Assembly: GCF_937951745.1 (NCBI RefSeq)
Contig: NZ_CALFBQ010000038.1
Span: 1 to 64,000, forward strand
Length of the DNA: 64,000 nucleotides
DNA from: an uncultured Chloroflexus sp.
Lineage (GTDB): Bacteria > Chloroflexota > Chloroflexia > Chloroflexales > Chloroflexaceae
Direction: 5' to 3'
The position numbers and the translations under genes are program-made. Numbering within the stretch: the first letter of the stretch is position 1; each line of letters starts with the position of its first letter. The notes under the pieces are model-generated. The model worked only from the letters and a program-made list of their open reading frames with translations. It made no database searches and had not been told where the DNA came from. Below are positions 1 through 64,000 of this stretch, piece after piece.

Positions 1-98
1 CCATCAGCAGCGATCAGCCGCTCGGCAGCCGCTAGCTGATGCCGGTATGGCGATAGATCAAGCCCCGGCGCATTGGCTACGATCACAACGTACATCAT
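1..98 (-). CDS. Thiamine pyrophosphokinase, N-terminal fragment (cut by window edge)
   Basis: Only the first 32 codons are inside the window; the gene runs off the left edge. The frame starts at an ATG-ATG pair (98..96 and 95..93) with an AAGG ribosome site about 7 bases upstream. The residues read MMYVVIVANAPGLDLSPYR, then an Ala-rich helix ending LIAADG. An IVANxPGLDLSP strand-loop followed by IAADG is the usual opening of thiamine diphosphokinase (ThiN), which transfers pyrophosphate from ATP to thiamine. It lies 83 bases downstream of the LysE-type gene on the same strand and could be co-transcribed with it. The catalytic and thiamine-binding regions are not visible, so the name rests on a short stretch. 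Confidence 0.55.
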   Translation of the reverse strand, partial: MMYVVIVANAPGLDLSPYRHQLAAAERLIAAD

Positions 99-181
99 GC
101 TCAACCTTACATCGTCCGGGTGTAGCGGCGCTGCGCCCCCCGCATGATGCGAAGTGTACAATACAGTACTGCTGTGCCCCC

Positions 182-796
182 TTATTTGACAAGCAAAGCT
201 GCCACCCCAAACCCGCCAATCACCACTCCCGATACCACATTGATCACCCGCAACATCGGTGGCGTAACACGTCCACGCACCAAACCTACCCCGCCGCTCA
301 GGATCGTCCACCAGAGCGCAGAGCCAAGCGCAACCCCTGCCACCAACGCCCATCCGGCCAAGCCGCCGGCGCCGGTGCTCAGACCGAGACCAGCGAAGAT
401 CACCGTAAAAATCAAGATCGTCGCCGGGTTGGTAAGGGTCAAGCAGAGGGTAGACACATACGCACCAAGGAGTCCACGGCGCGACGGTTCCGGTTGGGCA
501 ACGATCGGCTGCGGTCGCGCCAGCATCGTGCTCAGACCGATCCAGAGCAACACCACACCACCTACCATACGTAGGATTGGACTAATGCCGAGTAACCACA
601 GACTGAGCGCCTGCAACCCCAACGCCGCGATCGAACCATAGAGGGCATCAGCCGTTGCTGCACCCAACCCGCTGACAAAGCCGGCGACTCGACCATCAGC
701 AATCGTCCGTCGAATGCACAGTACGCCAATGGGGCCAACCGGCGCTGCAATCGTCAACCCAAACAGCACACCGCGAATGAACAGCTCGATCATCAT
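182..796 (-). CDS. LysE/RhtB-family exporter
   Basis: A 204-residue hydrophobic protein with about six membrane segments. It opens MMIELFIRGVLFGLTIAAP and then carries VGPIGVLCIRRTIADGRV, the family's N-terminal half with the conserved Pro-x-GP-x-G signature. LysE/RhtB proteins export amino acids or their analogues through the inner membrane; the substrate here cannot be read. The start is placed at the ATG at 796 because AAGGGAAG lies directly upstream; an in-frame codon at 850 would add an unlikely charged leader. A TATAAT on the minus strand (816-821) is a possible -10. The gene diverges from the glycogen synthase gene. Confidence 0.85.
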   Translation of the reverse strand: MMIELFIRGVLFGLTIAAPVGPIGVLCIRRTIADGRVAGFVSGLGAATADALYGSIAALGLQALSLWLLGISPILRMVGGVVLLWIGLSTMLARPQPIVAQPEPSRRGLLGAYVSTLCLTLTNPATILIFTVIFAGLGLSTGAGGLAGWALVAGVALGSALWWTILSGGVGLVRGRVTPPMLRVINVVSGVVIGGFGVAALLVK

Positions 797-905
797 CTTC
801 CCTTCTTTTCGGCGCATTATACGCGATCTCGTCTGATTTGCGCTCGACAAAAGGATGTATACTGAAGATATTGGTTCACCGTTGCACTAGTTCAAGAGGC
901 TCACT

Positions 906-2120
906 ATGCCTGAACTACGCCGCGTGGCGATCTTTACCAACGAATACCCGCCGTACATCTACGGCGGGGCCGGAGTGCATGTCGAATATCTGAGCCGAGC
1001 GCTCTCACGGATTGTACCTGTCGAAGTACGTTGTTTTGGCGATCAGCGGGTTGATGATCCGAATCTGACCGTACACGGCTATCCGCGTTGGGAAGAGGCG
1101 GGCCAGAACACAGACCCGCGTTTTGCCAGTGCGGTTGATGCGGTGGCCCGCTCGTTGGCGATGGCGAAAGACAATCTCGATGCTAGTGTGGTGCATTGCC
1201 ACACGTGGTACACCGATCTGGCCGGTCTCTTCGCCAGCAAGCTGTGGGGTATTCCGTATGTGTTGACGATTCACTCGCTCGAACCATTGCGACCGTGGAA
1301 GATTGAGCAATTGGGCAACGCCTACCACCTCAGCTCGTGGATCGAACGCACTGCAATCGAGCAGGCCAACGCGGTGGTGGCCGTCTCGCAAGAGACGCGG
1401 AATGATATTCTGCGGCTGTTTAACATCGATCCGGCCCGCGTACATGTCATCTACAACGGGATTGATCTGAACGAATACCGTAAAACGAGCGCGACCGATG
1501 CGCTCGAACGGTACGGAGTTGATCCTAGTCGGCCCTTTGTGTTGTTTGTCGGGCGGATTACCCGTCAAAAGGGAATTATCCATCTGGTCAATGCCATTCC
1601 ACAGATCGATCCATCAGCGCAGGTGGTGCTCTGTGCCGGTGCTCCCGACACGAAAGAGATTGGCATCGAGATGGAAGATCGAGTGGCGGCAGTGAGCGCG
1701 CAGCGGTCCGGCGTGATCTGGATTCGTGAGATGCTACCGCGCCAAGACGTGATCCAGTTCTATTCGCACGCCGCCGTCTTCTGCTGCCCCAGCGTGTACG
1801 AGCCGTTTGGCATTATCAATCTGGAAGCGATGGCCTGCGAGACGGCAGTGGTCGCTTCAGCGGTGGGCGGGATCAAAGAGGTCGTCGTGCCTGAAGAGAC
1901 CGGTCTCCTAGTTGATCCCAACCTCAAACCGGGCAGTTTCGATCCGGTCGATCCGGCAGCGTTTTCGGCAGAATTAGCCGCGGCGATCAACCGGTTGCTG
2001 GCCGATCCCGCGCTGCGCGAACGATTCGGCCAAGCGGGCCGGCGGCGGGTCGAGCAGGTGTTCAGTTGGGATGCCATTGCACAACAGACGGTAGCCCTGT
2101 ACCGGTCGTTGTTATCGTAG
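906..2120 (+). CDS. glgA: Glycogen synthase, Corynebacterium-type GT4 glycosyltransferase
   Basis: A 404-residue retaining GT-B glycosyltransferase. The N-terminus has FTNEYPPYIYGGAGVHVEYL, the donor/acceptor loop of the actinobacterial/Chloroflexota glycogen synthase family. The C-terminal Rossmann half has FVGRITRQKGI and the GT4 E-x7-E signature in YEPFGIINLEAMACETAVV (about residues 297-316). It transfers glucose from ADP- or UDP-glucose to alpha-1,4-glucan; this subfamily can also make maltose-1-phosphate, which sequence alone does not decide. AGAGG lies 7 bases before the ATG. A perfect hairpin follows the stop. A malQ gene 6 kb away fits a shared glycogen economy. Confidence 0.88.
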   Translation: MPELRRVAIFTNEYPPYIYGGAGVHVEYLSRALSRIVPVEVRCFGDQRVDDPNLTVHGYPRWEEAGQNTDPRFASAVDAVARSLAMAKDNLDASVVHCHTWYTDLAGLFASKLWGIPYVLTIHSLEPLRPWKIEQLGNAYHLSSWIERTAIEQANAVVAVSQETRNDILRLFNIDPARVHVIYNGIDLNEYRKTSATDALERYGVDPSRPFVLFVGRITRQKGIIHLVNAIPQIDPSAQVVLCAGAPDTKEIGIEMEDRVAAVSAQRSGVIWIREMLPRQDVIQFYSHAAVFCCPSVYEPFGIINLEAMACETAVVASAVGGIKEVVVPEETGLLVDPNLKPGSFDPVDPAAFSAELAAAINRLLADPALRERFGQAGRRRVEQVFSWDAIAQQTVALYRSLLS

Positions 2121-2132
2121 AGCCGTGCTAAA

Positions 2133-2158
2133 GGGCACAGCGGTGCTGTGCCCGTACT
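2133..2158. terminator. Hairpin terminator after glgA
   Basis: A perfect 9-bp stem GGGCACAGC / GCTGTGCCC (2133-2141 and 2145-2153) with a 3-base loop is followed by GTACTTTTA. It sits between the convergent ends of glgA and the ABC permease gene. The T-tract serves the plus strand best; the minus-strand side has only TTTAGCA, so bidirectional function is possible but weaker. Confidence 0.75.
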
Positions 2159-2159
2159 T

Positions 2160-3146
2160 TTATGGCCGTTCGAATGGCTGACCGAGGGCGGCGGGTGCGG
2201 TGGCGCGCAGGCGGTTAATCGCGCCGAGCAACGGCCGTTGCCAAATCTGCGGCAACGTTGCCGCCCGGCGCATTGCCGCCGGTGATGAAGCCAAATTGAC
2301 CAAAGCCAGCACAAAGATCATCAGTACAAATGGAGCAACCTGTATGATCTGGGTAGGAAAGTTCGGTAATGCGCTCTGCGAGCGGGTGGCGACAATCTCG
2401 AGCACAGCGAAGAGATAGCATCCCAACGCAACCCGCCACGGTCGCCAGCCGCCAAAGATCACGATCGCCAGCACAATCCAGCCGGCACCGAAGGTATGGC
2501 GATAGCTCCAGCCTTGCTTGAGATCGAGCGAAAAAGCGGCGCCGGCAATGCCAACCAATGCGCCACCGGTGATCAGCATCGCGTAACGCCAGCGGATGAC
2601 ATCAATGCCACGGGCATACACCGCCGCCGGACGCTCGCCGAGCGCACGCACAATCAAGCCAAGCCGGGTACCGTAGAGCAGATACGCCGTAGCCGGAATG
2701 ATCAGAAAACTCGCGTAGATCACCGGGTCGTGACGAAAAAAGAGCGTCCCCAACACCGGCACATCGGCCAGCGCGGGAATCGGCGTAAAGGGTACCGCCG
2801 GGCCGGGCACCCGCACAAAGGGCGCGCCAAGAAACGACGAGAGATCGGTGCAGAGCAGCGCCAACACAAAACCAACTGCGGTCTGTGATTGGCCGAGGGT
2901 GAGGCTGAATAGGCCGAGCACCGCAGCAATCGCTGCGCCGACCAGCGCTGCCGCAGCAAAACCCAACAGCAGATTGCCGGTGGTCAACGCCACTGCAAAG
3001 CCAGTCATCGCCGCTAACAGCATCGTCCCATCGAGCGAAAGGTTAATCACGCCAGCCCGCTCGCTGAGCGTCTCACCCATCGCGGCGATCACCAGCGGCG
3101 CAGCAGCGGCCAGCACAGCGGCGAGATCGATCCAGAGTTGATCCAT
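2160..3146 (-). CDS. ABC transporter permease, BMP-type nucleoside/sugar importer (second permease)
   Basis: A 328-residue integral membrane protein of the BPD-transp-2 class with 8-10 hydrophobic segments. It has GETLSERAGVINLSLDGTM near the N-terminus (about residues 25-43), the typical motif of the second, shorter permease of YufQ-like importers. It would form the channel with the preceding permease. The ATG at 3146 is preceded by GTGAG at 6 bases. It is the last gene of a four-gene minus-strand operon (lipoprotein, ATPase, permease, permease), 24 bases after the first permease. The substrate is likely a nucleoside or a simple sugar, judged from family and operon order only. Confidence 0.85.
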   Translation of the reverse strand: MDQLWIDLAAVLAAAAPLVIAAMGETLSERAGVINLSLDGTMLLAAMTGFAVALTTGNLLLGFAAAALVGAAIAAVLGLFSLTLGQSQTAVGFVLALLCTDLSSFLGAPFVRVPGPAVPFTPIPALADVPVLGTLFFRHDPVIYASFLIIPATAYLLYGTRLGLIVRALGERPAAVYARGIDVIRWRYAMLITGGALVGIAGAAFSLDLKQGWSYRHTFGAGWIVLAIVIFGGWRPWRVALGCYLFAVLEIVATRSQSALPNFPTQIIQVAPFVLMIFVLALVNLASSPAAMRRAATLPQIWQRPLLGAINRLRATAPAALGQPFERP

Positions 3147-3170
3147 AGCAAACTCACGATGATGTGACGG

Positions 3171-4202
3171 CTAACGCACCCGCGCGCGAGCGACCAACGC
3201 AAACAGCACCAGCGCCCCCTGTAAGACCCCGGCAATTGCGCTATCGATCCCCAACGTCAACGGTAATTGAATACTGCCAACGGTAAAGGAAGCAAATGCT
3301 ACCGCAATCGGCAATAGCCAGCGCGGATCGGCCCGCGCCAACAACGCCACCAGCAATCCCAACAACCCAATCCCGCTCGAAATATTGGGGATCAACGCGT
3401 GATGCACTGCCACCACCTGCAACATCCCAGCAATACCGGCCAACGCGCCGCATGCTGCGAGCGTTTCAGCCATCCGGCGCGCGGCAGCCACGCCCAACCT
3501 CCCAGCCGCCGCCGGATTGAGACCAACTGCGCGCACCTCTAACCCCCAGCGCGTTTTGGTCAATGCCCACCAAACAACTGCTAATGCAAGCAACGCGATC
3601 AACGGCGCGGCGGGAGCCAAGCGCAGCCGGTCGATCGTCGGCAGCCAGAGATCGCGCGGCAACAGATCGGTGCCCGATAGCGAAGCCGAAGTCTGCCGCC
3701 GCCACGGTCCCAGCACCATATAGAGCGCCAGTCCGCTGGCGAGAAAATTCATGCCCAAGCCGGCGAAGATCTCGCTGACGTTGGCATACTGACGTAAAGC
3801 GCCGATCAGCAAGGCCCACACCACGCCACCGGTAGCACCGCTCAGTCCAGACAGCAGCCAAAGCAGGAGCGGCGGCCAATCTGGCCAGAGGCGCAACGGC
3901 ACCATCGCCGCAATCGCGCCGGCGATCATCTGGCCCTCGACGCCGAGATTGTACAGCCCGCCGGCAAAGGTAATACTCAAGCCTACCGCGCACAACAACA
4001 GCGGCGCGGCCAGCATAATCATATCGCTCAACCGCACCGGGGTGCTGAACGCGCCGAACAGCACGAGACGGTATGCCTCCAATGGCGAGACACCGGTGCT
4101 GAGCAGGGCCAGCGTGGTGAGCGCAAAAGCGGCAACCAAAGCTAACACGGGCCGAGTGAGGCTGGCCACTAATTTCAACCGATCTGTACGCATCCCATCC
4201 AT
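3171..4202 (-). CDS. ABC transporter permease, BMP-type importer (first permease)
   Basis: About 343 residues, strongly hydrophobic, BPD-transp-2 family (YufP-like). Visible family features are TFAGGLYNLGVEGQMIAGAI (about residues 80-100) and the helical run ending VLFALVARARVR. It pairs with the other permease as the transmembrane dimer of the importer. The start is uncertain: ATGs at 4202 and 4193 and a TTG at 4211 are all in frame, and only weak GGATGG-like ribosome sites are present; 4202 is taken here. It begins 25 bases after the ATPase stop, so it is part of the same transcript. Confidence 0.83.
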   Translation of the reverse strand: MDGMRTDRLKLVASLTRPVLALVAAFALTTLALLSTGVSPLEAYRLVLFGAFSTPVRLSDMIMLAAPLLLCAVGLSITFAGGLYNLGVEGQMIAGAIAAMVPLRLWPDWPPLLLWLLSGLSGATGGVVWALLIGALRQYANVSEIFAGLGMNFLASGLALYMVLGPWRRQTSASLSGTDLLPRDLWLPTIDRLRLAPAAPLIALLALAVVWWALTKTRWGLEVRAVGLNPAAAGRLGVAAARRMAETLAACGALAGIAGMLQVVAVHHALIPNISSGIGLLGLLVALLARADPRWLLPIAVAFASFTVGSIQLPLTLGIDSAIAGVLQGALVLFALVARARVR

Positions 4203-4227
4203 CCGTGGCAACTATCCGTGACCGCCA

Positions 4228-5727
4228 TTATCGCGCCACATTAACCAGCGCATCAAAGCCAACCCCGCCGATCAACTCGGCCAAGCGGCTAGCCGAGAGC
4301 AATGCGCGCGGTATCGGCGGCCCGATCCGTCCGGCAAAACAGACGATTACCTCGTCGCTGTATTCCATGATTTCATCGAGATCGGGCGAGGAGAAGATAA
4401 TACAACACCCATCATCACGGCGCGCTTGCAACCGGCTCCAGATCGCGCGCGCCGAGGCGACATCAAGACCACGGGTCGGTTGTTCGGCCAAAATGCCGCA
4501 CGCAGTAGGTGGAATGAGGGCGAGCATCGCTCGCTGCTGATTGCCGCCAGAGAGTGAGGCAATCGGTGTCACCGGCGTTGCCTTGATCTGATAATCGGCA
4601 ATCGCCTGCCGGGCTAGCTCTTCGGCGCGGCGGCGATCGACCAACAACCCATCGCGTTGGAGCAACGCAAAGTGATCGGCCAACGACAACGCGCCAATCA
4701 TGCCATCGTGCAATCGGTCAGCCGGCAGATATTCCACCCCGGCTTGGCGAAACGCAAGCGCTCCTGCGCCGGTCAAATCACGTCCATTCACCAACACCTG
4801 CCCGCGATCAGGCGCTTGCTGGCCGGCGAGCAGGCGCAACAAGACTTGCTGGCCGCTACCATCGAGGCCGGCTAAGCCGATAATCCGCCCAGCAGGAAAG
4901 CGGTGGTTCAGCTCAACCAAGTGCAATGCCCCACTGCGCACGGTAATATTGCGCAGTTCCCAGACTGGCGGCGCATCAATAGCCGGCAAGGGGCGATAGA
5001 TCGGCGGCGCAGCGCCGGACTCGCCAAACATCAATACCAGCAGATACTCTTGGGGTTGCGGCATAGGCAACTGGCCGGGAGGCACGACTTGGCCGTTGCG
5101 CAAAACGGTCACGGTATGGCAGAGCTCAGCTACCTCTTCCAGCTTATGCGACACAAACAGCACGGTGCGGCCTTCGGCGGCAATCTGGCGCAACGCCGCA
5201 AACAAAGCCCGCGCCTGTGCGGCAGTAATGCCAGTCGTTGGTTCGTCGAGGATGAGTACCTGCGCGCCGCACAATAGCAGGCGCATAATCTCAACTTGTT
5301 GGCGCTGTCCAATGGTCAACTGGTCGAGCCGCGCCGCCGGATCAACCGGAAAACCCAACCGTCCGGCCAGCTCAAGCAGCGCCGTCTGTGCGGCACGGCG
5401 CGAACGAAATATCCCCGGTGGGGCCGCGCAAAGCAGATTTTCCAGCACGGTAAACGCCGGAATATCGAGTGGCTCTTGCTGCACCATTCCCACGCCAGCA
5501 GCCAACGCATCACCCGGCCCGCGCAGACGACGGGGCATATCATTAAACACAATCCGCCCTTCGTCAGGCTGAATGTAGCCGGACAACAGCTTCATCAGCG
5601 TGCTCTTGCCGGCGCCATTCTCGCCCAGCACGCCGTGGATTTGGCCGGCGGCAAAGGAAACCGTCAACCGGTCGTTTGCGCAAACCGAGCCAAACCGTTT
5701 GGTCAGATGTTCAACCGCGATGTGCAT
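4228..5727 (-). CDS. ABC transporter ATP-binding protein, duplicated ABC domains (YufO-like)
   Basis: A 499-residue double ATPase. The first domain has Walker A GENGAGKST (about residues 35-43), the signature region LTIGQRQQVEI and Walker B VLILDEPTTG. The second has GLDGSGQQVLLRLL in place of Walker A, lacking the Lys, with signature LSGGNQQRAMLA. A degenerate second Walker A is usual in RbsA/YufO-type sugar and nucleoside ATPases. It powers the adjacent permease pair. The ribosome site (GGAATC) is poor, and a 16-bp perfect palindrome separates it from the upstream lipoprotein gene, which suggests lower expression than the lipoprotein. Confidence 0.9.
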   Translation of the reverse strand: MHIAVEHLTKRFGSVCANDRLTVSFAAGQIHGVLGENGAGKSTLMKLLSGYIQPDEGRIVFNDMPRRLRGPGDALAAGVGMVQQEPLDIPAFTVLENLLCAAPPGIFRSRRAAQTALLELAGRLGFPVDPAARLDQLTIGQRQQVEIMRLLLCGAQVLILDEPTTGITAAQARALFAALRQIAAEGRTVLFVSHKLEEVAELCHTVTVLRNGQVVPPGQLPMPQPQEYLLVLMFGESGAAPPIYRPLPAIDAPPVWELRNITVRSGALHLVELNHRFPAGRIIGLAGLDGSGQQVLLRLLAGQQAPDRGQVLVNGRDLTGAGALAFRQAGVEYLPADRLHDGMIGALSLADHFALLQRDGLLVDRRRAEELARQAIADYQIKATPVTPIASLSGGNQQRAMLALIPPTACGILAEQPTRGLDVASARAIWSRLQARRDDGCCIIFSSPDLDEIMEYSDEVIVCFAGRIGPPIPRALLSASRLAELIGGVGFDALVNVAR

Positions 5728-5746
5728 GATTCCATAAAAAATTAAG

Positions 5747-5780
5747 AATGTAGAGACGGACGAACGTCCGTCTCTACATT
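5747..5780. repeat. Perfect palindrome between the lipoprotein and ATPase genes
   Basis: AATGTAGAGACGGACG is followed, after a 2-base centre, by its exact reverse complement ending at 5780. On the minus (transcribed) strand it is followed by an AT-rich stretch with a T6 run. It fits a partial terminator or RNA-stabilising hairpin between the abundant binding protein and the transporter core. Its GTAGxGACGG core resembles the palindromes at 21026 and 49086, so it may also belong to a mobile palindrome family. Confidence 0.7.
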
Positions 5781-5790
5781 ATTTTATTGA

Positions 5791-7008
5791 TTACGGTGCG
5801 CTTTGGCCCTCGATGCCGGCCAACAACTGCTGGGTATACCAAATCGTCTTGTCGTCGGCAACCTGCCCTTCCGGCACGAACACGGTGCCGTCCTGATAAA
5901 ACAGTGGACCGGTGAACAGGTTCAGGCTGCCGTCGGCCAGCTTGGCGATAAACTCATCAAGCTTGGCCGCATTCTCGGCGCTGAGGGCAGGGCCTTTGAC
6001 AAAACCGATCATGCTGGTGTCAGGATCGTTGAGATTGCTCCAATTCGGCCCCGTCCACTCCCATGCCGGTTCCCACTTGCCGGCGCGGGCCAGCTCCACC
6101 AGCCGCTTGTAGTCAGGCCCCCAGTTGAAGTAAGGCACACCGAGACACACTGCCTCACCCTGCGCGCACGCACCCTTAAAATCGTAAGGCACGGCAAATA
6201 CCCGCTTGCCAGCTTGGGTTGCCTTATTCGCTTCAACAATCCCCTCGGTAGTGTCAATGCCAGAGAGAATCACATTGTACCCCTCATTGATGAAGTCGTT
6301 CGCCACCTTAGTCGGGTCGAGGGTCACGCCGGGAATGTTGAACCAGAAACCGATCCACGTCACCTTAAAAGCTAGCTCGCTGGCTGGGCGGCCACGGTAG
6401 GTTTCCCAGCAATAGCGCGCGCCGAGGTAGGTTGAGTTGACCAAGCGGCGAGTTTCGGGGTCGATCAAGGGACCGAGGTAGGCCAGCTTGCCGGCTTCGG
6501 TAGTCAAGGCAGCCGCGCAACCGGCAATCATCTTGCCGTACTCCATGCGGCCCATCAGATTGCGCACGTTCGGCGGCGCTTCGCCGGTCAGCACCTTATC
6601 GCCGGAGGCGTGGATAGAGAACACATCAGGATGCGCCGCCGCCGCGATATTCGTGCCATCAGCAAACTCAGCCGAGTTGGTGATGATCAAACGCGCCCCT
6701 TGGCCAATCAGTTCTTCGATCGCCTGTTCAACCTTCACATTCGGACGATCGGCAGGATTGACCTTGTCGATGTAGATGAACTTGACGCCGGGTACTTTTT
6801 CGACCACATATTGGGCGCCTTCGTAGTGAGCCTGATTCCAACCACCATCATTGATCGGCCCCACTAGCACCATGCCGAAGGTAAACGCTTCGGCAGGCGC
6901 AGCCGGAGTAGCGGTTGGCTCGGCAGCTGGCTGCGTGCCACATGCCGTCAGGATCAGGCTGAGCAGCGTGAGGGCCAACACCAGCCAACGAACAGAACGG
7001 TTTCTCAT
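5791..7008 (-). CDS. BMP-family substrate-binding lipoprotein
   Basis: A 405-residue exported protein. The ATG at 7008 has AAGGAGA 7 bases upstream; the signal peptide ends in a lipobox (LILTACG, lipid Cys about residue 23), followed by a Thr/Ala/Pro-rich tether. The mature domain begins FTFGMVLVGPINDGGWNQAH, the hallmark of the Bmp/Med/PnrA family that binds purine nucleosides and related ligands. It would deliver substrate to the downstream ATPase and permeases. It is the first gene of the operon and is preceded by a roughly 300-base leader with strong secondary structure. The ligand is inferred from the family only. Confidence 0.88.
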   Translation of the reverse strand: MRNRSVRWLVLALTLLSLILTACGTQPAAEPTATPAAPAEAFTFGMVLVGPINDGGWNQAHYEGAQYVVEKVPGVKFIYIDKVNPADRPNVKVEQAIEELIGQGARLIITNSAEFADGTNIAAAAHPDVFSIHASGDKVLTGEAPPNVRNLMGRMEYGKMIAGCAAALTTEAGKLAYLGPLIDPETRRLVNSTYLGARYCWETYRGRPASELAFKVTWIGFWFNIPGVTLDPTKVANDFINEGYNVILSGIDTTEGIVEANKATQAGKRVFAVPYDFKGACAQGEAVCLGVPYFNWGPDYKRLVELARAGKWEPAWEWTGPNWSNLNDPDTSMIGFVKGPALSAENAAKLDEFIAKLADGSLNLFTGPLFYQDGTVFVPEGQVADDKTIWYTQQLLAGIEGQSAP

Positions 7009-7200
7009 CGGTCGTCTCCTTGGTAGCATCTGCAAACCTTGCACCATAACAACGAAGCGGCGCAACCGATGACGACAATGGTCATCGCTGCGCCGAGACG
7101 GTTTTGCGCAGATTCGCACCTCTGACGGGGAGGGCTCCCTGCCGGCTACATTGCCGATCAGGACGCTATCTGGAGCGCCCGATTACGGGTCGAGTATAGC
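7009..7200 (-). promoter_or_regulatory. Structured 5' leader of the BMP importer operon (unassigned)
   Basis: Read on the minus strand, this stretch holds two clear hairpins. One is GGCGCA-GC-GATGAC / GTCATC-GGT-TGCGCC (7059-7094). The other is GGGAG-CC-CTCCC (within about 7128-7142), followed by CGTCAGAGGTGCGAATCTG. The density of pairing just upstream of a well-formed ribosome site suggests a regulatory RNA leader. I could not match it to a known riboswitch consensus (purine, TPP, lysine, SAM, cobalamin or guanidine-I). No clear -35/-10 pair was found for it. Confidence 0.4.
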
Positions 7201-7326
7201 CGAGATAGAAGTGACTGTCAATTGCGCAGGGAGGGCGGGGAAGGGAAGTGCCAGCCGGGCATCTTTAGGCGAACCGTTAAGCCTGTGCTATACTAGCGGT
7301 GCGACTTCAACCGGAAAGGGCCGCTT

Positions 7327-8364
7327 ATGAATAGTCACTTGTTGCCTCTTGCGGTCCTGCTGTGCATCTTTCTCGCCCCCTCAACTCTATACATACAGCC
7401 GGTCCAATTTGTTTCGAGGACGTTGCGGAGTGTGTCGACGCATCCTTTGCCGATTTTTGGCAGCGCACCGACCGCGACGCGATCGGTGGCAGAGTGGGAA
7501 CGCCCTTCGTCTCTTTGGCTACCCGGGTCGGCGCGGAGCGAGACAGTTGGTGGTACCGCCGTCTTGACCCAACCCTTCGAGCGCGTCATGATGCAGCAGC
7601 CGTTAGGCAACACCGATCCGGCCAACATCACACTCCAAATGACCGGCTGGGAACGGCTCACCCAGCTTAACCGCACCCTCACCCTGCCAGCTAAGCCGCC
7701 GGCGAGCGTACCGCCGGATTGCCGGCTCTTTGCTGAGACCGGTTTCACCCTCTGCGGCGAGTTTCGGAATTTTTGGGAAAGCAATGGTCTTAACCTCGAC
7801 AACGAACGTGAATACACTGATGCCGAGCGGATTGCATTCTTCGGGTTGCCAATCAGCGCTGTTAGTCGTGAGCAGGTAGCTGAAGGCAGCAATAACTGCT
7901 ACCTTACCCAGTGGTTCGAGCGCGCCCGCTTGTAGATCGCCGGTATGACCAGACAAATCGTTGTGACGCTATTAGACCGTGATGTGACGAGTAATCGCGC
8001 CAACCCGCCACCGTTGCCGCGCAATATGGGGGTGATGGTCATCAATCCTACCACGCTCACCGCCGGAAGCGCGCTTGCTGCGCGCGGTAGCGGCTACAGC
8101 CACGACCGCTAAGTCAGCCTCACTACGTTTCGAGCTGACGGCAGTAGGGTGCCGGTTGCTAAGCGGGTTAATCTGACGAGCGGCAGCTTTACCGAGACCT
8201 ACTGTCACCTCATACCAGCCGATGCACTTCCCGCCACTTGGGCGATTACCTTTGACAGCGTTGATAGCGGGCAGCGCACGATAGGCTTTTTCCGCGTGGT
8301 GGCAACCGGTGAACCAAACCGCGCCTGCCTTAAGATCATCGCGCCCTTGCCGCGGAGCCGGTGA
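7327..8364 (+). pseudogene. Degenerate exported protein with Chloroflexota-type 'CFxETG...FGLP' repeats
   Basis: A decayed gene for a secreted protein. A plausible signal peptide (7327-7400) is followed in another frame by CFEDVAECVDASFADFWQ, then back in the first frame by TQPFER and CRLFAETGFTLCGEFRNFW...RIAFFGLPIS, ending QWFERARL and a TAG at 7933. The same frame continues past that stop with INPTTLTAGSALAARGSGYS, a TAA at 8110, then VSLTTFRADGS...TWAITFDSVDSGQRTIG. So there are at least two frameshifts (near 7395 and 7560) and two in-frame stops. Intact relatives are exported proteins of unknown role in this phylum, in my recollection. The downstream malQ start is unaffected. Confidence 0.75.
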
Positions 8365-8433
8365 TATTGATTGCATCTGCAACGGTATGCTACAATACCG
8401 GCTAGTTCGTTCTTTAGGCATTGGGGTACCGTT

Positions 8434-9948
8434 ATGCAACTGCCACGCGCAAGCGGCATTTTGCTCCATCCCTCATCGCTCCCCGGCCCATGGGGTATTG
8501 GCGATCTGGGACCGATGGCGTACCGGTTTGTCGATTTTTTGGCGGCAGCAGGGCAAACACTCTGGCAGGTGTTACCCCTCGGTCCAACCGGTTACGGAGA
8601 TTCGCCTTATCAGTGTTTTTCGGCTTTTGCCGGTAATCCGTTATTGATTAACATTGATGATCTGATCGATCACGGTTTGCTGACTTCAGCCGAAGCGCGG
8701 GCGACGCTCGGCAGCTTGCCGAGCGATCGGGTGGATTTTGGCGCGCTTATCCCGGCCAAACAAGCGTTGTTGCGCAGCAGCTTTGAGCGGTTCCGCAGCG
8801 GGCACGGCACCCGGTTCCACCAAGCATATACCGCCTTTTGCGCCGCGAATGCTGAATGGTTGGCCGATTACGCCTTATTCATGGCTATCAAAGAGGCGCA
8901 GGGCGGCGGAAGCTGGCACGACTGGCAACCCGAACTGCGCGACCGGCAGCCGGCGGCGCTGGAGTGTATGCGCCGCGAGTTGGCCGGCGCGATTGAGTAT
9001 CACCAGTACGTGCAGTTTCTCTTCTTCCGCCAATGGCAGGCCTTGAAAGAGTATGCCAATCAGCGCGGCGTGTTGATCATCGGCGATGCACCGATCTTCG
9101 TCGCCGATGATAGCGCTGACGTATGGGCCAACCGCGACCTCTTTTTTGTCGATAGCAGCGGGATGCCGACAGTGGTGGCCGGCGTGCCACCGGATTATTT
9201 CAGCGCCACCGGCCAACGGTGGGGTAATCCGCTCTATCGCTGGGATAAGATGGCTGAAACCGGCTACCGCTGGTGGGTAGCGCGGATGCGGCAGGCGTTC
9301 ACGCTGTATGACGTGCTGCGCCTTGACCATTTCCGCGGCTTTGAAGCCTACTGGGAAGTACCGGCCAGCGCGCCGACGGCGGTCGATGGCCGCTGGGTGC
9401 AAGGGCCGGGGGCTGATTTGTTCAAGACATTACAGGCTGAGTTGGGTGATCTGCCGATCATTGCCGAAGACCTTGGCCTGATTACGCCGGAAGTTGAGGC
9501 GCTGCGGTGCGCGTTTGACCTGCCCGGCATGAAGGTCTTACAGTTTGCGTTCGGCGATGACGCAGCCAATCCGTACTTGCCGCACAACTACACCGCAAAT
9601 TATGTCGTCTATACCGGCACGCACGATAACGACACGAGTGTGGGGTGGTTTGCAACGCTCGATGTCAACACCCGCGCCGCCGTGCTAACCTACCTTGGCC
9701 GCGATGAGCAGACGGTTGACATTGCGTGGGATCTGATGCGGCTGGGGTTGATGTCGGTTGCGAATTACGCGATTACGCCACTACAAGATGTGTTGCGACT
9801 GGGTTCAGAGGCGCGCATGAATACCCCCGGCCGGTTAGGCGGCAATTGGGCATGGCGCTGTGCGGCAGCGGCATTAAGCGAGGAGTTGGCGCACCAATTA
9901 CGCAGCCTCACCCGCGCCTACGGGCGGCTTCAACCGGCAAAGACCTGA
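8434..9948 (+). CDS. malQ: 4-alpha-glucanotransferase (amylomaltase)
   Basis: A 504-residue GH77 enzyme that transfers alpha-1,4-glucan segments during maltodextrin and glycogen metabolism. The N-terminus [20 protein letters not shown] and the motif [11 protein letters not shown] are typical. The catalytic residues are visible in [16 protein letters not shown] (nucleophile Asp), IIAEDLG (acid/base Glu) and GTHDNDT (transition-state Asp). The length is normal. The start is the ATG at 8434; the in-frame TTG at 8371 would add residues the family lacks. A TGCTACAAT near 8388 may be the -10. Its last 19 bases overlap the end of the convergent recF gene. Confidence 0.93.
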
Positions 9949-11108
9949 CCGTCTTCGATGCGAAAGCGGCGGGCAGCAGTCAGAAAATCGGCACTGAAAT
10001 CGCTGAGATCGGTGGCGGTGAGCAGCGTCTGCTGGCCGGGACGCTGGATAAGGTCGAGCAGGTGCGCGCGGCGTTGGGCATCGAGTTCACTCAACACATC
10101 ATCGAGTAGCAACACCGGTGCATCACCGCCGCGCTGGCGCATCAACTCGGCCTCGCCAATTTTGAGCGCCAGAGCAATCGCGCGTTGCTGGCCGCGCGAG
10201 CCGTATCGGCCCAGATCGACCCCGGCCACCCGGAAGATCAGGTCATCGCGGTGCGGCCCGCAGAGCGTCTGACCACGTGCCAATTCATCGGCGCGCTGTG
10301 CCTCGAATGCTTGTCGTAGCCGATAAGCCAAGCTACCGGCGTCGTGGTCTTGGCCGAGATCGACACTTGCTGCATACTCAATCTGCACCTCGTGCTCGCC
10401 ACCGCTGATCGCGCGATAGAGCGGGCCGGCCAAGGCGCCTAATTCAACCACGGCCCGCAACCGCTCGGCCAACAGATAGCCGCCGGCAGCGGCCAGTTCC
10501 TGATCCCAAAAAGCTAATTCGGTATTGACATTGCGCGGCAACCGGCGCTGTTCGCGCCACGCGCGCAGCAGGCTGTTGCGCTGAAGTAACAGCTTTTGGT
10601 AGTGGGCCAAGGTGCGTACATAGTGCGGATCGAGCTGCGAGAGCGTAATGTCAAGGTAGCGCCGCCGTTCGGCGGGCGGACCGTCCACTAGCATGAGGTC
10701 GGTCGGCATAAACAGCACCACCCGCAACTGACCAATCAGATCAATTGCCCGTGCCGGTCGCTTATCGATCCGCACCAGTTTCTGAGCGCCATTGATCAAC
10801 TGACCGTCATCATCAGTACGACGCTGCACCAGCACCTCGAGCTGTACCGCCCCGATTCGACGCTCGACATCAGCAGCGATACGAGCAAAAGGTGGCGTTC
10901 CTGCTTCACCAACTGCCTCCCATCGCACCAACTCGCGATCACTGCTGAGACGGGGCGAACGAGTTGTAGCAAGGTAAAAGATCGCTTCGAGCAGGCTCGT
11001 CTTACCGGCAGCGTTGGGGCCGTACAAGAGGATCGTTGCCGGCGGCAAAGCTAGATCTTGCCGCCGATAATTGCGGAAATCGCGCAAGGTAAGGTGATGA
11101 ACGAACAT
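9930..11108 (-). CDS. recF: DNA replication and repair protein RecF
   Basis: A 392-residue SMC-like ATPase that loads RecA at single-strand gaps together with RecO and RecR. It begins [17 protein letters not shown], followed by Walker [15 protein letters not shown] (about residues 30-43). The arm contains [12 protein letters not shown]. The C-terminal lobe has the signature stretch [13 protein letters not shown] and Walker [13 protein letters not shown]. All are standard for RecF. It lies 18 bases downstream of the type 2 isopentenyl-diphosphate isomerase gene and is probably in one transcript with it. It is not beside dnaA, dnaN or gyrB in this window. Confidence 0.93.
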
Positions 11109-11126
11109 ACACTGGTGCGATGCGGG

Positions 11127-12167
11127 CTAACCGCGTTCGCCGAGGCGCAGATTGCGCAAGGCGCGCAAGTTCGCACAGCCGCTACAGAACATCGCCACCC
11201 GCAGCTCGCGAATAAAAGCACTTAGCCCCTCGATCACCGCCTCAGCGCCACGTTCATTAATCGCATCAAACAGAGCCGGACGGGCCGTACCGGCAAGATC
11301 GGCGCCAAGCGCGATCGCTTTCGCGACATCAACCCCACTCCGTATCCCGCCCGACGCAATTAACGTCACGTCGGGTAATGCCGCCCGCACTTCACGTATA
11401 CACTCGGTCGTCGGCAAGCCCCAATCGGCAAACGCGCTGGCCACCCGGCGGCCAGTATCGTTGGGTTGGCGGAAGCGTTCCACCTCGCTCCAACTGGTGC
11501 CGCCGGCGCCGGCCACATCGATAATCCGCACGCCGACCTCGTAGAGCCGGATCGCGTCGGCAGCGCCGATCCCATTGCCGACTTCCTTGACAATCACCGG
11601 CACTTCGAGTCGGTGGCACACCTCTTCGATCTTATTCAGCAATCCCTTGAAATTGACATCGCCTTCGGGTTGCACGGCCTCTTGCAGCGGGTTGAGATGC
11701 AAAATCAGCGCGTCAGCCTCGATCATCTCAACCGCGCGGCGGCAATGATCGACGGTAAAACCATAGTTGAGCTGCACCGCGCCGACATTGGCCAGCAACG
11801 GAACACGCGGCGCAACTCGACGCACCTGATAGGTGCTGGCGAGGCGCGGATCCATCACTGCGGCCCGTTGCGAGCCGACCCCCATCGGCAGGCCGAGATA
11901 CTCAGCAGCTTCGGCTAAAGCAAGATTAATCCGCTCGGCACTGGACGTACCACCCGTCATCGAGCTAATCAGCAACGGTGCAGCTATCGACTTTCCAAGA
12001 AACGTAGTGCGGGTGTCAACCTCGTTAAGATCGAGTTCGGGCAACGCGCGGTGGGGCAGACGGTAAGCGGCGAAACCGGTGACGACACCCTTGGCAGCGA
12101 CATCTTCGTTTAGCACAATCCGAATATGATCAACTTTGCGCGATTCGGTTTTGTCATCACCGGGCAT
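11127..12167 (-). CDS. fni: Isopentenyl-diphosphate delta-isomerase, type 2 (FMN-dependent)
   Basis: A 346-residue TIM-barrel flavoenzyme interconverting IPP and DMAPP for isoprenoids (carotenoids, quinones, chlorophyll side chains). Family motifs are [14 protein letters not shown] near the N-terminus, [17 protein letters not shown], the substrate loop [25 protein letters not shown], and [20 protein letters not shown] near the C-terminus. The ATG at 12167 is chosen because AGGAG lies 6 bases upstream; an in-frame TTG at 12185 lacks one. The type 2 enzyme replaces the unrelated Nudix isomerase. It heads a likely fni-recF transcript. Confidence 0.92.
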
Positions 12168-12403
12168 AGGGAACTCCTGAGGCAAACAAGGGGGAAGGAA
12201 ACCGGCAATTTCACCCCTTTAGAGCGATCATACCAACAAAAGAGAGGTGAGTCAAACGAGGGGGTGAGAAGTAGGGAGTGGGGAATAGGCAATAGGGTAC
12301 GGATTGGCACGGTTTAGGTGAAGATGCTCAGGTAGGCCATTGCGTTATTTCGGCTACAATAGCCTTAGTGTCCGCATCGTGGCGTAATGATCGTGAGGCG
12401 AAT
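12168..12403. other. Divergent intergenic region with GA-rich imperfect repeat
   Basis: No gene is seen between fni and the FAD oxidoreductase gene. About 12235-12300 is a purine-rich stretch of imperfect repeats of the GGGAGTGGGGAATAGG kind, a low-complexity filler type. A TACAAT at 12355-12360 is a weak -10 candidate for the plus-strand gene. Confidence 0.5.
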
Positions 12404-13780
12404 ATGGCGTCTACAGCCACCGTTGTCATCTGTGGAGCGGGGATTGCCGGGGTTGCGCTGGCCCATCAATTAGCGGTTACGCATGGGTGGCGCAGAGTGG
12501 TGCTGGTTGAAGCCGGTGATCCGCTGGCGCTAACCAGCGATAAATCAACCGAATGTTACCGCAACTGGTGGCCCGATGCAGCGATGGTAGCGTTGATGAA
12601 CCGCAGCATTGACCACTTGGAAGCGTTGGCACTTGCGAGCGCGAATCGGATTCGGCTTAACCGACGCGGTTACCTCTACGCAACGGCTGATCGACAACGG
12701 GCCGAGCAGTGGCAGACACAGGCAGCAATGATTGCACGCAACGGGGCCGGTCCACTGCGGATTCACAACCGAATCGATGCCGATTACCAGCCCTACACCG
12801 GTCACGACTGGCGGGATGCACCGGATGGGGCCGATCTCTTGCTCGACCCTGATCTTATTCGGCGACACTTCCCCGCCCTCAGTCCAGCGACAGTAGCAGT
12901 ACTGCATCCTCGTCGCTGCGGCTGGTTGAGCGCGCAACAACTAGGAGCGCTGCTGCTAGAAGAAGCCCGCAACGCCGGGGTGTTGCTCATTCGCGGGCAA
13001 GTAACCGCAGTAGCGCAAACTGGCGGCCGTGTGAGCGGAGTTGCAGTGGCTACTCCCGGCGGTACCCAACTGATCGCTACGCCGCGTTTCGTCAATGCTG
13101 CCGGCCCGCATCTCGCGGCAATCGGCGACCTGCTTGGCATTGAGCTGCCAGTACACAACCAGCTCCACCTCAAAGCCGCCTTTAGCGACTCACTTGGTGT
13201 TGTGCCACGAACTGCGCCGTTACTGATTTGGAGTGATCCAATTCAGCTTGACTGGAATGAAGCAGAGCGACACGAGCTGCGGGCCGATCCGGCCACGGCA
13301 TGGCTAGCTAACCCGCTACCGGCAGGTGTACACTGCCGACCCGAAGGCGAGGGCAATAGCCAGCAGGTACTCTTGCTGTGGGATTATCATCCACACGACC
13401 ACTATACGCGAACAGCGCACTTTCCCGTGCCGCTTGATGATACCTTCTTTGAGATTGCGCTGCGCGGCATGACGGTGATGCTGCCTAGCTTGCGCGCCTA
13501 TCGTGACCGCCTCCCCCGTGCCTACCTCGATGGCGGCTACTACACCTGCACACCGGAAAACCGGCCTCTGATCGGGCCGCTACCGCTTGAAGGCGCGTTC
13601 GTTATTGGTGCTCTGGCCGGTTACGGCATTATGGCCGCCGTAGCGGCCGCCGAACTGCTCGCCGCTCATATTGTCGGTGGGCCGTTACCGGCATACGCTG
13701 CCGACTTTCATCCGGCCCGCTACGCTGACCCGGCCTATCGGGAGCAACTGGCGCACTGGAGCGAGACCGGACAGTTGTGA
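12404..13780 (+). CDS. FAD-dependent oxidoreductase of the D-amino-acid oxidase (DAO) family
   Basis: A 458-residue flavoprotein. The dinucleotide-binding motif is VVICGAGIAGVALAHQLA (about residues 7-24), followed by a Glu ending the second strand (VLVEAG). The middle contains RFVNAAGPHL, and the C-terminal FAD-closing segment is TPENRPLIGPLPLEGAFVIG. These are diagnostic of the DAO superfamily, which includes glycine, sarcosine and dimethylglycine oxidases and related dehydrogenases. The substrate cannot be fixed, and no partner subunit lies beside it. The ATG at 12404 with GTGAGG upstream is preferred to a GTG at 12368. It stands alone between two long non-coding stretches. Confidence 0.82.
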   Translation: MASTATVVICGAGIAGVALAHQLAVTHGWRRVVLVEAGDPLALTSDKSTECYRNWWPDAAMVALMNRSIDHLEALALASANRIRLNRRGYLYATADRQRAEQWQTQAAMIARNGAGPLRIHNRIDADYQPYTGHDWRDAPDGADLLLDPDLIRRHFPALSPATVAVLHPRRCGWLSAQQLGALLLEEARNAGVLLIRGQVTAVAQTGGRVSGVAVATPGGTQLIATPRFVNAAGPHLAAIGDLLGIELPVHNQLHLKAAFSDSLGVVPRTAPLLIWSDPIQLDWNEAERHELRADPATAWLANPLPAGVHCRPEGEGNSQQVLLLWDYHPHDHYTRTAHFPVPLDDTFFEIALRGMTVMLPSLRAYRDRLPRAYLDGGYYTCTPENRPLIGPLPLEGAFVIGALAGYGIMAAVAAAELLAAHIVGGPLPAYAADFHPARYADPAYREQLAHWSETGQL

Positions 13781-14185
13781 GGGGGGATGCGCTGGGGCGG
13801 TGTTCGCTTGGCATTGCGCGGGCGCGCTGCGCCGGCAGCAAGCACCTGCTCAAGCAGGAGCCATCGCTCAGAATCCATCTCCCGCTCTTGCGGGGGATTG
13901 CTTTGTCACCTTTGGCGGCTCGCGATGACAATGGCTCGGCTTGATGAGACCCATTCCATTGACAAATAAATATAGCATTTTTCCGGCTATCATGCACTGG
14001 CAATGCCTATTAGCCGGAAATGTCACATCTACGCCCCGCACGCTCGAAGTGTATCTGCGGTAGCCAGCCAACCCTTGCCGGTGGTTTTGCAGACTGGGGC
14101 ACGACAGGTGGGCCAGACAACGCCGCTGCGTCACGGGATCCAGCCTGATCGTGGGCATGTACCTCTTTGAGACCGTTGCCTTACC
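13781..14185. other. Gene-free stretch with a dispersed repeat
   Basis: About 400 bases without a credible coding frame. Positions about 13868-13935 resemble, in opposite orientation, the segment at about 38100-38170: both contain a CATyGCGAGCCGC end and an AATCCCCCGC-n-GCGGGA hairpin. The rest is unique sequence with no recognisable site. Confidence 0.5.
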
Positions 14186-15370
14186 TCACGGTAGCATCGC
14201 GCCGATGGTCGCGGCAATCGCGTCGGCATTGGTGCGTTCCATGTTGCTCAGGACGATCACCACGCTCTGCGTGTCGGGGTAGTAGGCGAGATGGGTGACA
14301 GCCCCTGACATAAAGCCGGGGTGGTAGATCACCCTGCGCCCGTTGCGATCTTCGATCTTCCAGCCATAGCCGTAGTTGTTGCGCACTGGTGTATACATCT
14401 GCGCCAGTTCGGTAGCAGGTAGCAACTGCCCACTGTTGAGCGCAGTCACAAATCGGTAGAGGTCTTCGACGGACGAGTAGAGGCCGCCGGCACTGTAGAG
14501 ATTGCTGGTATCAATTGGGATGGCCCGTTCCGCCCCCGGCCCGATATAGCCAACCGTACCGTTGAGGGCCGAGGCGTCGCCGCTGTCATAGCCGCTGTCG
14601 GCCATGGCCGCTGGCACGAAGATGTTGGCGCGGATATAGTCGGCGTAGGATTGGCCGCTAACCGCTTCGATCACCAACCCCAGCACAACGTAGTTGGAAT
14701 TGCCGTAGCGAAAGGCACTGCCCGGTGCGAAGTCGAGCGGTAGATTACGAAAGCGAGCAACGAGCTGGGTGGGTGTGACCGGTGAGCGTTCGAGTTGCTC
14801 GAAGTCGCGGAAGTCGGTGTAGTTGGGGATGCCGGCAGTGTGGGTGAGCAGATGGTGGAGCGTGATCGGTTGCCATACCGGCGGGCAGTCGGGCAGGTAA
14901 CGGCACACCGATTCGTTGACGTTAAGTTTGCCCGCCACTTGCAATTGCATAATCGCCAGCGCCGTGAACGGCTTGGTGATCGAAGCGATGCGGAAGCGGC
15001 TCTGGGCCGTATTGGGCAAATCGCGCTCGACGTTGGCCTGCCCGTAGCCACGCGCCACCAAGATGCGCCCCTGTGTGGCTGCCAGCACCGACCCGCGGAA
15101 TTGGCCTTTTTCGGTCAGATCGCGCAAGTAGAGGTCAATGTGGGTGGCAATATCAACCAAGCTCGGGGTGGGAGTCGGGCGCACCGGTTCCATCACCGCC
15201 ACTAACGGCGTGCTGGCAGGCAGTGGACGGTCAGGAGTGACGCTGGGCAAGATGGTCGGCTGTGGCCCAACCGGTGCCCATGCCGAGATAACCGGATCGC
15301 GCTGACCGCAGGCGGTCAGTGCGATGATGGCGAGCAGAGATAGCGCGATGGTCAAGCAGCGCATAGACAT
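14186..15370 (-). CDS. Serine hydrolase lipoprotein, class C beta-lactamase/penicillin-binding-like
   Basis: About 394 residues. The signal peptide ends in a lipobox (IIALTACG), followed by a Pro/Thr-rich tether and then a beta-lactamase-superfamily domain. The catalytic motif SxxK is in FRIASITKPFTALAIMQLQ (about residue 130 onward), Tyr-x-Asn in FRYGNSNYVVLG, and a late HPGF loop replaces the KTG box. Such proteins are D-aminopeptidases, esterases or beta-lactamase-like enzymes anchored outside the membrane; which one is not decidable. ATGs at 15370 and 15364 both fit and neither has a clear ribosome site. The upstream region is a GCGCAAAG repeat. Confidence 0.83.
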   Translation of the reverse strand: MSMRCLTIALSLLAIIALTACGQRDPVISAWAPVGPQPTILPSVTPDRPLPASTPLVAVMEPVRPTPTPSLVDIATHIDLYLRDLTEKGQFRGSVLAATQGRILVARGYGQANVERDLPNTAQSRFRIASITKPFTALAIMQLQVAGKLNVNESVCRYLPDCPPVWQPITLHHLLTHTAGIPNYTDFRDFEQLERSPVTPTQLVARFRNLPLDFAPGSAFRYGNSNYVVLGLVIEAVSGQSYADYIRANIFVPAAMADSGYDSGDASALNGTVGYIGPGAERAIPIDTSNLYSAGGLYSSVEDLYRFVTALNSGQLLPATELAQMYTPVRNNYGYGWKIEDRNGRRVIYHPGFMSGAVTHLAYYPDTQSVVIVLSNMERTNADAIAATIGAMLP

Positions 15371-15496
15371 ACCAAGACGCAAAGCTCGCAAAGCCGCAGA
15401 GTCGTCAAACGCAACGGCGTGAAGCGCGTAAAGGGGCGCAAAGGATGGGATCCACTTCCGCGCACCTACGGCCTCAGCGGGAAATCCTTCCCCACT
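15371..15496. repeat. GCGCAAAGG-family intergenic repeat
   Basis: The stretch 15372-15450 contains several overlapping copies of AAGACGCAAAG, CGCAAAG and GCGCAAAGG. The same short words recur at most loose junctions of the hydrogenase locus. No gene or clear promoter is seen in it. Confidence 0.6.
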
Positions 15497-16312
15497 TCAC
15501 CCGCCCAACGGCGCAAACCGGGTCTGCGCCGCCGCCATCACTGCCAATTCCGCTGCCGTCCAAGCGGAGGGCGCGATAGTTACATCGTACCGCTGATGGA
15601 GCGCGGCGGCAAATGCGTTAGCCAAGGATGCTAGACCGGGCGGGTTGGCGCAGACAGACGCCAAATCGGTCACGCGGTCCGCCAGCCGCTCCGTCAAGCG
15701 GCGGCGTTCAGGCTCAGAGATAGCCAACAGCGCCACCAATTGCGCTCCCGGCCAATGGGTGTAGAGGCCAACTTGAAACAGCATCCCTTCGCGCCGGCGG
15801 ATCTGAGCGAAGCCAACCAGTTTGCGTCCGCCTACCAGCAATTCGTAAGGCGATTGGCCGCCAAAACACGCGCGCGCCACCAGCGGATCGAGTGTCGCCC
15901 GGTCAGCGCGGGCGGCAGCGATCTCGATCACGGTTGTTGCTACGCCAAACTGGGCCAAGGTCGCTTGCCACACCTCACCCAACCAGCGGTACGACTCGCT
16001 CACGTCGAGGTGGGCAAGTGGATGTGTCACCGGGAGTACGATGTCTTGCATCAAAAAACCGGGCACAAAAAGCACAGCCGTGCCGCCGCTCGCTCGCCGG
16101 TGGAGCGTGATACCGGCTTGCGCCAATGCTGCTCGATCAATATCGCTCAATTTCTGACCAGAACCGATCACCAGCGCTGGGTTGGCAGCGGCTGCGTACC
16201 AGCGAATGGCCGGTTGCTGCGTTGTGACCAACCCGGCCAGCATCGCGGCACTGGCGGCTAATTCACTGGCCGGATCGCCCTGCGCCGGCGGTAACAAACG
16301 CCACTCATTCAT
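15497..16312 (-). CDS. Lipoate-protein ligase A family protein
   Basis: About 271 residues with the biotin/lipoate A/B ligase fold. MNEWRLLPP opens the protein; the substrate loop appears as HRRASGGTAVLFVPG and the lysine-containing strand as GRKLVGFAQIRRREGMLFQ (about residues 165-183). It would attach lipoate or a related acyl group to the swinging-arm Lys of dehydrogenase or glycine-cleavage proteins. The ATG at 16312 overlaps the preceding stop as TGATG. Two further in-frame ATGs (16321, 16327) sit nearer an AAGGGA, so the start may be 3-5 codons earlier. A role as octanoyltransferase is also possible. Confidence 0.8.
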   Translation of the reverse strand: MNEWRLLPPAQGDPASELAASAAMLAGLVTTQQPAIRWYAAAANPALVIGSGQKLSDIDRAALAQAGITLHRRASGGTAVLFVPGFLMQDIVLPVTHPLAHLDVSESYRWLGEVWQATLAQFGVATTVIEIAAARADRATLDPLVARACFGGQSPYELLVGGRKLVGFAQIRRREGMLFQVGLYTHWPGAQLVALLAISEPERRRLTERLADRVTDLASVCANPPGLASLANAFAAALHQRYDVTIAPSAWTAAELAVMAAAQTRFAPLGG

Positions 16313-17427
16313 CACACCCATACCCATTCCCTTAATGGTGCGGCGAAATGGGCGGCAACAGCAGCCGCCAACATCTCGATCTGCGTCCGTACCGCTGGCG
16401 GCAGAGGAGCGAACGGACGGAGCGTCACAACCATCGCCGCTCCACGCCAATCGTACCGCCATGTTCCGGCAATTCGCCCCGCGAGGAGAATGGTTGCCTC
16501 AACGTGACCGGCTGGCCGCCAAACCTGTTTGTAGTCAACCGCATCGACCAACCAACTTCGATCGCGGGTTGCGAGCAAGAGTGGATCGAACCGACCAAGC
16601 AGATGCGGCGGCAATTCAGCCGGCTCCGGCAATTCATGCAGACGAGCCAGTTGGCTCTGTAACCACCACGCCGGCTTACCGGCAACCGTCATCTTCACCA
16701 CCTCATCACCCAACAGTGCCAACCAACGCTTGATCTCGGCCTGCGTGCGCCCACGCCAGCAAGTCATATCGGCCAGCGTTGCCGGCCCAAATGCAGCCAG
16801 ATAGCGGCGCATCAACTCGGCATTGGCCGTCTCGGTTGCCGGCGGATCCCAGCGAAGATCAGGCCGCCAGCGCAGTCGGTGAGCCATACGGGCTTCACCA
16901 CCAGTTGGTGCAGCGTTACAAGCTAGACCACGCCGCGTGAGAATCGCAAAGATGCCGCCCCAGCCTGATAAATGGCGATCATCAATCTCGGGGACGAGAC
17001 GGCGCAAATCGCTGCGCCCCATCGTCTCGTGCTCGGCCAACCAGCGCGCAACGCGTTCGATAAACGCCTCATACTCTGCCGCATCCCAGCCATCGCGCAG
17101 CGCCTCTTGCTCCCAATAGGTGGCGCGGCCCGCCTGCGCCGCGTAAATCAGCGGCCAATCAGTCGCCGCGTAGAGATGCAACGTCCCACGCTGGCCCCAC
17201 AACCGCACCAGTAAACGTTCGTGGTAGAGCAGATGATCCAGTTGAGCCGCCGTGAACGCCGGCACGCGATTCCATAGCGCCAACCCAGCGGCAGGCAACA
17301 TCTGGGCCTGCACCCCAGCGAGGTGGATAGCGGCAGCTTCCGGGCTGATAAACGGTGTCAGCAAGCCATTGTTCACAAACCGGGCCACTGTTGCTTGGGC
17401 AACACGCAGATCAACCGCCGCTTTCAT
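16312..17427 (-). CDS. Winged-helix DNA-binding domain protein (HTH_42 / YcaQ-like)
   Basis: A 371-residue protein with the layout of the winged-helix PF06224 family. The N-terminal helix-turn part is VAQATVARFVNN, the middle has LWGQRGTLHLYAATDWPL, and the C-terminal wing region has LGRFDPLLLATRDRSWLVD followed by VWRPAGHVEATILLAGRIAG. Some members (AlkX/YcaQ) are DNA glycosylases acting on interstrand crosslinks or bulky alkylated bases; others are only described as DNA-binding. The motif block is complete, but the glycosylase activity is not proven by sequence. It overlaps the upstream gene by ATGA and the downstream one by TGATG, so all three are translationally coupled. Confidence 0.8.
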   Translation of the reverse strand: MKAAVDLRVAQATVARFVNNGLLTPFISPEAAAIHLAGVQAQMLPAAGLALWNRVPAFTAAQLDHLLYHERLLVRLWGQRGTLHLYAATDWPLIYAAQAGRATYWEQEALRDGWDAAEYEAFIERVARWLAEHETMGRSDLRRLVPEIDDRHLSGWGGIFAILTRRGLACNAAPTGGEARMAHRLRWRPDLRWDPPATETANAELMRRYLAAFGPATLADMTCWRGRTQAEIKRWLALLGDEVVKMTVAGKPAWWLQSQLARLHELPEPAELPPHLLGRFDPLLLATRDRSWLVDAVDYKQVWRPAGHVEATILLAGRIAGTWRYDWRGAAMVVTLRPFAPLPPAVRTQIEMLAAAVAAHFAAPLREWVWV

Positions 17428-19922
17428 GGCGACCTCATCACAGCACGGGCGGCCGCACCGCGAGCAAAGACGCGCACCAGCGGTTCGGCGTTGGCGGGAA
17501 TGGTAGGGGTTGGCACAATCTCGACGGCGGTTGGGCCAAGTGCGCTCAAGACTGCAGCAACTTCATCAGGATTGGCAAAAGCAGGCAAGATGACCAGCGC
17601 ATCGCTGTCAGGATCAAGCGTGCCGCGCCAAATTCGTGGCCGTTGTTCTAGCGGTAAATGTGCTGTCAGAAACCGCACAGTATCGCTGAGCGCCCACTCG
17701 CGCGGCAGATAGACGGGCACGGTCTGAGCGGCATCATGAGGCGCAGCAGCGCGACGCACAAGCTGGGCCATCACCGTCTCGGCTCGATCAAACTTGCCAT
17801 ACACTCGTGGGTCGTGCGGCATCTGACCGAAGTAGACCCACAGGTTCACGGCCAAACTTGCCGCCAGCGCGGCGGGGATTAACCAGTGCCGCCACTGCGC
17901 ACCGGCTGCCAACCGGCTCAGCCCCCACCCGGCCAGCGCGCAGGCCGGTGCGAGGGTGCCGAGCGAGCGCATCGCATGCGGCGCGTTGAAACTCAACAAG
18001 CCCGGCAGGTAATACAGCAGCCACAGCGCCAGCAATACAACTGCCGACGTGCGCCGCGCGCGCCACGCCAAGCCCACGCCGATTAGCAAGAGCAGGCCAA
18101 CCACCGGATCAACCATCGGCACCAGCGGCAAATGGTGGCGACCATTGGCTTCACCCTGCACGTGCCACATCAAGCCGTAGCGAACAATGTTCTCGGCAAG
18201 AAAATCAAGTGGACGGTGACGGTAAAGATCACTCGCTTGGAAAATTGAGACTATGCCAACGCGCTGATTAAAACCGGTGCTGTCATTGAGAATGTACCAG
18301 ACGAGGGGTGCAATGACGAGTGCCCCCAACAGCGCTGCCAGCACCAACCGCGACCAGACCAGCCGCCAGCGTGTTGGATCGCGGCCCAACCGAATGAGCA
18401 CCACGACTATCAATGCCACCGGTGCAAGCCGTCCGGTGTGATAGGTATAAACAGCCAGCCCCCCTAACGCCGCTGCACCGGCTACGTACCACCACCAACC
18501 GCGCCGCACCGGATCAAGGCCACGCCACAGTAATCCAGCCGCCGTCAGCACCAGCAGATGATCGAGCGTGGCAGGGAAGGCCCAGCGGCTCATACTTAAT
18601 GACCACGAGGCCCAAGCCAGCAAGGCTGCACCCAACATTGCCGCTCGCCGGCCAATCAATGGCGCAGCAAACCAGTAGAGTGCCAGCGGTGTCAAGGCGC
18701 CGGCAACTGCGCTCACTAGGCGCACACTCCACATATTTGGTCCCAGCATCCCCACCACCGGCGCCATCAGATAAAAGAGCAGCGCTGGTAGATCGGCGAA
18801 ACCCGGCACATAAATCGGACGAAAGGTTGGCTCTGTCCAAATCTGCAAAGCGAGCAGCCCATGACGTGCTTCATCACGCCACAACGCCAGTGGCATTTGC
18901 TCGAGCCCTACTAGTCGTGTTGCTAAGGCAATACCAGTGATAACAACCAGTAACTTACCAATCGGCCATGAAGACACATCCTCCTGATTGGTGAAGAGCG
19001 GCCATGCCACACCGACACCGACGATGGCAAGCGGTAGGAACAGCCATACAGATGCGCCAGCGCGTAAGACTAGGATACTCGCAAAGGCGATTGCCAGCCC
19101 ACTCCAGCCTACTAACGGTCGAGACGCAACCCATAGATGAACAGGACGCCACATCAAATACCAACCACCAGTAAGCACAGGCCACATCACCAATACCAGC
19201 AATGGAACCACTGGCCACCACGGCCACGGTAACATTGGCAACCAATACTCAGCCGTAACCGGCCACCACGCTAACCCAACTGCTGGCAACAGGGCTAAAC
19301 ATGCAGCACAATCGCGCCAATAAGGTGGCCAACGCCAAGCAATACCTACCATCCATGCCAGCAATGGCAGAATACTCCAAGTAATCGTCTGAGCACTGAG
19401 CGGGGGACGATCAGCCAAGGGTACCTGACTCACACTGCTTAATACCACGCCCAACTCACGTACATCAGGCAACGCAACGTATGGTTGAGTTTCCCAGCGC
19501 AGGGTGGTCTCGCCAATAGGATTGGTCGGAACGAGGAAATGATAGCGCCGCCAATACGGTGCTACTGTCGTAATGCCTAATGGCCCATCTTGAGACGAAA
19601 AGGTTACCTGTTCGTGAGAAACACCCGGCTGGCGCGGCGCAGCCAAGCGCAACTCGACCAGTGCCGGCACGCCGCGATAGCCGTAGAGAAATAATGCAGC
19701 CCGCGGTTGCGACCAACGAAAAAGGTCAGTCTCATTCTGCTCGTTGGTATAAAAACCAACAAGCACCGGCTCGTGATCTTCACCAACGCGCCAAGCGTGT
19801 GAGGTACGAATAGGCGAGAAGCATAACAAACCAATGGCGATGAGCGTCAACGCCACTGGCAACAACAAGGCTGGTTGGAACGAAAAGGTTGGGCGTGCAA
19901 GCGTTCTAATCACGCTGCGCAT
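17424..19922 (-). CDS. Large membrane glycosyltransferase, GT39/PMT-like (GT-C fold)
   Basis: An 832-residue polytopic protein with more than ten hydrophobic segments. After an N-terminal membrane anchor and an extracytoplasmic beta-rich stretch, the GT-C core shows LPLALWRDEARHGLLALQ (acidic Asp-Glu pair in the first loop, about residues 345-362), followed by YVPGFADLPALLFYLMAP. This architecture matches dolichyl/polyprenyl-phosphate-mannose glycosyltransferases (ArnT/PMT-like), which glycosylate proteins or lipids on the outer face of the membrane. Donor and acceptor are unknown. AGGAAG precedes the ATG at 19922. It is 51 bases after the ParB-like gene and overlaps the winged-helix gene by 4 bases. 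Confidence 0.8.
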   Translation of the reverse strand: MRSVIRTLARPTFSFQPALLLPVALTLIAIGLLCFSPIRTSHAWRVGEDHEPVLVGFYTNEQNETDLFRWSQPRAALFLYGYRGVPALVELRLAAPRQPGVSHEQVTFSSQDGPLGITTVAPYWRRYHFLVPTNPIGETTLRWETQPYVALPDVRELGVVLSSVSQVPLADRPPLSAQTITWSILPLLAWMVGIAWRWPPYWRDCAACLALLPAVGLAWWPVTAEYWLPMLPWPWWPVVPLLVLVMWPVLTGGWYLMWRPVHLWVASRPLVGWSGLAIAFASILVLRAGASVWLFLPLAIVGVGVAWPLFTNQEDVSSWPIGKLLVVITGIALATRLVGLEQMPLALWRDEARHGLLALQIWTEPTFRPIYVPGFADLPALLFYLMAPVVGMLGPNMWSVRLVSAVAGALTPLALYWFAAPLIGRRAAMLGAALLAWASWSLSMSRWAFPATLDHLLVLTAAGLLWRGLDPVRRGWWWYVAGAAALGGLAVYTYHTGRLAPVALIVVVLIRLGRDPTRWRLVWSRLVLAALLGALVIAPLVWYILNDSTGFNQRVGIVSIFQASDLYRHRPLDFLAENIVRYGLMWHVQGEANGRHHLPLVPMVDPVVGLLLLIGVGLAWRARRTSAVVLLALWLLYYLPGLLSFNAPHAMRSLGTLAPACALAGWGLSRLAAGAQWRHWLIPAALAASLAVNLWVYFGQMPHDPRVYGKFDRAETVMAQLVRRAAAPHDAAQTVPVYLPREWALSDTVRFLTAHLPLEQRPRIWRGTLDPDSDALVILPAFANPDEVAAVLSALGPTAVEIVPTPTIPANAEPLVRVFARGAAARAVMRSP

Positions 19923-19973
19923 TATAGCTTCCTATCGGAAACGGCGCAACCGCGGCTGCGAGAGATTAATCGC

Positions 19974-20888
19974 TTAGATTGCACCGGCAGCCTTCCCCCG
20001 CAACGCACCCAACAGCCAATCGGTAATCGCCGCCAAACTGCGCCGGCCAAAAAGCCGTACATAATCCGACGCTGCCACCAACGGCCCCGGATCGGCGCCG
20101 CCGTTGCGTTCACGCAGATACCAGCGGTGATCCATGATCCAGCGGTAGAGGTCGGCCTCGGTGCGACCGGGGAAGTAGCGTAGCGCATTCTGCGCCCGGA
20201 TAACCTCAATCACCGGCATGTAGACGTTATCGTACCAACTCGCCACCGCCTCCTCGCGCGATATTGGCCGCCCCAACTCTTGGCCCAGATAGTAGCGATG
20301 GGCATTAATATGGCGCACCAAATCGAGATAACCACCGGGTTCGCTAAACTCGATCCGCTGATCGGGGCGCAAATTGGCTAGACCAGTCCACTCTAGAAAG
20401 TCGCTATACTCCTCTTTCAAGAGCAAATCGCGCAAGCTGAGATTGGGATCGAGCGGCACATCAACCACCAGCTCGGTGACAATCGCGTCAATCTCGCGCT
20501 GGCCTTGAAAGCGCGCCACCGAGATACGGTGATGGCCGTCTTTTACAAAATAAATATCACCCAATTTATACAGTTCGACTGACGGCAACGGTGTTCCTTC
20601 GTGATGAGCACGATCGATGCTCATCCAGCGGAATCGATTAGCATTATGTCGAGGCGCAAACTGACGGTCGAAATCGCTGTACCGGCCCTCGCTGCCGATG
20701 ATCTTATCGAGCGGCACCGTCTGATGACCAAGGTAGTGTTGGCCACGGACATTTAGCCGCGCTCGCACCTCATCGAACGGCAACAGCTCGTTGGGACGGC
20801 GCGTAATCAGCGCCAGCAGCTCGCGCAGCATCTGGTCGCGGCGAATGCGGGTGAATTCGTCGTGAACGATCGCTTGAATGGCTGACAT
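19974..20888 (-). CDS. ParB/sulfiredoxin-fold-like protein of unknown function
   Basis: A 304-residue soluble protein. The central VELYKLGDIYFVKDGHHRIS (about residues 104-123) followed by VARFQGQREIDA is the nucleotide/phosphate-binding signature of ParB N-terminal-like domains, where DGHHR replaces the usual DGxxR. The N-terminal 50 residues are helical (RRDQMLRELLALITRRP), and the C-terminal 100 are rich in Arg, Trp and Tyr. It is close to proteins annotated as DUF4032 or 'ParB-like nuclease', which have no settled role. AAAGGAG lies 7 bases before the ATG. It leads a run of four minus-strand genes. The function remains open. Confidence 0.6.
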   Translation of the reverse strand: MSAIQAIVHDEFTRIRRDQMLRELLALITRRPNELLPFDEVRARLNVRGQHYLGHQTVPLDKIIGSEGRYSDFDRQFAPRHNANRFRWMSIDRAHHEGTPLPSVELYKLGDIYFVKDGHHRISVARFQGQREIDAIVTELVVDVPLDPNLSLRDLLLKEEYSDFLEWTGLANLRPDQRIEFSEPGGYLDLVRHINAHRYYLGQELGRPISREEAVASWYDNVYMPVIEVIRAQNALRYFPGRTEADLYRWIMDHRWYLRERNGGADPGPLVAASDYVRLFGRRSLAAITDWLLGALRGKAAGAI

Positions 20889-21333
20889 TGGCCACTCCTT
20901 TCGGTCTCATGATAACCCTATTAGGTGATCGACCGACAGCGTCGGCGGCCGTTGTCACGGGTAGCGTACCATGGGATGGATGTGATTGCAACATAGAAGG
21001 TTGCTCAGAAAACTGTCTTGGTAAGGTAGGGACGGATTGCAAACCCATCCCTACGGTGTCCACGCCCTACCAAAAACACCATTCCCCTCTCCCCCTGCGG
21101 GAAGAGGGGGGAGGGGCAGAGTAAACACCACCCTGCGGAAATAAGTTGCCCTAATTGGAGGGCGGCATTTATGCCGCCATATGATAGATAAGTTACTCTA
21201 ACTGTAGGGCGGCATTTACTCCGCACTCTATAATATAATGGATGGAACAAATGCCGCCCTACGCCGTGCGCTCTGCTCGCGAGGGTATTCGATAGGCATA
21301 CTGACAATCACCCCTACGATACCCTGCTCAACT
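20889..21333. other. Gene-free region with several palindromic repeats
   Basis: No credible gene. It holds a GTAGGGACGG palindrome (21026-21054), a CCCCTCTCCCCCTGCGGGAAGAGGGG hairpin-like stretch around 21085-21112, and three copies of a GTAGGGCGGCATTT / AAATGCCGCCCTAC word (about 21159-21265) in both orientations. These look like short dispersed repeats; the promoter of the ParB-like gene must lie near the left end but is not obvious. Confidence 0.55.
21026..21054. repeat. GTAGGGACGG palindromic repeat
   Basis: GTAGGGACGG and CCCATCCCTAC pair with G-U and one-base slip across an 8-base loop. The same core is present at 49086-49114 and, diverged, at 5747-5780. Confidence 0.6.
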
Positions 21334-21966
21334 TCACACCACAATATCGAGTACCCGATAGCCGGCCGTATTGATGACCAGCGTATCTCCATACTTCGTT
21401 TCAGTCGTGTGACCAAACCCGTAGGAAAGATGGATGTGACCATGGATGAGGTAGCGGGGACGGAACCACTGCATCATGAACAACAATGCCCGAAAGCCGC
21501 GATGGGGATAATCGGGGCCGTTGTGAATACCGAGTGGAGGGGCATGGGTGAGCAGGATGTCGAGATAGCGACCGTAGCGCAGCCGGTTGAGCAATAAGCG
21601 CGGCACCATTTGCCATACCCGCAGCATCATCTGCGTTTCAGTGTATTGGTGATGACCATCGGGCTTGTAGCGGATCGAACCGCCCAAACCGCCGATCAAC
21701 AGTCCTTGATGGTAGACTACCCGATCTTCCACGCAGAGTGCACCGCGCGCATAACTGACAACTTGTCCATCAGCCTGCACTTCTGGCGAGTCGTGATTAC
21801 CCCAGACGTAGAAGCAAGGCTGGCCGAGCATTGTCACCACAAACTCGAGATAGTAGATCGGTAGATCACCGCAGGCCAGCACGAGTTGGACATCAGCGAA
21901 GCGTTGTTTGATATTCAGACTATAGACAGCAGGGACGACTTCGTCGCTAATCGTAAGCGTGCGCAT
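21334..21966 (-). CDS. Metallophosphoesterase with altered first metal motif
   Basis: A 210-residue calcineurin-like phosphoesterase. Motifs in order are LVLACGDLP (residues 28-36), YVWGNHDSPEV (about 53-63), LLTHAPPLGIH (about 138-148) and LIHGHIHLSYG (about 172-182). The usual first motif D-x-H is replaced by ISDEVVP at residues 6-12, so the His ligand is missing. I recall this SDEV form in related Chloroflexota proteins, so it is probably a subfamily trait. Substrate unknown (phosphodiester or phosphoprotein). It follows the sensor kinase gene by 15 bases and is likely co-transcribed with it. Confidence 0.8.
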   Translation of the reverse strand: MRTLTISDEVVPAVYSLNIKQRFADVQLVLACGDLPIYYLEFVVTMLGQPCFYVWGNHDSPEVQADGQVVSYARGALCVEDRVVYHQGLLIGGLGGSIRYKPDGHHQYTETQMMLRVWQMVPRLLLNRLRYGRYLDILLTHAPPLGIHNGPDYPHRGFRALLFMMQWFRPRYLIHGHIHLSYGFGHTTETKYGDTLVINTAGYRVLDIVV

Positions 21967-21981
21967 GCCGCCTATTGTACT

Positions 21982-23535
21982 CTATTCTGCGCCAGACAAC
22001 GCAACCGGATCGGGCAACGGCAAATAGATGGCGAACGTGCTGCCGCGCCCCACTTCGCTCGCCACTGTCACATAGCCACCGTGCGCTTCGGCGACCCACT
22101 TCACGATCGACAACCCCAACCCGGCCCCGCCGCTATGGCGCGAACGCGAGCGATCAACCCGGTAGAAGCGGTCAAAAATATGGGTAAGTTCAGCTTCGCT
22201 GATGCCAACACCGGTATCGGCTACGCTCAGACAGGCAAACTGCTCGTAGCGTTCGAGACCTAACACCACCAACCCTCCCGGTGGGGTGTATTGCAACGCA
22301 TTCACCCCTAAATTCAACAACGCCTGCTTAATCCGATCACGATCGCCATAGACCAATATCTGATCCTCAGCGCCGATCCGTAACCGCACTTGACCGGCTA
22401 GCGGGCGCAGCTCGCGAAACACCTCAAGCAGCAAGGTGTCAAGCTCAACCGGCTCGTGGCGCAACGCGACATGCGTCTCGCTTTGGGCGAGCAGCAACAG
22501 ATCATTCACCATGCGGATTAAACGTGCTGTTTCGCGCCGCATATCGCCGATCACCTCTTTGAGCAAAGCCGGATCATCGCCGGCACCACGATCGAGCACT
22601 TCGAGATTGCCCTGCATCACCGTCAAGGGTGTGCGTAACTCGTGGCTAACGTCGGCCACAAACCGCTGCTGCGTGGAAAAGAGCTGTTCAAGACGCGATA
22701 ACAACTCGTTAATTGTCACGGTCAATTGGTGAAGCTCATCGCGTTGGGCCGGTTCGGGAATCCGGCGACCGAGATCCTCGGCCCGCACAATGCTCTGCGC
22801 GGTCAAAGTGATCTGCTCAATTGGGCGTAACGCTCGCTTCGACAGATACATCGCTCCAATACCCGTTACGATCAAGGCAATCATCCCGCCGCCAAGCAGA
22901 ATTTGCTGCAAGAGCGTCAACGTATCAGCTACATCATCAAGCGGGCGGGAGACTTGCAAGAAACCGAGCAATTGCCCATCACGTAAGACAACCGGAGTAA
23001 TCAGTGATTTGACCGGTACGCCGTTGACATCGCGCACAATGGTGATCCCGTTCGTATCGGTTGAGGTTAATTGCAACGCTTCCGGCGGCAACGGCAGCAT
23101 ATATGGTTCGAGATTCGGAGTGTTGCTCACCAACGTACCATCAGGCCGAAAAAATTGCGCGCCGATATTGCGATTAGTAAAAAGCTGAATGAAATCCCGA
23201 TCGAGAAAGAGTTGCAACTGGCCACTCGGGGTGCGAATGCTTTGCAACCCAACTGCGTTAAGGATTGCTCGCACTTGTTGGGTCGCCGACGTGAGATCAC
23301 GTTGGACGCCGGAGTAGAGTGCTTGCGCCACCGCAAAATGCACACCAATCCCAATCACAAGCAGCGCAAGTGAGAAGAGACTGGTGTAGAGCAACGTCAA
23401 CCGCACCCGAAACGGGACAGCGACCAAGCTCTGTCGCAAACGCTGCCACGGCAGCCAGCGCACTGGCACCGCCGGAGATTGGTCGGGGGTAGAGGCAAGG
23501 GTAGTTGGGGCAAGTTTGTCGTTGATATCAGTCAT
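21982..23535 (-). CDS. Membrane sensor histidine kinase with HAMP domain
   Basis: A 517-residue classical sensor kinase. Membrane helix 1 is about residues 46-68, an extracytoplasmic domain of about 140 residues follows, helix 2 is about 212-232, then HAMP (RALRPIEQIT), and the phospho-acceptor His298 in RFVADVSHELRTPLTV. ATP-binding boxes are LLNLGVNALQYTPPG (N box), VADTGVGI (G1) and GGAGLGLSIVKWV (G2). It is complete for autophosphorylation. No response regulator lies beside it; the linked gene is a metallophosphoesterase. The extracytoplasmic domain has no recognised ligand family. The start codon has only a weak GGTG upstream. Confidence 0.9.
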   Translation of the reverse strand: MTDINDKLAPTTLASTPDQSPAVPVRWLPWQRLRQSLVAVPFRVRLTLLYTSLFSLALLVIGIGVHFAVAQALYSGVQRDLTSATQQVRAILNAVGLQSIRTPSGQLQLFLDRDFIQLFTNRNIGAQFFRPDGTLVSNTPNLEPYMLPLPPEALQLTSTDTNGITIVRDVNGVPVKSLITPVVLRDGQLLGFLQVSRPLDDVADTLTLLQQILLGGGMIALIVTGIGAMYLSKRALRPIEQITLTAQSIVRAEDLGRRIPEPAQRDELHQLTVTINELLSRLEQLFSTQQRFVADVSHELRTPLTVMQGNLEVLDRGAGDDPALLKEVIGDMRRETARLIRMVNDLLLLAQSETHVALRHEPVELDTLLLEVFRELRPLAGQVRLRIGAEDQILVYGDRDRIKQALLNLGVNALQYTPPGGLVVLGLERYEQFACLSVADTGVGISEAELTHIFDRFYRVDRSRSRHSGGAGLGLSIVKWVAEAHGGYVTVASEVGRGSTFAIYLPLPDPVALSGAE

Positions 23536-23761
23536 ACACCTACGATACGAAATTTAAGTAAATTGATAAGAGTTTTTTAGGCTGTCTGTACAGAATTTCT
23601 CGTTTGTTATTGCATGAAAAGATTGCTGCGGGATCAATCCTCGTCGCTCATCACTTATCCTCACGAGCCGCCGCCGGCGGCGAAGCCATCACCCTCGACA
23701 GCGGGAGCGATGCCTGTACCGATTGCCATCAGCATACCACATTGCCCGCCGGTATGACGGG

Positions 23762-23790
23762 TTGACAATTCGGCGAAATCCGATCATACT
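23762..23790 (+). promoter_or_regulatory. Predicted sigma-70-type promoter for glutathione peroxidase
   Basis: TTGACA (23762-23767), a 17-base spacer, and CATACT (23785-23790), 47 bases before the start codon. The -35 is a perfect match. The rest of the 300-base gap to the divergent kinase gene (23536-23836) holds no gene. Confidence 0.6.
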
Positions 23791-23836
23791 ATTTAGGGTT
23801 CATTTTTGAAATTTCAAATATTTAAAGCCATCGCTG

Positions 23837-24310
23837 ATGAGCATCTACGAATTCTCAGCCTACACTAGCGACGGTGATCTGCTCGCCCTTTCGGTTTATC
23901 GCGGCAAAGTATTGTTGATCGTCAATGTTGCCAGCCACTGCGGTCTTACCCCCCAATACGGTGATCTCGAATCGCTCTACCGGCGCTATCGCGAGCGCGG
24001 GTTGGTAGTGCTTGGGTTTCCGAGCAACGATTTCAATCAAGAACCTGATGATGAAGCGACGATCAAATCCTTTTGCGCCCGCAATTATGCAGTAACGTTT
24101 CCGCTCTTTGCGAAGATCCACGTGAATGGGCCAGACACCCATCCGCTCTTTGCTTATCTCAAAGAGCAGCAGCCGGGGTTGTTCGGCAGCACTGCCATCA
24201 AGTGGAATTTCACGAAGTTTCTGATTGACCGTAACGGTCGTGTGGTGCGCCGCTTTGCGCCGACCGATACTGTTGGCGTGGTTGAGCGCGAGATGGTAGA
24301 GTTACTATGA
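23837..24310 (+). CDS. Glutathione peroxidase-like thiol peroxidase
   Basis: A 157-residue single-domain peroxidase that reduces hydrogen peroxide and organic hydroperoxides. The peroxidatic Cys35 is in NVASHCGLTPQY, the second motif is GFPSNDFNQEP (Gln68), and the third is IKWNFTKFLI (Trp123, Asn124), completing the catalytic tetrad. Cys replaces selenocysteine. A second Cys (residue 80, in SFCARNY) is placed as the resolving Cys of thioredoxin-dependent non-animal enzymes, so thioredoxin rather than glutathione is the likely reductant. It has its own promoter and a terminator hairpin 31 bases downstream, so it is a single-gene unit. Confidence 0.92.
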   Translation: MSIYEFSAYTSDGDLLALSVYRGKVLLIVNVASHCGLTPQYGDLESLYRRYRERGLVVLGFPSNDFNQEPDDEATIKSFCARNYAVTFPLFAKIHVNGPDTHPLFAYLKEQQPGLFGSTAIKWNFTKFLIDRNGRVVRRFAPTDTVGVVEREMVELL

Positions 24311-24341
24311 TGAAATGATGGGATCTTGGCGGTTGCTCATG

Positions 24342-24376
24342 TGGCATGCGGCAGCCAAGCTGCCGCATGCCATTTT
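24342..24376 (+). terminator. Terminator hairpin after the peroxidase gene
   Basis: A perfect 13-bp stem TGGCATGCGGCAG / CTGCCGCATGCCA (24342-24354 and 24360-24372) with a 5-base loop is followed by TTTTC. Its GCGGCAG core is shared with the palindrome at 24455-24485 and with sequences near 61500 and 61555, so a repeat family may have been recruited as a terminator. Confidence 0.75.
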
Positions 24377-24454
24377 CACATCCCGTCTCTATTCTCTCGC
24401 TAGTGGCACTGCCGCACTACATACCGAGATGTTGTGTTCCGCTAGATTGCGTTG

Positions 24455-24485
24455 TGGAATGCGGCAGTTTGACTGCCGCACTCCA
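24455..24485. repeat. TGGAnTGCGGCAG palindrome
   Basis: TGGAATGCGGCAG and CTGCCGCACTCCA form a 13-position stem with a single A-C mismatch across a 5-base loop. It lies 13 bases beyond the 3' end of the convergent nuclease gene and may terminate that gene, though no T-run follows on the minus strand. Confidence 0.6.
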
Positions 24486-24498
24486 TATTGTTCCAACC

Positions 24499-27400
24499 TT
24501 ATGGCACGAGATCGCCGCCGCCGAAGTCATCAAATCCGGCGCCGCCGCTGTTGTAGAACCAGACGCCGATCCGGCCACCAGTGCCTACGTAACGGTTACC
24601 GGCAGCAGGTCGGGTATCAGCCACACCGATCCGTGCACAGCGCACAAAAACCTCAACGGTGCCATCGGCCCGTGCCCGCGCACCGAGAGTGTCACCGTTA
24701 GCAACAGTTGCAGCAAAGGTGGCAACAGTCACGAAACCCTGTCCCGGTACGAAGGCCTCGACGACCACGTGTTGGTTGACCGCATCGTAACTCACCAACA
24801 GCGCGCCATTCCGTCCGCCACTCCCGCGCACCTTCAGGGCCAGCGTGTGGTGCTGACCATTCGGGTCGATCGCCGTCAACCGCATGAAGGCTTCTTGATC
24901 TGGCCCAAACATAGTTGGCCGCCACAACGCAAGCCCGCCCTTCTCGACTGTCACCGCATTGCCATCAATCCGGTACTGGTCAAGCTGGGTTGCGCCACTC
25001 CAGTTCGATCCCAAGCGACCGTTGGCCCGGTCGAACGTATCAAGGGTAGGTGAACCCGGAAAGGGACGCACCTCCACTGTAACGGTTTGTACTGGTTCAA
25101 CATTCCCGGCTCCATCGCGGGCAAAGAACTCGACCGTGTAGGTACCCTCGCCGCTGAGCGTGAACGGATCGGTGTAGGGCTGGAACGTACCACCATTCAC
25201 GCGGTAGGTGATCGCAGCCACACCTGACCGATCATCGGTCGCACTCAGCGTGATTGTGACGTTACCAGCGTAGCAGTTGGCCGGGCAGAGCGGATTCGTT
25301 GGGCCGTTGATGCTAGCCGCCGTGACCGGCGGTGTACCATCAAGGTTGAGACCAACAACCACTGGATCGTGATCCGAGGTGCGGTAAAAGTCGGGTGCAT
25401 AGAGCGTGTTGATCTGGTTGGCCGATTTGAAGTTCGTGTTGTAATCGAGGACCGACGGCTCATCGGCATTGATATGCCATTCAGCTACACCGCTCACTTG
25501 GGCGCTCAGGCTGGCGTTTGCCAGTGCGTAGTCGAGATAGCCCCACTGACCGTTGAAGACATACGAATACGCATTTGGCCCGCCGAAGCGCTCGATCACA
25601 TTTTCGTAGCCTTGCGCCTCCAGCGCCCGGATGGGATCCTCTTTGGCATAGCTGTTGAGATCGCCGATGATCAACACGTCTGGATCGTTCACCCCGGTTG
25701 GGTCAGTTGCCAACCATGCTGCCAGCTCGTTGGCCGCATTGGTGCGCACGATGTTGCAGTTACCTTGCCCATCACCGGCATCAGGGGTATCGCAGGCGCT
25801 GCCCTTGCTCTTGAAGTGGTTGACCGTGACTACAAACCGTGCGCCACTGGCATTCTCGGCAAATGCTTGCGCCAGCGCCGCCCGATTGCGTGGTGCGCTG
25901 TCGCCGCCGGTGATAAATGCCGGCGTGTTGAGCGCCGCCGTCTGGCCAACCGGCGTGACTAGCGCTGGCTGGTAGATGATACCGACCTTGATCGCATCGT
26001 TCCCCAACGCATCAACCTGCCCGGTTGCTGCGTCCACATCAATAAACGCATACGTCCCCGGCGCAGTCACTGCATTGAGCCGGTTGACCAGATCGGCGAT
26101 GGCGCTATTCGGGCCATAGCCGTCATTCTCTATCTCTATCACACCTAGCACAGTAGGGTTGAGTGCAACAATGGCCGCGACAGTCTTGTTTGTCTGGCGG
26201 GCAAACTCAGTAGCATTCTCGGCTCCGCGGCAACCGGTTGGACTACCGGTCAGCCCATTGGTGCAGCCGCTGAAGGTATTGAAGTAGTTGAGGAGGTTCA
26301 TACCGACGACGGTGATGCTACCGCCAACGCTGGGAGGTGCAGTCGGTCGCGGATTATCGGCGGCAAAAGCCGGCACGCCACCCCCCGGCCACAGATCGCT
26401 TAGATCGCCGACCGGCCGTACTCGGTAGGCATTACCGCTCGCCGCATTGCCCGACCACGTATAGGTCATCACCCCGATGAGACCGGTCACACTATCACCG
26501 CCGCGTAGCGTATTGCTCGCGCTGAGCGGATTACCGCCGCGACCAAACAGGATCGGGTCGGGGTTCTGGTTTTGGAGATTGTCATCGACAATGATCCGGT
26601 TCAAGTCGTTAGCCGCTTGCACTGCCGCTGCCAACGGCCCCGGCGGGTAAAGGCTGGTCGGCTGGTAGAGGCGTGCTTCCGCTGACATCACCACCTGCCC
26701 AAACCGACCAAGCTGGAAATGCTCAGTAACGACCAACTTCATCGGGAAGCGCACCAGCATGCCCTCGTAGCGTTCGAGATAATCGGCGCTGGGGAAAGGC
26801 ATCGTTACATCAACGGGATCGACGGTACCGGTGCCGACGACGGTGATCTGCGTGGCGCTGATCTGGGTTTGGCCCTGAAATTCGCTGACTGTGCCACGTA
26901 CCCGCACCAGATCGCCGAGGTTCACGTTATTGTTGTTGTCGTTGAAGACAAAGATACCCTCTGACGTCAGTGGGTCAGCGTCCCAATCGGCAACCTCTTC
27001 TTGCACGTAAAAGCCGCGCAGATTGGGTGATGGCCCTTCAAAGTCACCGACCACGACGCCTTCAACCAGTACCTCTTCACTCACACAGGGCGAAATGTCG
27101 ATCGTGCCCTGAATCTGGCTGATCAGGCTCACATTCGGCACATCGGGACAATTGCCCGTCATCGGCGGCGGAGGCGGTGGCACGCTACACGGATTGGCCG
27201 GACTACTGGTATTGCGCGGATTGGGTGGCCCGGCGCTGAAATCGCTCGCGTTGTTATCGGTCTCGACACAACCATTGCCGTTGCGCAGCGCAGCCGTGGT
27301 ATTGCTTAGCGTTGGCGCAGGCGCACCTTCAAAAAAGTTCGCATTGCCGTAACCGACTAGATCGATAATCAGCGCCAACTGCGCCGGCGTACATGGCGTT

Positions 27401-27855
27401 GAACCGCCGTTGCAGGCAAGGCCGCTGGTGCTATTGACGAGCGCAAACTTGCCAGCGCTCGCGCTTGCATTGATTGCACCAGTCGCATTGGGCGTCGGCA
27501 GCGGTGCGCCCGCCGCACCACCGGCCAATTGTACGAGATAGTATTGGCCGGGAGCGAGCGACCCGCTTAAAAGCACGACCGGATTGTTGCCAAAATTGCC
27601 GGTGCCGGTGGCACTGGCGTATTGAATCGATAACCCACTCAGCGAGACGGTTGTTGTACCACGGTTGAAGAGTTCAACAAAGTCGTTTGTGTACGGCGCA
27701 CCACTATTGCCACCGCCGCCATACACTTGGCTAATGACCAAATCGGCGCTTACTGCGCGCACGACCGGTAGCCCAACCCCGAACGGTACGAACACAAACG
27801 CGATTACGAGCAATAACCCGACCCAGCGGCGGATTCCGCCAAATGCAGCATGCAT
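24499..27855 (-). CDS. Very large secreted endonuclease (ExeM/NucH-like) with lamin-tail and Ig-like domains
   Basis: About 1118 residues. After a signal peptide, a lamin-tail domain begins DLVISQVYGGGGNSGAPYT (about residues 37-55) and runs to about 215; a beta-rich OB-like domain follows (about 235-490). The endonuclease/exonuclease/phosphatase core (about 510-840) has VVGMNLLNYF, GVIEIENDGYG, VNHFKSKGSACD, IIGDLNSYAKEDP and the closing FYRTSDHDPVVVGL, with Asp and His of the active site present. An Ig-like segment (about 860-940) and a C-terminal jelly-roll-like domain follow. It would degrade extracellular DNA for phosphate, nucleosides or matrix turnover. The ATG at 27855 has GAGG 8 bases upstream. 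Confidence 0.88.
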   Translation of the reverse strand: MHAAFGGIRRWVGLLLVIAFVFVPFGVGLPVVRAVSADLVISQVYGGGGNSGAPYTNDFVELFNRGTTTVSLSGLSIQYASATGTGNFGNNPVVLLSGSLAPGQYYLVQLAGGAAGAPLPTPNATGAINASASAGKFALVNSTSGLACNGGSTPCTPAQLALIIDLVGYGNANFFEGAPAPTLSNTTAALRNGNGCVETDNNASDFSAGPPNPRNTSSPANPCSVPPPPPPMTGNCPDVPNVSLISQIQGTIDISPCVSEEVLVEGVVVGDFEGPSPNLRGFYVQEEVADWDADPLTSEGIFVFNDNNNNVNLGDLVRVRGTVSEFQGQTQISATQITVVGTGTVDPVDVTMPFPSADYLERYEGMLVRFPMKLVVTEHFQLGRFGQVVMSAEARLYQPTSLYPPGPLAAAVQAANDLNRIIVDDNLQNQNPDPILFGRGGNPLSASNTLRGGDSVTGLIGVMTYTWSGNAASGNAYRVRPVGDLSDLWPGGGVPAFAADNPRPTAPPSVGGSITVVGMNLLNYFNTFSGCTNGLTGSPTGCRGAENATEFARQTNKTVAAIVALNPTVLGVIEIENDGYGPNSAIADLVNRLNAVTAPGTYAFIDVDAATGQVDALGNDAIKVGIIYQPALVTPVGQTAALNTPAFITGGDSAPRNRAALAQAFAENASGARFVVTVNHFKSKGSACDTPDAGDGQGNCNIVRTNAANELAAWLATDPTGVNDPDVLIIGDLNSYAKEDPIRALEAQGYENVIERFGGPNAYSYVFNGQWGYLDYALANASLSAQVSGVAEWHINADEPSVLDYNTNFKSANQINTLYAPDFYRTSDHDPVVVGLNLDGTPPVTAASINGPTNPLCPANCYAGNVTITLSATDDRSGVAAITYRVNGGTFQPYTDPFTLSGEGTYTVEFFARDGAGNVEPVQTVTVEVRPFPGSPTLDTFDRANGRLGSNWSGATQLDQYRIDGNAVTVEKGGLALWRPTMFGPDQEAFMRLTAIDPNGQHHTLALKVRGSGGRNGALLVSYDAVNQHVVVEAFVPGQGFVTVATFAATVANGDTLGARARADGTVEVFVRCARIGVADTRPAAGNRYVGTGGRIGVWFYNSGGAGFDDFGGGDLVP

Positions 27856-28191
27856 ACCCTGCACCTCGTTGAATGACAGGCGAACATACTACCCAGCAGC
27901 GACACGGCCATGCGGCGGGTTTGCGAGGGGATGCAGACAAGGTACACCACGTCGCAATGGTTGAATAATCAAGCGTAGCAATGATAGCAGTAAACCTTGA
28001 AATCAGTGTTAAGGAATTGTTGGGATCGATAAACGATTTCATGACATTTTTGTCATTGTCATGATGAACAAAACGTCACGTGCAGTGCTGTGCAGAAGAG
28101 GTATAACGCTAAGACGCGAAGACCGCAAAGATACAGAGCATGATTGCGTTCCCCTTGCGCCTCTGCGGTTACCTCCTTTGTGCCCTTTACC
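27856..28191. other. Promoter region of the nuclease gene; palindrome and GCGCAAAGG repeat
   Basis: A 336-base gap. About 28098-28190 is a GCGCAAAGG-family repeat with AACGCTAAGACGCGAAGACC paired loosely with a CGCCTCTGCGGTT segment. A separate operator-like palindrome lies at 28039-28064. No clear -35/-10 pair was found for the nuclease gene and no gene is seen. Confidence 0.5.
28039..28064. promoter_or_regulatory. Operator-like palindrome TCATGACA-N10-TGTCATGA
   Basis: Perfect 8-base half-sites flank 10 bases that themselves contain a third TGTCAT. It is 184 bases upstream of the nuclease start. The geometry suits a dimeric regulator, but the spacing does not match the 11-base repeats of a PhoB box, so no factor is named. 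Confidence 0.4.
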
Positions 28192-30579
28192 TTAATCGAT
28201 CGTTCGCCCCATTCGGTATTTGATGTCGTAATTGAGAATAAAATCGACTGCTTCGGCGTTAAAACCGTAATCTCGACCAAGCTGACGGTCGATCCGGTCG
28301 AGGATCGGTTTGGCCGGTTTAGCGTCGAAGTTGATTTCACCGGTGTTGATCCTCTCGCCACGACGGATGCGGTGACAGCGGTGAGCCGCGTAGACCGCGA
28401 GTAGTTCGCGTTCAAGGGTGCAGTACGGTTCCACATCCACCAGATTCAGATCAAAAACCGGAAGTTCCAAAACTTCACGAGCGACAACATCCATGCAGTT
28501 GGAATTAACAATCCAATACCAGTAAAAGAGTTGGCTATTGAGCAAGGCGAATACGATCGGTCGCAGATGGACGGGTACCGTGATAGGTTTATAGTGGGAT
28601 GAGAGTTTTTCGGGCAAGGCTTTGCGCCAATAACGACCGCCAGAATGGTAGTAGATCGGTGTGCCGTGTTCGACAATGAAGTCTTTGAGTTTTTTCCGGT
28701 GTTGATGCATAGTGGTTAGGATGGCAATCTCAATCGGTGAGCCGATCTTGGGGAGTGGGTTGGCATGGGTAGTGATACCATCCCAACGGCAGTAGCTCAG
28801 CTTGGCGAAGAGAAACGGTCGGTCGCTCGGTGGGCGATTGAACCAACGGTGGTAGGTAGTGCTGTACACGCGCGCTTCACCGTCCGACTGATGTAAGAGC
28901 GTGATGGTGAGGTTCATATCAACACCGGCAAAGAGCTTTCCCGGTCGCACTGCATAGTGACTATGCCACTGAGTATAGCTGCGGTAGAGCTGTTGCAGCG
29001 GCCGCATCCTCTCGGTTGAGACCGACGCGATCGGGACGATCATGCCAAATCTGCCGTGCGGCTTAAGCAACTGCAATGCGCGTTCGATGACAAAGGCGTA
29101 GAGGTTGCCACTGCCTGCCGTCTGATACTCTACCATGCGGTAGTTGTGTTTGACGTTACGGTAGGGAAGGTAGGGCGGGTTACCGACAATCACGTCAAAC
29201 CCGCCATTGGCAAGAATTGTAGGGAACGCCTCATGCCAATTGAAGGTTTGGGTGTGGTGATATTGAGCAGGCGACGGGTGCGCCTCGATAGAGCCGTTTC
29301 CCTCTCCCACCAGCGCGTTACCTAGCCGGATAGTGTGGTCGAGGTTGGGCAACGGTGTGCGCAGGCCCACGTTAGCATATTCGGCAATAAGCACAAGCAG
29401 GAGGCGCAATTTGCAGACCTCAATCGCTTCTGGCATGAGATCAACGCCGTACAGATTATGTGCCACAATCCATTTGATAATCTGGTCGCTGCGATGAGCG
29501 TCAGCGCCTATTTCGTGTGATGCAAGCCAATCTGGTTGAATAGTGGCTATCCGTCCAAGCACAGCATGGTAGATCGGTGTCAGTACACGCAGGGCGGCGA
29601 GCAAGAATGCGCCTGAGCCAACCGTTGGATCAAGCACGCTGAGCGGAGGGTACCCGCCGTGCGGATCGCCGACGAGTGCGGTGAAGAGGGCCAAGAGGCG
29701 ATGCGGATCGAGCTGCGAGATCAGATCGGCCATGAGCGCGGTAAGGTCAAGGTTGGCGGTGATCGCATCGTTGATCGTGACAAGCTGGCCGCTGGTTGCC
29801 GCCGCGACAATGGCCGCTACTTGGGAATGCCGCGCAGCTTGTTCACGGTCAGTTTCGGTTGGTAAGGGGACGGCTTGCTGCATCGCTGGGTAGATGTAGC
29901 GGCGGATGTTCTGCGCTAAGGCGAGCGGTGCTAACGACAGCCCGGCCTTATCGAACAGCGCCGGGATGATAGTGGCGCGACAAATGTAGGCGCTAACGTC
30001 GTCGTGTGTATAATAGGCGCCTAGCTCCTTTTGGTTGATGGCTTGTTCGAGTGCGTAACCCACAATCTCAGGATCGATCTCGCGTTCGTGCCGCCCCGGT
30101 CGGCCATGCACATACCAGCACCACTGACCAAAAAAGGTGAAAAGCTGCTCGAACACACTGTCTGGAATGGTGATTGTATCGCCATGCTGCACTTCGAGTG
30201 GATGCGGAACAAAGAGGTTGCTCCCAAGGTAAGGAACATCACCGAGCAGACGGTTGGTCGCCGCGTCGCGCTCATCACGCACGCGGCCCAGCCCATCGAA
30301 CCAGAGCGCGCGTAACACATCACGGTAATAACGATCCGGGCCGAAGTGGGTACGACTCCACGCTAGCTGCTCAGGCAGATACGCCGGGTTGCGGTCAAGC
30401 CAGCCTTGGGTTTGGATGAACCAGAGCACAATCAGCCGTGACAGCAGCACCGTCGCATACCAGCGCCGCTCGTGTTCACACGCAATGCCCTGTATGCGAG
30501 CGTGTAAGCTGACGTAAGACGGTTGCAGTTCGGTGTAGAAATGGGCAGCGATTCGTTCGGAAGTGAGACAATGTTCCAT
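28192..30579 (-). CDS. Eco57I-like adenine-specific DNA methyltransferase
   Basis: A 795-residue N6-adenine DNA methyltransferase. A helical N-terminal part (RLIVLWFIQTQGWLDRNP) precedes ELGAYYTHDDVSAYI (motif X region, about residues 186-200), SAM-binding motif I VLDPTVGSGAFLLAAL (about 316-331) and catalytic NPPY (467-470). The C-terminal 300 residues should recognise the target. It resembles the methylase part of type IIG or BREX-like enzymes but is shorter, and no PD-(D/E)xK nuclease motif or restriction partner is visible. The ATG at 30579 overlaps the hypF stop as TGATG, so it is translationally coupled to hydrogenase maturation, an unexpected pairing. Solitary regulatory methylation or a relic defence gene are both possible. 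Confidence 0.85.
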   Translation of the reverse strand: MEHCLTSERIAAHFYTELQPSYVSLHARIQGIACEHERRWYATVLLSRLIVLWFIQTQGWLDRNPAYLPEQLAWSRTHFGPDRYYRDVLRALWFDGLGRVRDERDAATNRLLGDVPYLGSNLFVPHPLEVQHGDTITIPDSVFEQLFTFFGQWCWYVHGRPGRHEREIDPEIVGYALEQAINQKELGAYYTHDDVSAYICRATIIPALFDKAGLSLAPLALAQNIRRYIYPAMQQAVPLPTETDREQAARHSQVAAIVAAATSGQLVTINDAITANLDLTALMADLISQLDPHRLLALFTALVGDPHGGYPPLSVLDPTVGSGAFLLAALRVLTPIYHAVLGRIATIQPDWLASHEIGADAHRSDQIIKWIVAHNLYGVDLMPEAIEVCKLRLLLVLIAEYANVGLRTPLPNLDHTIRLGNALVGEGNGSIEAHPSPAQYHHTQTFNWHEAFPTILANGGFDVIVGNPPYLPYRNVKHNYRMVEYQTAGSGNLYAFVIERALQLLKPHGRFGMIVPIASVSTERMRPLQQLYRSYTQWHSHYAVRPGKLFAGVDMNLTITLLHQSDGEARVYSTTYHRWFNRPPSDRPFLFAKLSYCRWDGITTHANPLPKIGSPIEIAILTTMHQHRKKLKDFIVEHGTPIYYHSGGRYWRKALPEKLSSHYKPITVPVHLRPIVFALLNSQLFYWYWIVNSNCMDVVAREVLELPVFDLNLVDVEPYCTLERELLAVYAAHRCHRIRRGERINTGEINFDAKPAKPILDRIDRQLGRDYGFNAEAVDFILNYDIKYRMGRTID

Positions 30580-32906
30580 CACGCACACCTCAACCGCGCC
30601 CCAGCCACTGCCACCTGCCCCAACGCCAAGCCACCATCGTTCGGCGGGGCAAGGCGCGGGATCAGTACAGTAAAGCCATCGGCGCGCAACGCATCGGCCA
30701 GCGTCTCCAGAAGTAAGACATTTTGCAACACGCCGCCGCTGAGGGCAACAGTCGTGAGACCGCGCTCATCGCGCACCCGCCGGCAAGCCGCCAAGAGCGC
30801 CTGCGCAACCCCGTGATGCACCCGACCGGCGATTGCCGCCGGTGCAACCCCGGCCTGCAGATCATCAACCAGCGCCGCCAGCAGCGCTAATCCATCAAGT
30901 ATAAACGGCCCGCCAATAATAGCCGGTTCGCGGAGTGGCATTGGATAAGGCGGCTGTTGTGGATCGGCGATCTGCTCGAAGAGAATAGCCAGCTCGCCTT
31001 CGTAACGGGCAATCTGGCCCATGCCGGCCAGTGCGGCGGCAGCGTCGAAGAGCCGCCCAAGGCTTGAAGTGCGCGGGCTATTGAGGCTCCGTTCAATCAT
31101 ACGGGCCAACACCTGCCACGCCGCTTGATCGAGCTGCCGGGTAAACGGTAGCGCAAGTCGCCAGAAATCAGGGCCGTAGAGCTGAGCCAGCGCCGCTGCT
31201 GCCACCCGCCACGGCTGGCGCACCGCCTGCTCACCACCGGGCAAGGTCAGCGGCCTAAGATGACCGACACGCTCATACTCGGCACAGGTCGCTACCAGCA
31301 CCTCACCCCCCCACACTGTTCCGTCCGGCCCATAGCCGCTGCCATCGGCGGCAATCCCGATTACCGGCCCGGTGTGACCGTATTCGGCCAGCACAGCGGC
31401 AATATGGGCGTGGTGATGTTGCACGCCAATCTTACGTTCAATTGGCATTGCGAGTGCCGCTTGGGTAGCTAGATAGCCGGGGTGCAGATCGAAAGCCACT
31501 ACCTCGGGCACAATCTCAAACAACCGTTGAAAGTGAGCAATCCCCTCGTGGAACGAGCGCAGCGTAGGCAGATTTTCGAGATCGCCAATGTGATGACTCA
31601 GAAAGACCTCGCGCCCGCGAGCGAGAGCGAAGGTGTTCTTGAGATGGCCGCCGCAGGCGAGGATCGGGCAGGGCAGTTCGTGAGCCAGCGTGATCGGCGC
31701 GGGCGCATACCCGCGCGAGCGACGGATGAGGAGCGGCCCGCCGGCGGCTACGCGCGCCACACTATCGTCGCAGCGCATGTGGATCGGGCGGTTGTGGGTC
31801 AGGAAGGCATCAGCGATTGCACCCAACCGCTGCGCTGCATCCTCATCTTCATACGCAATCGGCTCATCACTCAGATTGCCGCTGGTTAGCACAATCGCCG
31901 CCACCCGCTGCGAACCAATGACCGCAGCATAATCGGCCAACAGAAGATAGTGCAACGGCGTGTAGGGCAACATCACCCCTAACGTCTGCATCCCCGGCGC
32001 AACCGACGGCGCAACCGGCGCGTCAGGCCGGCGCGGCATCAGCACAATCGGGCGGGCCGGACTCGTCAGCAAGGCATGTGATTGCGGATCGATCACGCAG
32101 AGCCGTGCGGTCATTTCCACATCACACGCCATCACTGCCAACGGTCGTGCCTCACGTTGCTTACGCTGGCGCAACCGGCGCACCGCCGCCTCGTCATCGG
32201 CGGCGCAGGCCAGATGGTAGCCGCCCAACCCCTTGATCGCCACGATCTGACCGTGCGCAAGCGCGGTCGCCGCCGCGATCAGCGGATCGGAATGCGAATC
32301 CATCTCTACCCCGCTTGCACCCCTGAAAAACCGCACCTGCGGCCCACACACCGGACACGCCGTTGGCTGAGCGTGAAATCGGCGGTCACGCGGGTCTTCG
32401 TACTCGGCTCGGCACCGCGCGCAGAGCGGGAAGCTACGCATCGTCGTGTTGGCGCGGTCGTAGGGCACATCGAGCACGATGGTAAAACGCGGGCCGCAGT
32501 TAGTGCAGTTGGTAAACGCATAGCGATAGCGGCGATCAGTTGGATCGGTAATCTCGCGCAGGCAATCGGCGCAGGTAGCGGTATCGGGCGCGATCAGCGT
32601 GCGGCGTTGGGCCTGCGTTTGGCTGGCCGCGATCACAAACTCGCGCTCGCCCAATAACGCCAGCGGCTCAACGCTCACCTGCTCGATGCGGGCGAGAGGC
32701 GGCGCTTCGCGTTGCAGCGCCATTACAAACTCGTGCAACAAGCCCTCCTCACCCTCGATTTCAATCGTCACGCCGGCGCTATCGTTGCGCACAAAACCGG
32801 CCAGCCCCCAACGTTCAGCCAAGCCAAACACAAAGGGCCGGAAGCCGACGCCTTGCACGATGCCGCGCACACTGATCCGCCAGCGCCGCTGCTGATAATT
32901 GATCAT
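30579..32906 (-). CDS. hypF: Carbamoyltransferase HypF, hydrogenase maturation
   Basis: About 775 residues, the usual length. HypF makes the thiocarboxamide on HypE from carbamoyl phosphate, the precursor of the cyanide ligands of the NiFe site. Domains in order: acylphosphatase-like (SVRGIVQGVGFRPFV, about residues 12-26), two zinc fingers (CADC...CTNC, CARC...CPVC, about 105-185), a YrdC-like domain, and a Kae1-like C-terminal domain with QHHHAHIAAVLAEYG. The start is the ATG at 32906, though an ATG at 32918 is also in frame; a longer frame upstream is repeat sequence. It diverges from the structural hydrogenase operon and runs into the methyltransferase gene. Confidence 0.94.
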   Translation of the reverse strand: MINYQQRRWRISVRGIVQGVGFRPFVFGLAERWGLAGFVRNDSAGVTIEIEGEEGLLHEFVMALQREAPPLARIEQVSVEPLALLGEREFVIAASQTQAQRRTLIAPDTATCADCLREITDPTDRRYRYAFTNCTNCGPRFTIVLDVPYDRANTTMRSFPLCARCRAEYEDPRDRRFHAQPTACPVCGPQVRFFRGASGVEMDSHSDPLIAAATALAHGQIVAIKGLGGYHLACAADDEAAVRRLRQRKQREARPLAVMACDVEMTARLCVIDPQSHALLTSPARPIVLMPRRPDAPVAPSVAPGMQTLGVMLPYTPLHYLLLADYAAVIGSQRVAAIVLTSGNLSDEPIAYEDEDAAQRLGAIADAFLTHNRPIHMRCDDSVARVAAGGPLLIRRSRGYAPAPITLAHELPCPILACGGHLKNTFALARGREVFLSHHIGDLENLPTLRSFHEGIAHFQRLFEIVPEVVAFDLHPGYLATQAALAMPIERKIGVQHHHAHIAAVLAEYGHTGPVIGIAADGSGYGPDGTVWGGEVLVATCAEYERVGHLRPLTLPGGEQAVRQPWRVAAAALAQLYGPDFWRLALPFTRQLDQAAWQVLARMIERSLNSPRTSSLGRLFDAAAALAGMGQIARYEGELAILFEQIADPQQPPYPMPLREPAIIGGPFILDGLALLAALVDDLQAGVAPAAIAGRVHHGVAQALLAACRRVRDERGLTTVALSGGVLQNVLLLETLADALRADGFTVLIPRLAPPNDGGLALGQVAVAGARLRCA

Positions 32907-33272
32907 TGCTGGTTCCATACGATGGATGATAAACGCAAAGGCGCGAGGGTGCAAAGCGTGGAAGGAGAGGAAGTCAGAATGGACTATTATCCCAACATCT
33001 CTATGCAACGCTGACTTATGGTTTTGCACACCATACCTACGAACAAATGCACCGCTGTCGTAACCTATGGTTATGAAGCTGCTACTTGACGTTAACAGTT
33101 CGCGACGATTATAATTTGTGCTAATAGTCACGTTCTACACTCTACAAATTGGCTATGCCGCCACTCGCCAAGATGCGCTGAATCTGGAACAGAGACGCGA
33201 AGGAGGTACAGACTTCTAAGCGTCAACCAATTGTTGGTACTCGCCATCAATCACTGTTGTAAGAGGAACACC
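32907..33272. other. Divergent control region of the hydrogenase locus
   Basis: A 366-base gap between hypF and the plus-strand hydrogenase genes. It contains GCGCAAAGG repeat words near hypF (32931-32965), a good plus-strand promoter (33086-33115), an isolated AAGGAGG at 33200-33206 with no start codon after it, and a short ACCAATTGTTGGT inverted repeat (33226-33238). Confidence 0.6.
33086..33115 (+). promoter_or_regulatory. Predicted promoter of the hydrogenase operon
   Basis: TTGACG (33086-33091), an 18-base spacer and TATAAT (33110-33115), or 17 bases to TTATAA. This is one of the best promoter matches in the window and lies 157 bases upstream of the DUF1641 gene, giving a leader of about 150 bases. 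Confidence 0.65.
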
Positions 33273-34136
33273 ATGAGCAGCAATGGCGCCGCCACGTATG
33301 CCGACCGTCCGCTGAACGCCGCCGCCTTACTCGACCGGCTGAACGAACCGCAGACGGCTGCTGCCCTTCACCGCTTACTCGACCACGCCGAATTGCTTGC
33401 TTTTTCAGCAGGTGCAGTTGATAGTCTCTTGCAACGCGGTGAAGTGATCGCCGATAATGTGGCGGCTAGTATGCAAGAGTTGCGCGCGGCGCTGCCGGCG
33501 GAGAGTGGCGAGATCGCCGGCCAACTGGTGCGGCTGGCGCGCACGTTGCCGCAGTTGACCGATACGGTTGAGCAACTCGCAACGCTCACTAGCCAACCGG
33601 CCTTTCAGCGCTTGCTCGTCACGCTTAGCAAACCACAAACCCTCGCGGCACTCGACCGATTGCTCAGCCAGAGCGAGTTACTCGCCTTCCTTGTGAGCGC
33701 ACTTGATCACCTGCTTGCCCGTGGTGATGAGCTGACCGAGAATATCCGTAGTTCGGTCGAAGAATTGCGTGTTGTGCTGAGCAATAGCGCGATCACGCCT
33801 GATAAGCTGATAGATGCCTTTATCGCCTTCTTGCCGTACTTCCCGCGACTTGTGGCAGTTGCCCCTAACTTTATCGAGGTGATTGAGAAGATCGAGCCGT
33901 TCATTGCCTCTGCCGAATTCGATGCCCTACTCGATTCGGGGGTGTTCCACCCAGACACGGTGAAACTGGTCGGCGAAGCCGGCGACGCCTTCGTTGCCAG
34001 CCGCGAGACGTTGCGCCAGTCACCAAAACCCGTCGGTCTATTCGGGCTACTCCGCGCTTTGCGCGACCCCGATGTACAACGCGCCGCTGGCCTGATCGTC
34101 GAATTTGGTCGCCGCTTTGGCAGTTCGTTGAAGTGA
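33273..34136 (+). CDS. DUF1641-type protein with internal duplication, first gene of the hydrogenase operon
   Basis: A 287-residue Ala/Leu-rich helical protein without signal peptide or Cys. Residues about 16-70 and 110-165 are an internal repeat: LNEPQTAAALHRLLDHAELL and LSKPQTLAALDRLLSQSELL open the two copies, each followed by an AVDSLLQRGE/ALDHLLARGD-type helix and an S-x-EELR helix. This matches DUF1641 proteins, which occur beside formate dehydrogenases and group 2a hydrogenases and have no proven role. The long amphipathic helices could scaffold or bind membranes. AGAGGA lies 6 bases before the ATG. It heads the operon that includes hypA and hypB. Confidence 0.75.
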   Translation: MSSNGAATYADRPLNAAALLDRLNEPQTAAALHRLLDHAELLAFSAGAVDSLLQRGEVIADNVAASMQELRAALPAESGEIAGQLVRLARTLPQLTDTVEQLATLTSQPAFQRLLVTLSKPQTLAALDRLLSQSELLAFLVSALDHLLARGDELTENIRSSVEELRVVLSNSAITPDKLIDAFIAFLPYFPRLVAVAPNFIEVIEKIEPFIASAEFDALLDSGVFHPDTVKLVGEAGDAFVASRETLRQSPKPVGLFGLLRALRDPDVQRAAGLIVEFGRRFGSSLK

Positions 34137-34238
34137 AGGAGCGCCAAGACGCTAAGGACGCCAACGCAAAGGCGGGAAGAGTACTGCTATGCTTAAGCTG
34201 TGTCCTTTGCGCACGTTGCGCCTTTACATTCAAAACCT
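34137..34238. repeat. GCGCAAAGG-family inverted repeat pair
   Basis: CGCCAAGACGCTAAGGACGC and CAACGCAAAGGCGG on the left are answered by CCTTTGCGCACGTTGCGCC on the right, so the intergenic RNA can fold into a long imperfect hairpin between the DUF1641 gene and hypA. Confidence 0.6.
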
Positions 34239-34583
34239 ATGCACGAATTATCTATCGCCTACAACATCGTGAAGATTGCCAGCGCCGCCGCTGCCGAAGC
34301 TGGCGCAGATGAGATCAGCGCCGTTCATTTACGAATAGGCGCACTGGCCGGCGTGGTCGCCGATGCGCTGCGCTTCAGTTTTGCCATCGCCGCCGAAGGC
34401 ACGCCTCTGGCCAACGCCGAATTGATGATCGAAGAGGTGCCAGTAACAGTCTTTTGCCCCACCTGCAACACCGAAGTGACCTTACCGAACCCGCGCTTGT
34501 TTCGTTGCCCGCAGTGCAACCAACCCTCCGGCCAGATCGTTCACGGGCGCGAATTGGAATTAGTGGCATTGGAGACGCCATGA
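34239..34583 (+). CDS. hypA: Hydrogenase nickel-incorporation protein HypA
   Basis: A 114-residue metallochaperone that passes Ni to the hydrogenase large subunit together with HypB. The N-terminus MHEL carries the essential Ni-binding His2. The zinc site is two CxxC pairs, Cys73/76 (CPTC) and Cys90/93 (CPQC). All are in their usual places. The ATG at 34239 is fixed by the need for Met-His at the N-terminus; no strong ribosome site precedes it, because the upstream sequence is a repeat. The stop overlaps hypB as ATGA, which would couple translation of the two partner proteins. Confidence 0.94.
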   Translation: MHELSIAYNIVKIASAAAAEAGADEISAVHLRIGALAGVVADALRFSFAIAAEGTPLANAELMIEEVPVTVFCPTCNTEVTLPNPRLFRCPQCNQPSGQIVHGRELELVALETP

Positions 34584-35254
34584 GTTACGAAGCCAAACGG
34601 TTGATCGAGATTCGACAGGGTGTGTTGAGCAAGAATGACCAACTCGCCGCCGAGCTGCGCAGCCGCTTTCACGCCGCTGGTGTGTTTGTAGTCAACCTGC
34701 TCTCTAGCCCCGGCGCCGGCAAGACCAGCCTGCTCGAAGCGACGATGCGCGCGCTGCTGGCCGAATACCGGGTAGCGGCACTGGTTGGCGATCTCGCCAC
34801 CGATAACGACGCCCGCCGATTAGCCCGGAGTGGCGGTTTGGTGCGTCAAATTCAGACCGGTGATATGTGTCATCTTGAGGCAGACATCGTTGCGCGCCAC
34901 CTTGAAGGTTGGGATTTGAACGAGCTTGATCTACTGTTTATCGAGAACGTTGGTAATCTGGTTTGCCCATCAGGATATGACCTCGGTGAAGCAACCCGAG
35001 TCGTGCTGCTTTCGACAACCGAGGGCGAAGATAAACCTTTGAAGTACCCTTCAACCTTCGCTACTGCCGATGCAGTGTTGTTGACCAAGATGGATTTAGC
35101 TGAGCCGGTGGGATTTGATCGCGCAATGGCCGAAGAGAATATTCGCGCTGTTAACCCGCTCGCGCCGATCATTGCGACATCTGCCCGTCACGAAGGTGGT
35201 CTCGACGAGTGGCTGGTATGGCTTCGCGAGCGTTTCAAGGCGCAAAGGGGTTAA
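34580..35254 (+). CDS. hypB: Hydrogenase nickel-insertion GTPase HypB
   Basis: A 224-residue SIMIBI-class GTPase that drives Ni delivery with HypA. The P-loop is [15 protein letters not shown] (about residues 40-54), the metal switch Cys-His is in TGDMCHLEAD, and ENVGNLVCPSGYDLGE and a TKMDL base-recognition motif follow. It lacks the poly-His nickel-storage N-terminus found in some bacteria, so only the GTPase-associated metal site is present. The last codons (FKAQRG) lie inside a GCGCAAAGG repeat that continues past the stop, suggesting the repeat supplied the end of the reading frame. Confidence 0.94.
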   Translation: MSYEAKRLIEIRQGVLSKNDQLAAELRSRFHAAGVFVVNLLSSPGAGKTSLLEATMRALLAEYRVAALVGDLATDNDARRLARSGGLVRQIQTGDMCHLEADIVARHLEGWDLNELDLLFIENVGNLVCPSGYDLGEATRVVLLSTTEGEDKPLKYPSTFATADAVLLTKMDLAEPVGFDRAMAEENIRAVNPLAPIIATSARHEGGLDEWLVWLRERFKAQRG

Positions 35255-35280
35255 CGCAAAGGCGCAAAGCGTACCAAAGG
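35233..35280. repeat. GCGCAAAGG repeat overlapping the 3' end of hypB
   Basis: Words AAGGCGCAAAGG (from about 35238) and AACGCAAAGGCGCAAAG (from about 35254) straddle the hypB stop codon. The following 100 bases up to hupS hold no gene. Confidence 0.6.
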
Positions 35281-35376
35281 TTTTGATAGTCGGATAAGTA
35301 AGTTTGTGGTTCTTACTATCATCGCGATGTAGCTTTTGGTTCCGGGTTGTAGTTGTGATGACAAGGAGACGGTTGA

Positions 35377-36348
35377 ATGGCGACACTGCTTTGGCTGCAG
35401 GGCGGCGCTTGTAGCGGCAACACGATGTCGTTCCTCAACGCCGAGGAGCCCAGCGCCTGCGATTTGGTGACCGATTTCGGTATCGAGATTCTCTGGCACC
35501 CGTCGCTTGGGATGGAGTTGGGCAAAAACGCAAAGCGGATTTTCCACGATTGCACCAGCGGCGCGCGCCCGCTCGATATCTTTGTCTTTGAAGGATCGGT
35601 GATACAGGCGCCAAACGGCACTGGCCGCTACAACATGTTCGCCGATCGCCCGATGCAAGAATGGGTACGCGAGTTGGCTGCACAGGCCGGCATTGTGGTT
35701 GCAATCGGCGATTGCGCCTGCTGGGGTGGCATCCCGGCGATGGCCCCCAACCCCAGCCAGTCTACTGGTCTCCAATTCCACAAGCGTGAACTCGGTGGCT
35801 TTCTTGGCCCCAACTGGCGCTCGAAGGCTGGCTTGCCGGTGATTAACATCCCCGGCTGCCCTGCCCACCCCGATTGGGTGACGCAGATTCTGGTCGCCGT
35901 CGCCAGTGGCCGCGCTGCCGACATCGCGCTCGATGATTTGCAACGCCCACAGACCTTCTTTACCAGCTTCACCCAAACCGGCTGCACCCGTGTGCAGTTC
36001 TTCGAGTACAAGCAATCGACGCTCGAATTTGGGCAGGGCACCCGCACTGGCTGTCTCTTCTACGAGTTTGGCTGCCGCGGCCCGATGACCCGCTCGCCCT
36101 GCAACCGCATCCTCTGGAATCGCCAGTCGTCGAAGACTCGCGCCGGTATGCCCTGCACCGGCTGCACCGAGCCAGAGTTCCCCTTCTTTGATCTGGCCCC
36201 CGGCACCGTCTTCAAGACCCAGAAGATCAGTGGCGCGATTCCGAAGGAAGTGCCAACCGGCACCGATCCGGTCAGCTATATGGCCCTCGCAGCGGCGGCG
36301 CGAGTGGCAGCGCCGAAGTGGGCAAAAGAGGATATGTTTGTTGTATAA
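35377..36348 (+). CDS. hupS: [NiFe] uptake hydrogenase small subunit, group 2a
   Basis: A 323-residue electron-transfer subunit with three Fe-S clusters. Cys ligand motifs are LQGGACSGNTMSFL (residues 7-20), GDCACWGGIPAM, IPGCPAHPDW, QTGCTRVQFF, GCLFYEFGCRGPMT, SPCNRILWN and AGMPCTGCTEPEFPFFD. It has no twin-arginine signal and no C-terminal membrane anchor, so the enzyme is cytoplasmic. The motif pattern is strikingly close to cyanobacterial HupS and other group 2a enzymes, which oxidise H2 and can work in air. AAGGAGA lies 8 bases before the ATG. Placement as group 2a is by remembered family motifs, not alignment. Confidence 0.93.
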   Translation: MATLLWLQGGACSGNTMSFLNAEEPSACDLVTDFGIEILWHPSLGMELGKNAKRIFHDCTSGARPLDIFVFEGSVIQAPNGTGRYNMFADRPMQEWVRELAAQAGIVVAIGDCACWGGIPAMAPNPSQSTGLQFHKRELGGFLGPNWRSKAGLPVINIPGCPAHPDWVTQILVAVASGRAADIALDDLQRPQTFFTSFTQTGCTRVQFFEYKQSTLEFGQGTRTGCLFYEFGCRGPMTRSPCNRILWNRQSSKTRAGMPCTGCTEPEFPFFDLAPGTVFKTQKISGAIPKEVPTGTDPVSYMALAAAARVAAPKWAKEDMFVV

Positions 36349-36366
36349 GCTAGGAAGAAGCTGGCA

Positions 36367-38004
36367 ATGGTCAATATTACCGAGAATCCGGCAACGATCA
36401 CCGGGCGCGATCTGCGCATTAGCCCGCTTGGCCGCGTCGAGGGTGACCTCGACCTGCGCGTCACAATCCGCGATGGGGTTGTGACCGGTGCATGGACTGA
36501 GGCCTCGATGTTTCGCGGCTTTGAGATTATTTTGAAGGGCAAAGATCCGCAGGCCGGCTTGATCGTCACGCCGCGCATCTGTGGCATCTGCGGCGGCAGC
36601 CACTTGACAAAAGCGGCCTACGCGCTCGATACGGCATGGCAAACTGAGTTGCCGCCCAATGCGACCCTGATTCGCAATATCGCGCAAGCTTGCGAGACAC
36701 TGCAAAGCATTCCACGCTGGTTCTATGCGCTATTCGCTATCGACCTGACCAACAAGAAGTACGCCCACCTACCCGAATACGATGAGGCGGTGCGCCGGTT
36801 CGCTCCCTTTGTCGGCACGAGCTATGAGCACGGCGTGACCCTTTCAAATAAGCCGGTCGAGATTTACGCCATCTTTGGCGGCCAGTGGCCCCACTCTAGC
36901 TTCATGATCCCCGGCGGTGTGATGTGCGCGCCGACGCTGGCCGATGTCACCCGTGCGATCGCTATTCTCGAATACTGGAAGGATGAGTGGCTGGAGAAGA
37001 AGTGGCTCGGCTGCTCAGTCGATCGCTGGATGCAGAACAAGAGCTGGGCCGATGTGATGGAGTGGATGCACGAGAACGAGCGTCATTACAACTCCGACTG
37101 CGGCTTCTTCATTCGCTTTGCGATGGCCGCCGGTCTCGATACGTATGGCGCTGGCTGGAATAACTACATCGCTACCGGCACCTATTTCCATCCCGAACAC
37201 TACGCCCGCCCGACGATCGAGGGGCGCAACGCGGCGCTGATCGCGCGCTCAGGTGTCTATGTCAACGGCCAGTTCTACGATTTTGATCAGGCCAACGTGC
37301 GCGAAGACGTGACCCACTCGTTTTACGAAGGCAGCTATGCGCTGCACCCATTTGAAGGGCGCACCGAGCCGATTGATCCCGAAGTTGGCCGCCGGCAGGG
37401 CAAGTACACGTGGGCCAAAGCGCCCCGCTATCTCATCCCCGGTGTCGGCAGCCATCCGGTCGAGGCCGGCCCACTGGCCCGGCAGGTGATTGCTGGCCGC
37501 CCCGGCGCCGCCGATTGGCAAGACTACGACCCACTCTTCCTCGATGCAGTGACAACGGTCGGGCCGAGTGTGTTGGTGCGGGTGATGGCTCGCATGCACG
37601 AAGCGCCCAAGTATTACAAGCTGGTGCGCAAGTGGCTTGACCAGATCAATCTGCACGAGAAGTTTTATATCAAGCCGAAGGAGCTGCCCGAAGGGCGGGG
37701 GTTCGGTTCGACCGAAGCCGCTCGCGGTAGTCTCTCGGACTGGATCGTGCTCAAGGATGGCAAGATCGAGAATTATCAGGTGGTAACACCAACGGCGTGG
37801 AACATCGGGCCACGCGATGGCCGTGATGTCAATGGGCCGATGGAACAAGCCTTCCTCGGCGCGCCGATTGCCGATCCTAACGATCCGGTCGAACTCGGCC
37901 ATGTGGCGCGGAGCTACGACTCGTGCCTCGTCTGTACGGTACATGCCTACGACGAAAAGACCGGCAAAGAGTTGGCGCAGTTCCGCATTGGTGAAGGCGC
38001 GTAG
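36367..38004 (+). CDS. hupL: [NiFe] uptake hydrogenase large subunit, group 2a
   Basis: A 545-residue catalytic subunit that splits H2. The L1 motif is PRICGICGGSH (Cys72 and Cys75), and the L2 motif is DSCLVCTVH (Cys520 and Cys523, His526). These four Cys bind the Ni-Fe(CN)2CO centre. The 19 residues after His526 form the tail removed by the maturation protease after Ni insertion. L2 has Asp-Ser-Cys where Asp-Pro-Cys is commoner, a form seen in group 2a. It starts 18 bases after hupS, with AGGAAG upstream. No cytochrome b partner follows, as expected for a soluble or peripherally bound group 2 enzyme. Confidence 0.94.
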   Translation: MVNITENPATITGRDLRISPLGRVEGDLDLRVTIRDGVVTGAWTEASMFRGFEIILKGKDPQAGLIVTPRICGICGGSHLTKAAYALDTAWQTELPPNATLIRNIAQACETLQSIPRWFYALFAIDLTNKKYAHLPEYDEAVRRFAPFVGTSYEHGVTLSNKPVEIYAIFGGQWPHSSFMIPGGVMCAPTLADVTRAIAILEYWKDEWLEKKWLGCSVDRWMQNKSWADVMEWMHENERHYNSDCGFFIRFAMAAGLDTYGAGWNNYIATGTYFHPEHYARPTIEGRNAALIARSGVYVNGQFYDFDQANVREDVTHSFYEGSYALHPFEGRTEPIDPEVGRRQGKYTWAKAPRYLIPGVGSHPVEAGPLARQVIAGRPGAADWQDYDPLFLDAVTTVGPSVLVRVMARMHEAPKYYKLVRKWLDQINLHEKFYIKPKELPEGRGFGSTEAARGSLSDWIVLKDGKIENYQVVTPTAWNIGPRDGRDVNGPMEQAFLGAPIADPNDPVELGHVARSYDSCLVCTVHAYDEKTGKELAQFRIGEGA

Positions 38005-38315
38005 CAGGGGCAAGCGCGCAAGGACGTTTGCGCCGGTAGTGAGTTGTCATTACCGGCGCAGACGGACACCGGCTGCTCAGGCTGGAGTGATATGTGGCAT
38101 TGCGAGCCGCGCGGAGGGTCAGGCGGTGCTCTACCCGACACGCGGCAACGAAATCCCCCGCGATAGCGGGAACGATCCGCTCGGGGTGTCAGTCGCGGAA
38201 GAGGGAGATTACTGCGGTCGAGCGGCATCCAGCGTGGCTAGACGCTGCCGCTCCCTCGCAATGACCAGCGAGCGTGGCGTGGAAATACCTTGACTTATCG
38301 CTAGATCATTATGTC
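38005..38315. repeat. 311-base gap with dispersed repeat between hupL and the protease gene
   Basis: About 38010-38036 has GCGCGCAAGGACGTTTGCGCC (repeat words). About 38098-38280 is another dispersed element with GCGAGCCGC at one end, AATCCCCCGCGATAGCGGG in the middle and CCTCGCAATGACCAGCGAGCG at the other end; a relative lies inverted near 13868-13935. No gene is seen. Confidence 0.55.
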
Positions 38316-38837
38316 ATGCATGAACAACTCCTGATTATCGGCTGTGGCAACCTCTTACGCGGCGACGACGCGGTTGGGCCGGTGTTGGTGCGGCGCTTGC
38401 TTGAACTCGGCCTGCCGCCCGGCGTTGGCGTTGCCGACGCCGGCACGAGCGGGATGGATGTCACGTTTCGCATGCGCGGAATCGATAACGTGATTTTGGT
38501 TGACGCCGCCCGCACCGGCACCGAACCCGGCACCATTTACGCAGTGCCGGGTTCGGTTGTTGAGCACTTGCCGCCGCTGACCGGCATCAATCTGCACGCT
38601 TTCCGCTGGGATCATGCGCTGGCATTTGGCCGCTGGTTGCTTAAGGATGCGTACCCGCGCTCGGTGCAGGTGTATCTGATTGAAGGGGCTGATTTCACTA
38701 TCGGTGCGCCGCTTAGTCCAGCAGTTGCCGCCCGGATGGAGGATTTGGCCCAGCACCTGAGCCGTAACCCGTGGCAACCGTATCTTGGTCATCACATCGT
38801 TGATGAAGACCGAAACAATGGAGAGCTGGCTGCTTGA
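38316..38837 (+). CDS. Hydrogenase maturation protease (HupW/HyaD-like)
   Basis: A 173-residue nickel-dependent endopeptidase that trims the 19-residue C-terminal tail of the large subunit. It begins MHEQLLIIGCGNLLRGDDAVG, where the conserved Gly-Asp-Asp loop holds an acidic Ni ligand; a second acidic ligand lies in NVILVDAARTGTEPGT and the His ligand is expected in LTGINLHAFRWDHALAF. Specificity for the group 2a subunit is inferred from its position behind it. The start at 38316 follows a 300-base repeat-rich gap. Its last 20 bases overlap the next gene. Confidence 0.9.
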   Translation: MHEQLLIIGCGNLLRGDDAVGPVLVRRLLELGLPPGVGVADAGTSGMDVTFRMRGIDNVILVDAARTGTEPGTIYAVPGSVVEHLPPLTGINLHAFRWDHALAFGRWLLKDAYPRSVQVYLIEGADFTIGAPLSPAVAARMEDLAQHLSRNPWQPYLGHHIVDEDRNNGELAA

Positions 38838-39129
38838 ATTGACAGCGCAAGGCTATTTGCATCTACCAGCGATGCTGGCCCAACGCTACTTTCCTGCTGA
38901 TTTGCTAGTGGCGCTGCCGCGAGATGGCGAGATTTGGTTGGCGCCGCTGCGCGGGCCGGCAGCCGGTGGTTTGTTGTTGAAGCAACGCAATGCCCGCGGC
39001 GACCGTAGTGTCTTGATTTGGGAAGTTTTGCCGCCGGCAACGCCGCCCGGCCCGCGCCGCGCCGTGTGGGATGACGATCACGGCGTGTTGCGTATGGCAT
39101 TGTCGCCAGAACCGGAGCATCCTTTATGA
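38818..39129 (+). CDS. Small protein of unknown function in the hydrogenase operon (103 aa)
   Basis: I do not recognise a family. The protein is about 103 residues, soluble, and starts MESWLLELTAQGYLHLPAML, then alternates short hydrophobic strands with charged turns (ALPRDGEIWLAPLRG, SVLIWEVLPP), suggesting a compact beta-rich fold. There is no Cys, so it binds no Fe-S cluster. The start at 38818 is the best of three in-frame ATGs (also 38785 and 38803) because it overlaps the protease gene least. It overlaps the TPR gene as ATGA, so its synthesis is coupled to that protein. An assembly or subunit role in the hydrogenase is likely from position only. Confidence 0.75.
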   Translation: MESWLLELTAQGYLHLPAMLAQRYFPADLLVALPRDGEIWLAPLRGPAAGGLLLKQRNARGDRSVLIWEVLPPATPPGPRRAVWDDDHGVLRMALSPEPEHPL

Positions 39130-40349
39130 ATCATCTTGCTGTGCGTCCGCAACCGTTGGGCGTATTCGCTCTTCCTACCGGATATTTAGTCTTGCCGCCG
39201 AGTGACAAGCCCACTGCCGGCCCGGCATTAGCCGCCCTGCTGCGCGGCGAACTCCCGGCTGAATGGCCGCCGGAATGGCAGTTCTACGCGCACGCGCTGG
39301 CCGGCGAGGTCTCAGCGGCGCTGGCAGCATTACCACCGGCTAATGATCTCGTCACCCGCTACAACCGCTATGTGTTGGCCGGCGCTCCTGCCGATGACTT
39401 GACGCTCCACACGCTGCTTGAGGGCGAATTGGCATGCTTGCAAGGGGTCGCAGCGTTTACCATGGGCCATCGCCGCGAACCGCCACCGCTCGCTGGCGCG
39501 ACTGGCGAGGTGCGTGCGCTGGCGTTGGTGGCCCACGCGGCGGCAGCGATTGAGCAGGGTGACATTCCTGCCGCTGACCGGCACTTTGCCGAGGCGATTG
39601 CGGCTGCTGCCCCCGTCTCGCCCGTGCTGGCCGGTCAGATCGCGCTCAACCGGGCCGAGCTGGCGATGCAGCATGGCGGTGAGCTGACGCTGATTACGCG
39701 CTGGTTGCAGCAAGCAATTGACTACACTCCACCTAAAAGCCTCTTAGAAGTGCGCGCTCGCGCGGCGGCACAACTAGGCCAACTGCTGCAAGAGCATGCC
39801 AATGGCCAGCGCGGGCCGTTGCAGGCTGCTGTGCGCTGCTACCAAGAGGCGCTTCGCTTCTACCGGCGCGAGACCTACCCGCTCGAGTTCGCCCTCATCC
39901 AAAACAATCTGGCGCTGGCTTACCTTGCGATGCCAATGACCGAAGCCGGCGACCGGTTGCGCGGCGCGATTGCAGTGCAGGCGCTGCGTGCGGCGCTCAG
40001 CGTCTACGATCCCGACCAGCATCCGCACGAGTGGACGAGCGCTCGCCTCAATTTGGCTAACGCGCTGCAATATGTTCACTCGGCACACCCGGCTGAGCAT
40101 CTGCTCGAAGCAGTGGCGATTTATGAAGACCTGTTGCAGCGGCGCGATCCGATTGCTGATCCGGCTGGCTATGCCCGCATTCTAGCCAATTTGGGCAATG
40201 CTCTCGCCCATCTTGGCATCTTCGCCGAAGCCCGCGAACGGTTGCTGCAAGCCGCGCAACTCTTTGCCCAGATCGGCGATGAGCCGGCGATGATGACGGT
40301 GCGCGAGTTGCTGGCGAATATCGAACAGCACGAGGCGGTCGGAAAGTAG
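39126..40349 (+). CDS. Tetratricopeptide-repeat protein of the hydrogenase operon
   Basis: A 407-residue Ala/Leu-rich helical protein. TPR-like units are visible from about residue 130 onward, clearest in ALIQNNLALAYLAMP, ARLNLANALQYVHSA, EHLLEAVAIYEDLLQRR and RILANLGNALAHLGIFAEAR. The first 100 residues are of another kind, with a Pro-rich opening (FALPTGYLVLPPSDKPTAG). TPR arrays bind partner proteins, so this may hold the hydrogenase to a membrane or redox partner. TPR genes recur in group 2a operons of cyanobacteria and actinobacteria as I recall. The ATG overlaps the preceding stop as ATGA. Confidence 0.85.
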   Translation: MNHLAVRPQPLGVFALPTGYLVLPPSDKPTAGPALAALLRGELPAEWPPEWQFYAHALAGEVSAALAALPPANDLVTRYNRYVLAGAPADDLTLHTLLEGELACLQGVAAFTMGHRREPPPLAGATGEVRALALVAHAAAAIEQGDIPAADRHFAEAIAAAAPVSPVLAGQIALNRAELAMQHGGELTLITRWLQQAIDYTPPKSLLEVRARAAAQLGQLLQEHANGQRGPLQAAVRCYQEALRFYRRETYPLEFALIQNNLALAYLAMPMTEAGDRLRGAIAVQALRAALSVYDPDQHPHEWTSARLNLANALQYVHSAHPAEHLLEAVAIYEDLLQRRDPIADPAGYARILANLGNALAHLGIFAEARERLLQAAQLFAQIGDEPAMMTVRELLANIEQHEAVGK

Positions 40350-40376
40350 TGCCGGTCGTCCGGCTCCTAACGACGT

Positions 40377-40533
40377 AGGAATGATAAACGCAAAGGCGCA
40401 AACAACGCGAAGAGCACGAAGATTTTTTGCCATAAGCCATCCTTATTGACCAACACCCAAGCCAAACACTTTGCAATGTTGCGTTCACGATCTCCGCACC
40501 TTTGCTCGCCGTGCGTCTCTCTGTGAAAAGAGG
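40377..40533. repeat. GCGCAAAGG repeats between TPR gene and 120-aa gene
   Basis: Words AAACGCAAAGGCGCAAAC (from about 40386) and ACACTTTGC...CACCTTTGC (about 40466-40505) face each other, so the transcript can fold back over this non-coding stretch. No gene is seen. Confidence 0.5.
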
Positions 40534-40896
40534 ATGGAAGCATACCAACGCCAACAATTTGATCTGCTGCTGCTGATGGCAACCGAACGCTTTATCGAAC
40601 GAATCGTCGAGCGTTGTGCTGGTCCTGAAGCGGCATTGAACCGCTTGCGCGCCGATCCGCACGGCGAGGGTATCTGGCTTGATCGGTTTGTCGCGGCGAT
40701 CTTTCAAGATTTTTTGCTCGATAATCCGGCGGGAGCATGTTTCGTCCTGCAAGCGTTGAGCGGACGCCCGCTGCCTTCACCGCCGGCAGGCAAGATTGAA
40801 GTGATGCTGCAAACGATGGCGCGTCAAGTGTTCGCCGAGCTGTTGGCCCTGCGCAGCGAAGAGGTGCTTGAGCAAATGATCGGGTATGGTGGCTAG
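40534..40896 (+). CDS. Small helical protein of unknown function in the hydrogenase operon (120 aa)
   Basis: Not recognised. It is 120 residues, helical, mildly acidic, and opens MEAYQRQQFDLLLLMATERF; it has two Cys (in VERCAGPE and GACFVLQ) that are not arranged as a metal motif. The ATG at 40534 follows AAAAGAGG with almost no spacing, so the ribosome site is unusual and the true start may differ. Position between the TPR gene and the NifU/Rieske gene suggests a hydrogenase accessory role. It could be an assembly chaperone or an adaptor; nothing in the sequence distinguishes these. Confidence 0.7.
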   Translation: MEAYQRQQFDLLLLMATERFIERIVERCAGPEAALNRLRADPHGEGIWLDRFVAAIFQDFLLDNPAGACFVLQALSGRPLPSPPAGKIEVMLQTMARQVFAELLALRSEEVLEQMIGYGG

Positions 40897-40951
40897 CAAT
40901 CGGGTTAAAGATGCCTCCGCGCTCGCTGCGGCTAAATAACAAACTATCGAG

Positions 40952-41815
40952 ATGCTTATGTCCCAATCGCTCACTACTGCTGACGAACTCGAACAAGCCG
41001 CTGCGCGGGTTGATGCCGCGATGGCTGCTGTCGCCAAGCTCGAACCGGCGGCGCAGACCACCGCTGCCGAGTTGAAACAGGCCATCGAGGCGTTTCACAA
41101 ACTGGCCCTCACCACGATCGTTCGCCGTCTCAAGCAAGACCCGCGCGGCAAAGAGCTGCTGCTCGAACTGGTCGAAGACCCCGCCGTTTACGCGCTGCTG
41201 GTGATGCACGGCATTGTGCGCGCTGATCCGCTCACTCGCGCCCGCCGCGTGCTCGACGGCGCACGCCCCTATATGCAATCGCACGGCGGCGATGCCGAAT
41301 TGGTTAATGTGCGCGACGGCGTGGCTTACGTGCGCTTGCATGGCTCGTGTAACGGCTGTTCGCTCTCGGCTGTTACCTTGCGCAAACACGTCGAAGAGGC
41401 GCTGTTGCGCGAGGTGCCGGAAATTGCTCGCCTTGAGGTGGTGAATGATCAAGCGACGCCGGCGATTCTCCGCGTCGAAGCGCAGGAAGCACCGGCAGTC
41501 GAAAAGGGATGGGTATGTGGTCCTGCCATCACCGAGGTGCCGCCCGGCCAGATGGTGAGCTTCGCCACCGAACGCGTTAGCGTGCTGATCGTCAATCTAG
41601 CCAACCGGCTGAGCGCCTACCGTAACGCTTGCGCCCATCAGGGTCGCCCGCTCGATGGCGGAATGTTTGATCCTGACGCTGGCACGCTTACCTGTCCATG
41701 GCATGGTTTCTGTTTCGATGTGCAGAGCGGCGAATGCCTCACTGCGCCGCAAGCGCAGCTTGAGCCGTTCCCACTTCAGGTTGTTGATGGCATGATTTGG
41801 GTACGACCGCAATGA
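40952..41815 (+). CDS. NifU C-terminal/Rieske fusion protein, probable hydrogenase electron carrier
   Basis: A 287-residue fusion. Residues 1-90 are helical; 95-165 are a NifU C-terminal-like domain with the cluster-binding pair Cys133-x2-Cys136 (GSCNGCSLSA); 185-287 form a Rieske domain with ligands Cys227/His229 (CAHQGRPLDGG) and Cys248/His251 (CPWHGFCFD). A Rieske [2Fe-2S] centre could carry electrons from HupS towards the quinone pool, replacing the cytochrome b of membrane-bound enzymes; a similar Rieske protein (HucE) is reported beside the mycobacterial Huc enzyme. The NifU part may bind a further cluster or help assembly. No signal peptide, so cytoplasmic. The stop overlaps the NHL gene by ATGA. 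Confidence 0.9.
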   Translation: MLMSQSLTTADELEQAAARVDAAMAAVAKLEPAAQTTAAELKQAIEAFHKLALTTIVRRLKQDPRGKELLLELVEDPAVYALLVMHGIVRADPLTRARRVLDGARPYMQSHGGDAELVNVRDGVAYVRLHGSCNGCSLSAVTLRKHVEEALLREVPEIARLEVVNDQATPAILRVEAQEAPAVEKGWVCGPAITEVPPGQMVSFATERVSVLIVNLANRLSAYRNACAHQGRPLDGGMFDPDAGTLTCPWHGFCFDVQSGECLTAPQAQLEPFPLQVVDGMIWVRPQ

Positions 41816-42915
41816 TTGCAAACAAGACAGTTCGTTGGTTGGGCGCGCCGGCGCCGGGTGGCTTGGCGCTGCCGGCGGCCGATGCAACACCGGCCCATCT
41901 CTATGCGCCGCGCGGTGTCTATCTCGACGACGAGCGGCTGATCGTCGTTGATTCCGGCAATCATCGCGTCTTACTATGGCACGGGTTTCCGTTCCAAGAC
42001 CACCAACCAGCTGACCTTGTGCTTGGTCAGCCCGATTTCTTCCATGAAGGGCCACGCGCTGCCGGTCATAGCCCCGCCAATGGGTTCCACCTGCCAACCG
42101 GCATTGCGGTAGCTGAAGGCCGGCTCTACCTTGCCGATGCGTGGCATCATCGTGTATTATGTTGGCATCGCATACCAGATCGATCCGGCGCGCCGCCTGA
42201 TAGCGTGATCGGGCAAGATTCGTTGCTCGATATCGAACCAAACCGTGGCGGCGCGGTTGGCTCACAGACGCTCTACTGGCCGTATGGCGTGGCATGGATC
42301 AACGGCTGGTTTTATATTGCTGATACTGGCAACCGGCGGGTGCTAGGATGGCATGGGTTGCCAGAGAACAGCCAGCCGCCAGACCTGATTCTCGGCCAGC
42401 CCGATCCGTGCAGCAACGCTGAAAATCGCGGCGGCCCGCCGGCAGCCAACAGTTTTCGTTGGCCACACGCCGTCGCCGGCGATGGCAAGACGTTGTATGT
42501 CGCCGATGCCGGCAACCATCGCGTGGTAGGGTGGACGCCGCCGCCAACGACTGATCGACCCGCCGATCTGGTGTTGGGGCAGCAAAATATGCAGAGCGCG
42601 TTTGAACAACCGCACGTGCCGCAGGGAGCGCACCGGCTCCGCTTTCCGTATGCGGTAGCCTGCGCCAACGACCGGTTGTTTGTAGCTGATACTGCCAACA
42701 ATCGCGTGCTGCTGTGGCAACCCATCCCGCGCGCCGGAGCCGGTCTGCCGGCGCAAGCGGTCTACGGCCAGTACAATTTTGCCGATAGCGGCGAAAACCG
42801 CTGGCAAGCGGTTGGCCTCGATACGCTCTGCTGGCCTTACGGTCTCTGCGCGCATCGCCAGTGGCTGGCGATCGCCGACTCTGGTAATAATCGGGTCTTG
42901 ATCTGGGAGGTGTAG
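41812..42915 (+). CDS. NHL-repeat beta-propeller protein of the hydrogenase operon
   Basis: A 367-residue beta-propeller. At least six NHL-type blades are visible, each with an 'xVADSGNHRVLxW' core: LIVVDSGNHRVLLW, LYLADAWHHRVLCW, FYIADTGNRRVLGW, LYVADAGNHRVVGW, LFVADTANNRVLLW and LAIADSGNNRVLIW, alternating with LVLGQPD-type strands. There is no signal peptide, so it acts in the cytoplasm, unlike many NHL proteins. Propellers of this kind give a protein-binding platform; a structural or docking role for the hydrogenase complex is inferred from position and from recall of NHL genes in related operons. The ATG at 41812 is used because of the ATGA overlap. Confidence 0.87.
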   Translation: MIANKTVRWLGAPAPGGLALPAADATPAHLYAPRGVYLDDERLIVVDSGNHRVLLWHGFPFQDHQPADLVLGQPDFFHEGPRAAGHSPANGFHLPTGIAVAEGRLYLADAWHHRVLCWHRIPDRSGAPPDSVIGQDSLLDIEPNRGGAVGSQTLYWPYGVAWINGWFYIADTGNRRVLGWHGLPENSQPPDLILGQPDPCSNAENRGGPPAANSFRWPHAVAGDGKTLYVADAGNHRVVGWTPPPTTDRPADLVLGQQNMQSAFEQPHVPQGAHRLRFPYAVACANDRLFVADTANNRVLLWQPIPRAGAGLPAQAVYGQYNFADSGENRWQAVGLDTLCWPYGLCAHRQWLAIADSGNNRVLIWEV

Positions 42916-42924
42916 GGGACGCAA

Positions 42925-43078
42925 CCGCACAGCCGCCAAAACGCAAAGGGCGCTGAAGTTGACCCAGCATACGATTCTCACCATAAAAACCCTTGCAATC
43001 CTTGCGTTCTCTGCGCCTTTGCGTTAACACCTTTGCGCCTATGCTTACTCTGCGCCTTGACGTTAGGAAAGGAAGCGC
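42925..43078. repeat. Long GCGCAAAGG inverted repeat before hypC
   Basis: AAAACGCAAAGGGCGC (from about 42938) faces CTCTGCGCCTTTGCGTTAAC (from about 43009), and further TTTGCGCC / CTCTGCGCC words follow up to 43060. The transcript can form a strong hairpin here, followed by the good hypC ribosome site. Confidence 0.6.
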
Positions 43079-43080
43079 GT

Positions 43081-43347
43081 ATGTGTCTCGGTATTCCCGG
43101 TCGCATCGTCGAAATCTACGACAACGGCCTCACCCGGATGGGTAAGGTTGATTTCAACGGCATTGTCAAAGAAGTGTGTCTCGCTTACCTACCCGATCTG
43201 CAAGTTGGTGATTACACAATCGTGCATGTAGGTTTTGCGATTACTCGCCTCGATGAGGAATCGGCGCGCGAAACGCTCGCCCTCTTCCAATCACTCGGTG
43301 TGCTTGAAGAGGAGCTTCATCCCGATGAATCGCCCGAATCCGTCTGA
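43081..43347 (+). CDS. hypC: Hydrogenase maturation chaperone HypC
   Basis: An 88-residue OB-fold chaperone that carries the Fe(CN)2CO unit with HypD and presents it to the large subunit. The N-terminus is MCLGIPGRIVEI, with the essential Cys2 exposed after Met removal, so the ATG at 43081 is certain; AGGAAG lies about 7 bases upstream. The middle has GKVDFNGIVKEVCLAYLPDL and the typical VGDYTIVHVGFAI. The acidic C-terminal tail (EEELHPDESPESV) is common in the family. It is the first of three maturation genes that close the operon. Confidence 0.94.
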   Translation: MCLGIPGRIVEIYDNGLTRMGKVDFNGIVKEVCLAYLPDLQVGDYTIVHVGFAITRLDEESARETLALFQSLGVLEEELHPDESPESV

Positions 43348-43515
43348 GGCGAAGGCGCAAAGATTCTACACGCAAAGGTGCAAAGGCGCTAAGATGCTAT
43401 AAGGTGAGTCTGTCACTACGCTTGTACCACCGTACAAAAAACGTAGTGTTCTTTGCGCCTTTGTGGTAAACCCTTTGCATCTACGCATTGATACGCATTG
43501 AATAGAGAGCACGTG
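43348..43515. repeat. GCGCAAAGG inverted repeat between hypC and hypD
   Basis: AAGGCGCAAAG and GCAAAGGTGCAAAGGCGC on the left (43350-43392) face CTTTGCGCCTTTGTGG and CCCTTTGCATC on the right (43451-43485), making another imperfect hairpin inside the operon. Confidence 0.6.
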
Positions 43516-44637
43516 ATGAAATATCTTGACGAGTTTCGCGATCCTGAGCTGGCCCGCCGCCTGTTCGATCAGATCCGGCGCATTACGACCCGCCACTGGG
43601 CAATTATGGAAGTCTGCGGCGGTCAGACGCACTCGATCATTCGTAACGGAATTGACCAGTTACTGCCGCCCGAAATCGAGCTAATCCACGGCCCCGGCTG
43701 CCCAGTCTGCGTTACGCCGCTCGAAATTATCGACAAGGCACTCGCTATCGCCGCTCAACCCGGCGTGATCTTCTGCTCGTTTGGCGATATGCTGCGTGTC
43801 CCCGGCAGCCGTAAAGACCTCTTTCGCATTAAGAGTGAAGGCGGCGATGTGCGGATTGTCTATTCGCCGCTCGACGCGGTCAAGCTGGCTCAGCAACACC
43901 CTGACCGCCAAGTCGTCTTCTTCGCCATCGGCTTCGAGACCACCGCTCCCGCCAACGCAATGGCGGTCTATCAGGCGGCCCGTCTCGGCCTCAAGAACTT
44001 CTCGATGCTGGTTTCGCACGTACTGGTGCCGCCGGCTATCAGCGCGATTATGGAGTCGCCTACCAACCGCGTCCAAGGCTTCTTGGCCGCCGGCCATGTC
44101 TGTAGCGTGATGGGGACCGACGAGTACCGCCCGCTAGTCGAGAGATACCGCGTGCCCATCGTCGTCACCGGCTTCGAGCCGCTTGACGTACTCGAAGGCA
44201 TTCGCCGCGTCATTCTCCAGCTTGAGCAGGGTCGCGCCGAACTCGACAACGCCTACGAACGAGCGGTTCGCCCCGAAGGCAATGTTGCCGCCAAACAGAT
44301 GCTGGCCGATGTCTTCACCGTCACCGACCGGGCATGGCGCGGGATCGGCGTCATTCCGCACAGCGGCTGGCGACTAAGCGACCGCTACGCCGAGTTTGAC
44401 GCCGAGCGTCGCTTTGACGTGCGCGACATCCAGACCGCTGAGTCGACTCTCTGCCGCAGCGGCGAGGTGTTGCAAGGTCTGCTCAAACCCAACCAATGCC
44501 CGGCTTTCGGCAAAGAATGCACCCCGCGCACTCCGCTCGGCGCAACGATGGTGTCGAGCGAAGGCGCATGCGCAGCGTATTATCAGTATGGCCGGTTTGT
44601 GCCGGCAAACACGATTGGCGTGGCATCGCCTCATTAA
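43516..44637 (+). CDS. hypD: Hydrogenase maturation protein HypD
   Basis: A 373-residue Fe-S protein that, with HypC and HypE, assembles the Fe(CN)2CO group. Signature motifs are [12 protein letters not shown] (about residues 32-43), [11 protein letters not shown] (about 65-75), [14 protein letters not shown] and the C-terminal cluster-binding block with Cys in [14 protein letters not shown] and [13 protein letters not shown]. The Cys set for the [4Fe-4S] cluster and the thiol redox pair appears complete. The ATG at 43516 is chosen over a TTG at 43498. It is 38 bases ahead of hypE. Confidence 0.94.
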
Positions 44638-44675
44638 GACGCAAAGCAAGCAATGTATGTTAAGAATGACACCCT

Positions 44676-45731
44676 ATGACCGCACCACTCGACTTTAGCA
44701 ACTGGGTCTGTCCGGCGCCATTGCGCGACTATCCGGCCATCGTGATGGGTCACGGCGCCGGCGGCAAGCTCTCGGCTGAACTGATTAACCATCTCTTCCT
44801 GCCTGCGTTCGGCGGCCCGCGCGGCCCCCTCGCCGACGCTGCCCGCATCGAGATCGGCAGCGCGCGGCTGGCCATCTCTACCGATAGCTTCGTCGTGCGT
44901 CCGCTCTTCTTCCCCGGCGGCAATATTGGCGAACTGGCCGTCAACGGCACCATCAACGATATTGCCATGATGGGAGCACAGCCGCTCGGGTTGACCGCCA
45001 GCTTCATTCTCGAAGAGGGTATGCCGCTCGACCAACTCGGTGTGATTGCCGAGAGCATGGGTCGCGCTGCCCAGCAGGCCGGCGTCACCCTCATCGCTGG
45101 CGACACCAAGGTGGTTGATCGCGGTCACGGTGATGGCGTGTTCATTACCACCACTGGCTTTGGCCTGATCCCGGCAGGCGTGAATATCGGCCCTGAGCAA
45201 GCCCACCCCGGCGACGCGATTATCGTCAGCGGGCCGATTGGCCTGCACGGTGTCGCCATCCTCAGCGTGCGCGAAGGGATCGAATTCGGCGCGCCGGTCG
45301 TCTCTGACACTGCCGCGCTGCATGGCCTCGTCAGCGCAATGCTTGCCAGCGGCGCCCGCATCCACACCCTACGCGACCCCACTCGTGGCGGCGTCGCCGC
45401 TGCACTCAACGAGATCGCTGCCGATGCCCAGATCGGCATCGAAATCGTCGAGCGTGATGTTCCAGTGCCACCTACTGTCCAAGCCGCTTGCGAACTGCTC
45501 GGCATGGATCCGCTCCACATCGCCAACGAAGGCAAACTCATTGCCTTCGTCGAGCGCGACGACGCCGATCGCTTGCTAGCCGCCATGCGCTCCCACCCGC
45601 TAGGCCGCGATGCCGCCCTGATCGGCTACGCCACCGCCGATCACCCCGGCGTGGTCGTGGCTCGCACTAGCATTGGTGGGATGCGCGTGGTTGACACCCT
45701 TGTCGGCGAACAATTGCCGCGTATTTGTTAA
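44676..45731 (+). CDS. hypE: Hydrogenase maturation protein HypE
   Basis: A 351-residue PurM-like dehydratase that converts the HypF-made C-terminal thiocarboxamide to thiocyanate and hands it to HypCD. It has HGAGGKLSAELINHLF (residues 26-41), STDSFVVRPLFFPGGNIG, LAVNGTINDIAMMGA and VIAGDTKVVDRGHGDGVFIT-type motifs. The protein ends PRIC, the obligatory C-terminal Cys that is modified. It is the last gene of the hydrogenase operon. The gap before it (44638-44675) has one GACGCAAAG word. Confidence 0.94.
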   Translation: MTAPLDFSNWVCPAPLRDYPAIVMGHGAGGKLSAELINHLFLPAFGGPRGPLADAARIEIGSARLAISTDSFVVRPLFFPGGNIGELAVNGTINDIAMMGAQPLGLTASFILEEGMPLDQLGVIAESMGRAAQQAGVTLIAGDTKVVDRGHGDGVFITTTGFGLIPAGVNIGPEQAHPGDAIIVSGPIGLHGVAILSVREGIEFGAPVVSDTAALHGLVSAMLASGARIHTLRDPTRGGVAAALNEIAADAQIGIEIVERDVPVPPTVQAACELLGMDPLHIANEGKLIAFVERDDADRLLAAMRSHPLGRDAALIGYATADHPGVVVARTSIGGMRVVDTLVGEQLPRIC

Positions 45732-45905
45732 AGACGCAAAGAGGCAAAGGTCGCGAAGGTCGCAGAGATGGGAGTGAATGGTGGGGCAAGCGCGCTTATT
45801 GGCCTCCCCACAAAAACCTTCGCGCCTTTGCGTTTACCCAACCCTTGCGTTCCTCGCAGAGCCAGACAGCCGTCCAGCTCTGCGTCTCTGCCCTCTCTGC
45901 GCCTT
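45732..45905. repeat. GCGCAAAGG repeat array after hypE
   Basis: AAGACGCAAAGAGGCAAAGG and neighbours (45731-45765) face CTTCGCGCCTTTGCGTTTACC, CTTGCGTTCCTCGCAGAG and CTCTGCGCCTTTTTTT (45822-45910). The final arm ends in T7, so this copy may also terminate the hydrogenase operon. Confidence 0.6.
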
Positions 45906-45912
45906 TTTTTGC

Positions 45913-45918
45913 TATAAT
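45913..45918 (+). promoter_or_regulatory. Candidate -10 box for leuS
   Basis: A perfect TATAAT 45 bases upstream of the small leader frame and 136 bases upstream of leuS. No good -35 is seen at the expected distance, so it may be an extended or activator-dependent promoter. No T-box (AGGGTGGTACCGCG-type) sequence is present. Confidence 0.5.
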
Positions 45919-45962
45919 GCAGCAAGATGCTTCGCTTTTGCACCGTGAAAGGAGGTGAGCGC

Positions 45963-46088
45963 ATGGCCGACCCTAGCCTCGATGGCCTTAGTGATGGCCC
46001 AATTGACGATTTGATCCGTTTTCGCATGCTCACCTCAAGAGGTATTGAATCGTATGAGCGACACCAAAACCGACAAGACTCAGATTGA
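45963..46088 (+). CDS. Possible 41-aa leader/small protein overlapping leuS
   Basis: An ATG at 45963 follows AAAGGAGGTGAGCGC, one of the strongest ribosome sites in the window. The frame encodes 41 residues opening MADPSLDGLSDGPIDDLI and containing RFRMLTSRGIESYER, then overlaps the first 35 bases of leuS in another frame before stopping at 46086-46088. leuS itself has only AAGAGG about 11 bases before its ATG. It may be a short protein whose translation is coupled to leuS, or the ribosome site may be used in some other way. It is not Leu-rich (four Leu), so classical attenuation is unlikely. No family recognised. Confidence 0.4.
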   Translation: MADPSLDGLSDGPIDDLIRFRMLTSRGIESYERHQNRQDSD

Positions 46089-49056
46089 ACGCTACGATCC
46101 CGCCGCGATCGAGGCCAAGTGGCAGACCAAGTGGGCCGCCGACCAGCTCTACCGCACCCCGCCGATCGATCCCGCCAAACCAAAGTATTACGTGCTCGAT
46201 TTCTACCCCTACCCCAGCGGCGATGGCCTCAGCGTTGGCCACTGTCGTAATTATGTGCCCACCGATGTAGTGGCTCGCTACTATCGCATGCGCGGCTACA
46301 ATGTGCTGCACCCAATGGGGTGGGATGCCTTCGGCTTGCCGACCGAGAATGCGGCGATTAAGACCAAAACCAACCCCGCCGTACTCACCCGCCGCTACAG
46401 CGCCAATTACAAGCGCCAGATGAATATGCTCGGCCTGAGCTACGATTGGGATCGCGAGATTACCTCCTCTGAACCCGATTATTACCACTGGACGCAGTGG
46501 ATTTTCTTGCGCCTGTACCAGTCGTGGTATGACCGCCGAATCGACAAAGCTCGTCCGATCAGCGAGCTGGAAGTGGAATTGGCCGAGTATGGCACTAGCC
46601 GGCTCGATCTGGCCTTGACCGATCCGCAGGTGACGGCAGAGGAGTGGCGCAATGCGACACCGCTGCAACGCCAAGAGATTTTGCGCCGTTTTCGCTTGGC
46701 CTATCGCGGCGAAGCGGTGGTGAATTGGGATCCGGTCGATAAGACGGTGCTCGCCAACGAAGAGGTACTGCCCGATGGCACCGCGTGGCGGAGTGGCGCA
46801 AAAGTTGAACGCAAGGTGCTCAAGCAGTGGTTCTTCCGCATCACCGCTTACGCTGACCGACTCGACCGCGATCTGGATACGGTTGATTGGCCGGAACGCA
46901 TCGTCACTATGCAGCGGAACTGGATCGGGCGCTCACGCGGCGCCGAGGTCGTCTTCCACACCGAGGCCGGCGATCCGATTATCGTCTTCACCACTCGCCC
47001 CGACACGCTGTGGGGAGCAACCTTCATGGTGCTCTCGCCTGAGCACCCGCTAGTAGCGAAGGTGACAACCACAGCGCAACGCGCGCAGGTTGAGGCGTAT
47101 GTCGAACAGGCTCGCCAACGTCCGACCACGACCGCTGTCGCCGAAGAAAAGGAGAAGACTGGCGTCTGGACAGGTGGCTATGCGATTAATCCGGTCAACG
47201 GTGCGCGGATTCCGATCTGGATTGCTGATTATGTCTTGATGGGGTACGGTACCGGTGCGATTATGGCAGTGCCCGCTCACGACGAGCGTGACTTCGCTTT
47301 TGCGCTGAAGTACGATCTGCCGATCATTCCGGTTATTAGCCGTCCCGATAACGCTGCTCGCTCGCTATTGCGCGCCGAAACCGTAGCTGCCGATACGGCT
47401 GATGCTTTGCGCGCCGCTAATTTTACTGTCACGACCCAAGATGATGGTGATCTGTTGGTTGAGCTGTCCGGCGATCGAGCGCGTGAGTACGCCGCCATTG
47501 TGCAGCCACGTTTGAGCAATGGCTGGACGGAAGTAGCCGGGTCGGGTTGGCTGTTTATCTTCCCCGATGCAGTGTTCGAGCTTGACTCAATCGCTGCCGA
47601 TGAGCATATTACGACGCGCCTGCGTGCCGCAACCGGCAACGCTGAGATTCCGTCGGCCATGGCCTATCTGCACTCGATTCCCGTCTATCGCGACCTGATC
47701 TACCACGATGATCTCGGCACGCCGATCCACTCTGGCCCGATCAACGGCATATCCGCCGATCAAGCTATCGAGCAGACGATTGCCTATCTCGAACAGCAGG
47801 GCATTGGCAAAGGCCGCACCAACTACAAGATGCGCGACTGGTTGATCAGCCGCCAGCGCTATTGGGGCACGCCGATCCCGATTATCCACCGCGAAGACGG
47901 GTTGGAAATCGCGCTCAGCGATGATGAGTTGCCGCTCACGTTACCCAACGTCGAGAGCTATGAACCGACGGCGACCGGCGAGTCGCCGCTGGCCTTGATC
48001 GATGACTGGGTGAATGTGACCCTGCCCGACGGCAGCCGGGGCCGGCGCGAGACCGATACCATGGGTACGTTCGCCTGTTCATCGTGGTACTTCCTGCGCT
48101 TCGCCGACAACCACAACGACAAGGCACTAGCCAGCCCTGAAGCGCTCGACTATTGGTTACCGGTTGATATGTACGTTGGCGGAGCTGAGCACGCCGTCAT
48201 GCACCTGCTCTACGCCCGCTTCTGGACGAAAGTGCTCTACGATCTGGGAGTGGTCAAGTTCTTTGAACCATTCACCTGCTTGCGCAATCAGGGCCTCATT
48301 CTGGCCCCGGCGCGCGAGGTCAATGGCCAGATCATCATCGAGAAGATGTCGAAGTCAAAGGGCAATGTTATTACTCCCGACGAAGTAGTGGCCGAGCACG
48401 GTGCTGATGCGCTGCGCGGCTACGAGGCCTTCATCTCTGACTTCGAGCTGTCGGTGCCGTGGAACACTGACGGCGTGCCCGGTGTCAAGCGCTGGCTCGA
48501 CCGGGTGTGGCGGATTGCGCTCTATCCCTCCGCGGAACGCGGCCAGAGTAACGCTACGATGAGCGAGCGCCAGTTGCGGCGCGTCGCCCACCAGACCATC
48601 CAGCGCGTCGAGAATGACATCTTGAACTTTAAGTTCAACACTATGGTCGCTGCGCTGATGGAGTTTACCAATGCGCTTTACCGCGCGCGCGACGCTGGCT
48701 TGGCCGGCACCCCGGCATGGAATGAGGCAATCGAGATCCTACTCTTGCTGATGGCGCCAATCACGCCACACATTGCTGAAGAGTTGTGGGCACGGCTCGG
48801 CAAACCCTACAGCATCCATCAGCAGCACTGGCCGGTCGCCGATCCCGCCGCCGCTGCCGAGGAAGAGGTCGAAATCGTCTTTCAAGTCAATGGCAAGGTA
48901 CGTGGGAAATTGACCGTGCCGGTTGAGATTGACGAAGCGCAGTTGCGTGAATTGGCGCTGAAGAACGAGCGGGTACAGCAGTTTATCAACGGTAAACCGA
49001 TCCGGAATGTTGTTGTGGTACCCGGTCGGTTGGTCAATGTGGTCGTTGGCTCGTGA
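46054..49056 (+). CDS. leuS: Leucyl-tRNA synthetase
   Basis: A 1000-residue class I synthetase charging tRNA-Leu. The HIGH-type motif is YPSGDGLSVGHCRNY (about residues 51-65), followed by HPMGWDAFGLPTEN; the KMSKS motif is EKMSKSKGNV (about 765-774). The editing domain has TTRPDTLWGATFMVL and MAVPAHDERD. It is roughly 130 residues longer than common bacterial LeuRS; most of the excess is an insertion at about residues 430-550, between PIIPVISRPDN and HSGPINGIS, where typical proteins have a short loop. The C-terminal tRNA-binding domain is complete. The ATG at 46054 overlaps a small upstream frame. Confidence 0.95.
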   Translation: MSDTKTDKTQIERYDPAAIEAKWQTKWAADQLYRTPPIDPAKPKYYVLDFYPYPSGDGLSVGHCRNYVPTDVVARYYRMRGYNVLHPMGWDAFGLPTENAAIKTKTNPAVLTRRYSANYKRQMNMLGLSYDWDREITSSEPDYYHWTQWIFLRLYQSWYDRRIDKARPISELEVELAEYGTSRLDLALTDPQVTAEEWRNATPLQRQEILRRFRLAYRGEAVVNWDPVDKTVLANEEVLPDGTAWRSGAKVERKVLKQWFFRITAYADRLDRDLDTVDWPERIVTMQRNWIGRSRGAEVVFHTEAGDPIIVFTTRPDTLWGATFMVLSPEHPLVAKVTTTAQRAQVEAYVEQARQRPTTTAVAEEKEKTGVWTGGYAINPVNGARIPIWIADYVLMGYGTGAIMAVPAHDERDFAFALKYDLPIIPVISRPDNAARSLLRAETVAADTADALRAANFTVTTQDDGDLLVELSGDRAREYAAIVQPRLSNGWTEVAGSGWLFIFPDAVFELDSIAADEHITTRLRAATGNAEIPSAMAYLHSIPVYRDLIYHDDLGTPIHSGPINGISADQAIEQTIAYLEQQGIGKGRTNYKMRDWLISRQRYWGTPIPIIHREDGLEIALSDDELPLTLPNVESYEPTATGESPLALIDDWVNVTLPDGSRGRRETDTMGTFACSSWYFLRFADNHNDKALASPEALDYWLPVDMYVGGAEHAVMHLLYARFWTKVLYDLGVVKFFEPFTCLRNQGLILAPAREVNGQIIIEKMSKSKGNVITPDEVVAEHGADALRGYEAFISDFELSVPWNTDGVPGVKRWLDRVWRIALYPSAERGQSNATMSERQLRRVAHQTIQRVENDILNFKFNTMVAALMEFTNALYRARDAGLAGTPAWNEAIEILLLLMAPITPHIAEELWARLGKPYSIHQQHWPVADPAAAAEEEVEIVFQVNGKVRGKLTVPVEIDEAQLRELALKNERVQQFINGKPIRNVVVVPGRLVNVVVGS

Positions 49057-49085
49057 CGGTAGAGAGTTATCACTTGCCTGAGATC

Positions 49086-49114
49086 GTAGGGACGGGGTTT
49101 CAAACCCGTCCCTA
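49086..49114. repeat. GTAGGGACGGG palindrome after leuS
   Basis: TAGGGACGGG-GTTT and AAACCCGTCCCTA form a 13-bp stem with one bulged G and a one-base centre, 30 bases after the leuS stop. It belongs to the same family as 21026-21054 and could end leuS transcription, although only TAATG follows rather than a T-run. Confidence 0.65.
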
Positions 49115-49162
49115 TAATGACTGGTGTAAACCGAATTATTTGTCACAACCACATCAAATACC

Positions 49163-49588
49163 ATGCGTATCCCGCCAATCCTAACCCACCGTCTCATCCG
49201 CGCCTACCTCGTTATTGCGCTTGGCGCAGTGCTCTTTGCTCTCCGCCGGGTCTTTTTGCCGACATTCTTTGAATTGCAAGGGGTCATGTTTGATATTGCC
49301 GTGCCGTCGGCGCTCAACAGTTGCCACAACCGTCCGGCACTCAATACGTGCAGCGATGCGGTGATTGTGGTACTCACAGTGTTTGGTGTCATAGCAGCGG
49401 TCGGCTGGGGCAATCTGGCCATGACCGTCTTCGCCCTAATTCTCGCTATCCCGCCGCTCGCGCTCTACTTTGCGCTCAGCCCAATCTGGCCGCCACTGAT
49501 TGCCTTGGCCTTCATCCCGATTGCGCTTGAGCTTGGATTGTGGTTCCTCTTCCCGCGCCAACCCGATCAGCCGCCCGATCAAGGTTAA
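49163..49588 (+). CDS. Small integral membrane protein of unknown function
   Basis: A 141-residue protein with about four hydrophobic segments (about residues 12-30, 66-82, 84-104 and 108-130) and a short Pro-rich tail QPDQPPDQG. Two Cys lie in a loop between helices (NSCHNRPALNTCSD), possibly a disulfide if this loop is outside. I do not recognise a family. No strong ribosome site precedes the ATG at 49163. Its last 4 bases overlap the end of the convergent Calx-beta protein gene. It is not part of a visible operon. Confidence 0.65.
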   Translation: MRIPPILTHRLIRAYLVIALGAVLFALRRVFLPTFFELQGVMFDIAVPSALNSCHNRPALNTCSDAVIVVLTVFGVIAAVGWGNLAMTVFALILAIPPLALYFALSPIWPPLIALAFIPIALELGLWFLFPRQPDQPPDQG

Positions 49589-51132
49589 TCATCATTGCGA
49601 ATAATCCCAATTGCCCGCACCGTACTGCCCAAGGCGCCACCGATTACCTCATCGAGAATCATCTCAAGAAACTCGTCCGGTTCAGGTGTGTCATCACCGA
49701 TCACTGTCACAATAATGACCGGGTCGGGATCATCTGGCGGAATGATAACCTCACTCGACGTCATAACAACATAATCCTCACCGGGTGTGGCCGAGATTGG
49801 CAACACCCGATAACGTATGCGCAGCGTCCGTTCTCGCTGGGTATTGCTATTGCTTAGGCTGAGACGAAATTCGAGTTGGGTCGTTGTGCCTACTGGCCCT
49901 TCCTGCACTTCAGCCGGGCTAATACTCACACTCGTCACATCGTCATCAATAATCGTCAACACGCGCTCACTTTGTCCGGGAAACAACTCGCCACCACGAA
50001 TACTCGTAAGACGGAAGATGATCGTCTCATCCTCTTCATCAATCGTATCACCGATAATCTCAATCGCAACCGTGCGCGTTGTACCGGCCGGCGACCCGGC
50101 AGGGAAGACCAATATGCCGGTTGCACCCGCCGGTAAACGATAGTCGCGATCAGGCGTTGCCGGATAGGTTGCGCCCGGTACAACTTCATAGGTCACGACC
50201 ACCTCATTGTTGGCAGCTTCGCGCAACTCAACGACGACTTCACGGCTAGTAATCGTTGGCGGATTTCCCTCAATTACTGGTTGGATGACTTGCACCGACA
50301 CTATCGCGACCGGCGTAGGCGTGGGTGTTGCCGTCGGTTCTGATGTGGGCACTGGCGTCACCGTGGGGGTGACGGTCGCCGTGGGGGTGACGGTCGCCGT
50401 GGGGGTGACGGTCGCCGTGGGCGCGAGCGTTGCCGTGGGGGTGACGGTCGCCGTGGGGGTGACGGTCGCCGTGGGCGCGAGCGTCGCCGTGGGGGTGACG
50501 GTCGCTGTCGGTAAGGGTATTGCCATCGCTGATGGCGATGATTGCACTGTTACCGTTGTCGCCAGTGTTGTAAGCGTCAAGCTAGGCCGCACTGCTGGTG
50601 CGGCTGTCGTCACTGTTGGTATCGTCGCCGGTGTTGCCGTTGCGGGTATTGCCGGACTAGGCAGCCCACCAATACCGCTTGCCGTTGGTGTGGGTGTTGG
50701 AGTAAGCCGCGGCAAACTTCCGCCAGCCGGAGGTGGTGTCAAAATAGCAGTGGGCACAAGTGTCGGCGTCACGGTTGGCGACTCCGGATCGATCCGTCCC
50801 AGTGGCGGCGGTACTTCAACAATTGGCGCTGGTGAAAACCGGGTCGCTTGGCTCGTTGGTATCTGCGTGCGGCGCGCAATCTCGGTGGCAACCAGATTGG
50901 GCAAATCGCTGGCCGGCGGTGCAAAGCTGAGATCCGCCGGAAATGGTTCGTAGGCGCTAAATGCACGCGCCGCGCTAATGCTCTTAAACGGCTCATTCGT
51001 TGGGGTGAGGAACCAAAAGACGAGTTGCACCACGCAAATCATCGGCAGCAGCGCGCATAACAACGCTACCACGACCATCCAGCGCAAATAATCGCGTTTA
51101 GCCGGCCACTGGTTATTGCTCAGCGACTGCAC
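49585..51132 (-). CDS. Membrane-anchored Thr/Pro-rich protein with Calx-beta domains
   Basis: A 515-residue protein. One membrane helix (about residues 18-41) precedes a long extracytoplasmic Thr/Pro/Ala-rich stalk (about 110-290) containing eight copies of a TATVTP/TATLAP hexapeptide. Two Calx-beta-like domains close the protein, with DRDYRLPAGATGILVFPAG...DTIDEEDETIIF and GEDYVVMTSSEVIIPP...DTPEPDEFLEMI; the acidic turns suit Ca2+ binding. It looks like a surface stalk or adhesion protein. The start is a GTG at 51132 overlapping the upstream kinase gene by 20 bases, so its product may be made from the sensor-kinase transcript. Confidence 0.8.
   Translation of the reverse strand: MQSLSNNQWPAKRDYLRWMVVVALLCALLPMICVVQLVFWFLTPTNEPFKSISAARAFSAYEPFPADLSFAPPASDLPNLVATEIARRTQIPTSQATRFSPAPIVEVPPPLGRIDPESPTVTPTLVPTAILTPPPAGGSLPRLTPTPTPTASGIGGLPSPAIPATATPATIPTVTTAAPAVRPSLTLTTLATTVTVQSSPSAMAIPLPTATVTPTATLAPTATVTPTATVTPTATLAPTATVTPTATVTPTATVTPTVTPVPTSEPTATPTPTPVAIVSVQVIQPVIEGNPPTITSREVVVELREAANNEVVVTYEVVPGATYPATPDRDYRLPAGATGILVFPAGSPAGTTRTVAIEIIGDTIDEEDETIIFRLTSIRGGELFPGQSERVLTIIDDDVTSVSISPAEVQEGPVGTTTQLEFRLSLSNSNTQRERTLRIRYRVLPISATPGEDYVVMTSSEVIIPPDDPDPVIIVTVIGDDTPEPDEFLEMILDEVIGGALGSTVRAIGIIRNDD
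50361..50504. repeat. 18-bp minisatellite, eight tandem units
   Basis: The unit CCGTGGGGGTGACGGTCG recurs eight times without gaps. Two variants alternate: type A (GGGGGTGACGG) and type B (GGGCGCGAGCG), in plus-strand order A-A-A-B-A-A-B-A. It encodes the hexapeptide repeats of the Calx-beta protein stalk and keeps frame at any copy number. Confidence 0.9.
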
Positions 51133-53878
51133 GGCTCTGCTCCTGTGCGCAACGGAGCTGGATGGTAAACGTGCTCCCCTGACCGGGAATGCTCGTCACA
51201 GCGATCGTTCCTCCCTGCAGCTCTATCAATTGGCGCGCGATCGCGAGGCCAAGCCCGCCGCCGCGTTGGGCGGAGTTATTTCCGTCAACCCGTTGAAACC
51301 GAGTGAACAGCCGCCCAATCACATCTTCGGGAATACCGGGGCCGGTATCACTGACTGCCACCCAAACGTCACAGCCCGCAAGGCCGGCGCTAATCAACAC
51401 GCGGCCTTGCGTCACATAGCGCCGAGCATTGTCAAGTAATTGAGCCAGCGCTTGCTTCAACAGTTCTCGATCTGCCAGCACCAATGGCAGATCTTCCGGC
51501 AAAGCAAGGGTAACTTGCACGCCGCGCTCGCGAAACGCGGCATACAACGGGCGCAGCACCGATTCAACGATTGGCGCTAGTTCAATCGCCTGTAGGTTAG
51601 TCTCGATTTGACCCGAATCAAGATTGGCCACCATTATCGCATTATTGACCAGATGGGTCATTTGGACGGCGCTTTGCCGGATCTGTTCTAACATCTCGCG
51701 CTGCTCGGCATCAAATGCCGGGATTGCTTGCCGCAACAAGAGATCGGTATAACCGCGCACGACGGTGAGCGGGGTGCGTAGTTCGTGGGAAATGGTCGCG
51801 ATAAAATCGGTCTTCGCCCGATCGATCTGGATCGAAGCCGTGATATCGTGTAAAACGATTACTTCGCCTGACGATCTACCATCGGCGAGGCAAACTGGTG
51901 ATCGGCTGACCGTCAGAAAGCGATCGCCTATTTTGATCACTTGATCTGGCCGGCCAAACAATTCTGAGCGAACTTCGCTCCTATTGAGCGGTAATTGACG
52001 CAGGTGCAACTCACCGTTGACTGGCAACGCCGGCTGCAACATCTGCTGAGCGGTAGGATTGAGCAGCACAATCCGGCCCCGCGCATCACTCACAATCACC
52101 CCATCACTGATCGAAGCGAGTATGGCCCGTCGTTGTTCAGCGTCGTACTGCGCCGCTTCATATAACAGCGCATTCACCAATGCCACTGCGGTCATATTGG
52201 CGATCACCTGCAAATGGGGTAATACTGATGTTGGGAAAGCGGCGGGTTCGGGATGGGCAAAGATAAGCCCCCCGATCGTTTGCTGATCTTGCTGCAAAGG
52301 GATTGCCAACGCACTGGCTACACCAATAGCTGCAAGGTGTGAGTCGACGTAGGGCGTCAATTGCGCTTCACCCGGCATCGCCAATGCGGTGAGACAGTGG
52401 CTGGTTAGCGCCGCATAGCTAAGCGGCGCATCAGGCCGCAATCGGAATTGCCACCCATCAGGTGCCGGCACGACCGCGATCGCTTCCATCTGAGGCAGCA
52501 GATCGGCGGCGCTAGCGGCAGCAATCTGCAAGATCGACTCGATGCGCAGTTCGCGACTGAGCTGGCGGCTCGTTTGATACAAATGCAACAGGTGGGCAGT
52601 CATTTGGTTAAAGGCCAACGACAGCCGTCCCAATTCATTCTCTTCGGTAATGACGCTCCGGCGGTCGAGCTGGCCAGCACTCACCGCATCAGCTACCGCC
52701 ACCAATTCATGAAGCGGGCGGGTAATGCGACGCGCCACCCAATATCCGACCAATACTGCGGCTAACGCTAATGTTGCTGTCACTCCCAATACCGCGTTGC
52801 GGCTACTGGCCCACGCGCTCAAAATAAAATCGCGTGATAGGCCGACGGCAAAATAGCCGCTCTGCGCGCCGCGGATGATCAGCGGCGCATACACCAGTTG
52901 GTATTCATAATCGCCCACACGGGCCGTCGTAAGCAACGAACAAGCCGGCACGTTGACTCGTTCAACCGGCGTCACTACGCGACCGCTCAGACTGCCAATG
53001 TCAAGACACGTCCCACGTTCATTAACTTCGGTCAAGAGCGCGAGTTGGGTTGGGTCAAGCGGTAACACCGGCAGAAAGCTCGTGGGGGCAGTCGTTGCTA
53101 ACAGCGTGCCATCGCTCTTCAACAAAGCCGTTAGCGCGGCTTGACTACGTTCTTGGAGGAAGGCCAAGGTGCGATCGAGCCGTTGCGCTACCAACAAACC
53201 ACCGAGCAACTGTGGCGGTTCGTTATCACCAGCGCGCGCATAGAGCGGGGCAACAGTAAAAAAATGGAGCACATCGCTGCCATCAGACTGGCGAAATGCA
53301 ATCAATCCGCTGTATTTGTCACCGAGCACGTCACCATCGCCAATCGGCGTCTGCACACCGCGCAGCACATTCTCGATCAGCGGCGAGCCAGCAAGGTTCG
53401 TGCCCACATAACGGATGGGAACGTCGCTGCTTGGCGCACGTTCCCAATCGAGCAACGCTAAGCCAGTGGGATCAAAGATGACGAGACGATCCGGGGCAAC
53501 GTTCTCATTGCTCTGACCAAGCGTCCACAAGCCGCGCAACGCCAAAGCCAGCCCATCTTCATCACGCTGCGCGATCGCATCAACTACAGCCGGCGCACCG
53601 GTATCAGCATTGGCAGTGGTAAAGGCAATCTGGCCGAGGTAGGCAATATTGCTAATTTCGCGCAACGCGAATGTTTCGGCAAAGTTACGCGCAACCTGCC
53701 CAAGCTGGTTATTGAATCGCTCTTGCCAGCTACCGGCCACTAATGTCATAGCAATGCCTGATCCTACCAGCATCACGATGATCATCAGCAATAGGTAGGG
53801 CAGGATGATCGTATATTGAAGGCGTGAGCGTAGGATACGTATCATTTGCCGCACGGCGTCACCCCCCTGTTGAGCCAT
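51113..53878 (-). CDS. Membrane sensor histidine kinase, extracytoplasmic sensor-HAMP-GAF-PAS architecture
   Basis: A 921-residue sensor kinase. Membrane helix 1 is about residues 22-48, a long extracytoplasmic dCache-like region follows (about 50-355), helix 2 is about 360-382, then HAMP (RRITRPLHELV), a GAF-like domain (about 430-580), a PAS domain (ILASISDGVIVSDARGRIV, from about 590), the phospho-acceptor in FIATISHELRTPLTVVRG (about 680), and ATPase boxes QLLDNARRYV, VSDTGPGI and GGGLGLAIARQLI. All are intact. The ATG at 53878 and one at 53845 are both possible. It follows another kinase gene by 106 bases. No response regulator is present. Confidence 0.9.
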   Translation of the reverse strand: MAQQGGDAVRQMIRILRSRLQYTIILPYLLLMIIVMLVGSGIAMTLVAGSWQERFNNQLGQVARNFAETFALREISNIAYLGQIAFTTANADTGAPAVVDAIAQRDEDGLALALRGLWTLGQSNENVAPDRLVIFDPTGLALLDWERAPSSDVPIRYVGTNLAGSPLIENVLRGVQTPIGDGDVLGDKYSGLIAFRQSDGSDVLHFFTVAPLYARAGDNEPPQLLGGLLVAQRLDRTLAFLQERSQAALTALLKSDGTLLATTAPTSFLPVLPLDPTQLALLTEVNERGTCLDIGSLSGRVVTPVERVNVPACSLLTTARVGDYEYQLVYAPLIIRGAQSGYFAVGLSRDFILSAWASSRNAVLGVTATLALAAVLVGYWVARRITRPLHELVAVADAVSAGQLDRRSVITEENELGRLSLAFNQMTAHLLHLYQTSRQLSRELRIESILQIAAASAADLLPQMEAIAVVPAPDGWQFRLRPDAPLSYAALTSHCLTALAMPGEAQLTPYVDSHLAAIGVASALAIPLQQDQQTIGGLIFAHPEPAAFPTSVLPHLQVIANMTAVALVNALLYEAAQYDAEQRRAILASISDGVIVSDARGRIVLLNPTAQQMLQPALPVNGELHLRQLPLNRSEVRSELFGRPDQVIKIGDRFLTVSRSPVCLADGRSSGEVIVLHDITASIQIDRAKTDFIATISHELRTPLTVVRGYTDLLLRQAIPAFDAEQREMLEQIRQSAVQMTHLVNNAIMVANLDSGQIETNLQAIELAPIVESVLRPLYAAFRERGVQVTLALPEDLPLVLADRELLKQALAQLLDNARRYVTQGRVLISAGLAGCDVWVAVSDTGPGIPEDVIGRLFTRFQRVDGNNSAQRGGGLGLAIARQLIELQGGTIAVTSIPGQGSTFTIQLRCAQEQSRAVAEQ

Positions 53879-53984
53879 TGATTAGGTGTGCGGCGACGAC
53901 TCGTTGCCAGTATAGCCGATGATGGTCACAGGCAAGAGGGGGTCTTGTTAACAGTTTTGTCATCTCGCGTAGGATCAAGCGAGA

Positions 53985-56156
53985 TCACTGCGCAACCGGC
54001 ACTACAAACGCAAACGTGCTGCCGCTTCCCTCACGGCTACACAACCAAATCTGACCATGGTGCGCCTCAACCGCTAGTTTGCAGAAGGTAAGGCCAAGCC
54101 CGGTACCACGCGCTTTCTGCTGCTGCACTTGACCAAACTTCTCGAAAATGCGGGCGTGGTATTGTGGCGGAATACCCGGCCCTTCATCACTCACCCAATA
54201 GATCAGCCACGAACCAGCCGGCAGAGCTGGCAGTGACAACGGAATATCAGGATGCATCCCGTCGTTAGTAGCAGCAGGCAGCAGAAGGTGACGCGCGCCA
54301 ATAGTGACGTTACCGCCACTCGGTGAGAACTTAATTGCGTTATCGATCAGATTTTGCAAGACGCGGACAATTTTCTCGCGGTCAGCTTCGATCAGGGGCA
54401 AGCCAACTGCTAAGTCTTGGACCAATGTAATCTGGCACTGCTGCGCGTATGCTTGCAAGCGTTCGATCGCTTCATCAACCACCGCGTAGGGTGAGAGCGG
54501 TTCAAGATTGAGCGTCATCCGTCCCTGCTCCATCTTACTAATATCGAGCAGGGTATTAACCATTTCGAGCATTGTTTGACTTCCCTGATGGGCAATGCTC
54601 AACAATTCCTGTTGTTGGGAGGAAACCGGCCCACCCAAACCGCGCTGCACCATCATAATGCCATTCATAATGGCAGTCAGTGGCGCGCGTAGATCGTGAA
54701 TAAGCATACCGGTGTAATCTTCACGCAAACGGGCCAGTTCGCGCTCTTTCTCAATATTCTCAAACAGCGCCAGCCGTCCAATCTGATTCCCCGCTGCATC
54801 GAGGACCGGCAAAATAGTATGGCGCAGATATCGAATTGGCCCTTCCACCAATTCAATTTCAAGGACGCGATGCGGAGCGCCATCGTTAAGCCATGCCGGT
54901 TCTTCAACCACCTGCGCCCGCTCAAGTAATTCCGTAATCAGGTCATCAATTTGGCGTCCCACGAGCGCATCGCGAGAACAGTTATACAAACGAGCGGCAG
55001 CCACGTTGCTAGCGACAATCACCCCTCGCATGTCTGCCATCAAAATGCCGTCGCTAGCGGAATTGACAATCGCCTCGAAGCGATCACGTACCGTGCTGAC
55101 CTGCTGAAACAGACGCGCATTTTCCAGCGCAATCCCAATCGTTGCCGCCATGCGGTTAAGCCGAATTGCCTCTTCCTCGGTGAAATGGCCGCTACGCTTA
55201 TTCAGCAGCTCGATCACGCCAATGGTACGCCCTTTGACAACAATCGGCACACAGAGGATCGACTTCACATCATAGCCGATCCCCTCACTCACCTCACGGT
55301 AAAACCGCGGATCGTTATCAGGGTCATGCACAATCGCGTACTGCTGGGTGCGCGCCACATAGCCAGCGATCCCCAATCCCGGCGGTATACGCATCCCAAC
55401 GAGCTTCTCTTGCCCTTCTTCCAATGTCATCACAAACACCAGTTCCCCCGTCTCTTCGTCGAGCATCAGCAATGAACCGGCATCGACCCGGAAGAACTGG
55501 TTTATTTTTTCCATCACTAAATGGTAAATATCACGCGGATCGAGCAAAGAGTTGACCGCCGCCGCAATATCATTCAGGGTCGCCAACTCGGCGTTGCGAT
55601 GTTCCGCTTCCTCGATGGTGCGGAAAGCCGTGATAGCTGCTGCCAATTGGCTACTCATTAGGCGCGCAATGCTCACCTCTTGCTCGTTAAACCGGCGCGA
55701 TTGCCGCAGGGTCGCGAAGGCTAATGCGCCAATTACCCGATCTTGGGCCACTAACGGAATGATCAGGAGTGAGCGCACCTGCGCTTCAAGCAGCGTCTGC
55801 AGCAAGTTGATAGCAGTTGGCGAGCGATTCCCCTGCTGTAATATTTCAGCAATATCCACAATCTGCAACGACTGGCGCTGTTGCAAGGAATTCTGCACTA
55901 GTGGCAAATCGCGCAGCGGAATTGGCGGCGGCAACGAAACGCGCGGCGGAAAGGTGCTGATCAGCGCGATAGTCTCGCCGCTAGCATCAAGCTGCAATAC
56001 GCCGCAGAGCGATACGCCTAGCCTTTGCACAAACTCGTTCAGCGCAAGCATCAGCAACTCATCAAGAGTCGCCGCTATCTCAATCGCGGTTGCGATACGT
56101 AGCAGACCTTGGGTACTTGACTCTGATTGACCAATGGCAGGTAATCGCTCGCTCAT
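53985..56156 (-). CDS. Soluble GAF-GAF-PAS sensor histidine kinase
   Basis: A 723-residue kinase without membrane helices. GAF domain 1 is about residues 20-185, GAF domain 2 about 195-350 (with GLGIAGYVARTQQYAIVHDP and ILCVPIVVKGRTIGVIELLN), a PAS domain about 360-475 (AIVNSASDGILMADMRGVIV), and the phospho-acceptor His in YTGMLIHDLRAPLTAIMNG (about 490). ATP-binding boxes are LQNLIDNAIKFSPSG, VSDEGPGIPP and GTGLGLTFCKLAVEA. It starts 5 bases after the GAF/cyclase-like gene and is co-transcribed with it. GAF ligands cannot be predicted. No response regulator is nearby. Confidence 0.9.
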   Translation of the reverse strand: MSERLPAIGQSESSTQGLLRIATAIEIAATLDELLMLALNEFVQRLGVSLCGVLQLDASGETIALISTFPPRVSLPPPIPLRDLPLVQNSLQQRQSLQIVDIAEILQQGNRSPTAINLLQTLLEAQVRSLLIIPLVAQDRVIGALAFATLRQSRRFNEQEVSIARLMSSQLAAAITAFRTIEEAEHRNAELATLNDIAAAVNSLLDPRDIYHLVMEKINQFFRVDAGSLLMLDEETGELVFVMTLEEGQEKLVGMRIPPGLGIAGYVARTQQYAIVHDPDNDPRFYREVSEGIGYDVKSILCVPIVVKGRTIGVIELLNKRSGHFTEEEAIRLNRMAATIGIALENARLFQQVSTVRDRFEAIVNSASDGILMADMRGVIVASNVAAARLYNCSRDALVGRQIDDLITELLERAQVVEEPAWLNDGAPHRVLEIELVEGPIRYLRHTILPVLDAAGNQIGRLALFENIEKERELARLREDYTGMLIHDLRAPLTAIMNGIMMVQRGLGGPVSSQQQELLSIAHQGSQTMLEMVNTLLDISKMEQGRMTLNLEPLSPYAVVDEAIERLQAYAQQCQITLVQDLAVGLPLIEADREKIVRVLQNLIDNAIKFSPSGGNVTIGARHLLLPAATNDGMHPDIPLSLPALPAGSWLIYWVSDEGPGIPPQYHARIFEKFGQVQQQKARGTGLGLTFCKLAVEAHHGQIWLCSREGSGSTFAFVVPVAQ

Positions 56157-56161
56157 AGTGA

Positions 56162-58147
56162 TTACGAATAACTGGCCAGCCGGTAGATATCCATCGGCTC
56201 ATCACCGTTCTGCAAACTGACCGGCGTTAATGGGTCAAGGGTAAATTGATCAGCCTGCGTTGTTTTCAAAACAGCCGCAGTTACGACAATCTCATCGTTA
56301 CGCGCCAATTGGCACAACCGGCGCGCTTCGCGCATTGCCGCGCCCGTCCATGCCATTGTGACCGGTTGATCGCCACCGAGCACACCTACGGCAAGTTGAC
56401 CGGTGGTGACGCCACCGGCTATCGCGAGATCGGCGCCAAACTGCTGGCGCCACCGCCCACGCAGGCGTGCGATAGCGACCTGTACCTGCTGCGCGGTCTG
56501 CAACGCTCTTGGCGCATCGTCAAACTGCGGTTGTGGAAAGCCAAAGACAGCACAAAAACTCCGTTCATCGATGGCGACATACGCGCCTTGCTGCTGATAG
56601 ACAATGGCCCGGCATTCGGTGTGGAACGGGTTGGCAATATGTTCAACCAATTGATGCACCGTCACATCGGTGAGGCGATCCACCCCGCGCAGACAAGCGT
56701 AGAGCAGGGTTGCAGTGATGACCTGTGGTTGCAGCGCCTGCATGGCTTTCGCTTGATGAGCAAGCAGATCACGGATCACATCCGGCGCAAGGTACATACC
56801 CAGTAACTGGCGTGCCTGAGTGATTTCCGGCGGCTCAATAATCCCTGCATAACGATGGTGAACCATCATCGTCACGGCATAGGCCGCGAGGGCAGCAACA
56901 AGGGCTAAGGCGCGCTGGCTGTAGCGATATGGAGTTGGGTCAGCCAGAGTCAACACTCCTAACGGACGATCGCCGTGAAATAGCGGCATTGCCAACGCCG
57001 AGCGCATCAATTCTAACCCCGGCGTGGGGATCCAACGCGTATCACGCTCAATATCATCAATAATCGCACCGCGGCGCGTGCGCAAGACCCAACCGGCCAA
57101 CCCATGTTTGAGAATCGGTGCCGCTGCGAGATTCAGCGGCAACACATCACCGCCGCTCAAAGTGATGCGGGTACGGATGGTGAACGACTCGGCATCGATC
57201 AGCAGCAACGTGCCATGGCTAGAGTCGGTCACATCGGCGGCGATCCGTAACAATTGCACCAATGCCCGTTCGAGGTCAGGCTGTTCGATCACGCTGGTCA
57301 TCACCTGCTCGAACGCGGACAAGCGGCGTTGCTCGCGATCGAACCATTGCCGGTAGACGGAGGTCTGAAGATGAACGGTAAACAACGCCGCCGCTTGCTC
57401 GATCAACTGCTGTTGCGCTTCATTCAGGCGCACATCAGCGCCGGCGATTATCAGACACAATGCGCCAAGCGGTGTCTGTTGTACCCATAACGGCCAGCTC
57501 GTAACGGTCAACGCTTGTGATGATGTTGCGGCGAGCAGGCTACGCATCTGCACGCTTGAAAAGCTCACGGCGCGGCGCTCGCGCACGGCGCGCCCGACCG
57601 CGCTGCCATCTATATCAAAGGTAACGGCCCGGTTCACGCTAGCCAGCCCCCAACCCGCCGAAGGGATCAAAATGCCGCGTTCGGGATCGTGCAACAGCAA
57701 GACTGCACCCCGCGCCGCCACATGATTGGCAAGGCATTCCGCCACGGCAGCGACCATTGCGTCGCGATCAGTCGCTGCAATGAGCCGCTGAGCCAAGATC
57801 GCCAAGACCGGCGGCTGTGGCACAGCCGCGATGGCGTCTGCTACAGTTTGTCGCAGCGCCACCAGTGGATCCTGATCGGTTACTGGCGGTAGATCGGCTT
57901 GCAATACCAACGCAGCATACCGGCGCGCTTCCGCGAGTGCATAGCGCAAACTGATCCATACCGCCAACGAAAGCGCCAACCCGATCACCCCACCGAAGAG
58001 GAACGCTAGCACGAAGGCGACTGATGGCGAGGCGCCCCCTTGCGGCACGACCATGCTGATCAACGCATAGAGTAGTATGCCAAACGAAATGCCGCCGGGC
58101 AGAGTCAGGGCAAGGATGCGATGGATGTTGCTGCGTGGCAGGTACAC
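56162..58147 (-). CDS. GAF-domain protein with degenerate class III cyclase-like domain
   Basis: A 661-residue protein. Two membrane helices (about residues 10-34 and 42-72) precede two GAF domains (about 105-265 and 275-440). The C-terminal part (about 480-650) follows the fold order of class III adenylate/guanylate cyclases: ITATLLYACLRGVDRLTD, IDERSFCAVFGFPQ, and IAGGVTTGQLAVGVLGG. However the first metal Asp of the 'FxDIRGFT' motif is Cys here, and the 'GDxxMAVFG' Gly-Asp is Glu-Arg, so the two-metal catalytic site is lost. It may bind nucleotide or act as a regulator rather than a cyclase. It is the first gene of the signalling operon. Confidence 0.8.
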   Translation of the reverse strand: MYLPRSNIHRILALTLPGGISFGILLYALISMVVPQGGASPSVAFVLAFLFGGVIGLALSLAVWISLRYALAEARRYAALVLQADLPPVTDQDPLVALRQTVADAIAAVPQPPVLAILAQRLIAATDRDAMVAAVAECLANHVAARGAVLLLHDPERGILIPSAGWGLASVNRAVTFDIDGSAVGRAVRERRAVSFSSVQMRSLLAATSSQALTVTSWPLWVQQTPLGALCLIIAGADVRLNEAQQQLIEQAAALFTVHLQTSVYRQWFDREQRRLSAFEQVMTSVIEQPDLERALVQLLRIAADVTDSSHGTLLLIDAESFTIRTRITLSGGDVLPLNLAAAPILKHGLAGWVLRTRRGAIIDDIERDTRWIPTPGLELMRSALAMPLFHGDRPLGVLTLADPTPYRYSQRALALVAALAAYAVTMMVHHRYAGIIEPPEITQARQLLGMYLAPDVIRDLLAHQAKAMQALQPQVITATLLYACLRGVDRLTDVTVHQLVEHIANPFHTECRAIVYQQQGAYVAIDERSFCAVFGFPQPQFDDAPRALQTAQQVQVAIARLRGRWRQQFGADLAIAGGVTTGQLAVGVLGGDQPVTMAWTGAAMREARRLCQLARNDEIVVTAAVLKTTQADQFTLDPLTPVSLQNGDEPMDIYRLASYS

Positions 58148-58240
58148 AATGGCTCCACGACTAAGTTGGAAACGACTAGTATCACCGTATTATGAACGTA
58201 TCACAGTCGTCAGAATTGCCTTCTATTATACTTGGTTTGA

Positions 58241-58278
58241 AGAAAAAAGATGACCGGTTCACAGGTTGTGACCGGTCA
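58241..58278 (-). terminator. Intrinsic terminator of the tRNA-Gly gene
   Basis: On the minus strand the arms TGACCGGT-CACA and TGTG-A-ACCGGTCA form a 12-bp stem with one bulge (58251-58278), followed by CTTTTTTC (58242-58249). It starts 5 bases after the encoded CCA end. Confidence 0.85.
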
Positions 58279-58283
58279 TTTCA

Positions 58284-58359
58284 TGGAGCGGGAGACGGGA
58301 TTCGAACCCGCGACCTACACCTTGGCAAGGTGTCGCTCTACCAACTGAGCCACTCCCGC
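58284..58359 (-). tRNA. tRNA-Gly (anticodon GCC), CCA encoded
   Basis: The acceptor stem GCGGGAG / CTCCCGC closes perfectly, followed by discriminator U and an encoded CCA. The D arm is GCUC-AGUUGGUA-GAGC, the anticodon arm CACCU-UGCCAAG-GUG with anticodon GCC, and the T arm GCGGG-UUCGAAU-CCCGU. The total is 76 bases including CCA. GCC reads GGC and GGU codons. Confidence 0.97.
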
Positions 58360-58373
58360 GTTGCATATTCGCT

Positions 58374-58401
58374 ATTATACACAAGTTGGCCGATTTGTCG
58401 A
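58374..58401 (-). promoter_or_regulatory. Promoter of the tRNA-Gly gene
   Basis: Read on the minus strand: TCGACA (58401-58396), 16-base spacer, TATAAT (58379-58374), 14 bases before the mature 5' end. Promoter, tRNA and terminator form a self-contained unit. Confidence 0.75.
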
Positions 58402-58430
58402 GTCGCTATTGTCACAATCCAAGCACAGCA

Positions 58431-59228
58431 ATGACTACCACGCTTCTTATTCTCGACTTCTCTGGCACCCTTAGCCTTGGCGCGGTGCGCTTCGGTGAGA
58501 CCCATCGCTTAGCGACGGCGCTCGCCGATGCGGGACTGCTGGCATTGGGCGTCACTGTTGATCGTTATTGGAACGAGTTGGTTGGGCCGACATGGGTTGA
58601 AGGCAGCACGAGCCGCGTTGGGTTGACGGCGTTGCTGGCGCGCCAGTTGCGCGCGCAGGGGACATCGGCAAGGATCGCAGCCCAATGCGCGCGGCGGTTT
58701 ACCCAGATGTACATGGCTGCTTCCGTGATCGATCCGGCATGGCAGCCACTGTTTGCGGCGCTTGGTGCTGACAGCCGGGTCACCACGCTCATCGCTACCG
58801 ATCACTATGCCGAGGCAACAGCGCACATCACACAGGAATTAGCAGAGCACAGATGGGCAGCGCGCGCCTTGCGGGTACGCAACCAGCGGGTTGTGCAACA
58901 ACAGATGGGCAGCCTCACCGGTGATACAATGGCATTCATCGCTAACTCCGCCGATCTCGGCGTCATTAAGGCCGATCCGTTGTTCTGGCAGCGGGTGCGC
59001 GCTGGCTTGCGCACCAATGTGTCACGGATCATCGTGGTTGATGACTTTGGTGCGAGCGAGAATGCCGCCGACTTTTACGCCAATCCAGCCCACGTCGAAC
59101 GCCGTCGCCAACAGACAATTGCTGCCATCGAGCAAACGTTTGCCGCGCCGGTGACAATCGTGCAGTTTGTGATCGGCCACGATATTGGCGCAACGGTGCA
59201 ACAAGTATTGCAGCAAATCAACCTGTAG
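58431..59228 (+). CDS. HAD-superfamily-like protein with DxSGT nucleophile motif
   Basis: A 265-residue protein. LLILDFSGTLS (about residues 5-15) sits where HAD hydrolases have DxDGT; the nucleophile Asp is kept but the general-acid Asp two places on is Ser. A mid-protein LIATDHYAEAT stretch may be the Ser/Thr motif and IIVVDDFGASENA (about 203-215) the final acidic motif. Loss of the second Asp suggests a phosphatase of unusual type or a non-phosphatase HAD. No family name can be given. The ATG at 58431 is preferred to one at 58386, which lies inside the divergent tRNA promoter. Confidence 0.7.
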   Translation: MTTTLLILDFSGTLSLGAVRFGETHRLATALADAGLLALGVTVDRYWNELVGPTWVEGSTSRVGLTALLARQLRAQGTSARIAAQCARRFTQMYMAASVIDPAWQPLFAALGADSRVTTLIATDHYAEATAHITQELAEHRWAARALRVRNQRVVQQQMGSLTGDTMAFIANSADLGVIKADPLFWQRVRAGLRTNVSRIIVVDDFGASENAADFYANPAHVERRRQQTIAAIEQTFAAPVTIVQFVIGHDIGATVQQVLQQINL

Positions 59229-59259
59229 AGCCGCACGGTGGTGCAGCCTCATAATGAAT

Positions 59260-59287
59260 GGAGGGATGCATATTCATGCATCCCTCC
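59260..59287. terminator. Palindrome between HAD gene and groEL
   Basis: GGAGGGATGCAT and ATGCATCCCTCC form a perfect 12-bp stem with a 4-base loop between the two convergent genes. No T-run follows in either direction, so it may act as an RNA end-protecting hairpin or a weak bidirectional terminator. Confidence 0.55.
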
Positions 59288-59309
59288 AGCATAGGATACC
59301 CTTATCGGC

Positions 59310-60950
<1,641 letters not shown>

Positions 60951-60997
60951 AGGATCTATAATCCTCCACTGAGAATAGCGCCATTAGCGCGAGGTTG

Positions 60998-61300
60998 CTA
61001 CTCTTGCACGATACCCAGAATGTCCTTCTCCGACAAGATCAGGTACTCGACATCGTCGAGCTTGAACTCGGTGCCGCTGTACTTGGCGAAGATCACCCGA
61101 TCGCCAGCCTTGACGCTCATCGGGATCAGCTTGCCGCTATCGTCCCGGCGCCCCTCACCAACCGCCAACACCGTGCCCTCCATAGGGCGCTCCTTGCTGG
61201 CCGTATCGGGCAGGAAAATGCCGGTTTTGGTCTTCTCTTCACGCTCAACCGGCTTGACCACCACGCGGTCGCCAAGAGGTCGGATGCGGAAATCCGCCAT
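60998..61300 (-). CDS. groES: Co-chaperonin GroES (10 kDa)
   Basis: A 100-residue lid protein of the GroEL chamber. It begins [17 protein letters not shown]; the mobile loop is [17 protein letters not shown] (about residues 24-40), and the family motifs GTVLAVGEG and [21 protein letters not shown] follow. GGAGG lies 9 bases before the ATG at 61300; the frame is open further upstream but no family member needs it. It is the first gene of the groESL operon. Confidence 0.97.
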
Positions 61301-61354
61301 AGCTGCTATCCTCCGTTCAATATGCAATCCAATGGGTTGCGTAGGTTCCATCGG

Positions 61355-61381
61355 TTAGCACTGTCATATCGAGAGTGCTAA
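61355..61381 (-). promoter_or_regulatory. CIRCE operator 1 (HrcA site), downstream of the promoter
   Basis: TTAGCACTG-N9-GAGTGCTAA differs at one position from the CIRCE consensus (TTAGCACTC-N9-GAGTGCTAA). It lies between the -10 box and groES, where HrcA binding blocks transcription until heat shock titrates HrcA to GroEL. Confidence 0.93.
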
Positions 61382-61391
61382 CCCGTTGGTA

Positions 61392-61420
61392 ATAGTACAC
61401 AAGATCGGGCGGTTTGTCAA
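61392..61420 (-). promoter_or_regulatory. groESL promoter between two CIRCE sites
   Basis: Read on the minus strand: TTGACA (61420-61415), exactly 17 bases, TACTAT (61397-61392). The 5' end should fall inside CIRCE operator 1. Confidence 0.85.
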
Positions 61421-61427
61421 GTCATGT

Positions 61428-61454
61428 TTAGCACTCAATGCAAGGGAGTGCTAG
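61428..61454 (-). promoter_or_regulatory. CIRCE operator 2, upstream of the promoter
   Basis: TTAGCACTC-N9-GAGTGCTAG matches CIRCE at all positions but the last. It lies 7 bases upstream of the -35 box, so HrcA dimers could clamp the promoter from both sides. Confidence 0.88.
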
Positions 61455-61645
61455 CAAGGGCGCAGCAATACCGGACCCCTTGTTCGAACGCCGCATCAGT
61501 ATGGAGTGCGGCAGCGATGCGCCGCGTCTCACACCCTGACGCCCCAGCCTAGAGTGCGGCAGCAATGTTGCCGTATTCCATAGCCAAGTTCGGTTATGAT
61601 AGATATATCCGATATATCAAGCACAGATTTCATTGGAGGTGATCG
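61455..61645. other. Repeat-containing gap with TATATC palindrome
   Basis: Two GAGTGCGGCAGC words (near 61503 and 61552) resemble the palindromes near 24342 and 24455. GATATATC-C-GATATATC (61602-61618) sits 28 bases before the next start codon and could be an operator. No gene is seen. Confidence 0.5.
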
Positions 61646-62395
61646 ATGGCCGATCTGTTCGCGTTGTACTGGGATGGGCCGCCGTTCGTCTTCTTTAGCC
61701 CGCCACATTGGATTGCACTGGCATGTGTGACAGCCGCCTGCGGTTGGGTGATTGGCCCGGCTCGCTCATTATCATCCACAGCCAAACAGCACTGGCGCTA
61801 CATGCTAGCCGCAATCCTAGCGATCAACGAGCTTGCCTACAACCTCTGGTTCTGGGTGCATGGTCTCTGGTCAATCCAATCCATGCTGCCGCTGCACCTC
61901 TGCACACTGTTTACGTGGCTCAGCGTGATAATGCTGCTCACCCGCAGCTATCGCATCTTCGAGTTTGCCTATTTTTTGGGGATTGGTGGCGCGTTGCAGG
62001 CGTTGTTAACGCCGGATATTGGTGTGTACGGCTTTCCGCACTTCCGCGCCTTCCAGAGCTTTATTTCCCACGGCGGGCTGGTGTTGGCCGCGCTGACGAT
62101 GATCGCACTTGAAGGCTACCGCCCCACGTGGCGCTCGGTGGGGCGGGTGATTGTCGGAGCCAATCTGTTGATGGCGGGCGTCGGCGTCGTTAATTGGTTG
62201 CTCGATAGTAACTATCTCTTTTTGGCTCGTAAGCCCTATACGCCAAGTCTCCTCGATCTGTTGGGGCCGTGGCCGATGTACATCATTTGGATGGAAGTAC
62301 TCGGCATTCTTACCATTCTTATTCTCTACTTGCCATTCGCGCTGAGTGATCTCCTTCAGAGATCACCAATGATCGTGAGAAGGGTGCGTCGGTAG
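61646..62395 (+). CDS. YwaF-like (TIGR02206) integral membrane protein
   Basis: A 249-residue protein with about seven hydrophobic segments. The family motifs LPLHLCTLFTWLSV (about residues 81-94) and a C-terminal LGPWPMYIIWMEV are present. YwaF-type proteins are widespread but their role is not settled; the seven-helix layout resembles a transporter or receptor. GGAGG lies 6-7 bases before the ATG at 61646. Its last 40 bases overlap the end of the convergent CHAD-domain gene. Confidence 0.82.
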   Translation: MADLFALYWDGPPFVFFSPPHWIALACVTAACGWVIGPARSLSSTAKQHWRYMLAAILAINELAYNLWFWVHGLWSIQSMLPLHLCTLFTWLSVIMLLTRSYRIFEFAYFLGIGGALQALLTPDIGVYGFPHFRAFQSFISHGGLVLAALTMIALEGYRPTWRSVGRVIVGANLLMAGVGVVNWLLDSNYLFLARKPYTPSLLDLLGPWPMYIIWMEVLGILTILILYLPFALSDLLQRSPMIVRRVRR

Positions 62396-63849
62396 TCAGA
62401 CGATGTCAGTTTTGCCCAGCACTCTGGCAATTCGGTGCGCAACGTGACCCACTCGCCTTCACGCGCCGCCAGATAGGCCGTGACCGCTGCCGGCGCGTGT
62501 TCGGTATGCGGCGCCAGCAAGCCGCGCGCAACGCTGATATCATTCAGAGCACCTAGATGGTCTTGGAAATCGATCAGCGGGTTTAACAGATCACTCAGTC
62601 GCTCACCCACAATGTCGCTGACCAATTCAAGCGCATACCGCAGCCGCTTGCCGGCAATGCGCATCGCGTGCAGACTAGCCTCATCTTCTGGCAAACCGTT
62701 GCGATCATACGAGCGCAAGGCTTCGTAGTGGGCATAGAGCATACTGCCGGCATGATCCTTCACCCGTGGCCGGTTGTCCCAGTCAGCGGCAAAACACGCG
62801 AGACGAGCCAGAACGCGTAGGTCACGCTCGTACTGCTTGCCGTTGAGATAGTCGATGAGTGCTGCATGCGCCTGCATGCGCTCAGTACGGATTACTTCCA
62901 TAATTGGCTCAAGACCGCTAAGCGCACGTTGGGTCATATCATTGAGCAATACATCTCGATCACGAGTGGCACCAGCTTCGCGGGCCAAGGTGCGCACGCC
63001 TGTCGTTGCCTTGCGCGCCACCTTAACCGGCGCGACCGGTTCAAGGAGACGCAGCGCGGCCCGAATACGACGGGTGGCGACGCGCAGATCATGTACCGCC
63101 TCGATAGTCTCGTCGGCTTCAACCGCCCGCGCTGTCTGTTGCAACCGCCGCACTTGCCGGCGCAGCACCACCCGCCCCAATTCGGCAAACGGTACGTCGC
63201 CTGAGGCATACCAATAGGGTAACCGATCAGTTGGCTCATCCTCACCAGCAACTGGCTCAACTACCGTTCCTTCACTCTGCACGACAATATCGGGGCGCAG
63301 CCCGAAAACACGTTCCCACAGATCAGCCTTGGCTAACGCTCGCTCGCTATCTACCGCCGCATGCGGGCCGCTTGCCAGCAAACTTATCCGTCTGTTACGG
63401 GCTGTTACCTCAACACGAGTCGTCTGGCTTTGGCTATAGTCAAACCCGTCGGCTACCCGCACAATGGCTGCTAATTGCAACGCTAACTCGCGATTGCGCT
63501 TATTGAGACACAACACCGCCGGTTCAAGTCGAGCACGCGGTTTGCGCCGATGGAGAGCGACAATTGCTGCCAATATCGCTTGATCGTTCTCGTCCCCCAA
63601 ATCGTGGCGTAGAATAATGTCTCGTCCGACGAGATGATGCTCAGGTGGGTCAGTTGTCAAGCCAACGTTATGCAACAGAGCACCAGCTTCAACCAATTGG
63701 CGGGCAGTAGCTGGTAGTTTGCGCTGTTCGGCTACAGCGTCAAACAGTGTCAGCGCGTGATCGGCTACCTGCCGAGCATGTGCCCGGTCAACTCGATACG
63801 CGGTGAGCAACGTTTCAACATAAGCTGCCAGATTGGTCATAGTTGCCAT
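62356..63849 (-). CDS. HD-like/CHAD-domain fusion protein, probably polyphosphate-associated
   Basis: A 497-residue two-domain protein. The N-terminal half (about residues 15-190) resembles the HD domain at the C-terminus of Ppx/GppA polyphosphatases (HARQVADHALTLFD, GALLHNVGLTTDPPEHHLVG), but the metal-binding His-Asp reads His-Asn. The C-terminal half (about 225-490) is a CHAD domain, helical and rich in conserved His/Arg/Lys (EAVHDLRVATRRIRAALRLL, LHAMRIAGKRLRYALEL). CHAD domains bind polyphosphate. The pairing suggests a polyphosphate-binding or sensing protein rather than an active hydrolase. GAGG lies 5 bases before the ATG at 63849. Confidence 0.88.
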   Translation of the reverse strand: MATMTNLAAYVETLLTAYRVDRAHARQVADHALTLFDAVAEQRKLPATARQLVEAGALLHNVGLTTDPPEHHLVGRDIILRHDLGDENDQAILAAIVALHRRKPRARLEPAVLCLNKRNRELALQLAAIVRVADGFDYSQSQTTRVEVTARNRRISLLASGPHAAVDSERALAKADLWERVFGLRPDIVVQSEGTVVEPVAGEDEPTDRLPYWYASGDVPFAELGRVVLRRQVRRLQQTARAVEADETIEAVHDLRVATRRIRAALRLLEPVAPVKVARKATTGVRTLAREAGATRDRDVLLNDMTQRALSGLEPIMEVIRTERMQAHAALIDYLNGKQYERDLRVLARLACFAADWDNRPRVKDHAGSMLYAHYEALRSYDRNGLPEDEASLHAMRIAGKRLRYALELVSDIVGERLSDLLNPLIDFQDHLGALNDISVARGLLAPHTEHAPAAVTAYLAAREGEWVTLRTELPECWAKLTSSDYRRTLLTIIGDL

Positions 63850-64000
63850 TGAAACCTCGTTTGTTCAATCGCCCAAGCCGAAGCCCCAAACTCAAGCCGT
63901 TACCGAAATCTTAGCATCTCCTGCAATGATTCCGCTGTAGATCACATCGGTGTACTCAAAGTTCACGGAAGCGAAACGAGTGCTCTCGCCACACTAAGGG

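Follow-up and report, generated by a model that had tools for sequence, protein, structure and literature searches.

A probable solitary adenine-N6 DNA methyltransferase from a restriction-like operon in a variable site behind hypF of a Chloroflexus genome

Results and discussion

A gene that overlaps the end of hypF in an uncultured Chloroflexus sp. probably encodes a solitary adenine-N6 DNA methyltransferase (MTase) that came from a restriction-like operon, occupies a variable position downstream of hypF and, in this strain, is translated together with it. It lies in the 64,000-nucleotide stretch of DNA analysed here (the window). The initial annotation had suggested, as one of two readings, that this arrangement ties DNA methylation to H2 metabolism. 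In place of that unsupported link we find an example of a restriction-like system decaying to a lone methylase. Solitary copies have shed the same parts time and again, which hints at those pieces of the MTase that would be needed for restriction rather than methylation.

The MTase gene shares one base with an intact hypF

The sequence confirmed the reported sharing of one base between the hypF stop and the MTase start. The junction reads ...GTGTGCG-TGATGG..., with the following features around it:

30579..32906, minus strand: hypF, carbamoyltransferase HypF, 775 aa, full length (TIGR00143, 784 bits, positions 1-739 of 741); start ATG at 32906, stop TGA at 30581-30579
30586..30591, minus strand: GAGGTG within hypF, Shine-Dalgarno-like by sequence and a putative ribosome-binding site, 6 nt 5' of the MTase ATG
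30577..30581, minus strand: TGATG, overlap of the hypF TGA and the MTase ATG with one common base
28192..30579, minus strand: adenine-N6 DNA MTase, 795 aa; ATG at 30579-30577, stop at 28194-28192

The position of GAGGTG makes this MTase start plausible. The MTase is probably carried on the hypF mRNA, where it would be started either from its own GAGGTG or by re-initiating ribosomes. Short gene overlaps are ordinary in the window, where three further pairs, including hypA/hypB, overlap by 4 bp (28 co-directional neighbours). The G+C content of the MTase gene is 55%, versus 63.5% for hypF. Elsewhere among the hyp genes, the 582 bp that separate an NHL-repeat gene from hypD (42916-43497) could hold a small hypC.

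Almost all Chloroflexus genomes have their own version of the last six or so HypF codons, among them one (G003) in which the site behind hypF is empty. Similarity between hypF genes stops about six codons short of the stop in most pairs, and with G001 it reaches within a few bases. Since these ends vary even in the empty-site genome, and the TIGR00143 match is full length, the hypF of the window was not cut short, and truncation of HypF by the MTase is ruled out.

The protein has methyltransferase and target-recognition parts and no nuclease domain

Three Pfam families matched the MTase above their cut-offs (PF07669, Eco57I, E=1e-26; PF20473; PF02384), and the best PADLOC model, PDLC03628 (1,100 positions, named type IIG), matched at 2.6e-130 from profile position 157. 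An AlphaFold2 model built with 26 homologues (pLDDT 84, pTM 0.88) comprised a helical N-terminus, an MTase fold and a C-terminal target-recognition domain (TRD), and nothing further. Its best Foldseek matches in the PDB were the BREX methylases PglX/BrxX and the orphan methylase CamA. The parts of the protein are encoded as follows:

29671..30561, minus strand: helical N-terminal domain, residues 7-303 (AlphaFold2 model)
29605..29631, minus strand: motif I, DPTVGSGAF, residues 317-325, SAM binding (sequence and alignment)
29236..29307, minus strand: site, before the catalytic motif, that lacks about 75 residues found in operon-borne relatives; 22 residues remain, G425-W448 (segment lengths in aligned homologues)
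29170..29181, minus strand: catalytic motif IV, NPPY, residues 467-470 (sequence)
28210..28959, minus strand: TRD, residues 541-790, the best-conserved part among relatives

Both the SAM-binding and the catalytic motif are intact, and N467, P468 and P469 of motif IV are invariant in both family alignments. The C-terminal TRD would bind one DNA sequence, in which an adenine would be flipped out and methylated with SAM, and no cutting would follow.

Pfam, the fold model and Foldseek revealed no nuclease domain in the protein, and the idea of a hidden one was rejected on these searches. The initial annotation had described the MTase as shorter than type IIG enzymes, which holds for this 795-aa protein; its proviso that a hidden nuclease domain might make it a stand-alone type IIG enzyme found no counterpart in the structure prediction, which returned only helical, MTase and recognition parts. 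A type IIG enzyme with a fused nuclease was also rejected, because homology to the operon MTases described below begins at residue 5-8 and leaves no room for their N-terminal domain of about 155 aa. In agreement with the earlier observation, we recognised no restriction or defence gene near the pair, and no BREX core gene beside the MTase, on inspecting the window ORF lists by eye. The same genome has another Eco57I-type MTase fragment, at the end of a contig (L201), that looked unrelated.

Operon-borne relatives carry a helicase-nuclease and two segments that the window MTase lacks

A family scan of 84,980 species genomes yielded 80 loci. Most of them encode, directly upstream of the MTase, a protein of about 1,130 aa with a PLD nuclease and an SNF2 helicase. 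The operon MTases measure about 1,050-1,220 aa (typically about 1,090 aa) and carry the extra N-terminal domain of about 155 aa; intact helicase/MTase operons are spread over many phyla. The window MTase has neither an adjacent helicase-nuclease gene nor the N-terminal domain. An intact PLD-SNF2 helicase is absent from its genome (4.25 Mb, 99% complete), which holds only a 63-residue relic with two stop codons on a different contig (L119:1714-1905). We propose that the ancestor of the window MTase was the modification subunit of such an operon, and that the helicase-nuclease, the N-terminal domain and the internal segment of about 75 residues would since have been lost.

Among the aligned homologues, the G425-W448 segment is 88-118 residues long in all MTases that have the N-terminal domain and is shortened in most that do not. 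It measures 22 residues in the window, 18-42 in the set formed by the window, G018a and G056a, 21-26 in six Roseiflexus-like genes, 8-58 in Ktedonobacteria and 6 in a Treponema; six solitary genes (G001, G004, G005, G007, G054 and L129) retain 74-95. The short-segment forms are spread over several separate clades on the tree, and the segment was therefore lost more than once. We infer that it serves restriction.

The N-terminal domain that is missing from the window MTase folded alone with a pLDDT of 87. Foldseek found no significant match to the lone domain, and VIA-align gave only weak ones, with Z at most 6.1 for unrelated folds, 5.6 for a putative restriction endonuclease and about 4 for Hjc resolvases. 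Its only invariant residues are W27, G54 and P67, and no nuclease triad is present. A few of the weak PDB matches are to PD-(D/E)XK-type enzymes, and the domain is possibly a degenerate PD-(D/E)XK-like fold.

Several intact PLD-helicase operons have, at or near the 3' side of the MTase, a gene of about 210 aa that looks DprA/SLOG-like by eye (L131:9787-10431, L144:9744-10358, L150:9868-10398, L172:9872-10510, L160:10906-11523 and L066:4014-4661), which suggests a third operon component. At L066:5734-10171, in G030, an operon MTase with the same TRD as the window MTase is split by a transposase-like insert; its helicase gene is unbroken, and the genome has a solitary copy at another place. Ktedonobacteria carry a tandem pair of family MTases that both lack the N-terminal domain and have no neighbouring helicase gene (L123:4473-9448, L147:4465-9451, L136:4461-9412 and L125:1339-6338).

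The site behind hypF varies among Chloroflexus-group genomes

We compared synteny across eight Chloroflexus-group genomes, the window's included. The gene order hypB-hypA-DUF1641-hypF is common to all eight, and in several of them the far side of the gap behind hypF is bordered by a conserved gene:

24499..27864, minus strand: conserved gene of 1121 aa that closes the variable spot on its far side and, by inspection, resembles an extracellular nuclease; 91-92% amino acid identity to G005 and G007

In the empty-site genome this gene adjoins hypF directly. The MTase is present in five of the eight genomes, always downstream of hypF, and only in the window do the two genes share a base. The MTase follows hypF by about 60 bp in G004, and by about 1 kb in G007 and 2 kb in G005 with PIN/VapBC-type toxin-antitoxin genes inside the gap; a partly masked PIN gene stands ahead of it in G001. 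The G005 gap (L056:5378-7179) contains two gene pairs, each of an antitoxin-like gene and a gene for a PIN-type toxin. In the remaining three genomes hypF is not followed by the MTase: the site is empty in G003, occupied by 5.7 kb that include a NACHT/FGE gene in G002, and taken by other genes in G006. The product of the NACHT/FGE gene (L061:8448-11129; 893 aa) joins a NACHT NTPase to an FGE-sulfatase domain, and the gene is a possible defence gene. The MTase site is thus a variable gap between hypF and the conserved nuclease-like gene, in which genes come and go among related bacteria. Two signs of a fortuitous pairing had been named beforehand, absence of the pair from close relatives and a rearranged junction. 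The first does not apply, with the pair found in four of the seven relatives; the second does.

A functional tie to hydrogenase maturation, in which coupling to hypF would make methylation track hydrogenase expression, is very improbable. The TGATG overlap with its good ribosome site speaks for it, as does the location of the MTase on the hypF side of the gap in all five carriers of the group. However, the coupling exists in the window only, three genomes have hypF without the MTase, and the distance between the two genes in the remaining carriers ranges from 60 bp to 2 kb, often with toxin-antitoxin genes intervening. Nor did we find a consistent association with hyp genes outside the genus, where homologues, the Roseiflexus-like ones among them, stand beside unrelated genes. 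The contact between the MTase and hypF most likely arose by chance on insertion rather than from a methylation-H2 link; abutment on hypF would set the expression of the MTase and would imply no role in hydrogenase maturation.

The window MTase is more diverged than its flanks

Between the window and G005, dS was 2.43 for the MTase, 0.52 for hypF and 0.64 for the downstream gene; the corresponding values between G005 and G007 were 0.33, 0.30 and 0.25. The window MTase thus exceeds each of its flanks about fourfold in synonymous divergence from the nearest relative, at MTase dS values that are saturated for all window pairs. Within the group, dN of the window MTase is 0.28-0.30. On the tree the MTases found behind hypF in the five carriers fall into a single clade (100/100), in which the window gene is placed next to G004 (99/97) on a terminal branch of 0.56, versus 0.22 for G004. 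Because the MTases form a single clade and hypF distances group the same five carrier genomes, the data fit one old insertion in the carriers' ancestor followed by vertical descent. With its dS far above that of both flanks, the MTase allele of the window was probably replaced by a diverged one; given the saturation of dS, unusually fast evolution is a possible alternative. The earlier suggestion of a chance insertion of a defence gene largely stands, in view of the stripped relationship to PLD-helicase/MTase operons, the variable spot and the high dS. Its second part, that the insertion took over the end of hypF, does not, as hypF is full length.

Relatives of the window MTase are under purifying selection

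Values of dN/dS for the MTase were 0.17 for G005/G007 and 0.20-0.24 for Roseiflexus-like pairs, and those for the TRD in the same relatives were lower than for the whole gene (0.11-0.18). These ratios indicate that the MTase is under purifying selection in relatives. In 69 of 78 pairs of solitary genes, versus 4 of 1,128 operon pairs, the TRD was better conserved than the scaffold; this comparison is inflated, as the solitary set was collected in part by TRD similarity. Across the class, a TRD at least 50% identical occurs at 22 places in 20 of 158 genomes, and identity among relatives is 50-72%.

We consider it quite unlikely that the MTase is merely what is left of a restriction system in decay and now lacks a function. 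Its long terminal branch, lost parts and patchy presence would agree with decay, but the reading frame is fully open, the motifs are intact, the fold is predicted confidently, and relatives show low dN/dS and a TRD held at the identity given above.

The solitary MTase gene has a constant neighbour in five Roseiflexus-like genomes, a sugar-dehydrogenase gene; the opposite flank of the MTase gene is sdhB in G030, G068 and G071 and a citrate synthase gene in G036 and G070. This stable place fits a housekeeping role as well as it fits a shield against incoming restriction of the same specificity (molecular vaccination), in which the MTase would methylate the sites targeted by PLD-helicase operons with the same TRD. 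Operons with the helicase, the N-terminal domain and the same TRD do exist in the same order (G052, G059, G061), and G030 and G056 each combine a solitary copy with operon genes whose same-TRD MTase is broken; yet co-occurrence of a solitary copy and an operon is rare, and we judge vaccination unlikely. For the solitary methylase proposed here, self-marking or regulation would be the likeliest role. It is conceivable, if doubtful, that a one-target methylase has been kept across Chloroflexales after several lineages independently shed the PLD-helicase, the N-terminal domain and the internal helical segment, and is now an epigenetic regulator; the lost segment would then indicate the surface that couples methylation to restriction.

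Comparison with known systems

One close counterpart is the operon of a PLD(HKD)-SNF2 helicase and an MTase (PADLOC C3a139 'HKD+Snf2' and PDLC03628 'REase_MTase_IIG'), which has a homologous MTase core and TRD; the operons of G052, G061 and G059 carry the same TRD at 51-65% identity. The window gene differs in lacking the helicase, the N-terminal domain and the internal segment. An architecture of HKD-SNF2 helicase, N6-MTase and DUF499 ATPase has been described for DUF499-centred BREX-related (BR/Hma) systems, of which type-2 BR likewise has the helicase and MTase (PMC12839542). Judging neighbour genes by eye, we recognised no DUF499 ATPase beside the PLD-SNF2/MTase operons inspected, which more often have the DprA-like gene.

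BREX PglX/BrxX, the best PDB fold match, shares the order of helical N-terminus, MTase and TRD, whereas the window MTase scores 55.7 bits against a cut-off of 900 bits for PglX and has no recognised BREX core gene adjacent. Type IIG restriction-modification enzymes, whose name PADLOC gives to the family, have the same MTase fold class; the window MTase is shorter and has no fused nuclease domain. Our literature search found nothing relevant on a Chloroflexus methylome. The combination of conserved orphan methylases with patchy restriction systems is familiar from earlier work (PMC6471742, PMC13076061, PMC12707154). Like the solitary MTases CamA (itself among the best fold matches), Dam and CcrM, the window MTase has a conserved TRD and purifying selection in its relatives; of the helicase partner of its own family, we found no more than the 63-residue relic in its genome. 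Unlike them it is much larger, has a different family history, is patchy within its genus and has a predicted function.

Follow-up and report, generated by a model that had tools for sequence, protein, structure and literature searches.

What does a protein that bears two iron–sulfur cluster sites, one of the NifU type and one of the Rieske type, contribute to a [NiFe]-hydrogenase operon? This question is raised by the reading frame at 40952–41815 of a 64,000-nucleotide stretch of Chloroflexus DNA (the whole stretch is called the window below), for which a preliminary description had placed NifU cysteines at C133/C136 and Rieske ligands at C227/H229 and C248/H251; its coordinates, frame and residue numbers proved exact. 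The nearest named locus is that of C. islandicus (93% identity). The product is HucE of a group 2a (Huc) [NiFe]-hydrogenase, and the combination of NifU and Rieske domains is already known, since HucE was published with the same pair in 2019 (PMC6883350). The finding is thus settled as the already described partner of a hydrogenase that oxidises H2 at atmospheric levels. Beyond the divergent hypF, the operon runs from a DUF1641 gene to hucE and on downstream through an NHL-repeat gene to hypE, in the following order:

30579–33131, reverse strand: hypF, divergent (family match)
33231–34136, forward strand: DUF1641 protein, candidate HucM stalk subunit (PF07849, E 7.7e-15)
34239–34583, forward strand: hypA (family match)
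34580–35254, forward strand: hypB (family match)
35377–36348, forward strand: hucS, small subunit (best PDB match M. smegmatis Huc 7uur, E 2e-188)
36367–38004, forward strand: hucL, large subunit (best PDB match Huc 7uus, E 5.9e-276)
38316–38837, forward strand: large-subunit maturation protease, HycI family (Pfam)
38785–39129, forward strand: conserved hypothetical protein, 114 aa (no Pfam match; present in most related loci)
39126–40349, forward strand: TPR-like protein (Pfam, related loci)
40534–40896, forward strand: conserved hypothetical protein, 120 aa (no Pfam match; present in many related loci)
40952–41815, forward strand: hucE, NifU–Rieske protein, 287 aa (open reading frame, Pfam, alignment; likely start 40958)
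41812–42915, forward strand: NHL-repeat protein (ATGA overlap with the hucE stop)
43081–43347, forward strand: hypC (Pfam)
43498–44637, forward strand: hypD (Pfam)
44676–45731, forward strand: putative hypE (assigned from its position and from related loci only)

The operon is that of a group 2a hydrogenase, as judged by the best matches of HucS and HucL to M. smegmatis Huc, and the proximal site of HucS reads CSGN. The 40952–41815 product combines a NifU-like domain carrying CxxC with a C-terminal Rieske motif CxH(x15-18)CxxH, and it groups with homologues linked to group 2a, apart from those linked to group 1h. In a quick tree of residues 8–165, many of whose branches are weak and some long, 64 Rieske-type rows and one further locus (L056) separate from 52 others (SH-aLRT 85, unstarred). 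According to Islam, Cordero and Greening, both HucE and HhyE are putative Fe-S proteins bearing a NifU CxxC, to which HucE adds a Rieske motif (PMC6883350). Compared by its published description, HucE of M. smegmatis (MSMEG_2268) has the same NifU CxxC and C-terminal Rieske domain and is encoded in a group 2a structural operon; the published motif is CxH(x15-18)CxxC, whereas the Chloroflexus protein has CxH-x18-CxxH, a canonical Rieske motif with histidine as the last ligand. A 2020 study by Islam et al., which included C. aggregans, names hucE and NHL genes among those accompanying group 2a hydrogenases (PMC7784904), and a 2025 neighbourhood survey includes the NifU/Rieske cluster (PMC12727194).

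Along the chain, the following parts can be distinguished:

40979–41227, forward strand: N-terminal helical domain, residues ~10–92 (no Pfam family; the sole part kept in locus L174)
41240–41446, forward strand: NifU-like domain, residues 97–165 (Pfam PF01106; PDB matches 2z51, 1xhj)
41348–41359, forward strand: NifU cluster site C133-x-x-C136 (sequence, alignments)
41450–41482, forward strand: flexible linker, residues 167–177 (pLDDT < 50)
41498–41812, forward strand: Rieske domain, residues 183–287 (PF00355; best Foldseek match 5bok, E 3.8e-9)
41630–41638, forward strand: Rieske ligands C227-x-H229 (sequence, alignment)
41693–41704, forward strand: Rieske ligands C248-x-x-H251 (sequence, alignment)

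Translation probably begins at 40958 rather than 40952, because the relatives start at the methionine of codon 3. Both Pfam assignments lie far over the curated cut-offs (NifU, PF01106, residues 99–160, E 7.7e-21; Rieske, PF00355, residues 187–270, E 1.3e-15). The motif S110-H-G-G-D precedes the NifU cysteines C133-x2-C136, and the Rieske motif reads C227-x-H229-x18-C248-x2-H251. All six ligands together with C262 are invariant in a 34-row alignment, an invariance that is partly conditioned since the rows were picked by a scan with peptides including CPWHGFCF and YMQSHGGD; C133, C136, C227, H229 and C262 fall outside these two peptides. The presence of two cluster sites on one carrier is supported. 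An AlphaFold2 model (mean pLDDT 87.7, pTM 0.46) consists of the helical domain, which the preliminary description did not include, the NifU domain, a disordered linker and the Rieske domain. Foldseek places the NifU part nearest to the NifU-like protein CnfU (2z51, E 2e-7) and the Rieske part nearest to the Rieske ferredoxins of dioxygenases. Since the linker has a pLDDT below 50 and pTM is 0.46, no fixed geometry of the two cluster sites is predicted, and the stepwise electron transfer between them that had been suggested gains little from the model. The possibility that the helical domain is related to the 120-aa protein encoded nearby or to DUF1641 was considered and rejected (hhalign probabilities of only 11% and 0.5%, respectively). 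The additional cysteine C262 (window 41735–41737) occurs in 62 of 64 Rieske-type rows, with glycine in L138 and L139; the position is mixed in rows with a four-cysteine set and is arginine in all ten rows with a Cys3His1 set.

Several related identities were set aside. HhyE of group 1h shares the helical and NifU domains, and its C-terminal domain is homologous to the HucE Rieske domain (hhalign 99.1%), but it carries CxxC...CxxC in place of CxH...CxxH or lacks the domain altogether; the window protein has H229 and H251 rather than two C-terminal CxxC motifs, and HucL belongs to group 2a. The scaffold and carrier proteins NfuA and NifU have a C-terminal NifU domain with CxxC in common with HucE, which scores 44 bits against the NfuA equivalog TIGR03341 (cut-off 269.35) and 40.4 bits against the NifU equivalog TIGR02000 (cut-off 273.3). 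Against equivalogs of dioxygenase Rieske ferredoxins the best score is 37.6 bits (cut-off 113), although the domain fold is the same. In Nostoc, the region between hupSL and hyp contains TPR and NHL genes together with one for a NifU-like protein (alr0692/Npun_R0364; PMC2408588, PMC3126725); this cyanobacterial protein differs in that its additional domain is described as thioredoxin-like, not Rieske, in the 2008 paper (PMC2408588). The two papers on this extended hyp operon, that of 2008 first and then that of 2011, proposed a role in small-subunit maturation (PMC2408588, PMC3126725).

We then asked how closely HucE follows the hydrogenase. HucS homologues of at least 76% identity were found in 10 Chloroflexota genomes (301 searched; 9 of the 10 with a full HucE), 8 Actinomycetota genomes (376 searched; 7 of the 8 with a full HucE) and 2 Acidobacteriota genomes (277 searched; both with a full HucE). 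The two exceptions are G238 and G615. In G238, a relative within the Chloroflexaceae, a clean loss of hucE was considered and rejected, because a scaffold gap of N falls inside the gene; the same gap accounts for the missing NifU domain of that genome. Conversely, a close HucE without HucS occurred in no genome of the three sets. Among 15 plasmid records with a HucE match, a hydrogenase operon was present in all nine that were opened, and the other six are Bradyrhizobium records whose match identity (35.0%) equals that of the opened Bradyrhizobium record. In the Chloroflexaceae, PF01106 was found in 17 of 41 genomes; within the 19 of these searched for HucS, one NifU domain was present in 9/9 Huc genomes with an intact hucE and none in 9/9 genomes lacking HucS. 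As the domain tracks Huc in this family and hucE is the only PF01106 gene in the window's genome (in which PF01592 occurs at two places and PF01521 at one), it is no housekeeping carrier. Among the Chloroflexota matches listed, those covering both domains are HucE or diverged relatives (L083–L094); sampling was seeded from HucE, so that these counts leave aside NifU–Rieske fusions of unrelated origin.

How hydrogenases for atmospheric H2 are assembled, and what HucE and HhyE each do, can be addressed by comparing the wider family. Profile searches (30, 30 and 11 rows examined) placed diverged HucE relatives next to other hydrogenases among the matches listed. HucE and these relatives make up a single family tied to hydrogenases, whose NifU part is retained far more often than the Rieske-fold part. 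The family counts rest on 117 aligned rows, one of which (L193) was put in the four-cysteine class by eye. Loci with a broken frame (L053), a contig end (L057) or a gap (L121) were dropped, as were same-genome duplicates (L133, L136, L163, L164), stand-alone NifU proteins (L059, L102, L103), short loci superseded by longer ones, and the Chloroflexus and HucS loci L060–L082; L174, which has no NifU domain, was treated separately. The C-terminal domain carries a Rieske Cys2His2 set in 64 rows, a four-cysteine set (CxxC...CxxC) in 28 and a Cys3His1 set in 10 (C...CPWHxC, with the first histidine missing and a cysteine at the place of F253); it is absent from 14 rows and irregular in one (L168). 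By sequence comparison the three kinds are homologous: aligned with the Rieske set, the other two reach hhalign probabilities of 99.1% and 99.8%, and Pfam still scores both as Rieske.

Large subunits were assigned with the window's HucL, L105 (1093 bits to 5aa5 HofG) and L104 (524 bits to 5aa5 HofG) as references. The tie to hydrogenase operons noted at the outset held throughout, with all 46 Rieske-type relatives that have a large-subunit gene adjoining a group 2a hydrogenase (17 more have no large subunit in the stretch). Likewise, the four-cysteine rows go with the 1h reference (27/27; one more without a large subunit in the stretch) and the Cys3His1 rows with a third large-subunit clade (8/8; two more without). 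Rows lacking the C-terminal domain stand with 1h (12) or 2a (1), one more being without a large subunit in the stretch. The proximal motif of the small subunit reads CxGN in 44/44 readable Rieske loci, CxGD in 16/16 four-cysteine loci and CDGC in 6/6 Cys3His1 loci, leaving uncounted CYGCT (L045) and CIGCT (L188), whose small subunits are cut by the contig end. Since each class is nearly one clade, this match of class to clade has the weight of some three independent observations rather than dozens. The third clade, we presume, may be HydDB group 1l; the literature associates that group with Actinobacteriota. In searches mostly outside subscription journals and the 2019 supplement, no publication reporting the Cys3His1 class and its third hydrogenase clade came up.

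Natural variants indicate which parts can be missing. In the Anaerolineae locus L056, an otherwise complete group 2a Huc operon with an intact HucS encodes a HucE reduced to the NifU form. The 14 rows without a C-terminal domain require at least 10 changes on the tree of residues 8–165, at least four of these losses being forced by well supported (starred) branches. Locus L174 (G615, on a 4.48 Mb contig) goes further: in an actinobacterial Huc operon whose hydrogenase part is complete, and in which no NHL gene was matched, the E-protein (L174:13060–13512) keeps only the helical domain, to which a CxCx5CxC tail is attached; the NifU and Rieske domains are both absent. The neighbour of the M. 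bryophila group 1h hydrogenase also lacks a NifU domain (PMC12319191). The NifU cysteine pair is intact in 115 of 117 rows, C133 being replaced by Phe in L099 and Ser in L114. A C-terminal domain without a NifU domain was seen in none of the 117 rows, a count in which profile and row filter favour the N-terminal half. It is thus the redox module that varies and can be dispensed with; this applies less to the NifU carrier, and least of all to the helical domain. These variants, together with the Cys3His1 set, make it testable which parts of HucE are needed; in the literature searched, we found no experiments on its NifU or Rieske residues.

We favour the reading, at a probability of roughly 0.6, that HucE is an Fe-S assembly factor for HucS with a built-in redox module rather than an obligatory link between Huc and menaquinone. 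In this scheme, the helical domain would dock on the unfinished hydrogenase, C133/C136 of the NifU domain would take a cluster, probably from the general Fe-S machinery, and pass it to HucS, and the tethered Rieske domain or its substitute would give or take electrons while clusters are inserted or adjusted under air. Assembly is already in print as one option for HucE (PMC6883350). In M. smegmatis, the one organism in which a requirement of HucE for H2 oxidation is reported, deletion of hucE abolished Huc activity, also with the artificial acceptor NBT (PMC6883350), and purified Huc, described as HucS, HucL and HucM with three [3Fe-4S] clusters, binds menaquinone and reduces its analogues with HucE absent (PMC10017518). 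Combining these two papers, we infer that HucE helps to make the enzyme rather than to carry its electrons. The assembly reading is further favoured by the NifU domain outlasting the C-terminal one, by a C-terminal ligand set that varies with hydrogenase class, as that of an accessory redox module may, and by the tracking of Huc by the NifU domain in Chloroflexaceae. Against it stand L122 and L175, which have an unusual proximal ligand and yet no family member, and the variants L174, L099 and L114, because of which NifU delivery is not indispensable everywhere. The rubredoxins HoxR/HupI of group 1d, small redox proteins for aerobic maturation, would be analogues by role, differing from HucE in lacking a NifU domain (Fritsch et al. 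2014, as cited in PMC6883350).

The main alternative is that HucE carries electrons from the distal HucS cluster through its Rieske cluster, perhaps via the NifU cluster, to menaquinone. Islam et al. proposed both roles and found this one most plausible, citing the conserved cluster motifs, the essentiality and encoding in the structural operon, the lack of a cytochrome b subunit, a Rieske potential suited to menaquinone, and the migration of HhyE together with HhyLS in native gels (PMC6883350), a preference that weighs against assembly. The nearest folds, ferredoxins, also fit a carrier, as do the Rieske ligands in 64/64 group 2a rows with the domain, a count which, with the class set by motif, means that no half-decayed site was seen. 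We nevertheless consider an electron carrier unlikely, given the menaquinone-analogue and NBT results and the complete Huc operons without Rieske (L056) or without both domains (L174).

Less probable still is that HucE serves mainly as a structural chaperone, the helical domain holding HucS/HucL or the stalk during oligomer assembly while the metal sites are regulatory or redox-sensing. The helical domain is common to all variants, L174 included, and the operon also encodes TPR and NHL proteins, repeats that commonly mediate protein contacts; a purely structural role would, however, not demand the cysteine pair kept in nearly all rows. That the NifU domain loads only the Rieske cluster of its own chain, as the preliminary description had suggested, is very improbable as a general role: one chain does bear both sites with a flexible linker between them, but 14/117 NifU-bearing rows have no Rieske-fold domain, hence nothing to load in cis, and one of these (L056) belongs to group 2a.

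A broader and distinctly speculative reading, which we hold to be improbable as a whole, unites HucE and HhyE in a modular family of Fe-S assembly adaptors bound to hydrogenases. Its members would combine a common helical domain for docking and a NifU carrier with a Rieske-fold redox module that can be exchanged, and the ligands of this module would have changed together with the proximal residue of the small subunit. Asn at that position (CxGN, group 2a) would go with Cys2His2, Asp (CxGD, group 1h) with four Cys, and Cys (CDGC, the third clade, nearest 1h) with Cys3His1. If true, the redox module would be tuned to the cluster to be built. Knowledge of the family could also aid heterologous production of Huc-type enzymes.

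The rule that a non-cysteine proximal ligand needs a HucE-type protein was tried and rejected: L122 and L175 have CGGD, but the stretch retrieved around them encodes no relative of HucE, and a HucE-type protein accompanies the third clade although its proximal residue is the ordinary cysteine. The L122 and L175 hydrogenases are 44–48% identical to HucS, carry the CGGD proximal motif, lack a HucE relative and, we assume, perhaps belong to group 2e. Group 2e hydrogenases are discussed in PMC11018855.

Further observations concern the operon and its genome. The DUF1641 protein matches annotated DUF1641 genes adjoining two plasmid Huc operons, and its overlapping stretches 33–137 and 116–300 each match the single DUF1641 protein found beside a Huc operon in mycobacteria, pointing to a duplication within the protein. 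An Eco57I-type restriction-modification methylase (28192–30588, reverse strand) adjoins hypF. Another [NiFe] large subunit, 498 aa long, is also encoded in the window's genome (G000:C19:78408–79901; L198:6409–7902); around it, the gene sizes resemble, by our assumption, a bidirectional HoxEFUYH set. Finally, the short repeat CGCAAAGGCGCAAAG occurs in 14 copies in the window (at most 2 mismatches; 0.4 expected), which span 34165–45832 and lie mostly between hydrogenase genes (e.g. 35255, 40389, 43009, 43371, 43451, 45818).
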